DNA from: Mycobacterium senriense | GTDB lineage: Bacteria; Actinomycetota; Actinomycetes; Mycobacteriales; Mycobacteriaceae | Assembly (NCBI RefSeq): GCF_019668465.1 | Contig: NZ_AP024828.1 | Span: 5,022,001-5,086,000 of the forward strand | DNA: 64,000 nt | Direction of reading: 5' to 3' | Shown: piece by piece, positions 1 through 64,000 of the stretch | Position numbering within the stretch: position 1 is the stretch's first letter | Layout: each line of letters starts with the position of its first letter | Notes under the pieces: generated by a model | Told to the model about the DNA's origin: nothing | The model's database searches: none | Seen by the model: only the letters and a program-made list of their open reading frames with translations | Program-made: the position numbers and the translations under genes

Positions 1-173
1 TCGTCGACGTCTATTCGCCGTTCGCCGGCCTCGATACGTCGCAATCCCAACGGCGGAATCGGACGGCCGAGGCCGTCGAGGATCCGGGCCAATTCGGCAT
101 AGGTCAGCCGTCGTTTTTCCCGGAGTGTGCGCACCGTTTCGGCGGCATGGGCTCCGATCGGCCCCAGATCCAT
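1..173 (-). CDS. XRE-family helix-turn-helix repressor, C-terminus cut by window edge
   Basis: Reading leftwards from an ATG at 173, the first 57 residues form a complete XRE helix-turn-helix: TVRTLREKRRLTYAELARIL, then a turn and GLRRIEAGERR. This pattern is typical of mycobacterial prophage and phage immunity repressors, which bind operators between themselves and the early genes. It is transcribed away from the plus-strand excisionase and ATPase genes, across an AT-richer 150-base gap, the normal layout of a lysogeny switch. Its stop lies left of the window, so full length is unknown. DNA binding is secure from the motif; the immunity role is inferred from position. Confidence 0.8.
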   Translation of the reverse strand, partial: MDLGPIGAHAAETVRTLREKRRLTYAELARILDGLGRPIPPLGLRRIEAGERRIDVD

Positions 174-326
174 CGACTTACCTGACACGCCACGAGTATG
201 CGCGATCAAAAATGAAGATTCAAGTATCAGAGTGATGTTGGTTTGCGCAATAAATCGAGACCGTCTATAACTTGATGGAGACGCGATCAGACTGAACGCG
301 GATGAGATCAAAGATAGAGGTTTCAG
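174..326. promoter_or_regulatory. Divergent control region between repressor and early genes
   Basis: This gap separates the leftward repressor from the rightward early operon and is clearly AT-richer than the surrounding genes. It should hold both promoters and the repressor operators. I did not find a clean long palindrome, so operator positions are not assigned. Confidence 0.5.
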
Positions 327-548
327 ATGGGCGGCAACGACCTTCCCGAAGTCATGACATCGGCCGAGCTGGCCAAATTCATGCGAACAACGCCCGCATC
401 ACTGGCACAGGATCGGTACCTCGGCCGCGGTGTCCCCTTCGTCAGATTCGGGGAACGGCGCGTCCGGTATTTGCGCTCAGATGTGCTCGCTTACCTCGCC
501 GCGAACCGGATGCAGCGCACCGACGATCAGCGCAGCGCCGTGGTATGA
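327..548 (+). CDS. Excisionase-like helix-turn-helix protein (AlpA/HTH_17 type)
   Basis: A 73-residue protein whose middle part (about residues 10-60) fits the MerR-like HTH_17 fold: MTSAELAKFMRTTPASLAQ, then RYLGRGVPFVRFGERRVRYLRSDVLAYL. Proteins of this size and fold act as excisionases (directionality factors) or as activators of integrase and early genes in temperate elements. It is the first gene rightwards after the repressor, as expected for such a factor. It ends at a TGA overlapping an ATG at 545, so a further coupled small frame is possible. Fold assignment is good; excisionase versus activator cannot be decided without the integrase and att arms. Confidence 0.7.
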   Translation: MGGNDLPEVMTSAELAKFMRTTPASLAQDRYLGRGVPFVRFGERRVRYLRSDVLAYLAANRMQRTDDQRSAVV

Positions 549-560
549 GCCAGAAACGAG

Positions 561-594
561 GAAGCCGGCGCCCGGATGGTGGGGCGCCGGCTTC
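561..594 (+). terminator. Perfect 13-bp hairpin after the HTH gene
   Basis: Bases 561-573 and 582-594 are exact reverse complements (gaagccggcgccc) with an 8-base loop. There is no T-run after the stem, so it may be an attenuator, a Rho-assisted terminator or an RNA structure rather than a classical terminator. It lies 13 bases after the stop of the HTH gene and before the ATPase gene. Confidence 0.6.
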
Positions 595-632
595 CAGATC
601 CCAGTTGCCACCGCTGACGAAAGAGACCAGCT

Positions 633-755
633 GTGAGTCTAGCGCTGGCAACCGACACGGGCACGGCGCTGAGCTGTTGGCGCAATTGCGGCGCAGACAT
701 GAAGCGGCGCGCCGGCTTCCGCCGCTGCCACACACCCGCCGACGTGACCCGCTGA
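633..755 (+). CDS. Possible 40-residue cysteine-bearing small protein
   Basis: A GTG at 633 opens a 40-codon frame ending 33 bases before the ATPase gene. It encodes three cysteines and a histidine spaced as CWRNC and, 13 residues later, CH, which could hold a zinc ion. Short knuckle proteins of this kind are common at this place in mycobacterial elements. Coding is not proven: the frame is short, and a second frame from 545 to 796 (84 codons, ATG overlapping the previous stop) spans the same bases. At most one of the two is real. Confidence 0.3.
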   Translation: MSLALATDTGTALSCWRNCGADMKRRAGFRRCHTPADVTR

Positions 756-788
756 CGCCGCGAGAACGGGCCGACGGGTGGCCGCGCA

Positions 789-2153
789 ATGGCTGACGCT
801 GGCATTGACCGCTCCGACGAGTATCTCGAATGGCTCGCCGAGGACGAACGCCGGGACACAGCGATCCGCAATGGCGCCCACCCGGACGACCCCGGACCTT
901 CTGAACAACCCCCCGACGATGATGGCGCTGAGGCCGCGCAACTGCCCGATCCGGCCGTTACAGGCGCCCGGTTCATCCTCGACCAACCCGCCGAGGTACC
1001 CGCGATATGGGGCGAAGGCACCCAAGTGCTCTGGGCGCCAGGAGAAGCGCTGATGATCGCCGGTCCGCAAGGCGTCGGAAAAACCACGCTGGCCGGGCTC
1101 ATCGTCAAAGCACTCCTCGGCGGCCTCGAAACGGTCCTGGGGCTGCCCTTCGCTGAGTTCGACGGCCGGATTTTGTACTTAGCGATGGACCGTCCGCGGC
1201 AGATATCACGTTCGCTGCGAAGGCAATTCAGCGAAAGCGATCGCCCGCTACTGACACAGCGGCTCACTGTGCGCCCGGGCCCGCCGGCCGCCGACATCGC
1301 GGTCAATCCGACGCTGCTCGCGGCGATGGCTACCCAACACGCGGCCGACGTCGTGATCGTCGACTCGCTGAAAGACGCCGCGATCGGCCTCTCTGACGAC
1401 ACCGTAGGCGCCAGCTACAACCGCGCGCGCCAACACCTTCTGACCTCGGGCTGTCAGCTCATCGAGCTGCATCACGTTGTCAAGCGCAACAACCGACATG
1501 ACCAGCCCGGCTCGGCCGTGGACATGATTTACGGCTCGACATGGCTGACCTCCGGCTGCGGCTCGGTCATCCTGCTCGGCGGTGAACCTGGCGATCCTAT
1601 TGTCGGGTTCCGACATGTCAAGCAGCCCGCCGAGGAAGTGGGCCCGTACCATCTGCTGCACGACCAAGGCGCGGGGATCCTGTCGATTGAGCACGGTATC
1701 AATCTCGTCGAGCTGGTGAAGGCGTCTGGGCCGGACGGGCTGACCGCGAAGGGCGCGGCGCAAGCGATTACCGAGAAGCCGCAACCAAGCCGCGCCGATA
1801 TTGAGAAGGGGCGCCGCAAACTCGACAAGCTAGTTGCTACCGGCGTGCTGGTGCGCATCGAGGGCAGTAAGGGCGGCGATGACGGCGGCGTCGCGGCAGC
1901 GTATTTCGTCGCCGAACGCACCGATCACGGCCGATCACGCGCAGACGAAAAACCGCAGGTCAGGGCCGATCACGGACTTTTCGATACCGACGACGATCAC
2001 GCCGATCACGCACCGATCACGCACAACGACGGAATAGCAGGTCAGGGCGATCACGGCACCGATCACGCCGATCACGCAGCAGGCGATCACGTTTCACCCC
2101 ACCCCTATATAGGGGTGGGTGAACGGACCCCAGAGGCGCCGGCATGCGGTTGA
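789..2153 (+). CDS. P-loop ATPase of the RepA/DnaB-like (RecA-fold) type with C-terminal winged-helix region
   Basis: A 454-residue protein. Residues 92-99 (GPQGVGKT) are a Walker A motif with Lys98, preceded by WAPGEALMI; VVIVDSLKD with Asp195 is the Walker B strand. The region after about residue 290 looks like a winged-helix DNA-binding part (SRADIEKGRRKLDKLVATGVL). This is the family of hexameric ATPases found as replication or primase-helicase proteins of plasmids and phage islands. The last 75 residues are rich in Asp-His pairs because the DNA there carries repeated GATCAC octamers (1922-2091). The stop overlaps the next start. I infer it drives replication of the excised island; the exact enzymatic role is unproven. 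Confidence 0.75.
   Translation: MADAGIDRSDEYLEWLAEDERRDTAIRNGAHPDDPGPSEQPPDDDGAEAAQLPDPAVTGARFILDQPAEVPAIWGEGTQVLWAPGEALMIAGPQGVGKTTLAGLIVKALLGGLETVLGLPFAEFDGRILYLAMDRPRQISRSLRRQFSESDRPLLTQRLTVRPGPPAADIAVNPTLLAAMATQHAADVVIVDSLKDAAIGLSDDTVGASYNRARQHLLTSGCQLIELHHVVKRNNRHDQPGSAVDMIYGSTWLTSGCGSVILLGGEPGDPIVGFRHVKQPAEEVGPYHLLHDQGAGILSIEHGINLVELVKASGPDGLTAKGAAQAITEKPQPSRADIEKGRRKLDKLVATGVLVRIEGSKGGDDGGVAAAYFVAERTDHGRSRADEKPQVRADHGLFDTDDDHADHAPITHNDGIAGQGDHGTDHADHAAGDHVSPHPYIGVGERTPEAPACG
1922..2091 (+). repeat. Iteron-like array: ten copies of CGATCACG
   Basis: Exact cgatcacg octamers start at 1922, 1932, 1967, 1994, 2003, 2014, 2048, 2060, 2069 and 2084, with one more at 2323. Most are read as Asp-His, but the copy at 1932 is read as Arg-Ser-Arg and the one at 2014 as Pro-Ile-Thr. 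The octamer is therefore kept in all three reading frames, which argues for selection on DNA rather than on protein. Replication origins inside or next to a rep gene often have such iterons. Confidence 0.6.
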
Positions 2154-2347
2154 ACGCTGCCGCGGGTCTCGCCGCTTCTGTCGTGCCTAAGTTCCACCCG
2201 GCGCGGATCCAGCTGCGTCTCGGGGACGCGTACCGGTTCACCCTCACCGCCGACGAAGCGATCGACCTGGCAACCCGGCTCGTCGTCGGCGTCGACCGGC
2301 TCCGCGCCGAACAACTCAACCACGATCACGAGAGGACTCAACCATGA
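2144..2347 (+). CDS. Small hypothetical island protein (67 aa)
   Basis: The ATG lies inside the last codons of the ATPase gene and the stop overlaps the next start, so it is held in a tightly coupled operon. The sequence contains FHPARIQLRLGDAYRFTLTADEAIDLATRLV, a beta-alpha arrangement without a recognisable motif. It is likely an early accessory protein of the element. The eleventh GATCAC octamer lies near its end at 2323. I do not recognise the family. Confidence 0.55.
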   Translation: MRLNAAAGLAASVVPKFHPARIQLRLGDAYRFTLTADEAIDLATRLVVGVDRLRAEQLNHDHERTQP

Positions 2348-2670
2348 CTGAGCAAGTGCCCCTGGATGATCCGCGCCGGCATATCCGGATCCGGCTCCGA
2401 GCCGCTCAAATCCTCGTACACGCCCTGTGGTCCGGGCTCTGGCCCGAAGGGGCCGAACTCGCCCGCCGGTCCGCCCTGAACGATTTCGGGCCCGACGCGT
2501 CCGCGGAAATCCTGCCCGCCGTGCTCGGGCTGCTTCACGAGTACGCCGACGAACCGCTCGCGATGACAAGCAAGCTGCGCGAAGAGATCGCGCGGCTGCA
2601 CCTGTACCTCGCGGACGTGGGGGCGGACGGCAAGATCACGATGCCCGGCGACAACACCAGCGGCGCATGA
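2344..2670 (+). CDS. Hypothetical island protein (108 aa)
   Basis: Begins with an ATG overlapping the preceding stop (ATG at 2344, previous stop ending 2347) and follows a GAGAGGA ribosome-binding sequence. The product is predicted to be mostly helical (RIRLRAAQILVHALWSGL; ILPAVLGLLHEYADEP; SKLREEIARLHLYLADVG), with no signal peptide, membrane segment or metal motif. Its place between the ATPase and a DNA-binding protein suggests an early or regulatory role. I cannot name a family. Confidence 0.6.
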   Translation: MTEQVPLDDPRRHIRIRLRAAQILVHALWSGLWPEGAELARRSALNDFGPDASAEILPAVLGLLHEYADEPLAMTSKLREEIARLHLYLADVGADGKITMPGDNTSGA

Positions 2671-3062
2671 CGATTCAGCGCGTTTCGCATGGTGTGCTGC
2701 TCGACGCCGATGACGCCGCCTACCTGGTGGGCGCGCTGTCGCGGTATTGCGAACTGCTGCTGGCGGACGGGAAGCAACCTCGGCCGCGGCTGGAATCGCT
2801 GCGCGCCAAGCTGAAAGCGTCAGCGGTTACTGACGGTTCGCGTAGTAGCTGCGCGGACACAGCGGCGAAAAGCGGCGAAGATCTCGGACATGTCATCGGC
2901 ACAGGCGACGCGCGCCGCATCCTCGGCTGCACACCGAGCGGCGCCCGCGATCTCGCCCGCCGCGGCAAAGTCCGCGCCCGCTTCACCGGGACACGATGGT
3001 TTTTCGACGCCGCCGACGTCGAACGCTACGCCGAAGCCCGCGCCGAACGCATGGAGCGGTGA
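2667..3062 (+). CDS. Helix-turn-helix DNA-binding protein (131 aa)
   Basis: The ATG at 2667 overlaps the previous stop in an ATGA. The N-terminal 60 residues are helical and unknown; the C-terminal 55 residues form an HTH_17/excisionase-like domain: TGDARRILGCTPSGARDLAR, then GKVRARFTGTRWFFDAADVERYAEARAER. The wing (RWFFDAADVERY) is the usual ending of this family. It ends in a GTGA overlap with the protease gene, so it sits directly ahead of the head genes and could be a terminase-small-like or regulatory DNA-binding protein. The fold is clear; the role is not. Confidence 0.65.
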   Translation: MTIQRVSHGVLLDADDAAYLVGALSRYCELLLADGKQPRPRLESLRAKLKASAVTDGSRSSCADTAAKSGEDLGHVIGTGDARRILGCTPSGARDLARRGKVRARFTGTRWFFDAADVERYAEARAERMER

Positions 3063-3631
3063 CCGTGCCTAACGTCGTGACGATTCCCAACGTCGAGCTA
3101 GCGAAGATCGGCGTGCATGAAATCAGCACCGGGACATGGACTGTGACCCGCCAAGACCTCGCTGATGCTGTAGCCGCTTACAAAGCCGGCCTGGTCAGAG
3201 ATCCGGTCATCACCCTCGGCCATGTTGGCGGCCGCGGCGCGCCGGCATTCGGGCGCGTCCGAAATCTTCGGCTCGCCCAGGCCGGCGCCATGCTGGTTGG
3301 GGATTTCGTCGACGTGCCGCGCGCCCTGGCTGCCGTGATGGGCTCGGCATGGCCGCAACGCTCGGTCGAAGGATTGACCGGTTATACCGGCAGCGACGGC
3401 CGCGAATACGGGTTTGTCCTCACTGCCGTTGCCCTGCTGGGAGCCGAATTGCCGGGCGTGGATGGACTATCCGACGTTGACGACGTAGCCGCCCTGTACG
3501 GCGTGGCCGCCCGATCGGCGCGCCGCGTCATCCTCGCCGCCGCACCAGCCAGCGACCGGGCCGCACGCGAACGAGCTGTCCGAGTCGCGGCAGCCCGCCG
3601 GCGCCGCACCCAGATCACGATCGGAGCCTGA
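3059..3631 (+). CDS. Capsid maturation protease (Mu gpI-like)
   Basis: A 190-residue protein from a GTG at 3059 (or 3065) overlapping the previous stop. It has the pattern of Mu-I-type head proteases: a GTWTVTRQDLADAVAAYK start, DPVITLGHVGG around residue 50, FGRVRNLRL, and the QRSVEGLTGY strand followed by GFVLTAVALLGAELPGVDGL. Such proteases trim scaffold and capsid during head assembly. The usual C-terminal scaffold part is missing here and a matching domain occurs as a separate gene at 5156. It precedes the decoration and major capsid genes, as expected. Family assignment is from remembered motifs, not a search. Confidence 0.75.
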   Translation: MTVPNVVTIPNVELAKIGVHEISTGTWTVTRQDLADAVAAYKAGLVRDPVITLGHVGGRGAPAFGRVRNLRLAQAGAMLVGDFVDVPRALAAVMGSAWPQRSVEGLTGYTGSDGREYGFVLTAVALLGAELPGVDGLSDVDDVAALYGVAARSARRVILAAAPASDRAARERAVRVAAARRRRTQITIGA

Positions 3632-3634
3632 CAA

Positions 3635-3811
3635 GTGCCCGCAAAAGTGTCAGGTCTCGCCGCGTTCCGCGCCGCGAGGGAGCGCCACGTCGAGCAGCAT
3701 CGCCGCAATCCGCGCGCCGGCGCCGCCGAGCAGAAGCGCCACGCATCCGAGGCCGTGCGACGCCGCCGCACCCAGCCAACCGTCAACAAACCCGCAGTTC
3801 GCCGAATCTGA
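3635..3811 (+). CDS. Small very basic protein (58 aa) in the head module
   Basis: A GTG at 3635, three bases after the protease stop, opens a 58-residue frame dense in arginine and lysine (FRAARERHVEQHRRN; KRHASEAVRRRRTQ). It could be a DNA-binding or head-internal protein. The frame fills the gap between protease and decoration genes without overlap, which supports coding. No family recognised; low complexity makes this less certain. Confidence 0.5.
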   Translation: MPAKVSGLAAFRAARERHVEQHRRNPRAGAAEQKRHASEAVRRRRTQPTVNKPAVRRI

Positions 3812-3827
3812 TAGGAGCAACCAACAC

Positions 3828-4214
3828 ATGAGCACCACGATCACCGCGCCCTGGTCTTACGAGCCGCCGAGCCATCACCGCATCACCGCGCAGGCGACCG
3901 CGAATGTGACTGAGCGGCATTTCGTTTCGATCAGCGGTAACCGCGCGGTCGGCGGGAACCTCGCTGTCGCCCCGTCGGCGGCCGGCGACCGGCCGTTCGG
4001 CGTTGCCGCCTACTCTGCGCCCGCCGGGCAGCTCGTCCTCGTCGCCCGGGGCGGTGTCGTCAAGGTGATCGCGGCCGGCGCGATTGCGGCCGGCGCGGCC
4101 GTGCAGGTCGGTACCGGCGGCGCAGTCTCGACCGCCAGCGGCACCAACCCGGTTGTCGGGGTGGCCGTCAACGGCGCCGCCGACGGCGGTATCGCCGAAA
4201 TCGCCCTCTACTAA
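3828..4214 (+). CDS. Head decoration protein (DUF2190-like)
   Basis: A 128-residue, small-residue-rich, all-beta protein started by an ATG 10 bases after TAGGAGC. The pattern ISGNRAVGGNLAVAPSAAG, GVAAYSAPAGQLVLVARGG, IAAGAAVQVGTGG and GVAVNGAADGGIAEIALY is that of DUF2190-type capsid decoration proteins, which coat and stabilise the expanded shell. It lies immediately upstream of the major capsid gene, the standard position. Functional assignment rests on composition, length and context. Confidence 0.75.
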   Translation: MSTTITAPWSYEPPSHHRITAQATANVTERHFVSISGNRAVGGNLAVAPSAAGDRPFGVAAYSAPAGQLVLVARGGVVKVIAAGAIAAGAAVQVGTGGAVSTASGTNPVVGVAVNGAADGGIAEIALY

Positions 4215-4242
4215 CCCCACGCACCCGGAAGGAATCCACGCC

Positions 4243-5136
4243 GTGACCACGCCTATCAACTCCCCGCTGCTACCCGTACTGAACGGGCGGCAACTTTCCG
4301 TCGATGTCGCGCTGAAACAGCCGACCATCATCGCGCAGCAGATCGCCAAGCTCGCCGACGACATGATCCTGCTGCCAAAACTGTTCCGGCAGTACGGTTC
4401 CCGCGTCCAGGCAGGAGCCATGCTCTGGAACAGCATCGCATCCTCGGATTACTACACCGCGGGCCCGGTCGAACCTCGCGTTCCCGGCGCCGAATACAAG
4501 CAGATCGAAGGCGTCCTGCCAGACCCTCGGTTGAGTCTCGTCGAAGATTTCGGCGGCGCGTTCACGGTGCCGATCGAACAGGTGCTCCGCAACAACATCA
4601 GCCTGCTCGACACGCAGGTGCTCCAGCTGGCGAACACCATCACGAAAACCCTGGACCTGCGGGCTGTCGCGGCGCTTGAAGCCGAAGACCCGGCCAGCAT
4701 TGCAGTGTCGACGCCGTGGGACACCGCCATCACGGTTGGGCCTCTGGATCAGTTGACCGCATCCAACGAGCTGCCGACAGCTCACTTCGCGGCCGCGCAG
4801 GAACTCGCCGACCGTGACGAGCTCGGCGTCAAGCTGGACACGCTTCTTGTTGCACCGGAGCAGGCACGCGCGCTGCGGACCCTCTACGGGCAATACCTCG
4901 ATCAGGTGTTGAAGTCCGCAGGCTTGACGATGCACTCCAACCCGCGGTTGACCGACGGCACCGCGTACATGGTGCAAGGCGGCATGGTCGGCGTGGTCGG
5001 CTGGGAGTTCGGGCTGACCACCGAAAGCTGGATCGACCAATCGATCCGGTCGTGGCGTGTTCAGTCGTTCGCCGTGCCGGCGTTTGCCGTGGACCGGCCG
5101 TTCGCCTGCAAGAAATTGACCGGATTGTCCTCGTAG
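4243..5136 (+). CDS. Major capsid protein (HK97-like fold)
   Basis: A 297-residue protein from a GTG at 4243, nine bases after GGAAGG. The features fit an HK97-type coat protein of the class found with Mu-I proteases: a helical N-arm (QPTIIAQQIAKLADDMILLP), an E-loop-like beta region (AGPVEPRVPGAEYKQIEGVL), an acidic spine helix (LDTQVLQLANTITKTLDLRAVAALEAE), the A-domain helix AHFAAAQELADRDELGVKLD, and a late beta region ending in RSWRVQSFAVPAFAVDRP. Neighbours are decoration (upstream) and scaffold-like protein (downstream). It should form the shell of an island particle; no portal gene is visible. Confidence 0.8.
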   Translation: MTTPINSPLLPVLNGRQLSVDVALKQPTIIAQQIAKLADDMILLPKLFRQYGSRVQAGAMLWNSIASSDYYTAGPVEPRVPGAEYKQIEGVLPDPRLSLVEDFGGAFTVPIEQVLRNNISLLDTQVLQLANTITKTLDLRAVAALEAEDPASIAVSTPWDTAITVGPLDQLTASNELPTAHFAAAQELADRDELGVKLDTLLVAPEQARALRTLYGQYLDQVLKSAGLTMHSNPRLTDGTAYMVQGGMVGVVGWEFGLTTESWIDQSIRSWRVQSFAVPAFAVDRPFACKKLTGLSS

Positions 5137-5155
5137 CGAAAAGGATTGATACACA

Positions 5156-5632
5156 ATGGCACTGACACTCGATGACACACAGTCCGCGGTGCTGCTCGCG
5201 CTGCTCGGACTCCCCGAGGACACCGACGACGTGTCGCTGGTCCTCGACACCGTGCGCGACGCGGTAGCTGTCGAACCCGAGGCACCTTCGGCGATCGCCG
5301 CGGCCGCGAAGAAACACGGCCTCGAGCTGCTCGACGCCGACAGCCACGAAGCGCTCAAACGCGACGCCGCCGAAGGCCGCCGGCTACGCGCGGCCGCCGA
5401 TCAAGCCAAGGTCGAGGCCCAAGTCGACGCCGCGATCGACAAAGGCAAAATCGCGGCATCACGCCGCAAGCACTGGGTTTCGCTGATCGCGGCCGACGCG
5501 GGCATGGGCGAAGTGCTGGCCAGCATCCCCGACGAAACCGCCGTACCGCTGTCCGAAATCGGCCACGCCAGCGCCGAATCCGAGACCCAGGGCGCCGGGT
5601 CCGACACCGGCGTCGGCAAATGGTTCTGGTGA
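5156..5632 (+). CDS. Scaffold-like protein (C-terminal domain of Mu gpI type)
   Basis: A 158-residue, alanine- and acid-rich protein with GAAAAGGA 13 bases before its ATG. Residues 70-130 (ADQAKVEAQVDAAIDKGKIA, ASRRKHWVSLIAADAGMGE, LASIPDETAVP) match the pattern of the C-terminal scaffolding tail of Mu-I-like protease fusions, where a helical linker is followed by a KG-x-I-x-x-x-R-x-x-H-W motif. Here it is a separate gene on the far side of the capsid gene. I infer it assists shell assembly. An alternative is an uncharacterised head protein. Confidence 0.6.
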   Translation: MALTLDDTQSAVLLALLGLPEDTDDVSLVLDTVRDAVAVEPEAPSAIAAAAKKHGLELLDADSHEALKRDAAEGRRLRAAADQAKVEAQVDAAIDKGKIAASRRKHWVSLIAADAGMGEVLASIPDETAVPLSEIGHASAESETQGAGSDTGVGKWFW

Positions 5633-5645
5633 GTAGCCCGACGGC

Positions 5646-6365
5646 ATGAGGGATTACCCGACGCGCCCGCCTTGGACCGCCAGACTGCCCACCCTCGACG
5701 ATTTCCACGGCCTGCCCGCGCCAGCGGGCAACTCGTGGGAATCAGGGCAGCCCGTCAAAGCCAACGGCGATGGCGCCCGATCGTTCGTCTTGGGCGCCCG
5801 ACGCCGCTGCTGGCTCTGCGGCTATCCGCTCGGCCCGCGCGTCTACGCGATCTTCACCGAAACCGGCGAACACTACCGATACCCGGGCCCGCTGTTCGCC
5901 GGCGCCAACGCGATGCACCGCTCATGCGCGATCTACTCCGCCGTCGTCTGCCCATTCCTGCGGCACAACATCTCACGCCGCCGGCTCACCGACCATTCGA
6001 CCCGAGGGCAAGCGTTCGTCGCCGGGTTCAACGGCTACGGCCTGTTCAATCCACCCGGGCACGCCTCGGCGCCGACCGCAAGCGCGGCGGTGCTGCTCGG
6101 ATACTTCGACCTCGCCGAGGAACTGCCCGCCAACACCTGCGCAGCCAACTACCGCGCCGCCGTGGCCGCCGACGCCAAACTCAAATTCACGACCACGCCG
6201 CGCCTGTACTGGACCGATTCGCCCGAAGATTCACGACGCCTCAACGCGATGTACCAAAAGGATTCCATGCACGCGCGGATCGGGCTCGCGCACAGCGGAA
6301 TCGGCCACGGCGGCGGATCCCTCACCACCGTCGGCGGATACACCTACCGGCTGCTGCGAATCTGA
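5646..6365 (+). CDS. Island protein with zinc-ligand motif, first of two tandem paralogues (239 aa)
   Basis: Residues around 57-60 give CWLCGYPLGPRVYAIF and around 95-110 give MHRSCAIYSAVVCPFL, so CxxC plus HxxC and a further Cys could bind zinc. The middle holds FVAGFNGYGLFNPPGH and the C-terminus TTTPRLYWTDSPEDSRRLNA and ending TVGGYTYRLLRI. About half of its residues are shared with the next gene. It starts 13 bases after the scaffold stop and ends one base before the next start, so the pair is one operon with the head genes. No known family or function recognised; a head-completion or DNA-packaging role is only a guess from position. Confidence 0.65.
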   Translation: MRDYPTRPPWTARLPTLDDFHGLPAPAGNSWESGQPVKANGDGARSFVLGARRRCWLCGYPLGPRVYAIFTETGEHYRYPGPLFAGANAMHRSCAIYSAVVCPFLRHNISRRRLTDHSTRGQAFVAGFNGYGLFNPPGHASAPTASAAVLLGYFDLAEELPANTCAANYRAAVAADAKLKFTTTPRLYWTDSPEDSRRLNAMYQKDSMHARIGLAHSGIGHGGGSLTTVGGYTYRLLRI

Positions 6366-7058
6366 ATGCGCCACTCACCACCGCTGCCGCCGTGGCTGGC
6401 CGACATGCCCCGCCTCGACGAATTCCCCAACCTCGTCGCGCCCGCAGACACCGACTGGAAATCCGGCAAACCCCTCAAGGGCGCCGACATCAGACGATCC
6501 GAAGCATTGGGTATGCGGCGATGCTGCGAAGTCTGCGGATACCCGATCCCCGGCCGCGTCTACACCGTTGTCGCAGAAGGAGGGTCAACCGATAGCCACT
6601 TCCTCTACCCCGGCGGCCTGTACGCACAACTCGTGGGCCCGGTGCACCGGAGCTGCGCGTTCTACGCCGTGATCGCGTGCCCGTACCTGAAATACCGGAC
6701 GGCGAGACGGAAACTCAGCGATCACGCGGCGCGAGGCGCGGCGATGATCGTGGGATTCAACAACTACGGCCGCTTCCAGCCGCCCGGCCACACCGACGTG
6801 TGCTTCGGCTACTTCGGCATCGCCGAAGAAATCCCGTTCAACACCTACAACGACATCGCAGCCAACTACGACGATGCGGTCGCCGCGGACGCGAACCTGC
6901 GATTCACCACCGCGCCGCGCCTGTATTGGACAGACTCGCCGGCCGACCAACAGCGCCTCGACGCCACACTCGCAGCCGACACGGCCGAAACGACGGCCCG
7001 GCTGCACGAGGCCGTGACGACCGTCGGCGGCCACCCCTATCGGCTGCACCTGATCTGA
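6366..7058 (+). CDS. Second tandem paralogue with zinc-ligand motif (230 aa)
   Basis: It begins directly after the stop of the first copy and keeps the same layout: CCEVCGYPIPGRVYTVV, VHRSCAFYAVIACPYL, MIVGFNNYGRFQPPGH, FTTAPRLYWTDSPADQQRLD and the ending TVGGHPYRLHLI. The two proteins have clearly diverged at the N-terminus and between residues 120 and 160 (loss of an Ala-rich insert). This shows an old duplication kept under selection rather than a recent copy. Role unknown; conserved Cys/His ligands suggest a structural zinc site. Confidence 0.65.
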   Translation: MRHSPPLPPWLADMPRLDEFPNLVAPADTDWKSGKPLKGADIRRSEALGMRRCCEVCGYPIPGRVYTVVAEGGSTDSHFLYPGGLYAQLVGPVHRSCAFYAVIACPYLKYRTARRKLSDHAARGAAMIVGFNNYGRFQPPGHTDVCFGYFGIAEEIPFNTYNDIAANYDDAVAADANLRFTTAPRLYWTDSPADQQRLDATLAADTAETTARLHEAVTTVGGHPYRLHLI

Positions 7059-7060
7059 AA

Positions 7061-7128
7061 CCAATCCCCGACAACACCAATCCCCAGCGACACCAATCCC
7101 CGCGCGACCATTCCCCGGCGATTCCCCG
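7061..7128 (+). repeat. Short direct repeats CCAATCCCC between the paralogues and the small peptide
   Basis: Exact ccaatcccc occurs at 7061, 7077 and 7093 (16-base period), followed by diverged copies ccattcccc at about 7108 and gattcccc at 7120. The array starts three bases after a stop codon and ends just before the ribosome-binding site of a 24-codon frame. It could be a protein-binding array or transcript leader element. Confidence 0.6.
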
Positions 7129-7164
7129 TTTATCGTGAGCAGCATCCACACGAAGGGGGAAAGC

Positions 7165-7239
7165 ATGATCACGCTGCTGGTGATCGTCGGTGTCGCAGTG
7201 ATCGTTGGGACACTGTTGGGGCGGCGCAAGCTCCGGTAG
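7165..7239 (+). CDS. 24-residue single-pass membrane peptide
   Basis: An ATG preceded by GAAGGGGGAAAGC (a strong ribosome-binding site) opens a 24-codon frame: 17 hydrophobic residues (MITLLVIVGVAVIVGTLLG) followed by a basic tail RRKLR. This is the shape of small phage-borne membrane peptides and of type I toxin peptides. The next 280 bases contain no matching gene. Strong SD and clean hydrophobicity support translation; function unknown. Confidence 0.5.
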   Translation: MITLLVIVGVAVIVGTLLGRRKLR

Positions 7240-7525
7240 AGCTCCCCGCCGCCGACCGTGAAGCACGAGCTCGTAGAGGTTGAACACCTGGCGCTCGATG
7301 CCACAGCGCCGGGCCCCCCGAAAAAAATTCGACGGGGGGGTGGGCGCGACTCCGCACGGTAGACAAAATTTTTGTTCACGCGGGGGTGAAAACTTCCCGG
7401 ACCCGGCGGCCGGTTGGGGCCGATCGGGGCGCTGCGCGGGCTATGCGTGGGACGAAAATCGTTGTGAATCAGCGTTTTTAGGCGCTGCCTGGGGTGGCCC
7501 CGGTTTGGGGCCGGGGCCTCGCGAA
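7240..7525. other. Gene-poor stretch with a short GC hairpin
   Basis: I see no convincing gene. A frame from a GTG at 7258 to 7362 is possible but has no supporting start signal. Homopolymer tracts (gggggg, ccccccg, aaaaaaa) stand out. A hairpin at 7496-7512 (ggcccc, loop, ggggcc) lies just past the end of the reverse-strand gene at 7526 and could help end transcription from both sides. Confidence 0.4.
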
Positions 7526-8086
7526 TCAGTTCTTCACGTATTCGAGCGGTGTCACGTATTCGCTGATCGTGTTCCGCCGTGATTTGGGATATTTGTGGTA
7601 CTGCCGCCATCGGTGTGCCCATCCGACGAGCTTTGTCCCTCTCGGGTACCGGCTTGTGAGTTCGTGGTCGATAGTCCAGGTGAGCGTGCCGTGCGCCTCG
7701 ACGCGTGCAGGCAGTTCCGGGCCTGAGATCTCTCGACCGTGTTCCCGCTCCCACAGGACGTCGATACGTTGCGACCCGTCTGCGGATCGTATGCCGACGT
7801 TGAAAACCGTTGTGGCCTCGGCGCCGCTGTTGACGACGATGATGTCGAACCGGTCCTGGTTGGGCGGACCAGGTTCAGATGGCTGGGTAGGGGTTTTTTG
7901 TGGCGGCGGGCCGCCCATCGTCGTCGTCGTCGCCAGGGTGAACGCGACGGTTACGGTAACGCTCTGGCGGAGGTCGACTCCTAGTCGCGGCCAGCGGATG
8001 TAGGTCTCGACGAACTTCCACACGAAGGTGCCGACCGATATGGCGAACGCAATCCACGCCGTCACGGCGGTAGCGGTGCTGCTCAC
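7526..8086 (-). CDS. Membrane-anchored hypothetical cargo protein (186 aa)
   Basis: One N-terminal membrane segment (residues 7-25, AVTAWIAFAISVGTFVWKF) is followed by a short basic stretch and a beta-rich domain: SVTVTVAFTLATTTT, a Pro-rich loop, FDIIVVNSGAEATTVFNVGI, LPARVEAHGTLTWTIDHELT, and a basic C-terminus. The layout is that of many small anchored proteins encoded as prophage cargo. It is on the opposite strand to the head genes and is first upstream of nothing recognisable, with the next gene 11 bases away at 8098. Role unknown; an accessory (superinfection or host-related) role is only inferred from position. Confidence 0.6.
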   Translation of the reverse strand: MSSTATAVTAWIAFAISVGTFVWKFVETYIRWPRLGVDLRQSVTVTVAFTLATTTTMGGPPPQKTPTQPSEPGPPNQDRFDIIVVNSGAEATTVFNVGIRSADGSQRIDVLWEREHGREISGPELPARVEAHGTLTWTIDHELTSRYPRGTKLVGWAHRWRQYHKYPKSRRNTISEYVTPLEYVKN

Positions 8087-8097
8087 TGTCGGGTCGC

Positions 8098-8316
8098 TTA
8101 GGTTGTGTCGCGGCCGGCCATCTTTCGGCGCACCTCAGCGCGTACGTCTTCTTCTGCGAGTTCCATGCCGGTCATCTCTTTGTACTGTTCGATCGCGGAC
8201 GCAACGGCTTCGTCTTCGGTGAGGCCATCCGGGATCTCGATGGTGCGGTCGTGTTCTTTGGTGATGCGCTCAAGCTCGCGTTGGAGGGCGTCGTCGTCTA
8301 TTTCCATGGACGGCAC
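8098..8316 (-). CDS. Small acidic hypothetical protein (72 aa)
   Basis: A helical, charged protein (MEIDDDALQRELERITKEHD; LTEDEAVASAIEQYKEMTGM; EEDVRAEVRRKMAGRD). It lies 11 bases upstream of the membrane protein gene on the same strand, so both are probably co-transcribed. Size and charge resemble antitoxins, but no toxin-like partner or DNA-binding motif is visible. Start could also be the Met at residue 4. Confidence 0.5.
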   Translation of the reverse strand: MPSMEIDDDALQRELERITKEHDRTIEIPDGLTEDEAVASAIEQYKEMTGMELAEEDVRAEVRRKMAGRDTT

Positions 8317-8372
8317 CGTAACGGCTTGCGAGTCCAGCGCTGGCGGCGCAACGCCGACCCCAACACAGAAAA

Positions 8373-8400
8373 GCGCGGGACACCGGAAGGTGTCCCGCGC
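8373..8400 (-). terminator. Rho-independent terminator for the Cas2-like gene
   Basis: A perfect 12-bp stem (8373-8384 with 8389-8400) closed by a four-base loop. Read leftwards it is followed by TTTT, the usual terminator signature, and lies 13 bases after the stop at 8414. The weaker TT on the other side makes it mostly one-directional. Confidence 0.8.
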
Positions 8401-8413
8401 TTCCCTCGAACTG

Positions 8414-8701
8414 TTAGGTGGTGGCGACAGCTGGCAGATATTTCTGCAGCCACTCGCTGACCGGGGCCGGCAGACCGAACCAGGCCGTGTTGCGAGTCAC
8501 CTCGTTAACCATCACGTGATCGTTGCTGTCGATGTGCGCGAGGATCTCGTTGCACACCTCCATCGCGGACTTGTCGGTGATGATTGCCCAGCTGCTCTCG
8601 AGCAGGTGCGCGTGATACGGGAACGACTTCAGGTAGCTGAAGAGGCTCGCGTAGTCGCGCCCGGGTGCCGACAAATCGTAAGAGACGATGTACCCAGACA
8701 T
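8414..8701 (-). CDS. Cas2-like / SinR-family ferredoxin-fold protein (95 aa), no CRISPR nearby
   Basis: The start MSGYIVSYDLSAPGRDYASL, the central HLLESSWAIITDKSAMEVCN and AHIDSNDHVMVNEV follow the pattern of the Cas2-like family: a beta strand ending in YDL, a helix, the SxW strand, a helix, and a SND-x-hydrophobic strand. I chose the second ATG (8701) because GGGAGAAG sits five to ten bases before it, overlapping the upstream ATG at 8713. The gene has its own terminator at 8373. No CRISPR array, Cas1 or other cas gene is in the window. Such solitary proteins are known from phages and other bacteria; nuclease activity is unproven here. Confidence 0.65.
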   Translation of the reverse strand: MSGYIVSYDLSAPGRDYASLFSYLKSFPYHAHLLESSWAIITDKSAMEVCNEILAHIDSNDHVMVNEVTRNTAWFGLPAPVSEWLQKYLPAVATT

Positions 8702-9057
8702 CGCTTCTCCCATCTACGGTAACGATCCCGATGGCTCCCACCACAAAACCGGCGGGTCATCTGGAACCGCTCAGTCGGCGGTGATACCGTCGGGACCGCG
8801 CGGGGAAAACGCGATGTTCGACGGAACCCCTACCGGGTGGGACGACCCCCCGGCTGGGGTTCTTCGTCGTTATCCGCGAAAATCACGGTACAGCGCCAAG
8901 CGTGCGTCTCCGCGGTTCTGGCCGGCGTGTCGCGGTCGCGTCCTGGCCAAAATCGTCTACAGTTTGTCGCCCTGTTGCAGATGTGCAACAGGTGCCCCAG
9001 CAGTAACAGTGGGAAGCGGCTGTTACTGGCATCCCTAGGCGGCCGTCGCCCCGCCGT
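8702..9057. other. Non-coding stretch with two adjacent perfect hairpins
   Basis: No credible gene in 356 bases upstream of the Cas2-like gene. At 8971-8992 cctgttgca and tgcaacagg form a 9-bp stem with a 4-base loop; at 9001-9028 cagtaacag and ctgttactg form another 9-bp stem with a 10-base loop. The two sit eight bases apart and could be operators, a small RNA or the leader of the Cas2-like gene. Confidence 0.5.
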
Positions 9058-9348
9058 TTATCGCCCGCCGTCCAACATCTCGGCGCGTCGGTACAGGTCG
9101 GTCGATGCCGGCAGCCCGAGCCGGCGGCGTGTCTCGGCCTCGCCGATCCGGTTGACGAGTTGATCGACGATCTCCCGCGCGGGCATCGTCCTGGCGCGGT
9201 TCATCGCCGCGAGCTCGATCGCCAGGTCGAGTGTGGCGGCCGCTAGCGCGGGATCTGCGTCAGGAACACCAGCGAGTTGCATTCGCTCGAACTGAGCTAC
9301 CTGGTCCGGGGTGAGTTGGGCGGCGAAGTTGCGCCAAGTGTTGGTCAT
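9058..9348 (-). CDS. Hypothetical protein at the island end (96 aa)
   Basis: I place the start at the ATG at 9348 because AAAGGAACG precedes it; an upstream ATG at 9393 lacks such a site. The protein is helical: NFAAQLTPDQVAQFERMQLA, a mid segment ALAAATLDLAIELAAMNRAR, and RIGEAETRRRLGLPA near the end. Short proteins with this LTPDQ-x-x-x-x-E pattern are common in mycobacterial elements next to the att site, but I know no function. It is the last island gene before the tRNA fragment, transcribed away from it. Confidence 0.55.
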   Translation of the reverse strand: MTNTWRNFAAQLTPDQVAQFERMQLAGVPDADPALAAATLDLAIELAAMNRARTMPAREIVDQLVNRIGEAETRRRLGLPASTDLYRRAEMLDGGR

Positions 9349-9500
9349 GGGGACGTTCCTTTCGGCTTGGGTTTGGTGGTTCAGATTGCCCACGCCGTGC
9401 CCACACTTTGCCCACAGTTACACATAACTCTTGTGAACTACTGTGATGTCTTTTAGCAGCTAGAGACTGTTTCGGTGCCCTGAACTGAGGCAAAAATAGA

Positions 9501-9524
9501 GTTCGAATCTCACCGAGGGCACCA
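9501..9524 (+). other. att site: 3' fragment of a tRNA gene
   Basis: gttcgaatct at 9501 is a T-loop, and caccgagggcacca gives the 3' strands of T stem and acceptor stem plus CCA. No matching 5' half lies upstream: the base-paired partner GCCCTCG and a D arm are absent. This is the remnant left at the distal end when an element integrates into a tRNA 3' end. An 8-bp inverted pair (ggtgccct at 9474, agggcacc at 9516) frames it. The isotype (Arg or Leu are candidates) cannot be set from this half. Confidence 0.75.
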
Positions 9525-9891
9525 CAGACCCAGCGCGCGCGCCGACAATCCGCTGCCCCAAGGGACGCAGGGCACTCGGCGCACCGGGGGAGCTACTACC
9601 CTTTCCGGTACCGAAGTAGCGCCTTCACCGCCGTTTCCAAACCCGGCGGTCTGTTATTTCCTCCAATACCTTCCAATGGTATGGATCCGGGGCATTTAAA
9701 CAACTCCACGCAATTACGCGCACGCAATTGCATTAGCAAGATCGCTATGAATTCATACTATTTCTCCGCCGCGCGCGTGCGTGCCGAAATCCTTCCAGCA
9801 ACGGCTTCGGTCGCGTGAGCCAATGCCCGGGGGTCCCGCGCAAACCGGACCGTTGGGGGGCCTCACCCCTCGTCGAGGCCCACCGTCCGGT
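9525..9891. other. Intergenic stretch right of the island
   Basis: About 370 bases without a gene I can support. Around 9650-9770 it is AT-richer than the neighbourhood and includes a short hairpin (atacc, ggtat near 9665-9685). It may contain decayed island or tRNA-flanking sequence. Confidence 0.4.
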
Positions 9892-10083
9892 TCAGTCGCC
9901 GAAGGACCGGGTAACGCAAACCTGGCCGGAGGCAGACACATCTGCCCCCGCGGAGTTGCCGATCGAATCGGTGGCTACCCGGAGTAACCAGCCCGGGTCG
10001 CCGCAGGCGGCGCTGCAGCCGTCTATGAGCAAAGCGGTGAGAGCTAGGGTTAACGCAAGAACGAATCTCTTGAGACGCGCCAT
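9892..10083 (-). CDS. Small secreted or lipid-anchored protein (63 aa)
   Basis: Starting at an ATG at 10083 with AAGGGGTG five bases before it, the protein opens with a signal peptide: basic MARLKRF, a hydrophobic core VLALTLALTALLI, then DGCSAAC, where the first cysteine could be a lipobox Cys although Gly-Asp before it is atypical. Three cysteines remain in the mature part. The good ribosome-binding site and signal peptide support coding. No family recognised. It faces cya across a palindrome-rich gap. Confidence 0.5.
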   Translation of the reverse strand: MARLKRFVLALTLALTALLIDGCSAACGDPGWLLRVATDSIGNSAGADVSASGQVCVTRSFGD

Positions 10084-10103
10084 CAGGCACCCCTTAGTCG
10101 AGG

Positions 10104-10200
10104 CCAACACGTGTCTAACAGCCCTGCTTAACACGTGTTAAATAACCATAACGATCCATTCGCAAACCCGATAACAACCCGATAACAAGAACTGTTATCA
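10104..10200. promoter_or_regulatory. Palindrome cluster between the small secreted protein and cya
   Basis: A perfect 14-bp palindrome ttaacacgtgttaa lies at 10128-10141 and its 8-bp core acacgtgt occurs again at 10107-10114, 24 bases apart. Next come two tandem copies of cccgataacaa (10167 and 10178) and an inverted pair gataac/gttatc (10181-10186, 10194-10199). This looks like a set of operators, the first type reminiscent of TetR-family sites, controlling one or both divergent genes. Confidence 0.6.
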
Positions 10201-10283
10201 GAATCGGAAACTTACGGGGCGAAATCGCCAACTTTTTTGGAGACATTCGCCGACCAGCCTGCTCGGCGGTTAGGCTTACACCC

Positions 10284-11615
10284 GTGGCGGCCAAGAAGTG
10301 TGGTGCCCCACCAAGACGCCCAGACGGCTCCTCGCAGCGCCCGGACTGCGTGGCTGCGGCGCGCGCCCAGTCACGCGACCGCAATCAGCACTACGCCGAC
10401 AGCGCCGCACGCCAGTACCGAGTGCTCACGATTGCGGCCTGGCTGGCAGTGGCAGTCTGCACCACCTTCGTCGTACTGCAGGTCGTCACCGGCGCCTGGA
10501 TCTGGCAGATGCTGCTCGTCAATGTCATCTCGGCGGTGATCTTCGCATCTGTGCCGTGGCTGCACCGCTTCGGTGATCTGGTCGCGCCGCTGACCTTTAT
10601 CGGCGCCGCCTATGCCACGGTCTTCGCCACCTGCTGGGACTCGGGCACAGCCTCGGGCGCCCAGTTCTTCTTGGTGGTGGGCGCGTGCCTGGTGGTGCTG
10701 GTGCTGGGGCTGGATCACATCGTGTTGGCCGGAATTTTGGCGGCGATCGCCGCCGGCCTGATCATAGGGCTGGAATTTCTCGTTCCCCGTGATACCGGCT
10801 TGGTGCCGGGGTGGGCGCAGTCCATGATGTTCGTCGTCACCATCGTGTCCGCGTGCGTCATGGTGTTCATCACGGTGTGGTTCGCGCTGCGCGATACCCG
10901 GCGTGCCGAGACGGTGATGGAATCCGAGTATCGGCGGTCGGAGGCGCTGCTCGCCAACATGTTGCCGGGCAGTATCGCCGAGCGTCTCAAAAGCGCCGAC
11001 CGGAACGTCATCGCCGACAAGTATGACGAGGCCTCCGTCTTGTTCGCCGACATCGTCAGCTTCACCGAACGCGCCAGCAGCACCAGCCCGGCCGATTTGG
11101 TGCGGTTCCTCGACAGGCTGTACGGCTCCTTCGACGAGTTGGTCGACAGACACGGCCTGGAGAAGATCAAGGTCAGCGGCGACTCCTACATGGTGGTCAG
11201 CGGGGTCCCGCGCGCGCGGCCGGACCACGCCTTCGCCCTGGCCGCGCTGGCGCTCGACATGGCCAATGTTGCTGGGGCGCTGAAGGATCCGCACGGCGGT
11301 CCGGTCCCGTTGCGGATGGGCATGGCCTGCGGACCCGTCGTGGCCGGTGTGGTGGGCTCGCGCCGGTTCTTCTACGACGTGTGGGGCGACGCCGTCAACG
11401 TCGCGTCGCGGATGGAGTCCACCGATTCGGTGGGCCGAATTCAAGTGCCCGAGGCGATGCATGAACGTCTCAAACACGACTTCGTTCTGCAGGAGCGCGG
11501 CCGGATCGAGATCAAGGGCAAGGGCGTTATGCGCACCTGGTATCTAATCGGCCGAAGGGCCGGTGAAGAACCCACCGACCTGCGCGCCGAGGATCCGCGC
11601 ACGGTCCACGTCTGA
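10284..11615 (+). CDS. cya: Membrane-bound class III adenylyl cyclase (Rv1625c orthologue)
   Basis: It makes cAMP from ATP. At 443 residues it has the same length as Rv1625c and the same plan: a soluble N-terminus, six membrane helices (about 45-200), a cyclase-transducing segment and one catalytic domain that must work as a homodimer. The catalytic set known for Rv1625c is present: metal Asp256 (VLFADIVSF) and Asp300, adenine-selecting Lys296 (EKIKVSGD) and Asp365 (YDVWGD), and transition-state Asn372 and Arg376 (NVASR). It is the first gene of the chromosomal block after the island. The neighbouring operator cluster suggests regulated expression. Confidence 0.95.
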   Translation: MAAKKCGAPPRRPDGSSQRPDCVAAARAQSRDRNQHYADSAARQYRVLTIAAWLAVAVCTTFVVLQVVTGAWIWQMLLVNVISAVIFASVPWLHRFGDLVAPLTFIGAAYATVFATCWDSGTASGAQFFLVVGACLVVLVLGLDHIVLAGILAAIAAGLIIGLEFLVPRDTGLVPGWAQSMMFVVTIVSACVMVFITVWFALRDTRRAETVMESEYRRSEALLANMLPGSIAERLKSADRNVIADKYDEASVLFADIVSFTERASSTSPADLVRFLDRLYGSFDELVDRHGLEKIKVSGDSYMVVSGVPRARPDHAFALAALALDMANVAGALKDPHGGPVPLRMGMACGPVVAGVVGSRRFFYDVWGDAVNVASRMESTDSVGRIQVPEAMHERLKHDFVLQERGRIEIKGKGVMRTWYLIGRRAGEEPTDLRAEDPRTVHV

Positions 11616-11660
11616 CCAACGTCCCTGTACCACAGCTCACGTTTGTGCCAGACTTCGGCC

Positions 11661-12266
11661 ATGACTATCTCCCCTGGCTCTCCTGGAACCCACCCTGTTC
11701 CGAGCTTGCTGCCGCATCTGTGGAAATCCGCTCTGCTGTCGGGAATTCTGTCTCTTGTCCTCGGTGTCCTGGTGCTGGCTTGGCCGGGAATTTCCATCCT
11801 GGTCGCCGCCGTCGCGTTCGGCGTTTATCTCTTGATCACCGGTATCGCGCAGGTCGTCTTCGCGTTCTCGCTTCACGTCTCGGCGGGCAGCCGGATCCTG
11901 CTGTTCGTCAGTGGCGCGGCGTCGTTGATCCTGGCGTTGCTGGCGTTCCGTCATTTCGGTCAGGGATACGCAATCCTGCTGCTGGCCATCTGGATTGGCG
12001 TCGGGTTCATCTTCCGCGGTGTCGCCACAACGGTTTCGGCCGTAAGCGACCCGCACCTGCCCGGCCGGGGGTGGAACATCTTCGTCGGGGTGATCAGCCT
12101 GCTCGCGGGCATCGTCGTGCTGGCCTCACCGTTCCAATCCATCGTCACCCTGGCGATCGTGGTCGGCGCCTGGTTCATCGTCATCGGTGTGTTCGAGATC
12201 ATTTCGTCGTTTGGGATCCGCAAGGCCTCCAAGACCCTCGCGCCAGCTGAGCAGGGGCTGCGGTAG
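11661..12266 (+). CDS. DUF308/HdeD-like membrane protein (201 aa)
   Basis: I start at the ATG at 11661 (MTISPGSPG); an upstream in-frame start at 11643 would add six residues. Six hydrophobic segments in pairs are visible (SALLSGILSLVLGVLVLAWPGI, AAVAFGVYLLITGIAQVVF, ILLFVSGAASLILALLAF, and three more), the duplicated three-helix layout of the HdeD family. It lies between cya and cydA, as Rv1624c does in M. tuberculosis. HdeD is linked to acid stress in E. coli; the mycobacterial role is not established. Confidence 0.85.
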   Translation: MTISPGSPGTHPVPSLLPHLWKSALLSGILSLVLGVLVLAWPGISILVAAVAFGVYLLITGIAQVVFAFSLHVSAGSRILLFVSGAASLILALLAFRHFGQGYAILLLAIWIGVGFIFRGVATTVSAVSDPHLPGRGWNIFVGVISLLAGIVVLASPFQSIVTLAIVVGAWFIVIGVFEIISSFGIRKASKTLAPAEQGLR

Positions 12267-12339
12267 CGGAGACGCCGACTCATCTACTACACTCTGTCGT
12301 AGCCGTTGGTCGGCCCTCCGCAGTCTCGGGAGATGACAG

Positions 12340-13812
12340 ATGAATGTCGTCGATATTTCGCGGTGGCAGTTCGGTATCACAACCGTCTACCACTTCATCT
12401 TCGTGCCGCTCACCATCGGTTTGGCGCCGCTGATCGCCATCATGCAGACGGTGTGGGTGGCCACCGGTAACACCGCCTGGTACCGGCTGACCAAGTTCTT
12501 CGGCAAGCTGTTCCTGATCAACTTCGCCATCGGCGTGGCGACCGGGATCGTCCAAGAATTTCAGTTCGGCATGAACTGGTCGGAGTACTCGAAGTTCGTC
12601 GGCGACATCTTCGGTGCGCCACTGGCGATGGAGGGGTTGTTCGCCTTCTTCTTCGAGTCCACCTTCATCGGGTTGTGGATCTTCGGCTGGAGCCGGCTGC
12701 CCAAGCTGATCCACCTGGCTTGCATCTGGATCGTCGCGTTCGGCGTCAACGCGTCGGCGTTCTTCATCATCGCGGCGAACTCGTTCATGCAGCACCCGGT
12801 CGGCGCGCACTACAACCCGTCGACGCGACGCGCCGAGCTGGACGACATCTTCGCCCTGCTGTCCAATAACACTGCGCAAGCGGCGTTTTCACACACTGTG
12901 ACAGGGGCGCTCCTGGTTGCGGGCACCTTCGTCGCCGCCGTCAGCACATGGTGGATGGTGCGCTCACACAAGCAGGGGTCCACCACGCCCGAATCACAAA
13001 CCGAGGCCCGCACCATGTTTCGCCCGGCGGCCATCCTGGGCTGCGGGGTGGTGCTGCTCGCCACCGTTGGCCTGTTCTTCACCGGTGACCGGCAGGGCAA
13101 GCTAATGTTCGTCCAGCAGCCGATGAAGATGGCATCGGCGGAGGGGTTGTGCCACACGCAGACCGACCCCGACTTCTCGGTGCTGACGATCGGAACCCAC
13201 AACAACTGCGGCAGTGTCGCCGAGGTCATCAAGGTGCACTACGTGCTGCCGTTCCTAGCCGAGGGCAAGTTCAGCGGCGTGACGCTGGGCGGGGTGGACG
13301 AGTTGCAGCAGGAGTACCAGCAGCGCTTCGGACCCGACGACTACCGGCCGAACCTGTTCGTCACCTACTGGTCCTTCCGGGCGATGATCGGATTCCTGGC
13401 TATCCCGGTGTTGTTCGCACTGACCGTGCTGTGGGTCACCCGCGGCGGGCGAACACCCAAGCGCCGCTGGATGTCCTGGTTCGCCCTGCTCACCATCCCG
13501 ACGCCGTTTCTGGCCAACATCTCCGGGTGGGTGTTCACCGAGATGGGCCGACAGCCCTGGGTGGTGGCGCCCAATCCCAGCGGGGACCAATCGATTCGGA
13601 TGACCGTCCGCGCAGGGGTGTCCAATCACGTGCCCGGCATGGTCATCACCTCCCTGGTGACCTTCACCCTCGTCTACGCGGTGCTCGCGGTCCTCTGGTT
13701 CTTCCTGCTCAAGCGCTACACCGTCGAAGGGCCGCTGGAACACGACGCGGAACCCGCTCCCCCACAAGCACCCAGCGATGACGAGGTGGCACCTCTGTCC
13801 TTCGCGTACTGA
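12340..13812 (+). CDS. cydA: Cytochrome bd oxidase subunit I
   Basis: Quinol-oxidising, heme-bearing subunit of the membrane terminal oxidase used at low oxygen or under inhibitor stress. Heme ligands match E. coli: His18 (b595), His185 (b558) and Met349 in FRAM (b558). The proton-channel pair Glu98 and Glu106 is present in MEGLFAFFFES, and EMGRQPW near residue 410 is the usual GRQPW motif. At 490 residues with a short Q-loop it is the short-loop type. It opens cydABDC. About 60 bases upstream ctac and gtag half-sites around 12284-12303 form an imperfect inverted repeat that may be regulatory. Confidence 0.97.
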   Translation: MNVVDISRWQFGITTVYHFIFVPLTIGLAPLIAIMQTVWVATGNTAWYRLTKFFGKLFLINFAIGVATGIVQEFQFGMNWSEYSKFVGDIFGAPLAMEGLFAFFFESTFIGLWIFGWSRLPKLIHLACIWIVAFGVNASAFFIIAANSFMQHPVGAHYNPSTRRAELDDIFALLSNNTAQAAFSHTVTGALLVAGTFVAAVSTWWMVRSHKQGSTTPESQTEARTMFRPAAILGCGVVLLATVGLFFTGDRQGKLMFVQQPMKMASAEGLCHTQTDPDFSVLTIGTHNNCGSVAEVIKVHYVLPFLAEGKFSGVTLGGVDELQQEYQQRFGPDDYRPNLFVTYWSFRAMIGFLAIPVLFALTVLWVTRGGRTPKRRWMSWFALLTIPTPFLANISGWVFTEMGRQPWVVAPNPSGDQSIRMTVRAGVSNHVPGMVITSLVTFTLVYAVLAVLWFFLLKRYTVEGPLEHDAEPAPPQAPSDDEVAPLSFAY

Positions 13813-13847
13813 CGAGGGCTTACCCGACGCCGAAAGGAGTTGCGACG

Positions 13848-14888
13848 GTGGGACTGCAGGAAGTGTGGTTCGGCATCATCGGGGTGCTGTTCCTGGGATT
13901 CTTCATCCTCGAGGGCTTCGACTTCGGCGTGGGCATGTTGATGGAGCCGTTCGCCCGCGTCGGCGTCGGCGAAGCCGAACCGCTGCGCCGCACGGCGCTC
14001 AACACCATCGGACCGGTGTGGGACGGCAACGAGGTCTGGCTGATCGTCGGCGGCGCCGCGATGTTCGCCGCCTTCCCCGCCTGGTACGCCACCGTGTTCT
14101 CCACGCTGTACCTGCCGCTGCTGGCGATCCTTTTCGGCATGATCGTGCGCGCCGTGGCGATCGAGTGGCGCGGCAAGATCGATGACACCAAATGGCGCGG
14201 CTGGGCCGACGTCGCCATCGCGGCCGGATCGTGGCTACCGGCCGTCTTGTGGGGCGTCGCATTCGCCATCCTGGTGCGCGGACTCCCGGTCGAGGCCGAC
14301 GGCCACATTCACCTCTCGATCACCGATGTGCTCAACGCCTACACGCTGCTGGGCGGATTGGCCACCGCCGGGCTGTTCTTGTTCTACGGAGCGACATTCG
14401 TCGCGTTGAAGACCTCCGGCGCCATCCGCGAGGATGCGTACCGGTTCGGCGTCTGGCTGTCGATTCCGGTGACCGCACTGGTTGCGGCATTTGGACTTTG
14501 GACGCAACTGGCTCACGGCAAGGATTGGACCTGGCTGGTGCTGGCCGTGGCGGTGCTGGCGCAACTGGCGGCGGTGCTACTGGTGTGGCGCCGGGCGTCC
14601 GACGGCTGGTCGTTCACCTGCGTCGCGCTGGTGGTCGCGGCCGTGGTGATCCTGCTATTCGGCTCGCTGTATCCGAACTTGGTGCCCTCGACGCTGAACA
14701 AGCAGTGGAGCCTGACCATCTACAACGGCTCTTCCACCCACTACACCCTCAAAGTCATGACATGGGTGACGGCGTTCATGGCCCCGCTGACGGTCATCTA
14801 CCAAGCCTGGTCGTATTGGATTTTCCGGCAACGGATCTCGGCTGACCGGTTACCCGCGCCGATCGGGCTGGCAAGGCGCCCGTCCTGA
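13848..14888 (+). CDS. cydB: Cytochrome bd oxidase subunit II
   Basis: A 346-residue partner of CydA with eight to nine membrane helices. The family start LQEVWFGIIGVLFLGFFILE and the segment NTIGPVWDGNEVWLIVGG are diagnostic; GLW and the late NGSSTHYTLKVMTWV are also typical. The GTG start at 13848 follows AAAGGAG with good spacing, 35 bases after cydA. CydB has no own b-type heme ligands but is needed for assembly and stability of the oxidase. Same order as in M. tuberculosis. Confidence 0.97.
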   Translation: MGLQEVWFGIIGVLFLGFFILEGFDFGVGMLMEPFARVGVGEAEPLRRTALNTIGPVWDGNEVWLIVGGAAMFAAFPAWYATVFSTLYLPLLAILFGMIVRAVAIEWRGKIDDTKWRGWADVAIAAGSWLPAVLWGVAFAILVRGLPVEADGHIHLSITDVLNAYTLLGGLATAGLFLFYGATFVALKTSGAIREDAYRFGVWLSIPVTALVAAFGLWTQLAHGKDWTWLVLAVAVLAQLAAVLLVWRRASDGWSFTCVALVVAAVVILLFGSLYPNLVPSTLNKQWSLTIYNGSSTHYTLKVMTWVTAFMAPLTVIYQAWSYWIFRQRISADRLPAPIGLARRPS

Positions 14889-14950
14889 GCGGTACGGACC
14901 GTGCCAGCCGGGCGCCGCTAGACCCGAGACTGTGGCGAGCGTCGGCGGCG

Positions 14951-16564
14951 GTGCGCCGCTACCTGCTCGCCGTGGTGGGCTGCGGTGTGCTTATCTCCGG
15001 CTGCGCGATCGGATCGGCGATCGTCTTGGCGCGCATTGTCGCCGGCGTCGTCGGCCAGCCCGCCGCCCGGGGACTGCACGTCTGGCTGGGTCCGCTGTCA
15101 ATCCTGTTGGCGCTGTGGGTGGTCCGCGCGGTGACGCATTGGCTTCAGGCCCGGCTGGGGCAACGAGGAGCCAGCGCGGTCATCGCCGATCTGTCCGGCC
15201 AGGTGCTCGCCGGGGTGACCGCCAGGCAACCCAGCGAACTGGCGACGCAACGCGACACCGCGGCCGTCGTGGTCACCCGCGGGCTGGATGGCTTACGCCC
15301 CTACTTCATCGGTTACCTGCCCACGTTGATGCTCGCCGCGATCCTGACACCGGCCACCGTCGCCGTGGTCGCGGCCTACGACCTGAAATCGGCGGTAGTC
15401 GTGGCGATCACGCTGCCCCTGATCCCGATCTTCATGGTGTTGATCGGGCTGGCGACCGCCGACCGGTCGGCCGCGGCGCTGGCCGCGATGACCACGCTGC
15501 AGGCCCGGTTGCTGGACCTGATCGCCGGCATCCCCACCCTGCGGGCGCTGGGCCGCAGCTCGGGTCCCGACCACCGCATCGCCGAACTGGCCGCGGCGCA
15601 CCGCCGCTCGGCCATGGCGACGCTGCGGATCGCGTTCCTTTCGGCCCTGGTGCTCGAGCTGCTGGCCACCCTCGGGGTGGCGCTGATCGCCGTCGGAATA
15701 GGCCTTCGACTGGTGTTCGGCGAGATGACTTTGACCACCGGTTTGACCGTCCTGTTGCTGGCGCCGGACGTGTACTGGCCGCTGCGCCGCATCGGAGTGG
15801 AATTCCATGCCGCGCAAGACGGCAGGGCCGCCGCCGGTGCCGCGTTCGCCCTCATCGGCGAGCCGGCGGCGTCGAAGGCCGGGGCTGAGACGGTCACCGC
15901 GCGCGGCGCGCGGATCCGCCTCGACCACCTGACCGTCGACGGCCGCGACGGCCGGGCACCGCACGACCTGAGCGCGGTCATCGAACCCGGCTCGGTGACG
16001 GTGCTGACCGGGCACAACGGCGCCGGCAAGAGCACCACCCTGCAGGTGATCGCCGGCATCAGCGTGCCCTCGTCGGGCCGGGTCGTCGTGGACGGTGTCG
16101 ACGTCGCCGACCTGCAACCGGCCGCCTGGTGGGCGCAGCTGTCCTGGCTCCCCCAGCGGCCGGTACTCGTGCCGGGCACGGTCGACGACAACCTGAAGCT
16201 GCTCGGAGAATTGCGCGACATCGAGAAGGCTTGTGCCGATTCCGGATTCGACGCGGTGCTGGCGGAGCTGCCAGATGGGGGCGGCACCGTGCTCGGGCGC
16301 GGCGGTGTCGGGCTGTCGTTGGGGCAGCGGCAACGGCTGGGTCTGGCCCGTGCGCTCGGCTCGACGGCCCCCGTGCTGTTGCTCGACGAGCCGACCGCGC
16401 ACCTGGACACGGCCACCGAGGAAGGTGTCTTGCGGGCGATCGTCGAGCGGGCCCGCGCCGGTGCGACCGTGATCGTCGTCGGCCATCGTGCGCCGGTGGT
16501 GGCCATTGGCGACCAGGTCGTCGAAGTCGTCGCCGACCGGGGGGTGCGTTATGCGCCGGCCTGA
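14951..16564 (+). CDS. cydD: CydD, ABC half-transporter for cytochrome bd assembly (N-terminus uncertain)
   Basis: Six membrane helices (about residues 1-290) and an ATPase domain with Walker A TGHNGAGKST near residue 355, signature LSLGQRQRL and Walker B VLLLDEPTAHLD. CydDC exports reduced thiols (in E. coli) and is required for active cytochrome bd. The first conventional start in frame is the GTG at 14951, but the frame is open upstream to 14846 and reads LDPRLWRASAA just before it, which matches the conserved CydD N-terminus. A CTG at 14885 overlapping the cydB stop, or an ACG at 14894, may be the true start. Confidence 0.93.
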   Translation: MRRYLLAVVGCGVLISGCAIGSAIVLARIVAGVVGQPAARGLHVWLGPLSILLALWVVRAVTHWLQARLGQRGASAVIADLSGQVLAGVTARQPSELATQRDTAAVVVTRGLDGLRPYFIGYLPTLMLAAILTPATVAVVAAYDLKSAVVVAITLPLIPIFMVLIGLATADRSAAALAAMTTLQARLLDLIAGIPTLRALGRSSGPDHRIAELAAAHRRSAMATLRIAFLSALVLELLATLGVALIAVGIGLRLVFGEMTLTTGLTVLLLAPDVYWPLRRIGVEFHAAQDGRAAAGAAFALIGEPAASKAGAETVTARGARIRLDHLTVDGRDGRAPHDLSAVIEPGSVTVLTGHNGAGKSTTLQVIAGISVPSSGRVVVDGVDVADLQPAAWWAQLSWLPQRPVLVPGTVDDNLKLLGELRDIEKACADSGFDAVLAELPDGGGTVLGRGGVGLSLGQRQRLGLARALGSTAPVLLLDEPTAHLDTATEEGVLRAIVERARAGATVIVVGHRAPVVAIGDQVVEVVADRGVRYAPA

Positions 16565-18260
16565 TCCGCTCATCGACGCTTTGACGCTGTTGCGCCCGCG
16601 GCTGCCTCGTGTTCTGGCAGCGGTCGCGCTCGGGGCGCTCTCGCTGGGTAGTGCGCTGGCCCTGGCCGGTGTTTCGGCATGGCTGATCACGCGGGCCTGG
16701 CAGATGCCGCCCGTGCTGGACCTGTCGGTGGCCGCGGTCGCGGTTCGGATGTTCGCGATCTCGCGGGCGGTGCTGCACTACTGCGAGCGACTGGCCACTC
16801 ACGACACGGCCCTGCGCGCGGCCGGCACCGCGCGCGTCCAGATATACCAGCGGCTCGCGCGCGGACCGGCGGCGGCCGCCGTCCGGCTGCACAGCGGTGA
16901 ACTGGTGACGCGGGTGGGTGCTGACGTCGACGAGCTGGCCAACGTCCTGGTGCGCGCCCTGGTGCCGATCGCGGTCGCGGTCGTGCTGGCGCTGGCGGCA
17001 ACCGCAGTCGTCGCGGCCATTTCACCGGCTGCGGCGGTGGTGCTGGCGGCCTGCCTGCTGATCGCCGGCTTGGTCGCGCCCCGGATCGCCGGCCGCGCCG
17101 CCGCAGCCCAGGAAGGCGTTGCGCGGCAGCATCATTCCGAACGCGACACGTCGGCAATGGTCGCCCTCGAACATGCCCCCGAGCTTCGGGTCGCCGGCCT
17201 GCTACCCGACGTCATCGCCGAATCGCAACGCCGGCAACGCGCTTGGGGCGATGCCCTGGACGCCGCCGCCGAACCGGCGGCCATTGCCGAGGCGATGCCC
17301 ACCGCCGCGATCGGGGCGAGCGTGCTAGGCGCGGTGGTGTGCGGGATCGGGTTGGCCCACGCGGTCGCGCCCACCACACTGGCCGTGCTGATGCTGCTGC
17401 CGCTGTCCGCCTTCGAGGCGATGACGCCGTTACCGGCCGCCGCGGTCCAACTGACGCGGTCGCGGATCGCCGCGCGCCGCCTGCTCGAACTGAGCCCCCC
17501 GGGGCCCGAGATTGCGACGGCGAGCGTACCCACACCCGTCGGCACCGGACGGTTGTCGGCCGACATGCGTTCCGGTCATGAGGGCGCGGCACGCTCGACC
17601 CGGATAGCGGTGGATCTGCCGCCGGGAGCGCGGCTGGCCGTCACCGGCCCCAGCGGTTCCGGCAAGACGACGTTGTTGATGACACTCGCCGGTCTGCTGC
17701 CGCCCCTGGACGGGCGGGTGACGCTGGACGGTACCGCCATGAACGAGTTCGGCGAGGCCGACTTGCGCAGCGCGATCGGGTTTTTCGCCGAGGACGCCCA
17801 TATCTTCGCCACCACCATCCGCGACAACCTGTTGGTCGCCTGCGGAGACTGCCCTGACGAGGAATTGGTTGCAGCACTGGGCGCGGTCAGCCTGGGCACC
17901 TGGCTCGCCGGTCTGCCAGGCGGGTTGTCCACTGTGCTCACCGGTGGGGCGCAGGCCCTTTCGGCCGGCCAGCGCCGAAGGCTATTGCTGGCGCGAGCGG
18001 TGATCTCGCCCATGCCAGTCGTGCTGCTCGACGAGCCCACCGAACACCTCGACGTCACAGACGCAGAACGGGTTCTCCGCGACCTGTTGGCCCCGGATTC
18101 GCGGTTGATGTCCGCACAGCGGACGGTGGTGGTGGCGACTCACCACCTGCCGGAGGGGCTGGCCTGTCGGCAACTACGCGTCGATGACGACGTGACGCGG
18201 GCGGACTCAGAGGTGTCGCCGGCGCGGCATGAATTCCAGCGACAGCAGCACGAACAGTAG
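16551..18260 (+). CDS. cydC: CydC, ABC half-transporter for cytochrome bd assembly
   Basis: The ATG at 16551 overlaps the end of cydD by 14 bases. A 569-residue half-transporter: membrane domain to about residue 310 (ALAGVSAWLITRAW and RMFAISRAVLHYCERLATHD are CydC hallmarks), then Walker A GPSGSGKTT, signature LSAGQRRRL, Walker B VVLLDEPTEHLD and switch His in VVATHH. Pairs with CydD as a heterodimer. Its last 54 bases overlap the end of the converging DUF2156 gene. Confidence 0.95.
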   Translation: MRRPDPLIDALTLLRPRLPRVLAAVALGALSLGSALALAGVSAWLITRAWQMPPVLDLSVAAVAVRMFAISRAVLHYCERLATHDTALRAAGTARVQIYQRLARGPAAAAVRLHSGELVTRVGADVDELANVLVRALVPIAVAVVLALAATAVVAAISPAAAVVLAACLLIAGLVAPRIAGRAAAAQEGVARQHHSERDTSAMVALEHAPELRVAGLLPDVIAESQRRQRAWGDALDAAAEPAAIAEAMPTAAIGASVLGAVVCGIGLAHAVAPTTLAVLMLLPLSAFEAMTPLPAAAVQLTRSRIAARRLLELSPPGPEIATASVPTPVGTGRLSADMRSGHEGAARSTRIAVDLPPGARLAVTGPSGSGKTTLLMTLAGLLPPLDGRVTLDGTAMNEFGEADLRSAIGFFAEDAHIFATTIRDNLLVACGDCPDEELVAALGAVSLGTWLAGLPGGLSTVLTGGAQALSAGQRRRLLLARAVISPMPVVLLDEPTEHLDVTDAERVLRDLLAPDSRLMSAQRTVVVATHHLPEGLACRQLRVDDDVTRADSEVSPARHEFQRQQHEQ

Positions 18261-19631
18261 CGGGACGATCTGCGTCATGGAGATCAGCGCGTAGCGCCGG
18301 GCATCCAGCGCGTGCCACTTGCGCACATAGCGGTACAACGACTCAAGGGCGATCAACGGATCGAGAACGTGGATCAACCGGTAGAAGACGCGCTGCGTCC
18401 AGCCGCGGTTTTTGTCGTCGAAAATCTCCGGGAACGCGGCAAAGGCGAGCGATACCCGCTGCGCCCCAGTCTCTTTTCCGGCCATGATCATGTCGACGCT
18501 CAGCCGCTCGTCGAGACCGTTGGGGGCACTGCGCCGGCGCCACGGCACATCAAGCGTGATGTCGCTGCCCTCACCGGCCGTGGCGTACCGGTGGAATGCC
18601 TGCACCGTGCCCGCGTTGTCCCGGGCGATGATGAGCTGGATCCCCGGGAACCGGCCCTCCAGCACGCCGTCGAGGTTCATGTGGAATCCGCGATCGGCGT
18701 GGGCTCCCTTGGATGACTCGCGCACCACCTCGGTCAGCTCGGCCAGCAGCTTGTCGTCGAGTTCCTGCTCCGACACGATTTCTGTTGTCACACCGCAATT
18801 GTGGGTGCGCTTCACCGCCTGACGCAGATTGCGGAATTTGCGGCCCACCATGTCGAAGCCGGACACGTCGACCACCACATCGCGGCCAATCGGTATGGGC
18901 CGCAACGATTGTCCCAACACCGTCGAATCGGTCCACAGGCCCAGCCGCCGCTCGCCGCACCCCACCACGGCGATGCGCCATCCGTGGGTATGGCAGGTGG
19001 CGGCGAAATCCGCGACCAGTTCCGGGAAGTGGGCCTCGTCGCCGATCGGGTCACCGCTGACCGCGGCGATTCCCATCCGCGTCCGGTAGGCCAGCGCCGC
19101 CGTGCCGTCGGCGGTGAAGTGATAGCTCTTGCCGGTCTGCATGGTGAACGGGGCGAGCGCGTCGCCGCCGGTGGCGTTGATCAGCCTCCACACGCGGGGC
19201 AGGTCACCGGGCCGCGGATACGAGGTCGTCGGCCACATCAACACAATGCCGGAGCTGGCGATCACCAGGTCACCGAGCAAATCGAACGACAGCACATGCA
19301 GTCCCAGTCCGGCCAGGACGAAGAAGGCGGCCGCGGCGGCGTGCATGGTCGTCACGGGCCGGCCGAGAAAGATGCCGCGAGCCATCCAGGCCACCGCCAC
19401 CAGCACCGTCAGCGACCAGGCCAACCGGTCGGTGTAGTTCCAGCTTGGATGGCTATGGTGCCGAGCGAGGATCTCGATGAGCCAGCACGCCGCGCCGAAC
19501 AGCGCCAACGCGCCGATCAAGCGGGCCGCGAGCGAATCGACCGACACGACAACGCGTTCGCGCACGCGGGGTCTTGCTACCGTGACGTCCACCACTGGGC
19601 CGTTCACACTCACCTCCCGATGCGCTGACAC
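18207..19631 (-). CDS. DUF2156 (LysPG-synthase C-terminal-like) membrane protein
   Basis: A 474-residue protein with three or four membrane helices at the N-terminus (about 35-135), a DUF2156 acyl-transferase-like (GNAT fold) domain (about 145-420: FTMQTGKSYHFTADGTAALA, VVGCGERRLGLWTDS, FRNLRQAVKRT, GIQLIIARDN) and one last helix near the C-terminus. DUF2156 is the catalytic domain of MprF-like enzymes that move amino acids from tRNA to phosphatidylglycerol. Same place as Rv1619 of M. tuberculosis, whose substrate is unknown. Convergent with cydC, overlapping by 54 bases. Confidence 0.85.
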   Translation of the reverse strand: MSAHREVSVNGPVVDVTVARPRVRERVVVSVDSLAARLIGALALFGAACWLIEILARHHSHPSWNYTDRLAWSLTVLVAVAWMARGIFLGRPVTTMHAAAAAFFVLAGLGLHVLSFDLLGDLVIASSGIVLMWPTTSYPRPGDLPRVWRLINATGGDALAPFTMQTGKSYHFTADGTAALAYRTRMGIAAVSGDPIGDEAHFPELVADFAATCHTHGWRIAVVGCGERRLGLWTDSTVLGQSLRPIPIGRDVVVDVSGFDMVGRKFRNLRQAVKRTHNCGVTTEIVSEQELDDKLLAELTEVVRESSKGAHADRGFHMNLDGVLEGRFPGIQLIIARDNAGTVQAFHRYATAGEGSDITLDVPWRRRSAPNGLDERLSVDMIMAGKETGAQRVSLAFAAFPEIFDDKNRGWTQRVFYRLIHVLDPLIALESLYRYVRKWHALDARRYALISMTQIVPLLFVLLSLEFMPRRRHL

Positions 19632-19751
19632 CAGCTGGGCGGGTTGATTACCGCCTCTGCACCGACTACCCGACTACGTCAAAGCTACGCCCGATCAGGG
19701 CCATTTAGGGCCCGAATTCGCGCGGAGATTCCGCAGCTATTAGGTCACGTT

Positions 19752-20678
19752 TTATCGGCCGGAAGATGGGAAGTATTTCAGCACGCCTTCTTGCACCACC
19801 GTGGCGAGCGGTTGCCCGGATCGGTCGAAGAAGTGCCCGGTGCCGAGTCCCCGCGAATCGGCTGCCACCGGCGACGATGTGGAGTACAACACCCAGTCGT
19901 TGAAGTTGACCTGCCGGTGAAACCAAATGGAATGATTCGCCGAGGCGGCGAATATGCGGTCGAATCCCCAGGAAAGGCCGTGCGTAGTGATGACCGAGTC
20001 CAACACCGTGGTGTCCGACGAATACACCATTGTTGCCGTGTGCAATACGGGGTCGTCGGGAACTTCCCCCAAAGCCTTGACCCAGACCCGATTGTGCGGG
20101 AGCCGATCACCCTTCGTGCGCATCACCCACGCGGGGTCGTTGGTGTAACGCCACTCGATGGGCTGCAGGGCGTTGACGAAGTGCGGGACGGTTTCTTCGT
20201 AGCCACGCAGGAGTTCACCGATGGTCGGCTGCGTGTGCGGCTCGGCCACCTCCGGCGGCTCGATGCCGTGTTCCAGGCCGCGGCCGCCGGCCATGTAGGA
20301 GACCAGGGCCGTAGACAGCAGCGTGCCGTCCTGCATCGCATCGACGCGCCGATTGGCGAAGCGGCGCTCGTCGCGCAGCCGCGTCACGCGGAATTCGATG
20401 TCCTTGGCGGTGTCTCCCCCGTTGATGAAGTGCACCGACAGCGCGCCCGGCGGCAGGTCGTCGCGAACCAGGCTGCGGCTGCTCGCGACGAACGACTGCG
20501 ACATGAGCTGACCGCCAAAGGTCCGCATGGGGTTCTTGCTGGGATGCGAGCCGATGAACAGGTCGTCGTCGACGCGGTGGAGGTCGAGTGTCGCCAGCAG
20601 TTCCTCGAAGTCCGGATGGGTCTCTGTCGCGGCTTCGTCAACCGCATTCGGCTCTTGAGACTCACAGCCGGCCGGCAC
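19752..20678 (-). CDS. tesB: Acyl-CoA thioesterase II
   Basis: A 308-residue double hot-dog protein. FEELLATLDLHRVDDDLF and TFGGQLMSQSFVAS are the TesB N-terminal pattern; SLSWGFDRIFAASANHSIWFHRQV and the DWVLYSTSSPVAADSRGLGTG strand are the C-terminal hot-dog, with its conserved Asp in FNDW and Gln in VVQEG. It hydrolyses acyl-CoA to fatty acid and CoA in the cytoplasm. The start is a GTG at 20678, 14 bases after the pyk stop, so both may share a transcript. Matches Rv1618 by order. Confidence 0.93.
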   Translation of the reverse strand: MPAGCESQEPNAVDEAATETHPDFEELLATLDLHRVDDDLFIGSHPSKNPMRTFGGQLMSQSFVASSRSLVRDDLPPGALSVHFINGGDTAKDIEFRVTRLRDERRFANRRVDAMQDGTLLSTALVSYMAGGRGLEHGIEPPEVAEPHTQPTIGELLRGYEETVPHFVNALQPIEWRYTNDPAWVMRTKGDRLPHNRVWVKALGEVPDDPVLHTATMVYSSDTTVLDSVITTHGLSWGFDRIFAASANHSIWFHRQVNFNDWVLYSTSSPVAADSRGLGTGHFFDRSGQPLATVVQEGVLKYFPSSGR

Positions 20679-20692
20679 ACGCTCTCCTCTAG

Positions 20693-22111
<1,419 letters not shown>

Positions 22112-22177
22112 GGCGACCCAGCATAGTCGTGTGTGACCCCCACAGCCCGCACATAGCTGACACCGCGCAGTGTGCTC

Positions 22178-22612
22178 TTACCCACCAAGAACACTGGGAA
22201 ACAGCGGGAAGGCGGGCAGGTTACGCAGCACCGTCCACGCGATCGTCGCGACCACGACCGTCAGCAACGCCGCCCTGGGCGGCGCTCCCTTGCCGCGGGC
22301 GCGGCGCACCAGCAGCCATGCGGCCAGCAACGGGATTCCCACCAGCAGGAAGACGTTGTCATGGATCCCGGCCATCACGTCGCCGTGCAACACGTCGTGC
22401 GTCATCCGCAGCCCGCCGCAAAACGGGCAATTCCAGCCGGTGAGCCATTTGAACGGACAGGCCGGATAGATCGAACTCGGGCGGTGCGGGTCGGCCAGCG
22501 CGACGTAGCCGAGCGCGCCACCCAGCGCCACGCCGGTCCCGGCTGCGATGGAGAACCGGTGACGCCGCAGGCCGTGCGGGTCGGGTTGCGCGGGTGGATG
22601 CGGTTGCCCCAT
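22178..22612 (-). CDS. DUF2752 membrane protein (144 aa)
   Basis: The core CPFKWLTGWNCPFCGGLRMTHD is the DUF2752 signature (two cysteine motifs before a conserved H-x-x-H-like helix), flanked by hydrophobic segments that give three to four membrane helices. I use the ATG at 22612; ATGs at 22651 and 22735 are in frame, the last overlapping lgt. It is downstream of lgt on the same strand. Function of DUF2752 is unknown; the CPxCG-like ligands suggest metal or redox chemistry at the membrane. Confidence 0.75.
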   Translation of the reverse strand: MGQPHPPAQPDPHGLRRHRFSIAAGTGVALGGALGYVALADPHRPSSIYPACPFKWLTGWNCPFCGGLRMTHDVLHGDVMAGIHDNVFLLVGIPLLAAWLLVRRARGKGAPPRAALLTVVVATIAWTVLRNLPAFPLFPSVLGG

Positions 22613-22695
22613 CCAGCCCGCTGACCTCGCGTTGGTCACGCTGTTCAGCATGCCAGATCCGTTGCGCCCCGCCAGGTGAAATCGGGCGCCGGTGG

Positions 22696-24219
22696 TCAGC
22701 GGCCCGACAGCCGGTTCCTGAGTCGCGAGCCCCATCGCCGACGGGTTTCGGGCTGGGTCGGGCTCGTTGAGGGTTCGGGTGTTTCGGATTCGGGTTTGTC
22801 GGGTTCGGGTGTTTCGGCGGCCGGCTCGTCTTCCGTTGCGGCCTCCAATTCCCCGGTTTCGGGTTTGTCGGCGTCTATCGCTTCCGGTTCGTCGGCTTGG
22901 GGCTCTTCCGATTCCGCTTCGGGCTCTTCCGATTCCGCGTCCGGCTCTTCGGCTTCCGATTCCGGCTTTTCGGCTTCCGACTCTTCGGTCTCAGGCTCTT
23001 CGACTTCGGGCTTTTCGCGCTCGGCCTCTTCAGGCTCGGCCACGGCTTCCGGCTCTTCCGATTCCGCTACCGGCTCTTCGGCTTCAGGCTCGGCCTCGGC
23101 CTCGGGCTCCTCGGCTTCGGGCTCGTCGACCTCAGCCTCGCTGGGCTCCGCTTCGATGGCCTCCGTCGAGTCCGCTACCGGTTCTTCGGCTTCCGCACCG
23201 GCCGCGGTGGTTTCGTCGGCGTCCGCCGTCTCCAGCGACGAGGTCGGCGCATCGGCTGCCGCGAGACCCACAACGCCCGCCGTGGTCGTCGCTGCGGTCA
23301 CCGTGGCGGGCTCGTCCACCGGTTCGGCCTCGGCCGCTTCCTCGTCGAGGTATTGGTTGCCGCGTAGGCTCTCGGGATCTTCGCGGCCCTTCGGCGCCGC
23401 CATCAGATACACCACGGCCCCGATGAACACGAAAGTCGATGTGAACGAGTTGATCCGGATACCGGCGATGTGGGTGGCGGTGTCGTCGCGCAGCAATTCG
23501 ACACAGAACCGCCCCACGCAGTAGCCCGCCACGTACAGGGCGAACAGCCGGCCGTGGCCCAACGTGAAGCGTCGGTCCGCATAGATCAGCGCGACGAAAA
23601 TCAGGACATTCCAGATCAATTCGTAGAGAAACGTCGGCTGCACCACGAACGCGATCTGGCCCGTCGAGACGCCATCCAGCGAATGCGGGTCGATGTATCC
23701 CGAGGGGTCTCGGCGATAGAAGACCTGCAGGCCCCACGGCAGCGTGGTCTCGCGGCCGTAGAGCTCCTGGTTGAAGTAATTGCCGAACCGTCCGATGGCC
23801 TGCGCCAGAATGATTCCGGGTGCCAGCGCGTCGGCGAAGGCGGGAAGCGGAATCCCGTGCCGGCGACAGCCGATCCAGGCGCCGACTCCGCCGAGCGCCA
23901 CCGCGCCCCAGATGCCCAAGCCGCCGTCCCAGATCCGTACGGCCGCCCCGAGTCCGGCACCGCCGGGGCCCCAATAGGTGCGCCAGTCGGTGGCCAAGTG
24001 ATAGAGCCGGCCACCGATCAAGCCGAACGGCACCGTCCACAGCGCGATGTCGTAGATCACGCCGCGCTCGCCGCCGCGGGCTTCCCAGCGCCGGTCACCG
24101 ATCAGCAGTGCGGCCACGATGCCGGCGATGATGAACAGCGCGTAGGCCCGGATGGGCAGCGGGCCGAGGTGCCACACGCCCTGCGGCGGGCTCGGGAAAT
24201 AGGCCAGCAGCTTCGTCAC
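22696..24219 (-). CDS. lgt: Prolipoprotein diacylglyceryl transferase with long acidic tail
   Basis: Adds diacylglycerol to the lipobox cysteine of prelipoproteins in the plasma membrane. The first 290 residues are a full Lgt: seven membrane helices, the RFGNYFNQELYGRET signature near residue 140, and PTFLYELIWN. Residues about 300-490 are an extension of Glu-, Pro- and Ala-rich degenerate repeats (such as EEPEAESEEP) ending in a basic tip RRRWGSRLRNRLSGR. Mycobacterial Lgt often has a C-terminal extension; this one is long. The GTG start overlaps the trpA stop (GTGA), so it belongs to the trp operon transcript. Confidence 0.95.
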   Translation of the reverse strand: MTKLLAYFPSPPQGVWHLGPLPIRAYALFIIAGIVAALLIGDRRWEARGGERGVIYDIALWTVPFGLIGGRLYHLATDWRTYWGPGGAGLGAAVRIWDGGLGIWGAVALGGVGAWIGCRRHGIPLPAFADALAPGIILAQAIGRFGNYFNQELYGRETTLPWGLQVFYRRDPSGYIDPHSLDGVSTGQIAFVVQPTFLYELIWNVLIFVALIYADRRFTLGHGRLFALYVAGYCVGRFCVELLRDDTATHIAGIRINSFTSTFVFIGAVVYLMAAPKGREDPESLRGNQYLDEEAAEAEPVDEPATVTAATTTAGVVGLAAADAPTSSLETADADETTAAGAEAEEPVADSTEAIEAEPSEAEVDEPEAEEPEAEAEPEAEEPVAESEEPEAVAEPEEAEREKPEVEEPETEESEAEKPESEAEEPDAESEEPEAESEEPQADEPEAIDADKPETGELEAATEDEPAAETPEPDKPESETPEPSTSPTQPETRRRWGSRLRNRLSGR

Positions 24220-25031
24220 GAGGCGGCCGCCCTCTGACGAACACCGGCGGCGAGTTCCTCAGTCAGTGCACGCAATGCAGTCAACCCCCCGTCCCCCAGT
24301 GCCGACACCAGCGCGGACCCGACGATGACACCGTCTGCGTAGCTGCCGATCTGGGCGGCCTGCTCTCGCGACCGCACCCCCAGACCGACACCGACGGGTA
24401 TGTCGGATACCTCCTTGACTCTGCTCACCAACTCGGGCGCCGCGTTGGACACGACGTCGCGCGCCCCGGTCACGCCCATCGTCGAGGTCGCGTAGACGAA
24501 TCCACGCGACGCGTCGACCGTCATCGCCAACCGCTGCGGCGTCGAGGACGGCGCCACCAGAAAGATCCGGTCCAACCGGTGCTCCTCGGAGGCCGCCAAC
24601 CACTGCCCGGCTTCCTCGGGGATGAGATCCGGCGTGATCAGGCCGAAGCCGCCGGCGGATGCCAGATCCCGGGCGAACGCGTCAACCCCGTAGCGCAGCA
24701 CCGGGTTCCAGTAGGTCATCACCACGGCGTGACCACCGGCCGCGCTGATCGCCTCGACCGCGGCAAGGGTGTCCCGGACGCGCACTCCCCCGTGCAGCGC
24801 GATCTCAGTGGCCTTGGCGATGGTCGGGCCGTCCATGCCGGGGTCCGAATAGGGAACCCCGACTTCGATGATGTCGCAACCCGATTCGACCAGTGCGGTC
24901 ATCCCCTTCACCGACGTCGGCACGTCCGGGTAACCGGTGGGCAGATATCCGATCAGCGCCGCGCGATTGTCTTTGCGGCAGCCATCGAAAATCGACTCGA
25001 GCTTGCCCGCTTCGCTGTGTTTGACCGTCAT
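24216..25031 (-). CDS. trpA: Tryptophan synthase alpha chain
   Basis: Cleaves indole-3-glycerol phosphate and passes indole through a tunnel to TrpB. Catalytic Glu is in [12 protein letters not shown] and catalytic Asp in the following SDPGMDGP. The ATG at 25031 overlaps the trpB stop (ATGA); 271 residues is the normal length. Later motifs [27 protein letters not shown] and GVGLGV form the phosphate and barrel loops. Last trp gene before lgt. Confidence 0.97.
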
Positions 25032-26293
25032 CGATCGCTGGATCCCAACAGCCCGAACCACTTCGCGGCGGTCTCGACGTCCTTGTCACCGCGCCCGGAC
25101 AGGTTCACCACGAGGATCGCGCCGTGCCCCAACTCGGGACCCAATTTCAGCGCACCCGCGACGGCGTGCGCGGATTCGATGGCCGGGATGATCCCCTCCG
25201 TGCGGCACAGGACACGGAATGCATCCATCGCCTCGGAGTCGGTGATCGGCCGGTACTCCGCGCGGCCCGTCTCGCGCAGATACGCATGTTCTGGACCAAC
25301 TCCCGGATAGTCGAGACCCGCTGAGATGGAATGGGATTCGATGGTCTGTCCGTCCTCGTCCTGCAGCAGATACGAGTACGATCCCTGAAACGCACCGGGT
25401 GAGCCGCCACTGAAGGTCGCGGCGTGCCTGCCGGTTTCGACACCGTCGCCGGCCGCCTCGAATCCGACCAGCCGCACATTCGGATCGTCGATGAACGGGT
25501 GGAAGATCCCAATCGCGTTGGAACCGCCGCCGATGCAGGCCACCACGGCGTCGGGCAACCGGCCCGCCTGGGCCTGGATCTGGGCGCGCGCCTCGAGGCC
25601 GATGATGCGCTGAAAGTCGCGCACCATGGCGGGAAAGGGATGGGGGCCGGCCGCGGTGCCGAAGCAATAGAAGGTGTTGTCGGCGTTGGTAACCCAATCC
25701 CGGAACGCCTCGTTGATGGCGTCCTTGAGCGTCTTGGAACCGCTTTCCACCGAGACGACCGTCGCCCCCAGCAGGCGCATCCGCGCCACGTTGAGCGCCT
25801 GACGCTCGGTGTCCACCGCGCCCATGTAGATCACGCATTCCAGGCCGAGCAAGGCACACGCGGTAGCGGTCGCCACGCCGTGCTGACCGGCCCCGGTCTC
25901 GGCGATCACCCGCTTCTTGCCCATCCGCTGGGCCAGCAACGCCTGACCGAGCACGTTGTTGATCTTGTGAGATCCGGTGTGGTTCAGGTCTTCTCGCTTG
26001 AGGAAGATGCGCGCGCCGGCTTGTTCGGACAGGCGGCGCGCCTCGTACAGGGGCGAAGGCCGGCCGGCGTAGTTCGCCTGCAGGTAATCCAGCGTGTCCA
26101 GGAAATCCTGGTTGACACGTTCCTTCTCGTAGGCCGCGGTGACCTCTTCGATCACGGCCATCAACGCCTCGGCGACGTAGCGGCCGCCGTACACACCGAA
26201 ATGGCCACCCGCATCGGGTTCGTGGCGGGTGGGTTCGGCGATGGCTGCGCTCGCGAGCGGAAGGTCCGGGCGGGACGGGTTCACCATCACCAA
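25028..26293 (-). CDS. trpB: Tryptophan synthase beta chain
   Basis: PLP enzyme joining indole and serine. The PLP lysine is in [10 protein letters not shown] near residue 105; the phosphate-binding glycine loop [10 protein letters not shown] is near residue 255, and the catalytic Glu is in AETGAGQHG. Length 421 fits. It follows trpC after 67 bases and overlaps trpA, an arrangement that supports equal synthesis of the alpha-beta complex. Confidence 0.97.
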
Positions 26294-26360
26294 GTCTCTA
26301 CGCGGGGATGGCTCATGGGTTCAACGTTTCAGCGCTGGGGCTTTTGGAGTGACGTAGTGA

Positions 26361-27179
26361 CTAGCGAGCCGGTTTCGGACAGGACGGATGGGTGCCCGCG
26401 GTGACCAGGTCGGCAACCGCGGCGCGCGGGTCACCACTTTTGACCAGGCCTTCGCCGACCAGGACGGCGTCGGCGCCCGCACCGGCGTAGGCCAGCAGGT
26501 CTCCCGTACCGCGCACACCGGATTCGGCGATCCTGATCACGTTGCTGGGCAGCCCGGGAGCGATGCGCGCGAAGCAATCCCGGTCCACCTCCAGTGTCGC
26601 CAGATCGCGGGCGTTGACGCCGATTACGTTGGCCCCGGCCTTGAGCGCCCGGTCGGCTTCTTCCTCGGTGTGCACCTCGACGAGCGCCGTCATGCCCAGC
26701 GATTCGGTGCGGTCCAGCATCGACACCAACGCCGACTGCTCCAGCGCCGCGACGATGAGCAGCAACATGTCGGCGCCGTGCGCGCGCGCCTCGTGGATCT
26801 GATAGGGCTGCACGACAAAGTCTTTGCGCAGAATCGGTATCGAGACGGCCGCGCGAACCGCGTCGAGGTCGTCGAGCGAGCCGTGGAAGCGGCGCTCCTC
26901 GGTCAACACGCTGATGATGCGTGCGCCACCGTCTTCGTAGGCCCTGGCCAGTTTCGCCGGATCGGCAATGGTCGCCAGCGAACCCGCCGACGGGCTGGCG
27001 CGCTTGACCTCGGCGATGACACCGATTCCGGGTTCGCGCAGGGCGGCCATCACGTCGCGTGGTGGCGGTGCGGCCGCCGCGGCGGCCTTGATCTCGGAAA
27101 GGCTGATGAGCGCTTCGCGCGCGGCAACGTCGGCCCGGACTCCCTCGAGGATGGAGTCAAGCACGGTTGCCGGACTCAT
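26361..27179 (-). CDS. trpC: Indole-3-glycerol phosphate synthase
   Basis: Closes the indole ring in tryptophan synthesis. A TIM barrel of 272 residues with [13 protein letters not shown] (catalytic Glu/Lys), [28 protein letters not shown] (catalytic Lys), [22 protein letters not shown] and [10 protein letters not shown]. It lacks the fused PRAI domain found in enterics, as usual for actinobacteria. Preceded by the TIGR02234 membrane gene and trpE. Confidence 0.97.
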
Positions 27180-27291
27180 GCCTGTCGTTTCCCTTCGCCC
27201 TGTCGCCCGCTGTCATCCCACGGCCACTGCGTTGTCCCCAGCCGATTGCGACGACGTGAATGAAGGGTAGCGGCCCGCGGCTTGCGGCCCG

Positions 27292-27978
27292 TCACCGACC
27301 CTCGGTGTCAGACTCGTTCGGCCGATCGGTCGGGTCGCGTCCCTCGTCAAGCGCGTCCCAGATCATCCGCTCCGACATTCCCGGCGTCTCCGGCTCCTCC
27401 AGCATCGCCCCGTCGGCCTCTTCGCGTCGCACAATCGACCGGCGCGTCGCCGGTGCCGCGTACTTTATTGCGCTCGAGCGGGCCGACCCGGAGTCGGACG
27501 CGGAGCGCATGAGCAGGACGGCGGCGATCAGCGTGCACGCCGCGGCGGCCACCGTGACGCCCGCGCCCCAGTACCGCCGCTCGCTTCCCACCAGCGACAT
27601 CACCGAGACGTGCGCCAGCTCGGCGCCGCGTACCGCCACGTCGGGCAACGCCCAAAGGCTGATCCCCAAGTACCCCACCGCCAGGCTGACCACCGCCAGC
27701 AGGCCCGCCAGCGCGCGCAGCAGCCAACCCCGTACGGCGATGGCGGCGACGGCCGCGGCCAGCAGGAGCAACGCCAACGGCAGCAGCGCCGTCGACCACG
27801 CCCCACCGGCCAAGGTCACCTGTTTGGGCGGCCCCAGCCCGTCGAACGACCGGATGACGACCCACGGCAGGCGCGAGGCCGCCCACAACGTCCCGGCGGC
27901 GATCACCAACACCGCCTGGGCGATCCGGATCAGCCACCGGCTGTTCGGCCGGCCGGTGTCCGCGCGGGCCTCACTCAT
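27292..27978 (-). CDS. Tryptophan-operon-associated membrane protein (TIGR02234 type)
   Basis: A 228-residue protein with four hydrophobic segments ([73 protein letters not shown]) and a charged C-terminal tail. Membrane proteins of this type sit between trpE and trpC in many actinobacteria and are named after that context; their job is not known. The ATG overlaps the end of trpE by eight bases, so the two are translated together. Confidence 0.85.
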
Positions 27979-29509
27979 CGCCGCTTGGGCCGGGTTCGGT
28001 CAGCGTCTCGGCGGCCGCGATCGCGCTCAGCACGGCGCGGGCCTTGTTGGTCGCCTCGGTGTACTCGTAGGGGCCGTTGGAGTCCGCGACGACCCCACCG
28101 CCGGATTGCACGTAGGCGGTGCCGTCGCGCATCAGGGCGGTGCGGATGGCGATCGCGAAGTCGGCATTGCCGGCGAAGTCCAGGTAGCCGACCACGCCGC
28201 CGTACAGGCCGCGGCGCGTCTTCTCCACTTCTTCGATGAGCTCCATGGCCCGGACCTTCGGTGCGCCCGACAGCGTGCCGGCCGGGAAGCAGGCCGTCAC
28301 CGCGTCCAGCGCGGTGCGACCCTCTTCGAGCATGCCGGTCACCGTCGACACCAGGTGCATGACGTGGCTATAGCGTTCGATGTGGCTGTAGTCCTCGACG
28401 CGCACGGTGCCCGGCGCGCAGACCCGGCCCAGATCGTTGCGGCCCAGGTCGACGAGCATCAGGTGCTCGGCGCGTTCCTTGTCGTCGGCCAACAGCTCCT
28501 TTTCCAGCAGCTGGTCCTCTTCCTCGGTGTCCCCGCGCCACCGGGTGCCGGCGATCGGGTGGGTGGTCGCGGTGCCGTCGGCCACGGTGACCAGCGCCTC
28601 GGGACTCGAGCCGACGATCGAAAAGTCAGTTCCGCCAATGTCATTCGGCACCTGCATCAGATACATGTAGGGGCTTGGGTTGGTGACCCGCAACATCCGG
28701 TACACGTCGATCGGATCGACGGGGGTGTCCATTTCGAACCGTTGCGAGGGCACCACCTGGAAGGCCTCCCCCGCGGCGATCTGGTCGACCAGGTAGTCGA
28801 CGATCTTTCCGTACTCCTCGACGCTGCGCTGGGCGCGGTAGCGCGGCTCGGGCCGCTCGAATGTGCCGACCGTGGACGACAACGGCTGGCCCAGCGCCGC
28901 CGTCATCACATCCAGGCGGGCGATCGCGTCGTCGTAGGCCTCGTCCACCCGCTCGTCGGTCCCGTTCCAGTTCACGGCGTTGGCGATCAGCGTGATGGTG
29001 CCCTCGTGGTGATCGACGGCCGCCACATCGGTGGCCAGCAGCAGCAACATGTCGGGCAGCTTCAGGTCGTCGACGGCCAACTCGGGCAGCCGTTCCAGGC
29101 GCCGCACCATGTCGTAGGCGAAGAACCCGACCATCCCGCCCGACAGCGGTGGCAGCCCGTCGAGCGGGCCGGTGGCCAGCAGCTCGCACGTGGCGCGGAG
29201 GGCCTGCAGCGGGTCGCCCCCGGTCGGTGCATCCTGTGGCACCACGCCCAGCCAGACGGCCTCACCGTCGCGCACCGTCAGCGCCGACGGCGCCCCGGCG
29301 CCGATGAACGACCACCGCGACCAGGAACGGCCGTGCTCGGCCGACTCGAGCAGGAAGGTGCCCGGGCGGTTGGCGGCGAGTTTGCGGTAGGCCGACAGCG
29401 GCGTCTCGCTGTCGGCCAGCACCTTGCGGGTCACCGGAACCACGCGGTGCTCGGCTGCCAGCTGGCGGAAATCCTCTCGTGAGGTCGTCGCGGCGAGGTG
29501 GGCGTGCAC
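27971..29509 (-). CDS. trpE: Anthranilate synthase component I
   Basis: Converts chorismate to anthranilate with ammonia from TrpG (not in this window). I use the GTG at 29509 ([10 protein letters not shown]), since M. tuberculosis TrpE starts at this point; a TTG three bases upstream is the alternative. The regulatory tryptophan site [18 protein letters not shown] is near residue 50. Catalytic motifs include the [12 protein letters not shown] and [10 protein letters not shown] regions and the C-terminal [20 protein letters not shown]. It is the first gene of the trp cluster, divergent from bcpB with a short shared promoter gap. Confidence 0.96.
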
Positions 29510-29584
29510 CAAACCATCTTCCCAGACGGGTTGCTGCGCTTCGGGCCAGCCCGACGACGATGGCGGCGGCGTAGCGTGTCCGCC

Positions 29585-30043
29585 ATGAAACCTGGTGACA
29601 CCGTCGCGGACTTCGAGTTACCCGATCAGACCGGGACGCCGCGCAAGCTCAGCGAACTGCTTTCCGGCGGGCCGGTGGTGCTGTTCTTCTACCCGGCAGC
29701 GATGACGCCCGGCTGCACCAAGGAAGCGTGCCACTTCCGCGACCTGGCCTCCGAATTCGCCGCGGTGGGGGCCCGGCGGGTGGGCATCAGCGCCGACGCC
29801 GTGCAGAAGCAGGCCAAGTTCGCCGACCTGCAGAAGTTCGACTACCCGCTGCTGTCGGACCCCGACGGCACCGTCGCCACGCAGTTCGGCGTCAAGCGCG
29901 GCCTGCTCGGCAAGCTGATGCCGGTCAAGCGCACGACGTTCGTCATCGACACCGACCGCACGGTGCTCGAGGTGATCTCCAGCGAGTTCAACATGGACAG
30001 CCACGCCGACAAGGCACTGGCGACCCTGCGGGCTCGCGCGTAA
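29585..30043 (+). CDS. bcpB: Peroxiredoxin Q/BCP type
   Basis: A 152-residue thiol peroxidase from an ATG at 29585. The active centre is [12 protein letters not shown]: Cys44 is the peroxidatic and Cys49 the likely resolving cysteine, five residues apart as in the atypical two-Cys PrxQ class. [17 protein letters not shown] and the late [11 protein letters not shown] complete the thioredoxin fold. It reduces peroxides using thioredoxin. Convergent with chaA, separated by three bases. Confidence 0.95.
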
Positions 30044-30046
30044 CCG

Positions 30047-31138
30047 TCAGGGGTTGATCGCCAGGAACACGTAGGCGGCCAACAGCACCAGGTGCACCTC
30101 GCCCTGCAGGCGGGTCGCCCGCCCGGGCACCACCGTCAGCATGCTGATCACAACCGTCAGGGCGAGCAACACCAGCTGGATGGCACCGAGGCCGAGCACC
30201 AGCGGCCCCTTGAGCCATGTCGACGCCAGCGCGATCGTCGGGATGGTGAGCCCGATGCTGGCCATCGCCGAGCCGTACGCCAGGTTCAGGCTGATCTGGA
30301 TGCGGCCCTTTCGCGCCGACCGCGCCGCCGCGAGCGTCTCGGGCAGCAGCACCAGCGCCGCGATGATCACACCCACGAATGACTGCGGCAAGCCCGCCAC
30401 CACTACCGCGTGTTCGACGGCCGGGGATTCCTCCTCGGCCAGCCCGACCACCGCCACCAGGGCGCAGAGCAGCAGCAGCAGGCTGCTCAAGGCCTGCCGC
30501 CTGGTGGGTGGATCCGCGTGACTCTCGTCCTCGAAAACGCGCTTTTGGCCCTTCTGCGCGATCGGCAGAAAGAAATCGCGGTGCCGCATGGTCTGGGTGA
30601 ACACGAACAGCAGATACACCAAGAGCGTGGCGATCGCGGCGAAGGCAAGCTGGCCGGGGGTGAACTCCTTGCCCGGATGCCCGGTGGTGAACGCGGGCAA
30701 AACCAGGCTCAACGTGGCCACCGTGGTGACCGAGGCCAGGGCGGCTCCGGCGCCCTCGGCGTTGAACAGCGTCACGCCGTAGCGCCGGGATCCGAGCAGC
30801 AGCGACAAACCGGCTATCCCGTTGGTGGTGATCATCAGCGCGGCGAACGCGGTGTCCCTGGCCAGGGTCGCGGCCTCGTTGCCGCCGGACGCCATCAGCT
30901 CGACGATCAGGGCGACCTCGATGACCGTCACCGCGGCCGCGAGCACCAACGACCCGAAGGGCTCACCGACTCGGTGTGCGACCACCTCCGCGTGATGCAC
31001 CGCGGCGATCACGGCGCCGATGAGAAACAGCGCAGCCACTCCGACAAGTAGTGGTCCCAGTTTCTCGCCCCAGATCCCTGCCAGCACGACGACGGAAAGC
31101 ACCGGCACAACGGCGTTCCAGGACAACCATTTCGACAT
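30047..31138 (-). CDS. chaA: Calcium/proton antiporter (CaCA family)
   Basis: A 363-residue inner-membrane exchanger with about 11 helices. The two conserved alpha repeats are visible: VEVALIVELMASGGNEAATL with ARDTAFAALMITTNG, and SFVGVIIAALVLLPETLAA; the Glu residues in them bind the cation. The start is the ATG at 31138 (MSKWLSWNAV), which agrees with the M. tuberculosis protein; the frame stays open upstream but without conservation. It moves Ca2+ or Na+ out in exchange for protons. Confidence 0.93.
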   Translation of the reverse strand: MSKWLSWNAVVPVLSVVVLAGIWGEKLGPLLVGVAALFLIGAVIAAVHHAEVVAHRVGEPFGSLVLAAAVTVIEVALIVELMASGGNEAATLARDTAFAALMITTNGIAGLSLLLGSRRYGVTLFNAEGAGAALASVTTVATLSLVLPAFTTGHPGKEFTPGQLAFAAIATLLVYLLFVFTQTMRHRDFFLPIAQKGQKRVFEDESHADPPTRRQALSSLLLLLCALVAVVGLAEEESPAVEHAVVVAGLPQSFVGVIIAALVLLPETLAAARSARKGRIQISLNLAYGSAMASIGLTIPTIALASTWLKGPLVLGLGAIQLVLLALTVVISMLTVVPGRATRLQGEVHLVLLAAYVFLAINP

Positions 31139-31255
31139 TGACCGCCATTCTTGCCGAAGTCGTCCCCCCGCGCCTGCAGAAAGTGACCGCGGACACCGCC
31201 CGACCCGGTCGGCGATAACCGGTTGCGGCAGCGACGGCGTCAGTAACATGCTCAC

Positions 31256-31408
31256 ATGCCCGACAGCGGTGGCGGTAGCGAAGGCCTGACCGAAGGCCAG
31301 GAGTTTGCCGGCTACACCATCATCCGGCGGCTGGGCGCCGGGGGCATGGGTCAGGTCTATCTGGCCCAGCACCCGCGGCTGCCCCGCCGCGACGCGCTCA
31401 AGGTGCTA
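31256..31408 (+). pseudogene. Serine/threonine protein kinase remnant (N-lobe only)
   Basis: An ATG at 31256 starts a Pkn-type kinase: [20 protein letters not shown] is the glycine-rich loop and RRDALKVL contains the ATP-binding Lys at residue 49. Homology stops at codon 51, six bases before the end of hisI on the other strand; the frame then runs as meaningless sequence to 31459. About 80 percent of the kinase domain is missing. No such gene is at this place in M. tuberculosis as far as I recall. Confidence 0.8.
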
Positions 31409-31413
31409 GGCGG

Positions 31414-31761
31414 TCAGCGCTCCGGTGCCAGCAGCACATCGGCGTCGAAGCAGCTGTGATCGCCCGTGTGGCAGGCGCCGCCGACCTGGTCGACCGTCAG
31501 CAGCACGGCGTCGCCGTCGCAGTCCAGGCGCACCGAGTGGACGTATTGGGTGTGACCGGACGTCGCCCCCTTGATCCACTGCTCGCCGCGGGAGCGCGAA
31601 TAGTACGTCGCCTCACGGGTTTCCAGGGTCCGGGCCAGCGCCGCGTCGTCCATCCAGGCGACCATCAGCACGTCACCGCTGCCGCGCTCCTGCACGACGG
31701 CGGTGAACAGGCCGTCGGCGTTGCGCTTGAGCCGCGCGGCGATCTGCGGGTCGAGCGTCAT
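31414..31761 (-). CDS. hisI: Phosphoribosyl-AMP cyclohydrolase
   Basis: Opens the purine ring of phosphoribosyl-AMP in histidine synthesis. 115 residues: [63 protein letters not shown]. The cysteines in the last two motifs with the DCDGD aspartates bind zinc and magnesium. Its ATG overlaps the hisF stop (ATGA). HisE is encoded elsewhere. It ends the his operon, beside the kinase remnant. Confidence 0.96.
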
Positions 31762-32546
31762 CGCACGGTGATCCCTTCTGCGGCCATGGCGGCCTTCACC
31801 TGACCGATGGTCAGCTCCCGGAAGTGAAACACGCTGGCCGCCAACACCGCATCGGCGCCGGCCGCGATCGCGGGCGCGAAGTGTTCGGCCGCCCCGGCGC
31901 CGCCGCTGGCGATGACGGGCACCGTGACCGCCGACCGCACCGCCTGAAGCATCTCCAAGTCGAACCCGGCCTTGGTTCCGTCGGCGTCCATCGAGTTCAG
32001 CAGGATCTCCCCCACCCCGAGATCGGCTCCGCGCGAAGCCCACTCGACCGCGTCCAGCCCGGTGCCCTGGCGCCCGCCATGCGTGGTGACCTCCCAGCCC
32101 GACGGCGTCGGCACCGCGCCCGGCGGCACCGTGCGGGCATCGACGGACAGCACGATGCACTGGGATCCGAACTGGCGCGCCATCTCGGCCAGCAGTTCGG
32201 GGCGGGCGATCGCGGCGGTGTTGATGGACACCTTATCGGCGCCCGCACGCAGCAACACGTCGACGTCGGCCACGGTGCGCACCCCGCCGCCGACGGTCAG
32301 CGGAATGAAGACCTGCTCGGCCGTGCGGCGCACCACGTCGAGCATGGTGGTCCGCCCGGACGACGACGCGGTCACGTCGAGAAAGGTCAGCTCGTCGGCG
32401 CCTTCGGCGTCATAGGCGGCGGCGAGTTCCACGGGATCGCCCGCGTCCCGGAGGTTTTCGAAGTTGACCCCTTTGACCACCCGCCCGCCGTCGACGTCCA
32501 GGCACGGGATCACTCGCACCGCGAGGCGGTGCGGATTCGGGGCCAT
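31758..32546 (-). CDS. hisF: Imidazole glycerol phosphate synthase, cyclase subunit
   Basis: With HisH it makes imidazole glycerol phosphate and AICAR. A 262-residue barrel started at the ATG at 32546: [15 protein letters not shown] holds the catalytic first Asp, [13 protein letters not shown] the second, and [10 protein letters not shown] and VIASGGAG bind phosphates. It begins one base after the impA stop. Order hisF-hisI after impA is as in M. tuberculosis. Confidence 0.96.
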
Positions 32547-32547
32547 C

Positions 32548-33348
32548 TCAGTAGTCCTCCGGTCGGCCGGTGGCACGCAGGATTTCGAGGATTTCGGCGT
32601 GCGCGCCGGGACCGGCCGCCAGTGCGGAATCCGAATCCGGAGTCCACGGCTCACCGGCCAGGTCGGTGACGACGCCGCCGGCGGCCCTCACCAGTGCGAC
32701 CCCGGCGGCGTGGTCCCACACGTGGCCACCGAAACTTATTGCCGCACCGAGTATTCCGTCGGCGACGAACGCCAGGTCAAGCCCGGTGGAGCCGTGCATG
32801 CGCAGTCGCGAGGAGACCCGGCTGAGGTTCTCCAGCACCGCCATTCGGTAGCGCCCCGGGAACCGGCCGCGGGCGTCGGCACTGAACGACCCGGCGCCGA
32901 CCAGGGCGTCGGCCAAATCGATGGCGGCCAGCGGCGGCTGCGGCACCCCGTTCTTGCGCAACGGGCCGCCCGCCACCGCGGTGTAGCGCTGGTCGATGAA
33001 CGGCAACCAGGTCAGTCCGGCCACCGGGTCACCGTGGTGCAGCAGGCCGAGCAGGATCCCGGCCATCGGCGATCCGGCCGCGTAGTTGAAGGTGCCGTCG
33101 ACGGGATCCAGCACCCACACCCAGGGCGAGTCGACGGCCGAACCGCCGAATTCCTCGCCGTGCACCCCGATCCCGGTGGCCTCGACGAGTGCGGCGACCA
33201 CCTCCCGCTCGATCGCGAGGTCCACGTCGGTGGCAAAGTCGTTGCCCTTCTTGCGGACCGCGGAGTCGGCGCGGTGACCGGCAAGGAACGGTTCGACCGC
33301 GTCGTCGAGAATCGCCGACGCCTGCGCCACCAACGTGTGCACGTCCAT
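32548..33348 (-). CDS. impA: Inositol monophosphatase family protein
   Basis: A 266-residue metal phosphatase. The signature pieces are present: [18 protein letters not shown] (metal Glu), [12 protein letters not shown] (metal Asp pair) and [17 protein letters not shown] near residue 210. Enzymes of this type hydrolyse inositol 1-phosphate or related sugars; M. tuberculosis ImpA has been linked to cell-envelope inositol lipids. Being inside the his operon, it could also dephosphorylate histidinol phosphate, whose phosphatase is otherwise missing from this cluster; that is inference. Confidence 0.9.
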
Positions 33349-33354
33349 GCGGCG

Positions 33355-34086
33355 CTACCCCGCCACCGCGGCCAGCGCCTGAGGCAAAGTGAATCGGCCC
33401 GCGTAGAGGGCCTTGCCCACGATGGCGCCCTCGATCCCGCGGCCGGTGAGGGTGGCGATCGCGCGCAGGTCATCGAGGCTGGACACGCCGCCCGAGGCGA
33501 TCACCGGGGCATCGGTGCGGTCGGCCACGGATGCCAGCAGGTCCAGATTCGGGCCGCCCAGCGTCCCATCCTTGGTCACATCGGTGACCACGAACCGCGA
33601 ACACCCTTGCCCGTCAAGGCGTTCCAGCACCTCCCACAAATCGCCGCCGTCGGTTTCCCAGCCCCGCCCGCGCAGCCGGTGCGCGCCGTCGACGATCTGG
33701 ACGTCCAGGCCCACCGCGACCTTGTCGCCGTGTTCGCTGATCGCACGAGCGCACCACTGCGGGTCCTCGAGGGCCGCCGTGCCCAGGTTCACCCGGGCGC
33801 AGCCGGTGGCCAGGGCGGCGGCCAGCGAATCGTCGTCGCGGATCCCGCCGGACAGCTCCACCTGCACGTCGAGCTTGCCGACCACTTCGGCCAGCAGTTC
33901 GCGGTTCGAGCCGCGCCCGAACGCCGCGTCCAGGTCGACCAGATGGATCCATTCGGCACCATCGCGCTGCCAGGTCAGCGCGGCGTCCAGCGCCGAGCCG
34001 TATTCGGTTTCACTGCCCGCCTTGCCCTGCACCAGACGCACGGCACGGCCGTCGACCACGTCGACCGCGGGCAACAAGATCAACAC
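33355..34086 (-). CDS. priA: Bifunctional HisA/TrpF isomerase (PriA)
   Basis: A 243-residue barrel isomerase. In actinobacteria it serves both histidine (ProFAR) and tryptophan (PRA) synthesis because no separate trpF exists; none is seen in the trp cluster here. Catalytic Asp is in [13 protein letters not shown] and the second acid in [23 protein letters not shown] and VIASGGVSS bind phosphates. The start is a GTG at 34086 (or TTG at 34083) behind AGGAGGG. It is separated from hisH by an 82-base gap with a palindrome, so it may have its own promoter. Confidence 0.95.
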
Positions 34087-34146
34087 ATTCCCTCCTGTGT
34101 GCCGAGATTGCAACGCGTTACGCGCATCGTCGGCTGTTGCTTGGTA

Positions 34147-34158
34147 GAAAGCGCTTTC
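34147..34158. promoter_or_regulatory. Perfect palindrome in the hisH-priA gap
   Basis: gaaagcgctttc is a perfect 12-bp palindrome with a central GCGC, close to the operators of LacI/GalR-type regulators. A second short palindrome, aacgcgtt, lies at 34112-34119. Both are in the only sizeable gap of the his operon, upstream of priA, impA, hisF and hisI. Confidence 0.45.
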
Positions 34159-34168
34159 GCGAGGCCCT

Positions 34169-34788
34169 TCACAATCCCTGGACCCAATTGCTCAACACCG
34201 CCGCGCCCGCATCCCCGCTCTTCTCCGGGTGAAATTGGGTGGCTGACAGCGGCCCGTCCTCGACCGCGGCCAGAAACGGCCCCTCGTGGGTGGCCCACGT
34301 CAGCACCGCCTCGGGCGAACCCTCCCACTGTTGCGCGGCGTAGGAGTGCACGAAGTAGAACCTGGTGTCGGCATCGAGTCCCTTGAACAGGACAGTGCCG
34401 GGCCCGGATTCGACGACGTTCCAGCCCATGTGCGGGATGACCGGCGCCTGCAGTCGCGTGACGTAGCCCGGCCACTGGCCGCAGCCCTGCGTCTCCACAC
34501 TGAATTCGACGCCGCGGGCGAACAGGATCTGCATGCCGACGCAGACGCCCAGCACCGGGCGCCCGGCGGCGATCCGCTCGGCGATGATGCGCTCGCCGCC
34601 GATGTTGCGCAACCCCGTCATGCATGCCTCGTACGCGCCGACGCCGGGCACCACCAGTCCGTCGGCGGCGGCCGCGGCGTCGGCGTCGCGGGTCACCTCG
34701 ACCGACGCGCCTACCCGCTCGAGGGCACGCTGAGCCGACCGGAGGTTGCCCGAGCCGTAGTCAAGGACAACAACTTTCTTCAGTGCCG

Positions 34789-34792
<4 letters not shown>
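34169..34792 (-). CDS. hisH: Imidazole glycerol phosphate synthase, glutaminase subunit
   Basis: Supplies ammonia to HisF. A 207-residue class I amidotransferase started by a GTG at 34792 that overlaps the hisB stop. Nucleophile Cys is in [10 protein letters not shown] near residue 85; the His-x-Glu pair is in [11 protein letters not shown] near the C-terminus. [13 protein letters not shown] and [11 protein letters not shown] are the family start motifs. Confidence 0.96.
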
Positions 34793-37891
<3,099 letters not shown>

Positions 37892-37977
37892 TGTCCCAGA
37901 GGAACTCAAGTCAATATCCGACCGGTACAGTGCCGGTATTGAGGCCATACCCCGCGTTGCCGACCCAGGGAGCCGCC

Positions 37978-38391
37978 ATGTCCGCGAAGGATCACCCCAA
38001 CAACGCCCCGGGCATCCCGATGGTCTTCCCGCCCTGGTTTGAGCGCTTCCAGATCAAATACTTCAACCCGGCGCTGAAGCCGATCGTGCGATACCTGCCC
38101 GGAACCGCGACGATCAAGCACCGGGGCCGCACCTCCGGCAAGCCCTACGAGACCATCGTGACCACCTATCGCAAGGGCAACACCCTGGCGATCGCGCTGG
38201 GCCACGGCAAGACGAACTGGGTGAAAAACGTGCTGGCCGCCGGTGAGGCGGACGTGGAGCTCAGCCGCAACCGGTCGGTGCACCTGATCAACCCGCGAAT
38301 TCTGCCCGCCGGCTCGAACGGGGACGGCCTGCCGGGGCTGGCGCGCATGCAGCTGCGCCGGATCGGTGTTTTCGTCGGCGACATCGCCTGA
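37978..38391 (+). CDS. Deazaflavin (F420)-dependent nitroreductase family protein (137 aa)
   Basis: A split-beta-barrel protein of the Ddn family: [37 protein letters not shown], and [20 protein letters not shown] with the conserved W-x-x-N-L/V cofactor-binding segment, and ending ILPAGSN...RIGVFVGDI. Family members use reduced F420, a cofactor typical of mycobacteria, to reduce quinones or nitro compounds. It corresponds to Rv1598c by position. Start ATG 37978 with GGGAGCC upstream. Substrate unknown. Confidence 0.85.
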
Positions 38392-38410
38392 GGCCGGCGG
38401 CGCTACGGCC

Positions 38411-38515
38411 GGCGTCGAGTGTGCACTGGCGGCGTTGAGTGTGCGCCCAGGGCGGCGACACGCCGGTGAAGCCCGCCCAGGATGCACACTGGACGCGGCG
38501 CACCGCGGACGCAGT
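38411..38515. repeat. Dispersed GTGTGC intergenic repeat unit
   Basis: cgtcgagtgtgca (38413) and cgttgagtgtgcg (38433) are near-identical direct repeats 20 bases apart; ggatgcacactgg (38480) is their inverted partner. Between them lies ccagggcggcgacacgcc. I recall such GAGTGTGCGCCCAGGG units scattered in mycobacterial intergenic regions. It occupies the gap between the convergent nitroreductase gene and nadC, so it may act as a bidirectional transcription end. Confidence 0.55.
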
Positions 38516-38520
38516 CCCAC

Positions 38521-39381
38521 CTACATGTCGAGGCCGATGTCGAGCACCCGCACCGAATGGGTCAGCGCGCCGACGGCCAGGTAGTCCACCCCGGTCGAGG
38601 CGTAGGCGGCCGCGTTCTCCAGGCTGAGCCCGCCCGAGGACTCCAGCAGCACTGCGGGTGCCCGCGCGTCCCGGCGCTGCACGGCCATCTGGGTCTGCCA
38701 GACCGGGAAGTTGTCCAGCAGGATGAGCTCGGGCTTCTCGGGCAGCACCTCGTCCAACTGCTCGAGTGAATCCACTTCCACCTCGCACGGCAGATCCGGT
38801 GCCGCATCGCGCACGGCCCGCAGCGCGTCGACCACCGATCCCGCGGCCACCACGTGGTTGTCCTTGATCAGGGTCGCGTCGCCGAGCCCCAGGCGGTGGT
38901 TCACGCCGCCACCGACCCGGATGGCGTATTTCTGCAGGACGCGAAGGCCGGGCAGGGTTTTGCGGGTATCGCGCACCCGGGCCTTGGTGCCGTGCACGGC
39001 GTCCACCCAGTGCGCCGTCGTGGTGGCGATCCCGGACAGGTGGCAGATCAGGTTCAGCATGGTCCGCTCGGCGGTCAGCAGGCCGCGGGTCTCGGCGCGC
39101 AGCGTCAGGACCGGCTGGCCCGGCTCCAGGCGGGCCCCGTCCTCGACGCGGTCGACCACTTGGTAGCCGCGGGCGCCGAGCACCTCGTCGAGCACCAGCA
39201 GCGCGATGTCGATGCCGGCGATCACGCCGGGCTGGCGGGGCACCATCGAGGCGGTCGCGACCGCTTCGGCGGGCACCGTGGCCAGGGTGGTGATGTCGGG
39301 CCCGTAGCGCAGGTCCTCGACCAGGCCCCGCTTGATGGTTTCGCGCGCGGCGGTCAGTTCACAGTCGGACATGGTGGTCAT
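38521..39381 (-). CDS. nadC: Quinolinate phosphoribosyltransferase
   Basis: Converts quinolinate and PRPP to nicotinate mononucleotide. 286 residues: EDLRYGPDITTLATVP at the start, LLTAERTMLNLICHLSGIAT, VRDTRKTLPGLRVLQKYA (substrate-binding Arg/Lys), GGGVNHRLGL, IKDNHV, CEVEVDSLEQ and LDNFP. The ATG at 39381 overlaps the nadB stop; the third gene of nadABC. Confidence 0.97.
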   Translation of the reverse strand: MTTMSDCELTAARETIKRGLVEDLRYGPDITTLATVPAEAVATASMVPRQPGVIAGIDIALLVLDEVLGARGYQVVDRVEDGARLEPGQPVLTLRAETRGLLTAERTMLNLICHLSGIATTTAHWVDAVHGTKARVRDTRKTLPGLRVLQKYAIRVGGGVNHRLGLGDATLIKDNHVVAAGSVVDALRAVRDAAPDLPCEVEVDSLEQLDEVLPEKPELILLDNFPVWQTQMAVQRRDARAPAVLLESSGGLSLENAAAYASTGVDYLAVGALTHSVRVLDIGLDM

Positions 39382-40954
39382 ACGACCGCCGCCAACGCCT
39401 CCACCAGCACCGCGTTCTGGTCGTCGGCCAGCCGCAGCACGTTGCTGCGGCCCAGCTCGGACGCGGTCTGCGGGTACTCCTCGCGATGGTGGCAGCCCCG
39501 GCTCTCGGTGCGGGCCAGGGCCGCGGCCGTGATCGCGCGGGCGGCGACGGCCAGCGCCACATCCTCGAAGTCGCGGCGCCCGGACACGGCACGGAGCTGC
39601 GCCTGCGACAGCACGGTGGACAGTCGGGTCAGTCCGGCGGCATCGCGCACCACCGACGCGTCGCGGCTCATCGCGCGCTGCAGCTCGGCGCGCTCGGGGG
39701 CGGTGTGGACGAGCGGCCCGGGCGCGACCGCGCGCACCCGCCCGATCGTGGCGGCATGCGCGGCCGCCGATTTGCCGGCCCGCCCGCCGACCACCAGACC
39801 TTCCAGCAGGCTGTTGGACGCCAGCCGGTTGGCACCGTGCAGTCCGGTGCGCGCCACCTCGCCGGCGGCGAACAACCCGGGCAGTTCGGTTTGGCCGTAG
39901 ACGTCGGTGACGATGCCGCCGCAGCTGTAGTGCGCCCCGGGCACAACCGGAATGGGCTGCCGGACGGGATCGATGCCGGCAGCCCGGCAGCCGGCCGTCA
40001 CCGTCGGGAACCGGTCGGCGAAGTCGCCGATATGGCGCGCGTCGAGGAAGACGCAGGCATCACCGGTGGCCTTCAGCCGGGCGTCGATGGCCGCGGCGAC
40101 GACGTCGCGGGGGGCCAGGTCCCCCATCGGGTGAACACCCGCCGTCACCGAATCACCTTGTCGGTCAATCAGTTTCGCACCCTCACCGCGGATGGCCTCG
40201 GTGACCAGCGGACGCCGTCCGCTGGCGGCATCGGGGGCGAAGAGCATCGTGGGGTGGAACTGGATGAACTCGAGATCGCTGACCGGGACACCGGCCCACA
40301 AGCCCAGCGCGATGCCGTCGCCGGTGGAGCCCTCGGGGTTGGTGGTCGCGCCGTACAGGTGCCCGAGGCCCCCGGAGGCCAGGATCACCGACGGCGCACT
40401 GATGATTCCGTACCCGTCGGCGGTGCCGACCAGGACGCCGGTCACGGCCGCACCGTCGTGCAGAACCCGCAGCGCCACATGGCCGGTGCGGATGTCCAGC
40501 GTGCGCGCGGCGTGGTCGAGGGCCCGCTGCACCTCCGCGCCGGTGGCGTCGCCGCCGGCATGCACGATGCGACGCCGCGAGTGTCCACCCTCGCGCGTCA
40601 GCGCCCATTTGCCCGGCGCGGCTTCGTCGAAACGTGCTCCGTCGCCGACCAATTCGGCGACGGCCGCGTAGCCGTCGGCGACAATCGAGTAGACCGCCGC
40701 GGGGTCGCACAGACCCGCGCCCGCGACCACCGTGTCGGCGACGTGGGCCTCCACCGAATCGTCATTGTCGGGCAGCACCACCGCGATGCCGCCCTGCGCG
40801 TAATGCGTCGCGGTCGCCCCGCGGGCCTGGTCGGCCTTGCTTAGCACGACGACACTGCGACCGGCGCGGTGGGCGGCCAGCGCGGCGGCTAATCCCGCGA
40901 CACCGGTACCGATTACGACGACGTCGGCGCTGTGCGTCCACTGGGGACGGGCGG

Positions 40955-40958
<4 letters not shown>
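39378..40958 (-). CDS. nadB: L-aspartate oxidase
   Basis: FAD enzyme oxidising aspartate to iminoaspartate for quinolinate synthesis. The FAD fingerprint [19 protein letters not shown] is at residue 15, followed by [57 protein letters not shown] and [15 protein letters not shown] are the succinate-dehydrogenase-like substrate motifs. At 526 residues it has the C-terminal helical domain. Overlaps nadA by four bases. Confidence 0.96.
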
Positions 40959-42004
<1,046 letters not shown>

Positions 42005-42027
42005 GGCGGCTCCTTTCAGCCCAGCAG

Positions 42028-42050
42028 GTTTTCGACTTATAATCGAAAAC
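42028..42050. promoter_or_regulatory. NrtR-type operator overlapping a TATAAT box
   Basis: gttttcga (42028-42035) and tcgaaaac (42043-42050) are perfect inverted arms with seven bases between. A TATAAT hexamer at 42038-42043 lies inside, so a start of transcription near 42050 would coincide with the nrtR ATG at 42051. NrtR is known to repress nadABC in mycobacteria; this is its likely site, controlling both directions. Confidence 0.75.
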
Positions 42051-42776
42051 ATGGCCCATGGTAGCACCGCTCACGAAGTGCTCGCGGTCGTGTTCCAGGT
42101 TCGCGAAGTGACCGAACAGGTTACGAAGGGACGCCGGACGGCGAAACCGCAGTTGAACGTGCTGTTATGGCAGCGCGCGCGGGAGCCGGAACAGGGCAAG
42201 TGGTCGCTGCCCGGCGGGCAGCTGCGCAACGACGAGGACATGATCACCTCGGTCCGGCGCCAGCTCGCCGAAAAGGTCGACCTCAAAGAGCTGGCCCACC
42301 TGGAACAGCTTGCGGTGTTCTCCGACCCGCACCGGGTGCCGGACACCCGCGTGATCGCGTCCACATTCCTGGGCCTGGTGCCCTCCCCCGCCAGCCCCGA
42401 GCTGCCGCCGGACACCCGCTGGCATCCGGTGAACTCCCTGCCGCCGATGGCCTTCGACCACGGCCAGATGGTGGACAACGCCCGCACCCGGCTGATCGCC
42501 AAGCTGTCCTACACCAATATCGGCTTCGCTTTGGCACCAAGGGAATTCGTGCTTTCCACGCTGCGCGACATCTACGGCGCCGCGTTGGGCTATCAGGTGG
42601 ACGCGACGAACCTGCAGCGAGTGCTGGCCCGGCGTGGCGTCATCCGGGCGACCGGCACCATCGCACAATCCGGGCGCAGCGGCGGACGTCCGGCCGCGCT
42701 GTACCGGTTCACCGACGCGGCGCTGCGGGTCACCGACGAGTTCGCCGCGCTCAGGCCGCCGGGGCTGCCAGGCTAG
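42051..42776 (+). CDS. nrtR: NrtR-type NAD regulator (Nudix domain plus winged helix)
   Basis: A 241-residue regulator. Residues 1-150 are a Nudix-like domain ([20 protein letters not shown], followed by [15 protein letters not shown] where the catalytic Nudix glutamates are degraded) that senses ADP-ribose; the C-terminal part ([49 protein letters not shown]) is a winged-helix domain. The gene corresponds to Rv1593c. In M. smegmatis the homologue represses nad biosynthesis genes. It directly faces nadA and likely represses itself too. Confidence 0.9.
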
Positions 42777-42936
42777 GCTGGCCGAAAAGCTTCATTCGGG
42801 CGGCGCGGGGGTATTCCACTCCGGCAGCGCTATGAGCTGGCCGGAGTGGCAAGAAGTCGCTCACACTACGGCGATTACGTTTTGGTTACCCGCCGTTCGT
42901 GCGCGAGAATGCCGGGTGGCCACGAAGGGAGCCTCA

Positions 42937-44277
42937 ATGGCTGAGCTCGGCAACCTCGCAGGCACGCAGGGCGCGGAATGGATCGCCCGGCCGCCGCACG
43001 AGGAACTGCAGCACAAGGTGCGTCCGCTGCTGCCCTCGGACGACCCGTTCTACCAGCCGCCGCTGGGCTTTCAGCACGCCGAGCCCGGGACCGTGCTGCG
43101 CTCGCGCGATGTCGCGCTGGCGTTCCTCGGCCTGATCCCGCAGCCCATCAAGGCCGTCCAGCTGCTGTACCGGACGATGGACATGAACGGCGAGCCGGAG
43201 GCCACCGCCACGACGGTGATCGTCCCCGCCGAACTCGCTCCGGGCCAGTCCTGCCCGCTGCTGTCCTACCAGTGCGCGATCGACGCCGTCTCGTCACGTT
43301 GCTTCCCCTCTTACGCGCTGCGGCGCCGCGCGAAGGCGCTGGGCTCCATCGGCCAGTTCGAGCTCTTCCTGATTGCCGCCGCCGTAGCCGAGGGGTGGGC
43401 CGTCTCCGTGCCCGACCACGAAGGCCTGCGCGGCCTGTGGGGCGCGCCGTATGAGCCCGGCTACCGCGTCCTGGACGGCATCCGGGCGGCGCGCAACTCG
43501 GAGCGCCTCAACCTGTCGTCCACCGCCCCCGTCGGGCTGTGGGGGTACTCCGGTGGCGGACTGGCCAGCGCCTGGGCCGCCGAGATGTGCGCCGAATACG
43601 CGCCCGAGCTGAACATCGTCGGCGCGGTGCTGGGCTCACCCGTCGGTGACCTGGGCAACACCTTCCGGCGGCTCAACGGCAGCTTCCTGTCGGGGCTTCC
43701 CGCGCTGGTGGTGGCCGCGCTCGCGCACATCTATCCCGATCTGGACCGGGTGATCCGCGAGCACACCAACGAGGAGGGACGCGCCCTGCTCGACTCGCTG
43801 GAGAAGATGACGACGGTCGAAGCGGTGGTGCGGATGGCCGGCAAGAACATGGGCGACTACCTCGACCAGCCGCTCGAGCAGATCCTGGCCACCCCCGAGG
43901 TCACCTACGTCTTCGACCACATCAAGCTGGGCGCCGCCGTCCCGACACCGCCGGTGCTGATCGTGCAGGCCGTCCACGACTACCTGATCGACGTCCATGA
44001 CATCGACCTGCTCGCCGACGCGTATTCGGCCGGCGGCGCGCACGTCACCTACCACCGCGACGCCTTCAACGAGCACATGATGCTGCACCCGCTGTCGGCG
44101 CCGATGGCGCTGCGCTGGCTGACGGATCGTTTCGAAGGCCGCCCGCTGACCGAGCACCTGGTCCGCACGACGTGGCCGACGATGTTCAACCCGATGACCT
44201 ACGTCGGCATGGCCCGGCTGCTCAAGATCGCGGCCAAGGTCGTCACGGGCCGCAAGCTCGGCCGCCGTCCGCTATGA
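42937..44277 (+). CDS. Secretory-lipase-family hydrolase (Rv1592c orthologue)
   Basis: A 446-residue alpha/beta hydrolase of the fungal-type secretory lipase (LIP) family, exactly the length of Rv1592c. The nucleophile elbow is [16 protein letters not shown] near residue 205; the acid is in [16 protein letters not shown] and the His in [27 protein letters not shown] is the strand carrying the oxyanion side. No classical signal peptide is obvious. Rv1592c has reported lipase activity and is cold/hypoxia-linked in some studies; natural substrate uncertain. Start ATG at 42937 with GAAGGGAG upstream. Confidence 0.88.
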
Positions 44278-44931
44278 CACGGGCGCTTCCGCGGCGCCTC
44301 CGCCTGCCACCGGCAGCGCTTCGGAAGGCCTAGGCTCCGGCGGCAGCGCACCCAGGTCGTCGCGGGCATCCGCGGCCGCCCGCACGGCGTAGACCAGGGC
44401 CGCGATGCCGGCCGGCCACAACAGGGTCACCGCGATCTGCAGCGGTCCGGTCGAGAAGAACACCGGCGGCGCCTGCGTGACGTACGCGACCGACGGGCTC
44501 TTCGTCAGCGGGACCGCATCGAAGTTCAGGGCGCCGTAGGCCAGCCGAACCAGCCCGGCCCCCACCGCCGAGGCCAGCGCGGCCGCCGCCACCATGCCGG
44601 CCGACAGCGCGATGACCATTGCCGGCCCGCGGTGCTCGCGCCACTGCCACACGCCGACCGAGGCGACCACCGCCAGCACGGTCAGCAGCCCCAGCATCAG
44701 GGCCGGCGCGACGAAGAAGTGCTCGGACTCGTTGCCCAGATAGTCGTGGACCCGCTCGCCCGAACGGGTGAGGGCCACCACGGCCCGAATCGGCGGGGCG
44801 ATCCACGCCCACACTCCGCCGATCACCAGGCCGGTGATCGCCGACCCGAGGGCCACGACCAGGAGTGCGCGCACCCGGGCTCGCCGGGAAACGGTGACGA
44901 GAGGCGCATCGGACTTGGCCGGCTCGGTCAC
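44272..44931 (-). CDS. DUF2567-type membrane protein (219 aa)
   Basis: Four hydrophobic segments are visible: [62 protein letters not shown] and [20 protein letters not shown], with a proline-rich cytoplasmic tail. It corresponds by position to Rv1591. The GTG start overlaps the bsaP stop, so it is translated with bsaP and bioB, but no link to biotin is known. It converges on the lipase gene, overlapping by six bases. Confidence 0.8.
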
Positions 44932-45155
44932 CGCTGCGTCTCCAGATCGCCGGAATCGACCTCACCGTGCCGCGAGCAGCGCGCGCGCCAGCCGTCGGGG
45001 CGAACCTGCACCACCATCCGGCGACCGCACGCCGCGCAGAATCGCGGAGGCTCAAGACCCAACTGAGCCGCTGTCGGCACTGAGGTGCCCCCTAATTCCC
45101 CGGTGTAGACGTTGTAGACGCCGGCGCTGACCGCAGCGCCCAAATCGCCAACCAC
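44928..45155 (-). CDS. bsaP: Biotin synthase auxiliary protein, zinc-ribbon-like (75 aa)
   Basis: A small protein with [20 protein letters not shown] and CSRHGEV, that is CxxC and C-x-x-H ligands for a metal or iron-sulfur centre, and an N-terminal YNVYTGEL stretch. Homologues directly downstream of bioB in mycobacteria (Rv1590) have been described as an auxiliary factor (BsaP) that biotin synthase needs for activity. The GTG start at 45155 is 28 bases after bioB. Assignment rests on remembered family features and the conserved bioB neighbourhood. Confidence 0.75.
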
Positions 45156-45183
45156 AAGTCTCCAACCTAGCCGCGAAGTCGGT

Positions 45184-46221
45184 CTACAAGCTGGCGTTGA
45201 GCCCCTTGAGGGGCATCTGCAGGTCGTCCAGCAATTCCAGGTCGGATTCGGCGGGCCGGCCCAGCGTGGTCAGGTAGTTGCCGACGATCACGGCGTTGAT
45301 GCCGCCCAAGATGCCCTTCTTGGCACCCAGGTCGCCCAGTGTGATCTCCCGGCCGCCGGCGAATCGCAGCATGGTGCGGGGCAGCGCCAGGCGGAACGCG
45401 GCCACCGATTTCAGCGCCTCACTCGCAGGCATGACCTCCAGGTCGCCGAACGGGGTGCCGGGCCGCGGGTTCAGGAAGTTCAGCGGCACCTCGTCGGGGC
45501 CGAGTTCGGCCAGCTCGGCGGCGAATTCCGCGCGCTGTTCCAGGGTCTCGCCCATGCCGAGGATGCCGCCGCAGCAGACCTCCATGCCGGCATCGCGGAC
45601 CATCGACAGCGTCTCCCAGCGCTCTTCCCAGCTGTGGGTGGTCACGACGTTGGTGAAGAACGAGCGGGCGGTCTCCAGGTTGTGGTTGTAGCGGTGCACA
45701 CCCATCTCGGAGAGCTGCTCGACCTGCTCGGCCGTCAGCATCCCCAGCGAGCAGGCGATGTTGATCTCGACCTCGTTGCGGATCGCCTCGATGCCGGCCG
45801 CGACCTGGGCCAGCAGCCGCTCGTCTGGCCCGCGCACGGCGGCCACGATGCAGAATTCGGTGGCCCCGGACTTGGCGGTCTGCTTGGCCGCCTCGACCAG
45901 GCTGGGAATGTCGAGTCGCGCGCTGCGCACCGGCGACGCGAACAGCCCCGACTGCGAGCAGAAGTGACAGTCCTCCGGGCAGCCGCCGGTCTTCAGGCTG
46001 ATGATGCCCTCGACCTCGACCTCGGGGCCGCACCAGCGCATCCGCACGTCGTGGGCGAGCGCCAGCAGCTCGTCGAGCCGGTCATCGGGCAACTGCAGCA
46101 CCCGCAGCACCTGCTCCCGGCTCAATCCCTGGCCGTCCTGAAGCACCTGCTGCCGGGCCACCGCCAGGATGTCCTCGTCGTTGCCGGTTTCGGCCGCCGG
46201 TCGAGTTGCCGCTTGAGTCAC
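45184..46221 (-). CDS. bioB: Biotin synthase
   Basis: Radical SAM enzyme inserting sulfur into dethiobiotin. 345 residues from the GTG at 46221 (AGGGGAG upstream; M. tuberculosis BioB starts at the same sequence). [14 protein letters not shown] holds the CxxxCxxC cysteines for the [4Fe-4S] cluster; [32 protein letters not shown] (auxiliary cluster ligand region) and [19 protein letters not shown] follow. Co-directional with bsaP. The rest of the pathway, bioDFA, lies 6 kb to the right. Confidence 0.97.
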
Positions 46222-46359
46222 CAGGTACTCCCCTTGCCTCTTTATCGTGTCCGCGCGTGGGGACACATCTGCCACGTGGTGATGGCAGCCGTGAATGAAA
46301 GGTGTTCAAAGTAGGGTAACGGCCGAAGTACACGACCTACCTATGGGTATACGACCATT

Positions 46360-46548
46360 GTGACTCCGCACGTCGAATTCCTGGCCCACCACTACCTGCT
46401 GTTGGCGGCGCCGGCGTTCCTGCCTGCGGTGATCGTCGTCGGGGTGGTCTTGTACATCGCGCTGCGCGACCGCCGGGAAGGCCGGAGCACCACGGGCGCC
46501 GGCAAGGACGCTGCCCATCGCGACACGCCCGACAAAGAGCGTGATTGA
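46360..46548 (+). CDS. Small single-pass membrane protein (62 aa)
   Basis: A GTG at 46360 starts a frame with one long hydrophobic segment (YLLLAAPAFLPAVIVVGVVLYIAL) followed by a basic and polar tail (RDRREGRSTTGAGKD). It faces bioB across a 138-base gap and precedes the 610-residue membrane protein by 114 bases, so it might be part of that cassette. No family recognised. Confidence 0.55.
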   Translation: MTPHVEFLAHHYLLLAAPAFLPAVIVVGVVLYIALRDRREGRSTTGAGKDAAHRDTPDKERD

Positions 46549-46662
46549 CGAGCCCTGGATCGGGGCATTAAACAAACAATCACGGACCCTACTTGACAGT
46601 AATAAGCGGTTTGACGGAATCGGATCCTCCGGGGCAGCCCGGCGCGGTTGGGAGGCACGACG

Positions 46663-48495
46663 ATGCGGTCGAATGAACTGACAATTCTTGCTGAGGCACC
46701 GGCACGCGGTGCGGGGCTGAACCAGGTGATCGGGCTCTCGATCGCCGCGCTGGTGATCACCCTGCTGTTGCTGTGGGTGGGCCACGCTCATCGCACCCAT
46801 CGCATCGAGTGGCTGACCCGGGCCGCCGACAAGGTGGGCGACAAATTCCACCGGCCCGGTTGGGTCGCCCTGCCGGTTCTGGTGTTCACCACGTCCATCA
46901 TCTGCGCGCTGTTCGGGTTCATCTGGGACGTCAGCTGGCACATCGGCAACGGCCGCGACCCCGGCCCGCTGGCCAACCCGGCGCACTACTTCATCATCAT
47001 CGGATTGTTCGGCATCTTTTTGGGCGGCATGACGGCGGTCGTGCTGCCGTTCGACAAGCCCGGCCCGGCGGCGGTGCAGATCACGCGGAACTGGCACGCA
47101 CCCGTCGGTGGCGTGCTGATGGCCGGCTGCGGGCTGTACGCGATGATCGGGTTCCCGCTCGACGACATCTGGCACCGCATCTTCGGCCAGGACGTAACCC
47201 TTTGGGGCCCAACACATTTGATGATGATCGGCGGCGCCTGCTTCTCCCTGTTCGCGGTGCTGATGCTGGAGCGCGAAGGTGAGGCCGAAGAGGGCGAGGA
47301 CGTCTACCACGGCGTCTTCATCACCTTCCTGCGCTACCTGTCCTTCGGCGGATTATTCATCGGCTTGTCGGTTTATCAGATCGAGTTTGACTTCGGCGTT
47401 CCCCAATTCCGCCTGGTGTTCCAACCCATGCTGATCGCCGGCGCGGCGGCCCTGGCGGCCGTCGCCGCCCGCACCACCATGGGGCGAGGGGCGGCCCTGA
47501 TCTCGGCCATCTTCGCCATCGCCCTGCGTGGCGGGGTCGCCCTGCTGGTCGGCCCGATACTCGGGGCCCCGATCAACTGGTTCCCCCTGTACCTCGGCCC
47601 CGCGTTGGCCGTGGAGCTGGTCGCGCTGACCCCGCTTTTCAAGCGCCCCATCGTGTTTGGCGCCGTCGCCGGGCTGGCCGTCGGCACCGTGGGACTCTGG
47701 CTGGAGTCGCTGTGGATCGCCGCGGTGTACCACTACCCCTGGCCGATCAGCATGTGGGGCGAGGCCCTGGCGATGGCCGTGCCGGTGGCGGTCCTGATGG
47801 GCATGTGCGGGGCCATGTTCGGCATGGTGCTCACCGGACAGCGCCTGCCGGGTCGCGCCATCGGCATCTCGGTGATCGTGGTGACGGTTTTGGTGATCGG
47901 CGGGGCGGTGGCCAACGGACTGCACATCGTGGTGCCAGGCAAGAACAACGCCGCCATCACGCTGACCGACCTGCCCAGCGCACCGGGGCAGCGCATGGTG
48001 TCGGCAGACGTCCAACTCCTACCCGCCGACATGGTCAGCGACAATCCGGACTGGCTGACGATCCTGTCCTGGCAGGGGCGCATGAACAACGAGCGCGGCC
48101 TGGTCATCGATCGGCTCGCCAAAGTCGGGCCGGGCCACTACCGCTCCACCCAGCCGGTTCCGGTGTGGGGGGATTGGAAGACTCTGCTGCGGGTCCAGGA
48201 CGGCCGCACGATGACGGCCGTGCCGATCTGGGAACCGGCGGACGCCGCCATTCCGGCCCCTGAGGTCCCCGCGCTGGCGTCGAGCACGCGGCCGTTCGTC
48301 CTGGAAGTCACCATCTTGCAGCGCGAACGCGACCAAAGCGCGCCGGCCTGGTTGTTCACCGCGGGCGGCATCGTGGTGCTGTTCCTGACGCTGATGGTGA
48401 TCGCCGGGTTGACCTGGGGCGCCGGCCGGCTCAACAATTCCCTCGCCGAGCCGGAACCGGTGGAAGACAAGCAGCCGCTTCCACGGGCGGCGTGA
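46663..48495 (+). CDS. Large membrane protein with repeated D-x3-H...H motifs and extracytoplasmic beta domain (610 aa)
   Basis: At least ten membrane helices (residues about 20-430), then a beta-rich outer domain (430-570) whose GPGHYRSTQPVPVWGDWKT resembles FixH/YtkA-type copper-chaperone-like domains, and a last helix. Two similar motifs stand out in the membrane part: Asp89-x3-His93 with His108, and Asp167-x3-His171 with His185, each in the pattern D-x-x-W-H then P-[AT]-H; His145 is between. These are plausible metal or heme ligands. It is followed at once by a cupredoxin-like lipoprotein and another membrane protein. Start ATG at 46663 after GGGAGG. Family and function unknown to me; I do not recall it in M. 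tuberculosis. Confidence 0.75.
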   Translation: MRSNELTILAEAPARGAGLNQVIGLSIAALVITLLLLWVGHAHRTHRIEWLTRAADKVGDKFHRPGWVALPVLVFTTSIICALFGFIWDVSWHIGNGRDPGPLANPAHYFIIIGLFGIFLGGMTAVVLPFDKPGPAAVQITRNWHAPVGGVLMAGCGLYAMIGFPLDDIWHRIFGQDVTLWGPTHLMMIGGACFSLFAVLMLEREGEAEEGEDVYHGVFITFLRYLSFGGLFIGLSVYQIEFDFGVPQFRLVFQPMLIAGAAALAAVAARTTMGRGAALISAIFAIALRGGVALLVGPILGAPINWFPLYLGPALAVELVALTPLFKRPIVFGAVAGLAVGTVGLWLESLWIAAVYHYPWPISMWGEALAMAVPVAVLMGMCGAMFGMVLTGQRLPGRAIGISVIVVTVLVIGGAVANGLHIVVPGKNNAAITLTDLPSAPGQRMVSADVQLLPADMVSDNPDWLTILSWQGRMNNERGLVIDRLAKVGPGHYRSTQPVPVWGDWKTLLRVQDGRTMTAVPIWEPADAAIPAPEVPALASSTRPFVLEVTILQRERDQSAPAWLFTAGGIVVLFLTLMVIAGLTWGAGRLNNSLAEPEPVEDKQPLPRAA

Positions 48496-48498
48496 TCG

Positions 48499-48861
48499 AT
48501 GGCACTTCGAGGCACACTCATCGCAGGGTGGGCGGCCGCGCTGGTCTGCGGCCTGGCCGGCTGCGCCGGTTCGACCAGTAAATCCCCGGCCGCTCCGCTG
48601 ACGATCGACGTGACCATCGCCAACGGGCAGGTCACCCCGACCAACGCCACGCTGCAGGCCAAGGTGCATCAGCAGATCACCCTGCACGTGACCAGCGACG
48701 CCACCGACGAGCTGCACGTGCATTCGACGCCGGATCACAAGTTCCAGGTCGCTGCCGCTCCCAACCAGACGTTCGGATTCGCCGTCGACGTTCCGGGCAA
48801 CGTCGCGGTGGAGCTGCATCATCTGGACCGCACCATCGCAACGATCCAAGTGCAGTCGTGA
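48499..48861 (+). CDS. Cupredoxin-like lipoprotein (120 aa)
   Basis: A signal peptide (GTLIAGWAAALVCGLAGC) ends in the lipobox LAGC with Cys22 as the lipidated residue. The mature part is a small beta sandwich: LTIDVTIANGQVTPTNATLQ, KVHQQITLHVTSDATDELHVHSTPDH, and VAVELHHLDRTIATIQV. The His-x-His and later HH are likely copper ligands, as in EfeO-type cupredoxin domains. It starts three bases after the 610-residue protein and its stop overlaps the next start, so the three are one unit. It would face the periplasm. Confidence 0.75.
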   Translation: MALRGTLIAGWAAALVCGLAGCAGSTSKSPAAPLTIDVTIANGQVTPTNATLQAKVHQQITLHVTSDATDELHVHSTPDHKFQVAAAPNQTFGFAVDVPGNVAVELHHLDRTIATIQVQS

Positions 48862-50222
48862 GCTCCGCCGCCGCGGCGGTGGTGCTCGCGCACGGTCTCG
48901 GTGGGTCGGGTGACCTTCCGGTGCCCTACGCCTACGCAATGGTCGGGGCGGCATGGGCGCTGACCTTCACGTTCGCCCTGGTGGCGTTCGCGTGGCGGCG
49001 GCCGCGGTTCGATCCGCTCAAGCCGGGCCGGCCCTTGCCGACGGCGCTCACGACGTTCGTCGACTCCCGGGTGGCCAGGGCCTCGGCGGCCGCGCTGGCG
49101 CTGGTGTTCGCGTTGTGGGCGGTGGCCGCCGGGGTGTGGGGTCCCGAATCGGAGTCCAATGCGCTGCTCGGTGCGTTCTATGTGCTGCTATGGGTCGGGC
49201 TCGTGGCGCTGTCGCTGGCCATCGGGCCGGTGTGGCGGGTGATTTCGCCGATGCGCACGGTGTATCTGCTGCTGCGTCGCGTCATCCCGGAGCGGCTCGG
49301 CCGGCCCCGGCTGTCCTATCCCGAAGGCTGGGGCTACCGGCCCGCCGCGTTCGGCCTGTTCGCCTTCGTCTGGATGGAGCTGGCCAGCCCGAACTCAGCG
49401 TCACTGCCGTGGGTCAGGACGTGGATAGCCGCCTACGCCGTGCTGATGCTGGTCGGCGCCTGGCTGTGCGGGCAGCGCTGGCTGGCCCGCGCCGACCCGT
49501 TCGGCGTGTACAGCATGGCCGTCTCCCGGCTCTCGCCGTTCCGGCGCAACCGGGAGACCGGAAAGATCGTGGTCGGAAACCCGCTCGACCATCTGCCGTC
49601 GCTGCCGGTGCGGCCGGGCGTCGTGGTGCTGCTGGCGGTACTGCTCGGCTCGACGGCGTTCGACAGTTTCTCGTCGTCGCCGACGTGGCGCGGCTTTTCC
49701 GATCAGCTCACCCGTGAATTCGGCGCTCCCCCGACATTGGCGTCGTCGATGCTGCGCACCGTCGGGCTGATCGTCTTCATTTGCGTTGTGGCAGTGACAT
49801 TTTCACTTGGGGCACGCGCCACCGGGGGGGTCACCGCGGAGCAGCGCCGCGAATTGCCGGGCGAGATGGCGCATTCGCTGATCCCGATCGTCGTCGGCTA
49901 CATCTTCGCGCACTACCTGTCCTATCTGGTGGAGCGCGGACAGCAGGCGGTGTTCGCGCTGGCCGACCCGTTCGGCCACGGGTGGAATCTGTTCGGACTG
50001 GCGCATCTGCACGTGGCCTACGTCTTGTCCATGCACCCGCCGGTGCTGGCCGCGATCAAGGTGACCTGCGTGGTCACCGGGCACATCCTCGCGGTGATCG
50101 CGGCGCACGACAAAGCCCTGCGGCTGCTGCCCGCCGGGCATCAGCTCACCGGCCAGCTGACGATGATGCTGGTGATGGTCGGCTACACCTTCACCGGTTT
50201 GTATCTGCTCTTCGGGGGGTAG
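48858..50222 (+). CDS. Twelve-helix-type membrane protein of the cupredoxin cassette (454 aa)
   Basis: Its GTG overlaps the lipoprotein stop. About eleven or twelve hydrophobic helices are seen, with conserved-looking features AHGLGGSGDLPVP near the start, PFGVYSMAVSRLSPF, GYIFAHYLSYLVERGQQ, DPFGHGWNLFG and VVTGHILAVIAAHDKAL. His residues in several helices could bind metal or heme. I recall homologues being labelled fenitrothion hydrolase in databases, a label taken from one degradation study; here it should not be trusted. Likely a partner of the two upstream genes. Confidence 0.7.
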   Translation: MSSAAAAVVLAHGLGGSGDLPVPYAYAMVGAAWALTFTFALVAFAWRRPRFDPLKPGRPLPTALTTFVDSRVARASAAALALVFALWAVAAGVWGPESESNALLGAFYVLLWVGLVALSLAIGPVWRVISPMRTVYLLLRRVIPERLGRPRLSYPEGWGYRPAAFGLFAFVWMELASPNSASLPWVRTWIAAYAVLMLVGAWLCGQRWLARADPFGVYSMAVSRLSPFRRNRETGKIVVGNPLDHLPSLPVRPGVVVLLAVLLGSTAFDSFSSSPTWRGFSDQLTREFGAPPTLASSMLRTVGLIVFICVVAVTFSLGARATGGVTAEQRRELPGEMAHSLIPIVVGYIFAHYLSYLVERGQQAVFALADPFGHGWNLFGLAHLHVAYVLSMHPPVLAAIKVTCVVTGHILAVIAAHDKALRLLPAGHQLTGQLTMMLVMVGYTFTGLYLLFGG

Positions 50223-50281
50223 GCGTCAACTGTTCTTACCTCTGATGTGCGGCTTCGCCATCGCCTTTTGAGATTGCCTAC

Positions 50282-51784
50282 TCAGCCTTTGCCATCGGTT
50301 TTAATGGGACCTCCCGGAGCGTACTCTGCCGGCAGCTCGCCATACCCACTAATCGGATACCGCTGTTGCATAATCTTCGATATGCGACCTTCGGGATCCG
50401 CAATCGCTTTACCGTTCTTGTCGATGATGGCATAACTGTTCGAAAGTTCGGGATATTCGTAATTAGAAATCAGCGGATCATTTAATATCACCTCAATGCG
50501 ATATACTCCCTGGTTTCCTATCCATTTATCGATGATGTTCTGCGGCGCAAATTCATAGTCAACACACAAAATATTGGGCGCATCCCTGGGACTAATGTCC
50601 GGCGGCGCATCCACATCCGGAAAATGCAGTGGCGTGTCCACTTCATCCGCAAAGGCCGCGTAATCAGCCTGGTCAGACGCCCTGGACTTCCAACATGACC
50701 GCGCGTCTTTGACATTTCGCTGTGTGAAAAATACTGCGCTGACCGACGAGCGCACTAGACGAACAGTCGCCGGATCGATATCCACCACTCTTTGGAAAGT
50801 ATCTGTCTCGCCGGCTGCCAAGAAGCTGCCATAAGGCATGAATATCCCGGCGTAGAGGACCTGCGCTTCCAGGCCAGTTGTCGACTCAGCACGAAACTCA
50901 CTTTGCGGATTCCTGCCAGATAAAGCTAATCCAGTCGCAATCTGACACCATTTCTCGGAGGCGTTGCTGCCCAGTTCGCATACGGTGTCGGTTTTCTGCT
51001 GCTCATGGCCTGTAACTTCTGGCTTCTGCGGCGGCGCTACCGACGGATACGCCGTAATTCGTAGCAGTGACCCGCCGACGGAGGCCCTCGCCGAGCCCCG
51101 ATTATGCACGGTTACCGTGGCGGACAGGTGAATTCTTGAGTTCGACTCGCTTTGCGGCTTGAGTTCTGTCGAAACATCGACGAGGGGTTCCGATCTATGC
51201 GGGGCGTAGTAGTTCTGGAGGTAGAACTGCAGCGAACCGGCCAGCGGAACGACCAGGCCTATAACCGCAGCGGTCTTTATGAATGGTCTCAACTGGGTCA
51301 GCGCCCGGCGGAGCAAGACAAGACACCATACACTGGCGACAAAGCCGATTGCGCCGACAATCAACATCACGTCAATATTTGTCTTCGGACTTTTGAACGC
51401 ATCGATAAACAAAATATATCCCGCCAAGGCAAAAACCAGCGCTTGCGCGATAAAAGCTGCGACAGCAGCCCACGATGTTCCGTATATCCCATAGAGACCG
51501 AGCACGATAGCGGCAAAATTCGCGCCCGCTATCAAGAACAGAAGGGCTGCCCCCAGCCAGTCATAGACCGCATCAGCATAACCAAGGTCGCCGATTGCCA
51601 GCCACAAGATCAGGGCGCCATCGAGTAACAGCGTGCCGAACAGACAGCCTTCCACGATCCTCGAGATGACCGGAACGCGGTGGAAGCGAAGGAGTTTCGA
51701 CGCGACCCGCTCTGCGAGTCGACGCTTGCCTGGCGTCTTAACAAGCTGGCGACCGCCGGCCTGCGACGATGGCACATCGTTCAC
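50282..51784 (-). CDS. Large unknown membrane protein in AT-rich insert (about 500 aa)
   Basis: N-terminal half: five hydrophobic helices (GCLFGTLLLDGALILWLAIG, LGAALLFLIAGANFAAIVLG, WAAVAAFIAQALVFALAGYI, IDVMLIVGAIGFVASVWCLV, AAVIGLVVPLAGSLQFYL). C-terminal half: a soluble beta-rich domain (IHLSATVTVHNRGSARASVG; GEIDTF-like stretch around VVDIDPATVRLVRSSV) with several Cys. Base use is clearly more AT-rich than in neighbours. The start is unsure: GTGs at 51787, 51784 and 51775 have no good ribosome-binding site. Found between bioB's cassette and bioD, where M. tuberculosis has phiRv1. No family recognised. Confidence 0.65.
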   Translation of the reverse strand: MNDVPSSQAGGRQLVKTPGKRRLAERVASKLLRFHRVPVISRIVEGCLFGTLLLDGALILWLAIGDLGYADAVYDWLGAALLFLIAGANFAAIVLGLYGIYGTSWAAVAAFIAQALVFALAGYILFIDAFKSPKTNIDVMLIVGAIGFVASVWCLVLLRRALTQLRPFIKTAAVIGLVVPLAGSLQFYLQNYYAPHRSEPLVDVSTELKPQSESNSRIHLSATVTVHNRGSARASVGGSLLRITAYPSVAPPQKPEVTGHEQQKTDTVCELGSNASEKWCQIATGLALSGRNPQSEFRAESTTGLEAQVLYAGIFMPYGSFLAAGETDTFQRVVDIDPATVRLVRSSVSAVFFTQRNVKDARSCWKSRASDQADYAAFADEVDTPLHFPDVDAPPDISPRDAPNILCVDYEFAPQNIIDKWIGNQGVYRIEVILNDPLISNYEYPELSNSYAIIDKNGKAIADPEGRISKIMQQRYPISGYGELPAEYAPGGPIKTDGKG

Positions 51785-51978
51785 CACCCAGACTCTAAAC
51801 CGCGAAGGCGGTCTGGGGATCGAACACGAAAATAATTTTCGAGGCGAATCCACGAGTGTCGCAAAGCAGGTCCCGACCGGAGCTTGCTTGTTTACCTGTG
51901 ATGATCTCGAAATGAAATTCTAAGCAGCCTGCCGCCGAACCATATGAAGACACTGCGTGCTCACCTGCTCTTCGGGAG

Positions 51979-52491
51979 CTAGCCACCGATCGGATGCTCG
52001 ACCTTCGTGTTGCCGTCCCAGCGGCGCAAACCCACGAAGCTGCCGTCGATCTGGGCGGGGCGGCCCGCGATCCGCAGCGCCCGCCCGAGTTGAGCGCCAC
52101 CGACGCGCCGGGCCATCGTGACGTGCGCCGTCCACTGTCCGGGCAGGCTGTTCGGCATCGGACCCGGCGTCAAATGCGGACCGCACACCTCGTGCACCTG
52201 GGCATGCAGGGCCAACAGCTGGCCCGTCGGCACCACCAGCCGCGCGAAAACCGCACTGGCACGGCCGAATAACACCGGCGCACCGACGAGGCAGCGCAGT
52301 GGCAGCCGCTCGCTCAGCGGCCTCAGCAGCTCGTCGACGTCGGCGGCGACGCCTTCGGCCACGGCCAGCGTCACGTGCGGCCGGCTGGCCGGTGCCTGAC
52401 TGGGAATTCCGGCCGCGGCCAACGCTTCCCAGATGTTTCGGATCGCCGACTCGGTGTCGCGGTCGAACACCAGCTCAATGGAATGGACCAT
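51979..52491 (-). CDS. 2'-5' RNA ligase family protein (2H phosphoesterase, 170 aa)
   Basis: The two H-x-T motifs are present: RPHVTLAVAEG near residue 40 and QWTAHVTMARRV near residue 130, which build the 2H active site. SIELVFDRDTESAIRNIWE is the LigT-type first strand and helix. The ATG at 52491 shares a base with the bioD stop (TGATG), so it is in the biotin transcript; it corresponds by position to Rv1571. Natural substrate is unknown; family members cleave cyclic phosphates or 2',5' bonds. Confidence 0.82.
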   Translation of the reverse strand: MVHSIELVFDRDTESAIRNIWEALAAAGIPSQAPASRPHVTLAVAEGVAADVDELLRPLSERLPLRCLVGAPVLFGRASAVFARLVVPTGQLLALHAQVHEVCGPHLTPGPMPNSLPGQWTAHVTMARRVGGAQLGRALRIAGRPAQIDGSFVGLRRWDGNTKVEHPIGG

Positions 52492-53171
52492 CAGCCCACC
52501 AGCGAGGTGACCCAGTCGCGGTCGAACGCCTCGGCGCACAGGGCCGCGAACTCGGCGGCGTCCAGCGACGACGCGTTTTCGGGCAGCACGGCGCGCACCG
52601 CGGCCAGCCGGGCCAGCGCGGGCCGGTTCGTCGTCTCCACCACCCCAGGCCGCCGGGGCCAGCTGCCGATGACCAGACCGGCACACGAAAGATGCTGCGC
52701 GGCGATGGATTCCAGGGTCAGCGCGGTGTGATTGAGGGTGCCCAGCGACGGGCCGACCACCACCAGCACCGCCGCGCCCAGCGCGACGGCGAGATCGCGT
52801 GCGGTGACACCGTTTTCGCCGAGTTCGACCAGCAGTCCCCCCGCGCCCTCGACCAGCGTCAGTCGCCCCGGGCGGTCCAGCTCCCCGATGAGCGCCAACA
52901 GCTGCTCGCGGGTGGGCAACGGCATCCCGGCCGCCGCCGCGGCGGCCACCGGTGCCAGCGGCTGCGGATAACGGCCGAACCCGGCCAGCTCGGTCACCCC
53001 GGACAGCCGGGCCACCTCGGCGAGGTCGTCGTCGCCGGCGTCGATTCCGGTCTGGACCGGTTTGCAGACCGCGACGTCGAGACCGGCCTGACGGGCGTGG
53101 CAGGCCAGCGCCGCCGTGGCGACCGTCTTGCCGACCCCGGTGTCGGTGCCCGTGACGACCAGAACCGTCAC
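52491..53171 (-). CDS. bioD: Dethiobiotin synthetase
   Basis: ATP- and CO2-dependent ring closure of diaminopelargonate. 226 residues with P-loop [17 protein letters not shown] at residue 5, [12 protein letters not shown] (substrate Lys), [15 protein letters not shown] and LVIGSWP. It is nine bases after bioF. The frame and length match M. tuberculosis BioD. Confidence 0.96.
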
Positions 53172-53180
53172 CGGCGCGCC

Positions 53181-54326
53181 TCAACCCAGCTTGGCGAGCA
53201 CATCGGTGAGCACCCGGCGCGCGACCTCCAGCTCGGCGTCGTCCAGCGACGCGCGCGCGGTCAACCGCAGCCGCGACGTCCCGGCGGGCACGGTCGGGGG
53301 CCGGAAGCATCCCACCCGCACGCCGGCGTCCAGGCAGGCCGTCGCGGCGGCCACCGCCAGGTCCGGGTCGCCCAGGATCACCGACACCACCGCCGATTGC
53401 GGCGTCTCGAGAACGCCGCAGGCCTCGGCCAGCAAGGCGGCATGGCGCAACACCGCGTCCGCCCGCCACGGCTCGGACCGCAGCACGGTCAGCGCGGCCC
53501 GCGCGGCGCCCACCGCCGCCGGGGCCAGGCCGGTGTCAAAGATGAACGTGCGGGCCGCGTCGATCAGATGAGCGCGCACCGGCGCCGGCCCGAGCACCGC
53601 GCCGCCCTGGCTGCCCAGCGCCTTGGACAGCGTGGTGGTCATGACCACGTCGGGCGCACCGGCCAGCCCGGCCTCGTGCAGCAACCCGCGGCCGCCGCCG
53701 CGCACGCCCAGGCCGTGCGCCTCGTCGACGACGAGCAGGGCCCGATGCCGGCGGCACACCTCGTGCAATTCCCGCAGCGGCGCCAGCGCGCCGTCGGTGG
53801 AAAACACCGACTCGGTGATGACGACGGCGCGCTCCTCGTCGCGGGCCTGCAGCGCCGCCTCCACGGCGCCGACGTCGCGGTGCGGCGTCACCGCCACCCG
53901 CGCCCGCGACAGCCGGCAGGCGTCCACCAGCGACGCGTGCGAGTACTCGTCGGAGACCAGCAGCGAACCCCGGCCCGACAGGCCGACCACCGCGCCCAGG
54001 TTGGCCGCGTAGCCGGAGGAGAACAGCAGTCCGGAGGCGGCGCCGACGTAGTCGGCCAGCTCGGACTCGAACTCCTGGTGCAGCTCGGTGTCGCCGGTGA
54101 CCAGCCGGGACCCGGTCGCCCCGGCGCCCCACATGCGCAGCGCGGCCACCCCGCCGTCGATGACGTCGGGGTGTTGGGATAGCCCGAGGTAGTCGTTGGA
54201 GGCCAGGTCCAGCTCAGTGGCGACGGCGGGACGCGGCCGCAGTGAGCGGCGCAGTCCGGCCTCGCGGCGCTGCCGTTCCACCGCTTCCAGCCAGGCCAGC
54301 GGGGAAACCTCGATCGGTGCCTTCAT
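53181..54326 (-). CDS. bioF: 8-amino-7-oxononanoate synthase
   Basis: PLP enzyme condensing pimeloyl thioester with alanine. 381 residues: DLASNDYLGLSQHPDVIDG, GAGATGSRLVTGDT, SDEYSHASLVDACRLS, LLVVDEAHGLGVRGG (PLP Asp and His) and TLSKALGSQGGAV with the Schiff-base Lys. It lies between bioA and bioD; a 53-bp tandem repeat separates it from bioA. Confidence 0.96.
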   Translation of the reverse strand: MKAPIEVSPLAWLEAVERQRREAGLRRSLRPRPAVATELDLASNDYLGLSQHPDVIDGGVAALRMWGAGATGSRLVTGDTELHQEFESELADYVGAASGLLFSSGYAANLGAVVGLSGRGSLLVSDEYSHASLVDACRLSRARVAVTPHRDVGAVEAALQARDEERAVVITESVFSTDGALAPLRELHEVCRRHRALLVVDEAHGLGVRGGGRGLLHEAGLAGAPDVVMTTTLSKALGSQGGAVLGPAPVRAHLIDAARTFIFDTGLAPAAVGAARAALTVLRSEPWRADAVLRHAALLAEACGVLETPQSAVVSVILGDPDLAVAAATACLDAGVRVGCFRPPTVPAGTSRLRLTARASLDDAELEVARRVLTDVLAKLG

Positions 54327-54340
54327 CGGCGTTCAGCCTA

Positions 54341-54448
54341 GTGGCGACCGCCAGCGCGGCGAAGCCGGGCGCAGCGGGTCGTCACTGCCGGCCCCGTGGC
54401 GACCGCGAGCGCGGCGAAGCCGGGCGCAACGAGTCGTCACTGCCGGCC
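54341..54448. repeat. 53-bp tandem repeat, two copies (MIRU-like), overlapping the bioA end
   Basis: Bases 54341-54393 and 54396-54448 are two near-identical 53-bp units starting gtggcgaccg and ending cactgccggcc, with a two-base spacer and only a few differences. The second copy includes the stop of bioA (54437). Size and sequence style fit mycobacterial interspersed repetitive units, which vary in number between strains. Confidence 0.8.
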
Positions 54449-55747
54449 AACGAGGCGAGCGACCTGCACCATCGCCGAGGCGATCTGGTCGATCTCGCCG
54501 GGCGTGCAGATGTAGGGCGGCATCGCGTAGACGAGGTTGCGAAACGGGCGCAGCCAGACACCGCTGTCCAGCGCCGCCGGGGTGGCGACGGCCAGGTCGA
54601 CTGGCCGCTCGCACTCGATGACGCCGATGGCGCCGCACACCCGCACGTCGCTGACTCCGGGCAGCGCCCGGGCCGGCTCCAGTCCGGTCGCCAGACCGGC
54701 GCCGATCTCGCCGACCCGCGCCCGCCAGTCCTGCTCGAGCAGCAGTTCGACACTGGCCACCGACACCGCGCAGGCCAACGCGTTGGCCATGAACGTGGGG
54801 CCGTGCATCAGCGCTCCAGCCTCGCCCGCGCTGATGGTGTGGGCGATGTCGGTCGTGCACAGGGTCGCGGCCAGGGTCAGATACCCCCCGGTCAGGGCCT
54901 TGCCGACGCACATGATGTCCGGGCTGACGCCCGCGTGGTCGGCGGCGAATAGCTCGCCGGTGCGCCCGAAGCCGGTGGCGATCTCGTCGAAGATCAGCAG
55001 CACGTCGTTCCGCCGGCAGATGTCGCGCAGGTCGCGCAGGTATTGCGGGTCGTGAAAGCGCATGCCGCCGGCGCCCTGCACGACGGGCTCGACGATGACG
55101 GCGGCCAGCTCGGCGGCGTGCCGGGCCAGCTGTTCCTTGAACGCCGCGCTGTAGGCGGGGTCGTAGTCGCGGGGCACCTGGGGGGCGAACACCTGCCGGG
55201 CCAGGATGTCGGTCCACAGCGAGTGCATGCCGCCGTCGGGGTCGCAGACACTCATCGGCGTGAAGGTATCGCCGTGGTAGCCGCCGCGCCAGGTCATCAG
55301 CCGGTGCTTGCCGGGCCGGTCGCGGCTGCGCCAGTACTGCAGCGCCATCTTCACCGCCACCTCCACCGACACCGATCCGGAGTCGCTGAAGAACACCGTG
55401 TCCAGCCCGGCCGGGGTGATGTCCACCAGCAGCTGGGCCAGCCGCGCCGCCGGTTCGTGGGTCAGCCCGCCGAACATGACGTGGTTCATCGCGCCGAGCT
55501 GGGCCGTCAGCGCCGCATCCAGCGCCGGGTGGGCGTGCCCGTGGATCGCGGTCCACCAGGAGCTCATGGCGTCGAGCGCCTCGACCGGCGTGCCGTCGCG
55601 GATCAGGGTGAGCCAGGAGCCCCGGGCGCCGACCGCCACGACGGGAGCGACCGATTCGGCGCCGATGGTGCTGTAGGGATGCCACAGGTGCGCGGCGTCG
55701 ATCGTGCTGATCTGCTCGGGCGTCAGCCCGGCCTTCGCCGCGGGCAT
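54437..55747 (-). CDS. bioA: Adenosylmethionine-8-amino-7-oxononanoate aminotransferase
   Basis: Uses SAM as amino donor to make diaminopelargonate. 436 residues from the ATG at 55747; an upstream ATG at 55801 lacks similarity to known BioA starts. [69 protein letters not shown] (PLP Asp), [10 protein letters not shown] (PLP Lys), [12 protein letters not shown] and [14 protein letters not shown] follow in order. Its last codons lie in the 53-bp repeat. Divergent from the membrane gene at 55810. Confidence 0.97.
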
Positions 55748-55809
55748 AGTGATCGAGGGTAAAGCAGCCGATTCGCGGAAAACTCCGACGTCGGGAAGCA
55801 TGGGACATC

Positions 55810-56286
55810 ATGGCCACGCCGCGGCAGTCCGACAGCGCAGCGCCGGGACCCGAGGCCGGGCCCGCGCCAGGGGCCGGCTGGTCCAGGGACACGCACTACC
55901 CGCTGGTGGACTACGACGAGGAAGCTCCCCGGGTGATCCGCTTGCGGCTGGCGCCGTGGGACGTCGTCTGCACCGTCGTGCTGCTGATCCTGCTGGCGGT
56001 GCTGGCCACCGCGACGACCTGGCCGACGCGCCTTTTCGGTTTCCTGGCGAACGTCTGCGAGGACGAAACCTGCGGACCGGTGCCCTACGGGCTGGATCTG
56101 TACATCCACCCGGTGGTGTGGGGCGGCATCGGTGCGGCCATCGCCGCGGCCATCATCGGACCGGTCGTGTCGATCCTGAAGGGCTGGTACATGTCCTTCT
56201 GGCCGGTGCTGGCGCTGGCGCTGGTCATGGTCAGCTCGGTGGCCGGGTCGCTGCTGACCATGTTCAGCGAACGCTACTGGCTCTGA
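55810..56286 (+). CDS. Membrane protein next to bioA (158 aa)
   Basis: A proline-rich N-terminus (residues 1-45), three hydrophobic helices (WDVVCTVVLLILLAVLATA, GIGAAIAAAIIGPVVSIL, PVLALALVMVSSVAGSLL) and a CEDETCG loop between the first two. It matches Rv1567c by position. No family recognised. Start ATG at 55810, only 62 bases from bioA. Confidence 0.75.
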   Translation: MATPRQSDSAAPGPEAGPAPGAGWSRDTHYPLVDYDEEAPRVIRLRLAPWDVVCTVVLLILLAVLATATTWPTRLFGFLANVCEDETCGPVPYGLDLYIHPVVWGGIGAAIAAAIIGPVVSILKGWYMSFWPVLALALVMVSSVAGSLLTMFSERYWL

Positions 56287-56614
56287 TCGCCCCGCCGCCC
56301 GCGCCCGGCGGACGTGCGATTTCGTAGCCACTGAGACCGAAATCACAACTGCGCATACGAGATTCGCCGCGCCAGTCACCGTCCGGTCACGGTACGACAA
56401 AAAATCCCGCCTGGGCCTGGCGGCTAACAAGATCTGTTGTCAAAGTGGCTTGTGTGACTGATGTGAATACAGCGGGCTGACCGCTGATTCACTTCGCAAG
56501 TGCCATGGACGGCGTCCGGCCCCAGCGTGGGGGCCCGGCTTGGTCCATGAACCGGGGGCGGACGCGCGAGGTCACCGCGTGGAGGCCCATTGAGCGCCTG
56601 AGAGGCCAAGAACA
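56287..56614 (+). promoter_or_regulatory. ripD leader region with structured RNA candidate
   Basis: No gene in 328 bases. The part from 56504 to 56565 can form catggac (56504-56510) with gtccatg (56543-56549), and separately gcgtccg (56512-56518) with cggacgc (56559-56565) enclosing gcccc/ggggc and ccgg/ccgg hairpins. The two seven-base helices cross each other, so they are either a pseudoknot or alternative states. This lies 50 bases before the ripD start. Confidence 0.5.
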
Positions 56615-57424
56615 ATGAAACGCATCTACGCCTTCGCGATCGGTTTGGCCCTGCTCGGGGCGCCGATGGTGGTTCCCACCATCGCGACCGCCGACCCGGG
56701 CGCCAGGTCGATGGACTATCAGCAGGCCACCGACGTGGTGATCGCCCGCGGTCTGTCGCAGCGCGGTGTGCCGTTCTCCTGGGCCGGTGGCGGCATCAAT
56801 GGCCCCACCCGCGGCACCGGTAGCGGTATCAACACCGTCGGTTTCGACGCCTCCGGGCTGATGCAGTACGCGTACGCCGGCGCCGGCATCAAGCTGCCGC
56901 GCTCGTCGGGCGCGATCTACCGCGTCGGCCAGAAGATCGTCCCGCAGCAGGCTCGCAAGGGTGACCTGATCTTCTACGGCCCCGAGGGCACGCAGAGCGT
57001 CGCGATGTACCTGGGCAACAACCAGATGCTCGAGGTCGGCGACGTCGTGCAGGTCTCGCCGGTGCGCACCAACGGCATGACCCCCTACATGGTCCGGGTT
57101 CTCGGGGCCTCCGCGCCGGCGCAGCAGGCACCGTTGCAGCAGGCCCCGCAGCAACTGCCGACCCAGCAGGCGCCGCAGCAACTGCCCACCCAGCAGACCC
57201 CGCTGCAGCAGACACCGCAGCAGCTGCCCACCCAGCAGGCGCCGCTGCAACAGTCGCCGTACCAGCAGGCGCCGCAGCAGCTGCCCGCTCAGCAGGCGCC
57301 GTTGCAGCAGGTTCCGACGCAACAGGCACCGCTGCAGCAGTCGCCGTTCCAGCAAGCGCCCGTGCAGCAACTGCCGACCCAGCAGTCGCCGTTGCAGCCC
57401 ACCGGCGCCGGCATCGGCAGGTAA
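56615..57424 (+). CDS. ripD: RipD, non-catalytic NlpC/P60 cell-wall protein with Pro-Gln-rich tail
   Basis: Signal peptide (residues 1-27, ending TIATA), an NlpC/P60 domain (about 35-160) and a Gln-Pro repeat tail (about 168-262, built on QQAPLQQ and QQLPTQQ). The catalytic Cys is replaced by Ala79 ([10 protein letters not shown] instead of DCSGL) and the catalytic His strand reads QSVAMYLGN, so hydrolysis is not expected. M. tuberculosis RipD (Rv1566c) is likewise inactive and binds peptidoglycan. It probably serves as a wall-binding or regulatory protein. The leader is structured. Confidence 0.93.
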
Positions 57425-57571
57425 TTGCCCCGGTCGATCCTCGGCCGTCCGACGCCCGCCACTTGCTCCCCCGCCGCCGGCGCGGATGCTCTCAGCGACC
57501 CACCTGAGCAGCCTCCCCGCCGCGTGCTGTCGGGAGTGGGTGGTGGGTTTTCGGTAAATTAGCTCTCGATC

Positions 57572-59722
57572 ATGCAGACCCCGCCACCCTCTCCCGCACC
57601 GGACGCCACCGCCGATCCCGGGGTCACGGGGGTGTGCAAAGCGGGGTCGCAGGGGTTCTATCGCTACGACCTCGACGGCCTGCGCGGCATCGCGATCGCG
57701 TTGGTCGCGGTCTTCCACATCTGGTTCGGTCGCGTCTCCGGCGGCGTGGACGTGTTCCTGGCGCTGTCCGGATTCTTCTTCGGCGGCAAGGTGATTCGTG
57801 CCGCGCTGAGCCCGGCCGTGACGCTGTCGCCGGCATCCGAGGTGGTCCGGCTCATCCGGCGGCTGGTTCCCGCCCTCGTTGTGGTGCTGGCCGGCTGCGC
57901 GGTGCTGACCATCCTGGTTCAGCCGGAAACCCGCTGGGAGACGTTCGCCGACCAAAGCCTGGCCAGCCTCGGCTACTACCAGAACTGGGAGCTGGCCAAC
58001 ACCGCGTCGGACTACCTGCGGGCGGGCGAAGCCGTCAGCCCGCTGCAACACATCTGGTCGATGTCGGTGCAGGGCCAGTTCTACATCAGCTTCCTCGTGT
58101 TGATCGCCGGGTTGGCCTACCTGTTCCGGCGCTCGCCGGCCGCCCGGGTCCGGACGTCGTTCCTGGTCGTGCTGACCGCGTTGACGGTGGCCTCGTTCGT
58201 CTACGCGATCGTCGCGCACCAGCAGGACCAGGCGGCCGCCTACTACAACACCTTCGCGCGGGGCTGGGAGTTGTTGCTGGGCGCGCTGGTCGGCGCGGTG
58301 GTGACCCGGGTCCGCTGGCCCATGTGGGTGCGGACGGCGGTGGCCACCGTCGCGCTCGGCGCGGTGCTGTCCTGCGGGGCGCTGATCGACGGCGTGCGGG
58401 AGTTCCCCGGCCCGTGGGCGCTGGTACCGGTGGGCGCCGCCATGCTGCTGATACTTGTCGGAGCCAACCTGCAGGGCGGCCGGTTGCCGCTGCCCAACCG
58501 GATCCTGGCGACGCGTCCGCTGGTGGAGCTGGGCGCCATGGCGTATGCGCTGTACCTCTGGCACTGGCCGCTGCTGATCTTCTGGCTGTCCTACAGCGGC
58601 CACAAGCACGCCGGCTTCATCGAAGGCGCGGTGCTGCTGCTGGTATCCGGCGTGCTGGCCTATCTGACCAACCGGCTCGTCGAGGACCCGTTGCGTTACC
58701 GCGCATCCTCGAAGCCGGCAGCGCCCACCCGGCCGTGGCCGACGCGCCTGGCCCGGCCGACGATGGCGCTCGGATCGGCCATCGTGCTGCTGGGCGTGAC
58801 GCTGACCGCGACCTCATTCACCTGGCGTCAGCACGTCACGGTGTTGCGGTCAGCCGGCAAGGAGCTCAGCGTCCTCAACCCGCAGGACTATCCCGGCGCG
58901 CGTGCGCTGACCGAACGCGTGCGGGTGCCCGCGCTGCCGATGCGGCCCTCCGTCTTGGAGGTCAAACAGGACCTGCCCGCCACGACCCGGGACGGTTGCA
59001 TCAGCGACTTCGTCAATCCCGCGGTCGTCACCTGCACCTATGGCGATGTGGCCGCGGACCGGACCATCGCGCTGGCGGGTGGGTCACACGCCGAGCACTG
59101 GCTGCCCGCGCTGGACATCCTGGGAAAGACGCGCCACTTCAAGGTCGTGACGTATCTGAAGATGGGCTGCCCGCTGTCGACCGAGCAGGTCCCGCTGATC
59201 ATGGGCAACAACGCCCCCTACCCGCAGTGCCGTGAGTGGGTGCAACGCACGATGACCAAACTGGTCACCGACCGGCCCGACTACGTCTTCACCACCACCA
59301 CTCGGCCGTGGAACATCAAGAGCGGTGATGTAATGCCGGCCACCTACATCGGGATCTGGCAGACGTTGTCCGACAACAACATTCGCATTCTCGGCATGCG
59401 AGACACGCCGTGGCTGGTGAAGAACGGACAACCGTTCGACCCGGCGGACTGCCTGGCCAAACGGGGCGGCACCCCGCAGTCATGCGCGATCAAGCGTTCC
59501 GACCTGCTCTCAGACCGCAACCAGACGCTCGACTTCGTCGGACAGTTCCCGCAGCTCAAGGTGCTCGACATGTCGGACGCGATCTGCCGCACCGACGTGT
59601 GCCGTCCGGTCGAGGGAAACATCCTGATCTACCACGGCGCCCACCACCTGACCCCCACCTACGTGCGGACGATGACACCCGAATTGGGCCGTCAGGTCGC
59701 CGAGGCCACCGGCTGGTGGTGA
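57572..59722 (+). CDS. Acyltransferase 3 with C-terminal SGNH domain (OafA type)
   Basis: A 716-residue membrane enzyme matching Rv1565c by place. Residues about 30-420 are an acyltransferase-3 domain: [20 protein letters not shown] (catalytic His), [16 protein letters not shown], and about eleven helices. After a linker, a periplasmic SGNH domain runs from about 440: [15 protein letters not shown] with nucleophile Ser505, GCPLS, and the late [12 protein letters not shown] with the catalytic His. Such enzymes move acetyl or other acyl groups onto surface glycans. Substrate unknown. Confidence 0.9.
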
Positions 59723-59783
59723 CCCGCCTTACTCCTGGCCGCTTACCCGAGTGAGCGCAACGGCACGCGGATAAGGTCGATAG

Positions 59784-61985
<2,202 letters not shown>

Positions 61986-61988
61986 CGC

Positions 61989-64000
61989 ATGCCTTTACCC
62001 GTCATCTCCACCTACCGACTGCAGCTGCGTGGTGAATCCAGCGGGTTCGCGTTCACCTTCGCCGACGCGGAAAACCTGCTCGACTACCTGAACGACCTCG
62101 GGGTGTCGCACCTGTATTTGTCCCCGATTATGACCGCGACCGCGGGGTCGAGCCACGGCTACGACGTCACCGACCCTACGACGGTGTCGCCCGAGATCGG
62201 CGGCAAAGAAGGGCTGGCGCGACTGTCGGCGGCGGCGCGAGCGCGTGGCATGGGCCTGATCGTGGACATCGTGCCCAACCATGTGGGCATCGGCCAGCCC
62301 AGCCAGAACCCCTGGTGGTGGGACGTCCTTCAGAACGGCCGCTCTTCGCCCTACGCAACGTATTTCGACATCGACTGGGACCTCGACGACGACGGCCGCA
62401 TCGTGCTGCCGGTGCTGGGCTCCGACGACGACGCCGCAGGCCTCACCGTGGACGGGGACCTGTTGCGCCTGGGCGATCTGGCGTTCCCGATCGCGCCCGG
62501 CACCGCGGGGGGCACCGGCCCCGAGGTGCACGACCGCCAGCACTACCGGCTGGTGGGCTGGCGCAACGGCGTCTGCGGCTACCGCCGGTTCTTCTCGATC
62601 ACCTCGCTTGCGGGGCTGCGCCAGGAGGACCGCGTCGTCTTCGATGCCACACACGCCGAAGTCGGGCGGTGGTTCACCGAGGGGCTCGTCGACGGCATTC
62701 GCATCGACCACCCCGACGGCCTGTCCGACCCGTGCGGGTACCTGGCATGGTTGCGCGAGCTGACCGGCCCGGAGGCCTGGATCGTGATCGAGAAGATCCT
62801 GGCCGTCGACGAGGCGCTTGAGCCGACCCTGCCCATCGGCGGCACCACCGGCTACGACGTGTTGCGCGAAACCGGTGGCGTCCTGGTGGATCCGATGGGC
62901 GCCCCGACGCTGACCGCGCTGGTGGAGTCGGCCGGGGTGGACTACCAGGCGATGCCGGACATGCTGGTGGATCTCAAGCTCCGTGCGGCCACTGACACAT
63001 TGGCCAGTGAGCTGCGCCGGCTGCGCCGTAGCATCGTGGCCGCCGCCGGCGCCGACGACCCGCAGCTGCCCGACGCGGTGGCCGCGCTGCTCACCCATAT
63101 CGGGGTGTACCGCTGCGACTATCCCGGCCTGGTCGCGCTGCTGCCCACCGCGCTGGCCGAAACCCAGGCGGCCGCACCGGAGTTGGGGCCCGCACTGCAG
63201 GTGCTGGCCACGGCGCTGGCCCGCGGCGGCGAGCCGGCCACCCGGCTGCAGCAGCTGTGCGGCGCCGTCACCGCCAAGGCCGTCGAGGACTGCTTGTTCT
63301 ACCGTGACGCCCGGCTGGTTTCGCTGAACGAGGTGGGCGGTGAACCGCACCGCTTCGGTGTCGGTGCGGCCGAATTCCATCACAGCGCCGCCACCCGGGC
63401 CCGGTTGTGGCCGCAGACCATGACCACGCTGACCACCCATGACACCAAGCGCGGCGAGGACGTGCGGGCCCGGATTTCGGTGCTGTCCCAGGTGCCGTCG
63501 CTGTGGACCGAGTTCCTCGCGCGCTGGGAGATCGCCGCGCCCTCCCCCGATCCGGCGACCGGACAGTTCCTGTGGCAGAACATCTTCGGCGTGTGGCCGG
63601 TCAACGGCGAGGTCACCGACGCGCTGCGGGACCGGCTGCACGCCTACACCGAGAAGGCCATCCGGGAAGCGTCCTGGCACACCTCGTGGAACGACCCGGA
63701 CGCCGACTTCGAGGACGCGGTGCACCGGTGGCTGGACACCGTGCTCGACGGCCCGGTGGCCGGCCAGCTGACCGAGCTTGTCGCCCAACTCAATCCGCAT
63801 GCCGCCAGTGACGCGCTGGCCCAGAAGCTGCTGGCGCTGACCGTGCCCGGGATCCCGGACGTGTATCAGGGCACCGAGCTCTGGGACGACAGCCTGGTCG
63901 ACCCGGACAACCGCCGGGCCGTCGACTACGCCGCCCGGCGCGCCGCCCTGCAGGCGTTGGAGCACCCGAAAATCCGGGTCGTCACCACCGCACTTCGCGT
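61989..64000 (+). CDS. treY: Maltooligosyl trehalose synthase, cut by window edge
   Basis: Converts the reducing end of maltooligosaccharides into a trehalose unit; TreZ, expected next, then releases trehalose. The ATG at 61989 is three bases after the treX stop. About 670 residues are present. The start STYRLQL, SHLYLSPI, GSSHGYDVTDP, IVDIVPNHVG are TreY motifs; the nucleophile is Asp240 (DGIRIDHPDGL), the acid Glu in WIVIEKIL, and TLTTHDTKRGED gives the third carboxylate. The frame is open to the last base, so some 90-100 residues should follow. Equivalent to Rv1563c. Confidence 0.96.
   Translation, partial: MPLPVISTYRLQLRGESSGFAFTFADAENLLDYLNDLGVSHLYLSPIMTATAGSSHGYDVTDPTTVSPEIGGKEGLARLSAAARARGMGLIVDIVPNHVGIGQPSQNPWWWDVLQNGRSSPYATYFDIDWDLDDDGRIVLPVLGSDDDAAGLTVDGDLLRLGDLAFPIAPGTAGGTGPEVHDRQHYRLVGWRNGVCGYRRFFSITSLAGLRQEDRVVFDATHAEVGRWFTEGLVDGIRIDHPDGLSDPCGYLAWLRELTGPEAWIVIEKILAVDEALEPTLPIGGTTGYDVLRETGGVLVDPMGAPTLTALVESAGVDYQAMPDMLVDLKLRAATDTLASELRRLRRSIVAAAGADDPQLPDAVAALLTHIGVYRCDYPGLVALLPTALAETQAAAPELGPALQVLATALARGGEPATRLQQLCGAVTAKAVEDCLFYRDARLVSLNEVGGEPHRFGVGAAEFHHSAATRARLWPQTMTTLTTHDTKRGEDVRARISVLSQVPSLWTEFLARWEIAAPSPDPATGQFLWQNIFGVWPVNGEVTDALRDRLHAYTEKAIREASWHTSWNDPDADFEDAVHRWLDTVLDGPVAGQLTELVAQLNPHAASDALAQKLLALTVPGIPDVYQGTELWDDSLVDPDNRRAVDYAARRAALQALEHPKIRVVTTALR

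Follow-up and report, generated by a model that had tools for sequence, protein, structure and literature searches.

A 64,000-nucleotide stretch of Mycobacterium senriense DNA (NZ_AP024828.1, positions 5,022,001 to 5,086,000; referred to here as the window) begins with a set of phage head genes for which a preliminary description reported no portal, terminase, tail or lysis gene. This raises the question of whether the locus is an ordinary prophage with overlooked genes or a capsid-forming mobile island that relies on a helper phage.

Limits and gene content of the element

Extension to the left of the window, as the preliminary description had proposed, revealed a tyrosine integrase and the host tRNA, and nothing else. 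The whole element was found to be 10,997 bp, from the tRNA-Leu 3' end to an exact 24-bp copy of it (att repeats), with the gene order tRNA-Leu, tyrosine integrase, repressor, HTH, helicase, hth2, protease, decoration, major capsid protein (MCP), scaffold, cargo and attR. The tRNA fragment described at the right end was confirmed by its identity to the tRNA-Leu(CAA) 3' end over 24 bp, and an Rfam search gave the tRNA as the sole match. The island does end at this fragment, but it starts outside the window, approximately 1.5 kb beyond the left edge (L002 record). The single operon described as running up to the fragment was upheld in part: the helicase is linked to the protease gene by four junctions, all between 2144 and 3062, with overlaps of 4-10 bases (predicted starts), but the plus-strand genes stop at 7058 and are followed by four minus-strand ORFs (7526-9393).

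The repeat at 9396..9429 has a 94% identical partner at L002:8596-8629, which in the excised circle lies approximately 70 bp from the att core on the opposite side. Because the integrase carries the arm-binding domain PF14657, the repeat is a putative arm-type site. The genes pdtaR, tRNA-Leu and cya were spaced 0.1-1.3 kb apart in 4 of the 11 relatives examined (unoccupied site) compared to 11 kb here, and in the other 7 no close cya turned up less than 1.5 kb from the tRNA. When the joined empty site was used as query, no relative gave a full-length match, and the longest junction crossing was 33 bases (G024). The locus is a discrete unit with att repeats and its own integrase, within the size range of approximately 10-15 kb for satellites.

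Profile matches were obtained for every gene named in the preliminary description (repressor, HTH factor, ATPase, protease, decoration, major capsid and scaffold-like; Table 1). The complete repressor matched HTH_3 (2.1e-7) and phrog_11503 (1.2e-22). Hth1 matched phrog_2528 of unknown function (7e-9) and the excisionase/regulator family phrog_66 (5.6e-5), and its relatives lie near integrases in L038, L044 and L054. The protease was scanned as a longer ORF starting at 3011. The decoration protein matched phrog_673 (1.4e-24; labelled head scaffolding in PHROGs) and phrog_122, head decoration (7.8e-5). The MCP profile found nothing better than E 0.47-0.67 among PDB sequences. The product of 5156..5632 is similar to the C-terminal region of the proteases that mature phage heads (phrog_2976, 8.9e-21, profile 268-377 of 394; also phrog_3894 at 337-438 of 458), and the scaffold profile matched inside a KBurrousTX gene annotated 'scaffolding protein'. 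No match at E <= 0.001 was found in the parA fold search (model pLDDT 67.5), and a PADLOC search of the element gave E 0.0024 for the helicase P-loop and approximately 0.05 for two others.

Table 1. Features of the element. Positions are those of the window unless preceded by L002.
Feature	Position	Strand	Evidence or remark
attL core	L002:8502-8525, left of window		24 bp identical to tRNA-Leu(CAA) 3' end
Tyrosine integrase	L002:8574-9704, left of window		376 aa; PF00589 2.4e-20, phrog_1 2.5e-67
Repressor-like HTH protein, 5' part	3..311	-	complete gene L002:9691-10311, 206 aa
hth1, small HTH protein, excisionase-like	327..548	+	HTH_17 3.5e-4 (below family cut-off)
AAA ATPase, probable replication helicase	789..2153	+	454 aa; AAA_25 9.5e-13; phrog_6012 DNA helicase 2.3e-113
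Small protein	2144..2347	+	no significant family; relatives in L032, L040, L043, L056
Protein	2344..2670	+	no significant family; relatives in L051, L061
hth2, DNA-binding protein typical of these satellites	2667..3062	+	HTH_17 1.2e-7
Head maturation protease, protease domain only	3059..3631	+	phrog_3894 9.7e-54, profile 2-158 of 458
Capsid decoration/cement protein	3828..4214	+	PF09956 2.8e-10
Major capsid protein (MCP)	4237..5136	+	PF25209 3.8e-11; phrog_1650 2.7e-50; NF042926 2.4e-92
Putative scaffold domain, apart from protease, downstream of MCP	5156..5632	+	likely scaffold role
parA, conserved Cys/His residues	5646..6365	+	14 proteins at E <= 0.001, itself included
parB, tandem paralogue of parA	6366..7058	+	117-nt repeat 74% identical; proteins 52% identical
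Cargo ORF	7526..8086	-	no significant family
Cargo ORF	8098..8316	-	no significant family
Cargo ORF, phage family of unknown function	8414..8713	-	phrog_1090 1.4e-22
Cargo ORF	9058..9393	-	no significant family
Putative integrase arm-type site	9396..9429	+	repeat
attR core	9499..9522	+	exact 24-bp tRNA-Leu 3' end copy (repeat search)

Missing virion genes and the marks of the group

When the 16 element proteins, the integrase and the whole repressor were scanned with profiles, no match to portal, terminase, connector, tail or lysis families was found (the main set held 17 proteins, one of which lies outside the element). Nor did the extension to the left yield a portal or terminase, and the ordinary prophage that the preliminary description had set against its own reading did not emerge. 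A hidden portal or terminase was rejected, the profile scans being empty and the largest proteins being the helicase (454 aa) and the integrase (376 aa). The element lacks the genes for making a virion alone, as a phage satellite does, and the portal, large terminase (TerL) and tail genes of an ordinary prophage.

The relatives comprised 44 satellite loci, some on short contigs, of which 35 had enough upstream sequence. The portal and TerL profiles were built from phages that share this MCP lineage. With them, a portal or TerL upstream of the MCP was found in 0/35 satellites compared to 11/11 phages, a contrast that is partly by construction because the satellite and phage labels were assigned from gene context or record. 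An adaptor was detected in 0/39 and 13/13, respectively (profiles). A divergent portal in the relatives is excluded to the extent of PHROGs scans of 20 large frames, 7 of them without a match at E <= 0.01, with few of the smaller ORFs covered. L038 carries a small-terminase (TerS)-like frame (phrog_1496, 9.7e-9), so that at least one relative is not devoid of packaging genes.

Three further marks are independent of how satellites and phages were labelled. After removal of 12 duplicates, hth2 was present upstream of the MCP in 38/41 satellites and 0/13 phages, and the scaffold lay downstream of the MCP in 32/39 and 0/13, respectively; protease and decoration were each found in 30/41 satellites. 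In the MCP tree (74 loci minus 4 short MCP frames and 13 identical rows, 57 rows in all from 70), a single branch with support 100/100 parts 40 satellite rows from 17 tailed-phage rows. A tblastn search with hth2 against 50,697 phage records gave no match at E <= 0.01. As modelled, hth2 has a two-helix N-terminus and a MerR/Xis-type winged helix, the latter resembling BldC, Xis and MerR structures, with lambda gpNu1 (1j9i) at rank 40; the fold search gave no hit at E <= 0.001. Homology of hth2 to the TerS of the sister phages was rejected (profile comparison probability 0.3%), and a TerS-like role would be a guess.

A satellite-type copy of this capsid lineage was found in 27 of 297 Mycobacterium species genomes, one copy (L055) being decayed; the locus set leaves out a G114 match (E 9.8e-4). 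The search for att repeats covered 20 of 32 loci, leaving out L039, L040, L046, L048 and L050 (no tRNA found), L053, L057-L060 (phage-type), L061 and L062 (short). Repeats bounding the element were found at 17 of these 20, at several tRNA genes, and the bounded elements measure 9.6-12.6 kb (median 10.9 kb; 14/17 within 10-12 kb), a narrow size as expected from a packaging limit. Among the 120 listed of 241 MCP homologues, the longest contig was 10-11 kb for 15, 9-10 kb for 3 and 13-14 kb for none, and the excess at 10-11 kb is as expected from free or packaged element-length DNA. Cargo genes vary from element to element. Between related elements, selection on the capsid genes is purifying (MCP dN/dS 0.04-0.20 in 10 related pairs), with a scaffold value of up to 0.59 in one pair. 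Because the MCPs form a single group, selection is purifying and units bounded by att repeats carry the cassette at more than one kind of tRNA gene, these comparisons indicate that the reduced gene set is inherited and kept, and not a product of decay.

Known systems, helper and packaging signals

The element is a Mycobacterium candidate PICI and not a cf-PICI. Mycobacterium candidate PICIs, the phiRv elements among them, are defined in the available text of PMC10654092 by an integrase and an MCP gene in one region, both present here. They are proposed as mycobacterial satellites, often lie at tRNA genes and carry a helicase and sometimes a scaffold; some include terminase genes. The likeness to phiRv1/phiRv2 is one of gene content per that description alone. 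This text does not describe hth2, the position of the scaffold or the lack of a portal as a general feature, and its main part never uses the words 'portal', 'tape measure' or 'helper'. The cf-PICIs, as far as PMC10690885 was available, are integrated satellites with their own MCP and maturation protease, as here, that depend on the helper's tail, but their genes additionally include those for portal, connectors, HNH and the two subunits of terminase, none of which was found in the element. The Streptomyces satellites MulchRoom and MiniFlayer are likewise actinobacterial and have their own MCP and scaffold, but the same text describes terminase, portal and adapter genes in them without an obvious replicase, whereas the element has a helicase and no packaging genes. 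The sister phages Schnabeltier, prophi91-1 and Rem711 have homologous MCP, decoration and scaffold (and, in Schnabeltier, a protease match); unlike the element, they have terminase, portal, connectors and tail and no hth2 by the MCP, and their scaffold precedes the MCP, lying in Schnabeltier inside the gene annotated as protease.

No helper phage for the element was found in the genome and phage-record searches. A portal of the sister-phage type was detected in 0/27 satellite genomes, M. senriense included, compared to 4/4 prophage controls, so that the helper is either not resident or of another portal type. The M. senriense genome contained neither PF04860 nor PF05133 and no match to the TerL of prophi91-1 (a search without a positive control); three partial hits to phrog_2 (TerL; E 1e-4 to 5e-4) are read as cross-matches. 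A cos/pac or other non-coding motif shared among 16 elements was not found, the k-mer search giving only GC-rich or coding words. Megablast of the element against phage records and plasmids gave no match, and two intergenic stretches reached a best E of 0.5-0.8 against phages.

Alternative explanations and the proposed life cycle

An ordinary tailed prophage that has lost its packaging and tail genes would account for the homology of MCP and decoration to tailed phages and for the decayed L055 copy, but not for a deep MCP group sharing the same reduced set, a scaffold position that differs from phages, the extra gene hth2, att repeats at most loci tried or purifying selection; on the MCP tree and dN/dS this origin was rejected, and we give it next to no credence. 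Encapsulin compartments are HK97-type shells that are non-mobile and lack a phage protease or scaffold. It is barely credible that the shell is such a compartment serving the host, with the integrase as a relic: packaging and tail genes are missing, parA/parB with their conserved Cys/His residues adjoin the shell genes and the satellite genomes lack a sister-type portal, but the element has integrase, att sites, scaffold, replication and repressor genes and a phage-type protease, and its relatives are patchily present, occupy several tRNA sites and differ in cargo.

Transfer could also proceed without a helper, by generalised transduction or by conjugation of the circle, with the shell genes acting in the lysogen only. 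The searches for a helper and a sister-type portal would fit, but no relaxase or transfer family occurs among the element proteins scanned and the capsid genes are conserved, which makes this very unlikely. Finally, MCP and scaffold might poison or co-assemble with the capsid of an invading phage, shielding host or element, with own packaging secondary or absent. SaPIbov5-type islands offer a precedent, since their Ccm is a satellite-encoded capsid homologue that redirects the helper's shell in the available text of PMC8569155; the element itself has protease, decoration, MCP and scaffold. Neither a packaging site nor TerL was found, and in six relatives (L052, L054, L062, L092, L094, L096) hth2 and MCP were detected but protease, decoration and scaffold were not, the MCP match of L054 being split over two frames. 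Against it, protease and decoration, common in the satellites, exceed a decoy's needs, identity to phage MCPs is <=37% among the best 40 of 116 matches and makes co-assembly with those phages less likely, and mobility and the narrow size range are left unexplained; we regard this interference as improbable.

The reading that we favour, with a probability of about 75%, is an intact integrative phage satellite coding for the virion shell only, whose own small head forms on a helper's portal and is completed by the helper's terminase and tail. The preliminary view of a capsid-forming mobile island is supported by integrase, att pair and a set conserved across a deep group. The element belongs to an old family whose members probably borrow the missing portal, packaging motor and tail from a passing phage; the dependence on a helper is one that we infer. 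Under this reading, the repressor would keep the element silent until repression is relieved through infection or induction by a tailed helper phage. The element would then be excised by its integrase and the Xis-like protein and replicated by its helicase. Scaffold, MCP and protease would form a small head, with the helper's portal as its nucleus, TerL of the helper would pack approximately 11 kb, perhaps steered to satellite DNA by hth2, and the helper's connectors and tail would give an infectious particle. The helper's portal would thus be taken over and its shell not remodelled.

Cousin elements point to borrowed tails: in the tRNA-bounded L141, a tape-measure gene comes directly behind a capsid gene of family PF05065. 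More tentatively, and with less than even odds, mycobacteria and their relatives may host mosaic satellites that mix virion parts: a common integrase and hth2-type gene, joined by a shell kit with the scaffold behind the MCP, or by MCP alone, scaffold alone or a full-length tape-measure gene, the helper giving portal, large terminase and tail tube. The hth2-type gene would then be a possible packaging or late switch, and the tape-measure gene would govern how long the borrowed tail is or its properties in entry. The combination of hth2, a downstream scaffold and no portal offers a simple annotation rule for elements otherwise perhaps filed as broken prophages. Phage heads usually assemble around the portal. 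If the favoured reading is true, a satellite with its own shell and no portal requires a foreign portal to fit that shell, and would be a natural test of portal/scaffold/shell recognition and of head-size control.

Boundaries and gene content of the element

The left flank was fetched with the element's own locus (L002; its positions are those of the window, 5,022,001-5,086,000 of the 5.8-Mb contig C1, plus 10,000), and this made the element complete. The integrase and att partner that the preliminary description had proposed to seek to the left were both found there: a tyrosine integrase next to tRNA-Leu(CAA), and the final 24 bases of that tRNA, of which there is an exact second copy at window 9499-9522, 10,997 bases away. 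In the excised circle, a 34-base repeat (94% identical) lies approximately 70 bases on each side of the att core, matching the expectation for putative arm-type integrase sites. A pdtaR-like gene, the tRNA and a cya-like gene (names which we take from the M. tuberculosis map) were 0.1-1.3 kb apart in 4 of the 11 relatives examined (loci L155, L156, L162 and L164) compared to 11 kb here; in the remaining seven, a close cya was absent within reach of the tRNA. A joined-flank query representing the empty site had a full-length match in no relative, the longest match past the junction being 33 bases. At the same tRNA-Leu gene, a second att-like copy of 25-50 bases occurred 10.7-17.2 kb off in three other species, so that further islands probably use this site.

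The minus strand of the left part encodes the integrase and a repressor. On the plus strand follow hth1 (small, excisionase-like), a helicase, two small unknowns, hth2 (DNA-binding), a protease domain, decoration, the major capsid protein (MCP), scaffold and the tandem paralogues parA and parB; behind parB are four minus-strand cargo ORFs. Except for the integrase, helicase and MCP, all proteins are 239 aa or shorter. Portal and large terminase (TerL) proteins are usually larger than the unassigned ones, and thus none of these has the usual portal or TerL size. Elsewhere in the window, a 523-aa membrane-protein-like ORF (50282-51853) lies by a bioD-like gene where GC is low (0.557 in 50001-52000), both names being assigned by eye.

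Satellite loci compared with phage loci

Profiles made for this purpose were run on the 44 satellite loci and 18 phage loci left after duplicate removal, and ratios are given for loci with enough sequence. A portal or TerL gene was present upstream in 0/35 satellites and 11/11 phages, and a head-tail adaptor downstream in 0/39 and 13/13, respectively. The hth2 gene was upstream of MCP in 38 of 41 satellites and in none of 13 phages. The scaffold was downstream of MCP in 32/39 satellites and 0/13 phages, and upstream in 0/44 and 15/18, respectively. One annotated gene of the sister phage Schnabeltier holds both protease and scaffold matches, and the two share a single frame in 5/18 phage loci, indicating that the satellite order is probably derived, by splitting of a protease-scaffold gene and relocation of the scaffold behind MCP. 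In the maximum-likelihood MCP tree, one branch (100/100) parts all 40 satellite rows from 17 phage rows; this fits a single capture of the shell module, ancient enough that MCPs have diverged by about half.

Integrase-capsid elements of Mycobacterium have been published as candidate PICIs (PMC10654092). Capsid-forming PICIs encode their own portal and terminase, according to PMC10690885. In contrast, the window element has neither and is therefore not classed with them.

Distribution, maintenance and mobility

MCP matches were found in 32 of 297 Mycobacterium species genomes. By neighbourhood, 27 were satellite-type (G153 is decayed and classed via MCP similarity; G275 and G287 are on short contigs) and four were prophages (G220, G162, G243 and G281), with G114 left out. 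A portal query from the sister phage prophi91-1 matched 4/4 prophage genomes and 0/27 satellite genomes, so the latter have no prophi91-1-type portal anywhere and no resident sister-type helper prophage. In G153, the MCP is fragmented and a Mutator-family transposase lies inside the 9.8-kb att-bounded element (L055, G153:C1:69800-89799). With 24 loci from a scan across named genomes, the lineage extended to Gordonia, Rhodococcus, Tsukamurella, Williamsia, Nocardia and one contig labelled Acidobacteriaceae. This MCP family was also present in IMG/VR, in five contigs measuring 10.7-11.5 kb and in three phages of 44 kb. Among 50,697 phage records, 116 had a related MCP, with identity below 60% in all and at most 37% among the 40 matches listed.

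The dN/dS of MCP was 0.04-0.20 across 10 related pairs, and 0.35 in the distant pair L002/L032, where dS exceeds 1. In related pairs it was 0.12-0.30 for protease, 0.05-0.25 for decoration, 0.07-0.59 for scaffold and 0.11-0.69 for hth2. Since loci L036 and L076 share 95% MCP identity and just 44% in hth2, and L043 and L045 share 96% in MCP and 62% in scaffold, hth2 and scaffold seem to have been swapped between elements. Of 20 loci searched for att repeats, 17 had them at the end of a tRNA gene (Leu, Ala, Pro, Arg, Tyr, Gly or Asn), and the elements so bounded measure 9.6-12.6 kb (median 10.9 kb). Among the cargo of relatives are genes for trypsin-like proteins, for a DNA methyltransferase and for a protein with a MerB domain. 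For the 120 MCP homologues listed of 241, the longest contigs measured 9-10 kb in 3 cases, 10-11 kb in 15, 11-12 kb in 4 and 12-13 kb in 5; from these lengths, the 10-11 kb peak is read as element-length DNA, free or packaged.

Elements related through hth2 and its possible role

The hth2 profile search also retrieved elements with different capsids, such as the phrog_2263-type MCPs of L138 and L140. Tape measures of 1052-1617 aa are encoded in L140, L144, L149, L151 and L152. Further tail genes were not found among the large frames scanned in the tape-measure elements. Literature searches on tape measures and satellites yielded no account of tape measures borne by satellites; such reports may exist. 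In L139, L144, L146 and L152, the similarity of the gene directly after hth2 to protease families is confined to their C-terminal scaffold part, and the profile for the window element's MCP lineage found no MCP of that lineage; these are possibly scaffold-only satellites remodelling a helper's shell. The genome of the window element also carries a second hth2-type element (L142, G000:C1:4890000-4909999), without an MCP of that lineage; it has an integrase, and a helicase akin to the window's (452 bits).

Features located in the window element's locus and in related loci and genomes (L, fetched locus; G, genome; C, contig)
Feature	Location	Strand	Remarks
tRNA-Leu(CAA)	L002:8451-8525
Tyrosine integrase	L002:8574-9704	-	PF00589 2.4e-20, phrog_1 2.5e-67; gene end adjoins tRNA
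Second att-like copy at tRNA-Leu	within G021:C34:162522-173228
Second att-like copy at tRNA-Leu	within G018:C40:9448-24148
Second att-like copy at tRNA-Leu	within G023:C7:473102-490395
Tape measure, full-length	L141:10504-16606	+	1634 aa, phrog_10780 5.2e-201; PF05065 capsid gene directly before; unit of 15.5 kb between tRNA-Phe att repeats
Tape measure, full-length	L052:11150-15292	+	1380 aa; inside present MCP group; 11.4 kb, bounded by tRNA att repeats
Tape measure, full-length	L140:3548-8401	-
Tape measure, full-length	L144:13173-18017	+	17.6 kb, bounded by tRNA att repeats
Tape measure, full-length	L149:3984-8561	-
Tape measure, full-length	L151:5343-8501	-	13.0 kb, bounded by tRNA att repeats
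Tape measure, full-length	L152:14249-19045	+
Scaffold-part gene after hth2	L139:8492-9139	-
Scaffold-part gene after hth2	L144:9889-10527	+
Scaffold-part gene after hth2	L146:9983-10708	+
Scaffold-part gene after hth2	L152:10232-10963	+
Minor-tail-protein-like gene	L139:3904-7392	-	1162 aa, phrog_346 3.2e-70; downstream of hth2 and scaffold-like gene
MerB-domain (alkylmercury-lyase) cargo	L036:7075-8022	-	9.5e-27
Small-terminase-like frame	L038:8585-9013	-	phrog_1496 9.7e-9; satellite, behind scaffold

At the sequence level, these findings demonstrate an integration unit, shell genes, missing packaging and tail genes, and conservation. Upon induction the satellite would replicate, a small head would assemble on the helper's portal and be filled by the helper's terminase, and the helper would supply the tail. 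An 11-kb genome would suit a small shell of the P4 type.

No description of this shell-only family was recognised in literature searches, subscription journals being mostly outside their coverage. We regard it as a shell-only satellite family within a known kind of element, set apart by its own partner gene and by an order of genes that is derived. The least expected part is hth2, which had zero matches by tblastn of phage records at E <= 0.01 and adjoins MCP even where protease, decoration and scaffold were undetected (L052, L054, L062, L092, L094 and L096). It may act as a packaging adaptor or as a late activator. The small-terminase-like frame of L038 hints that packaging choice can be satellite-encoded.
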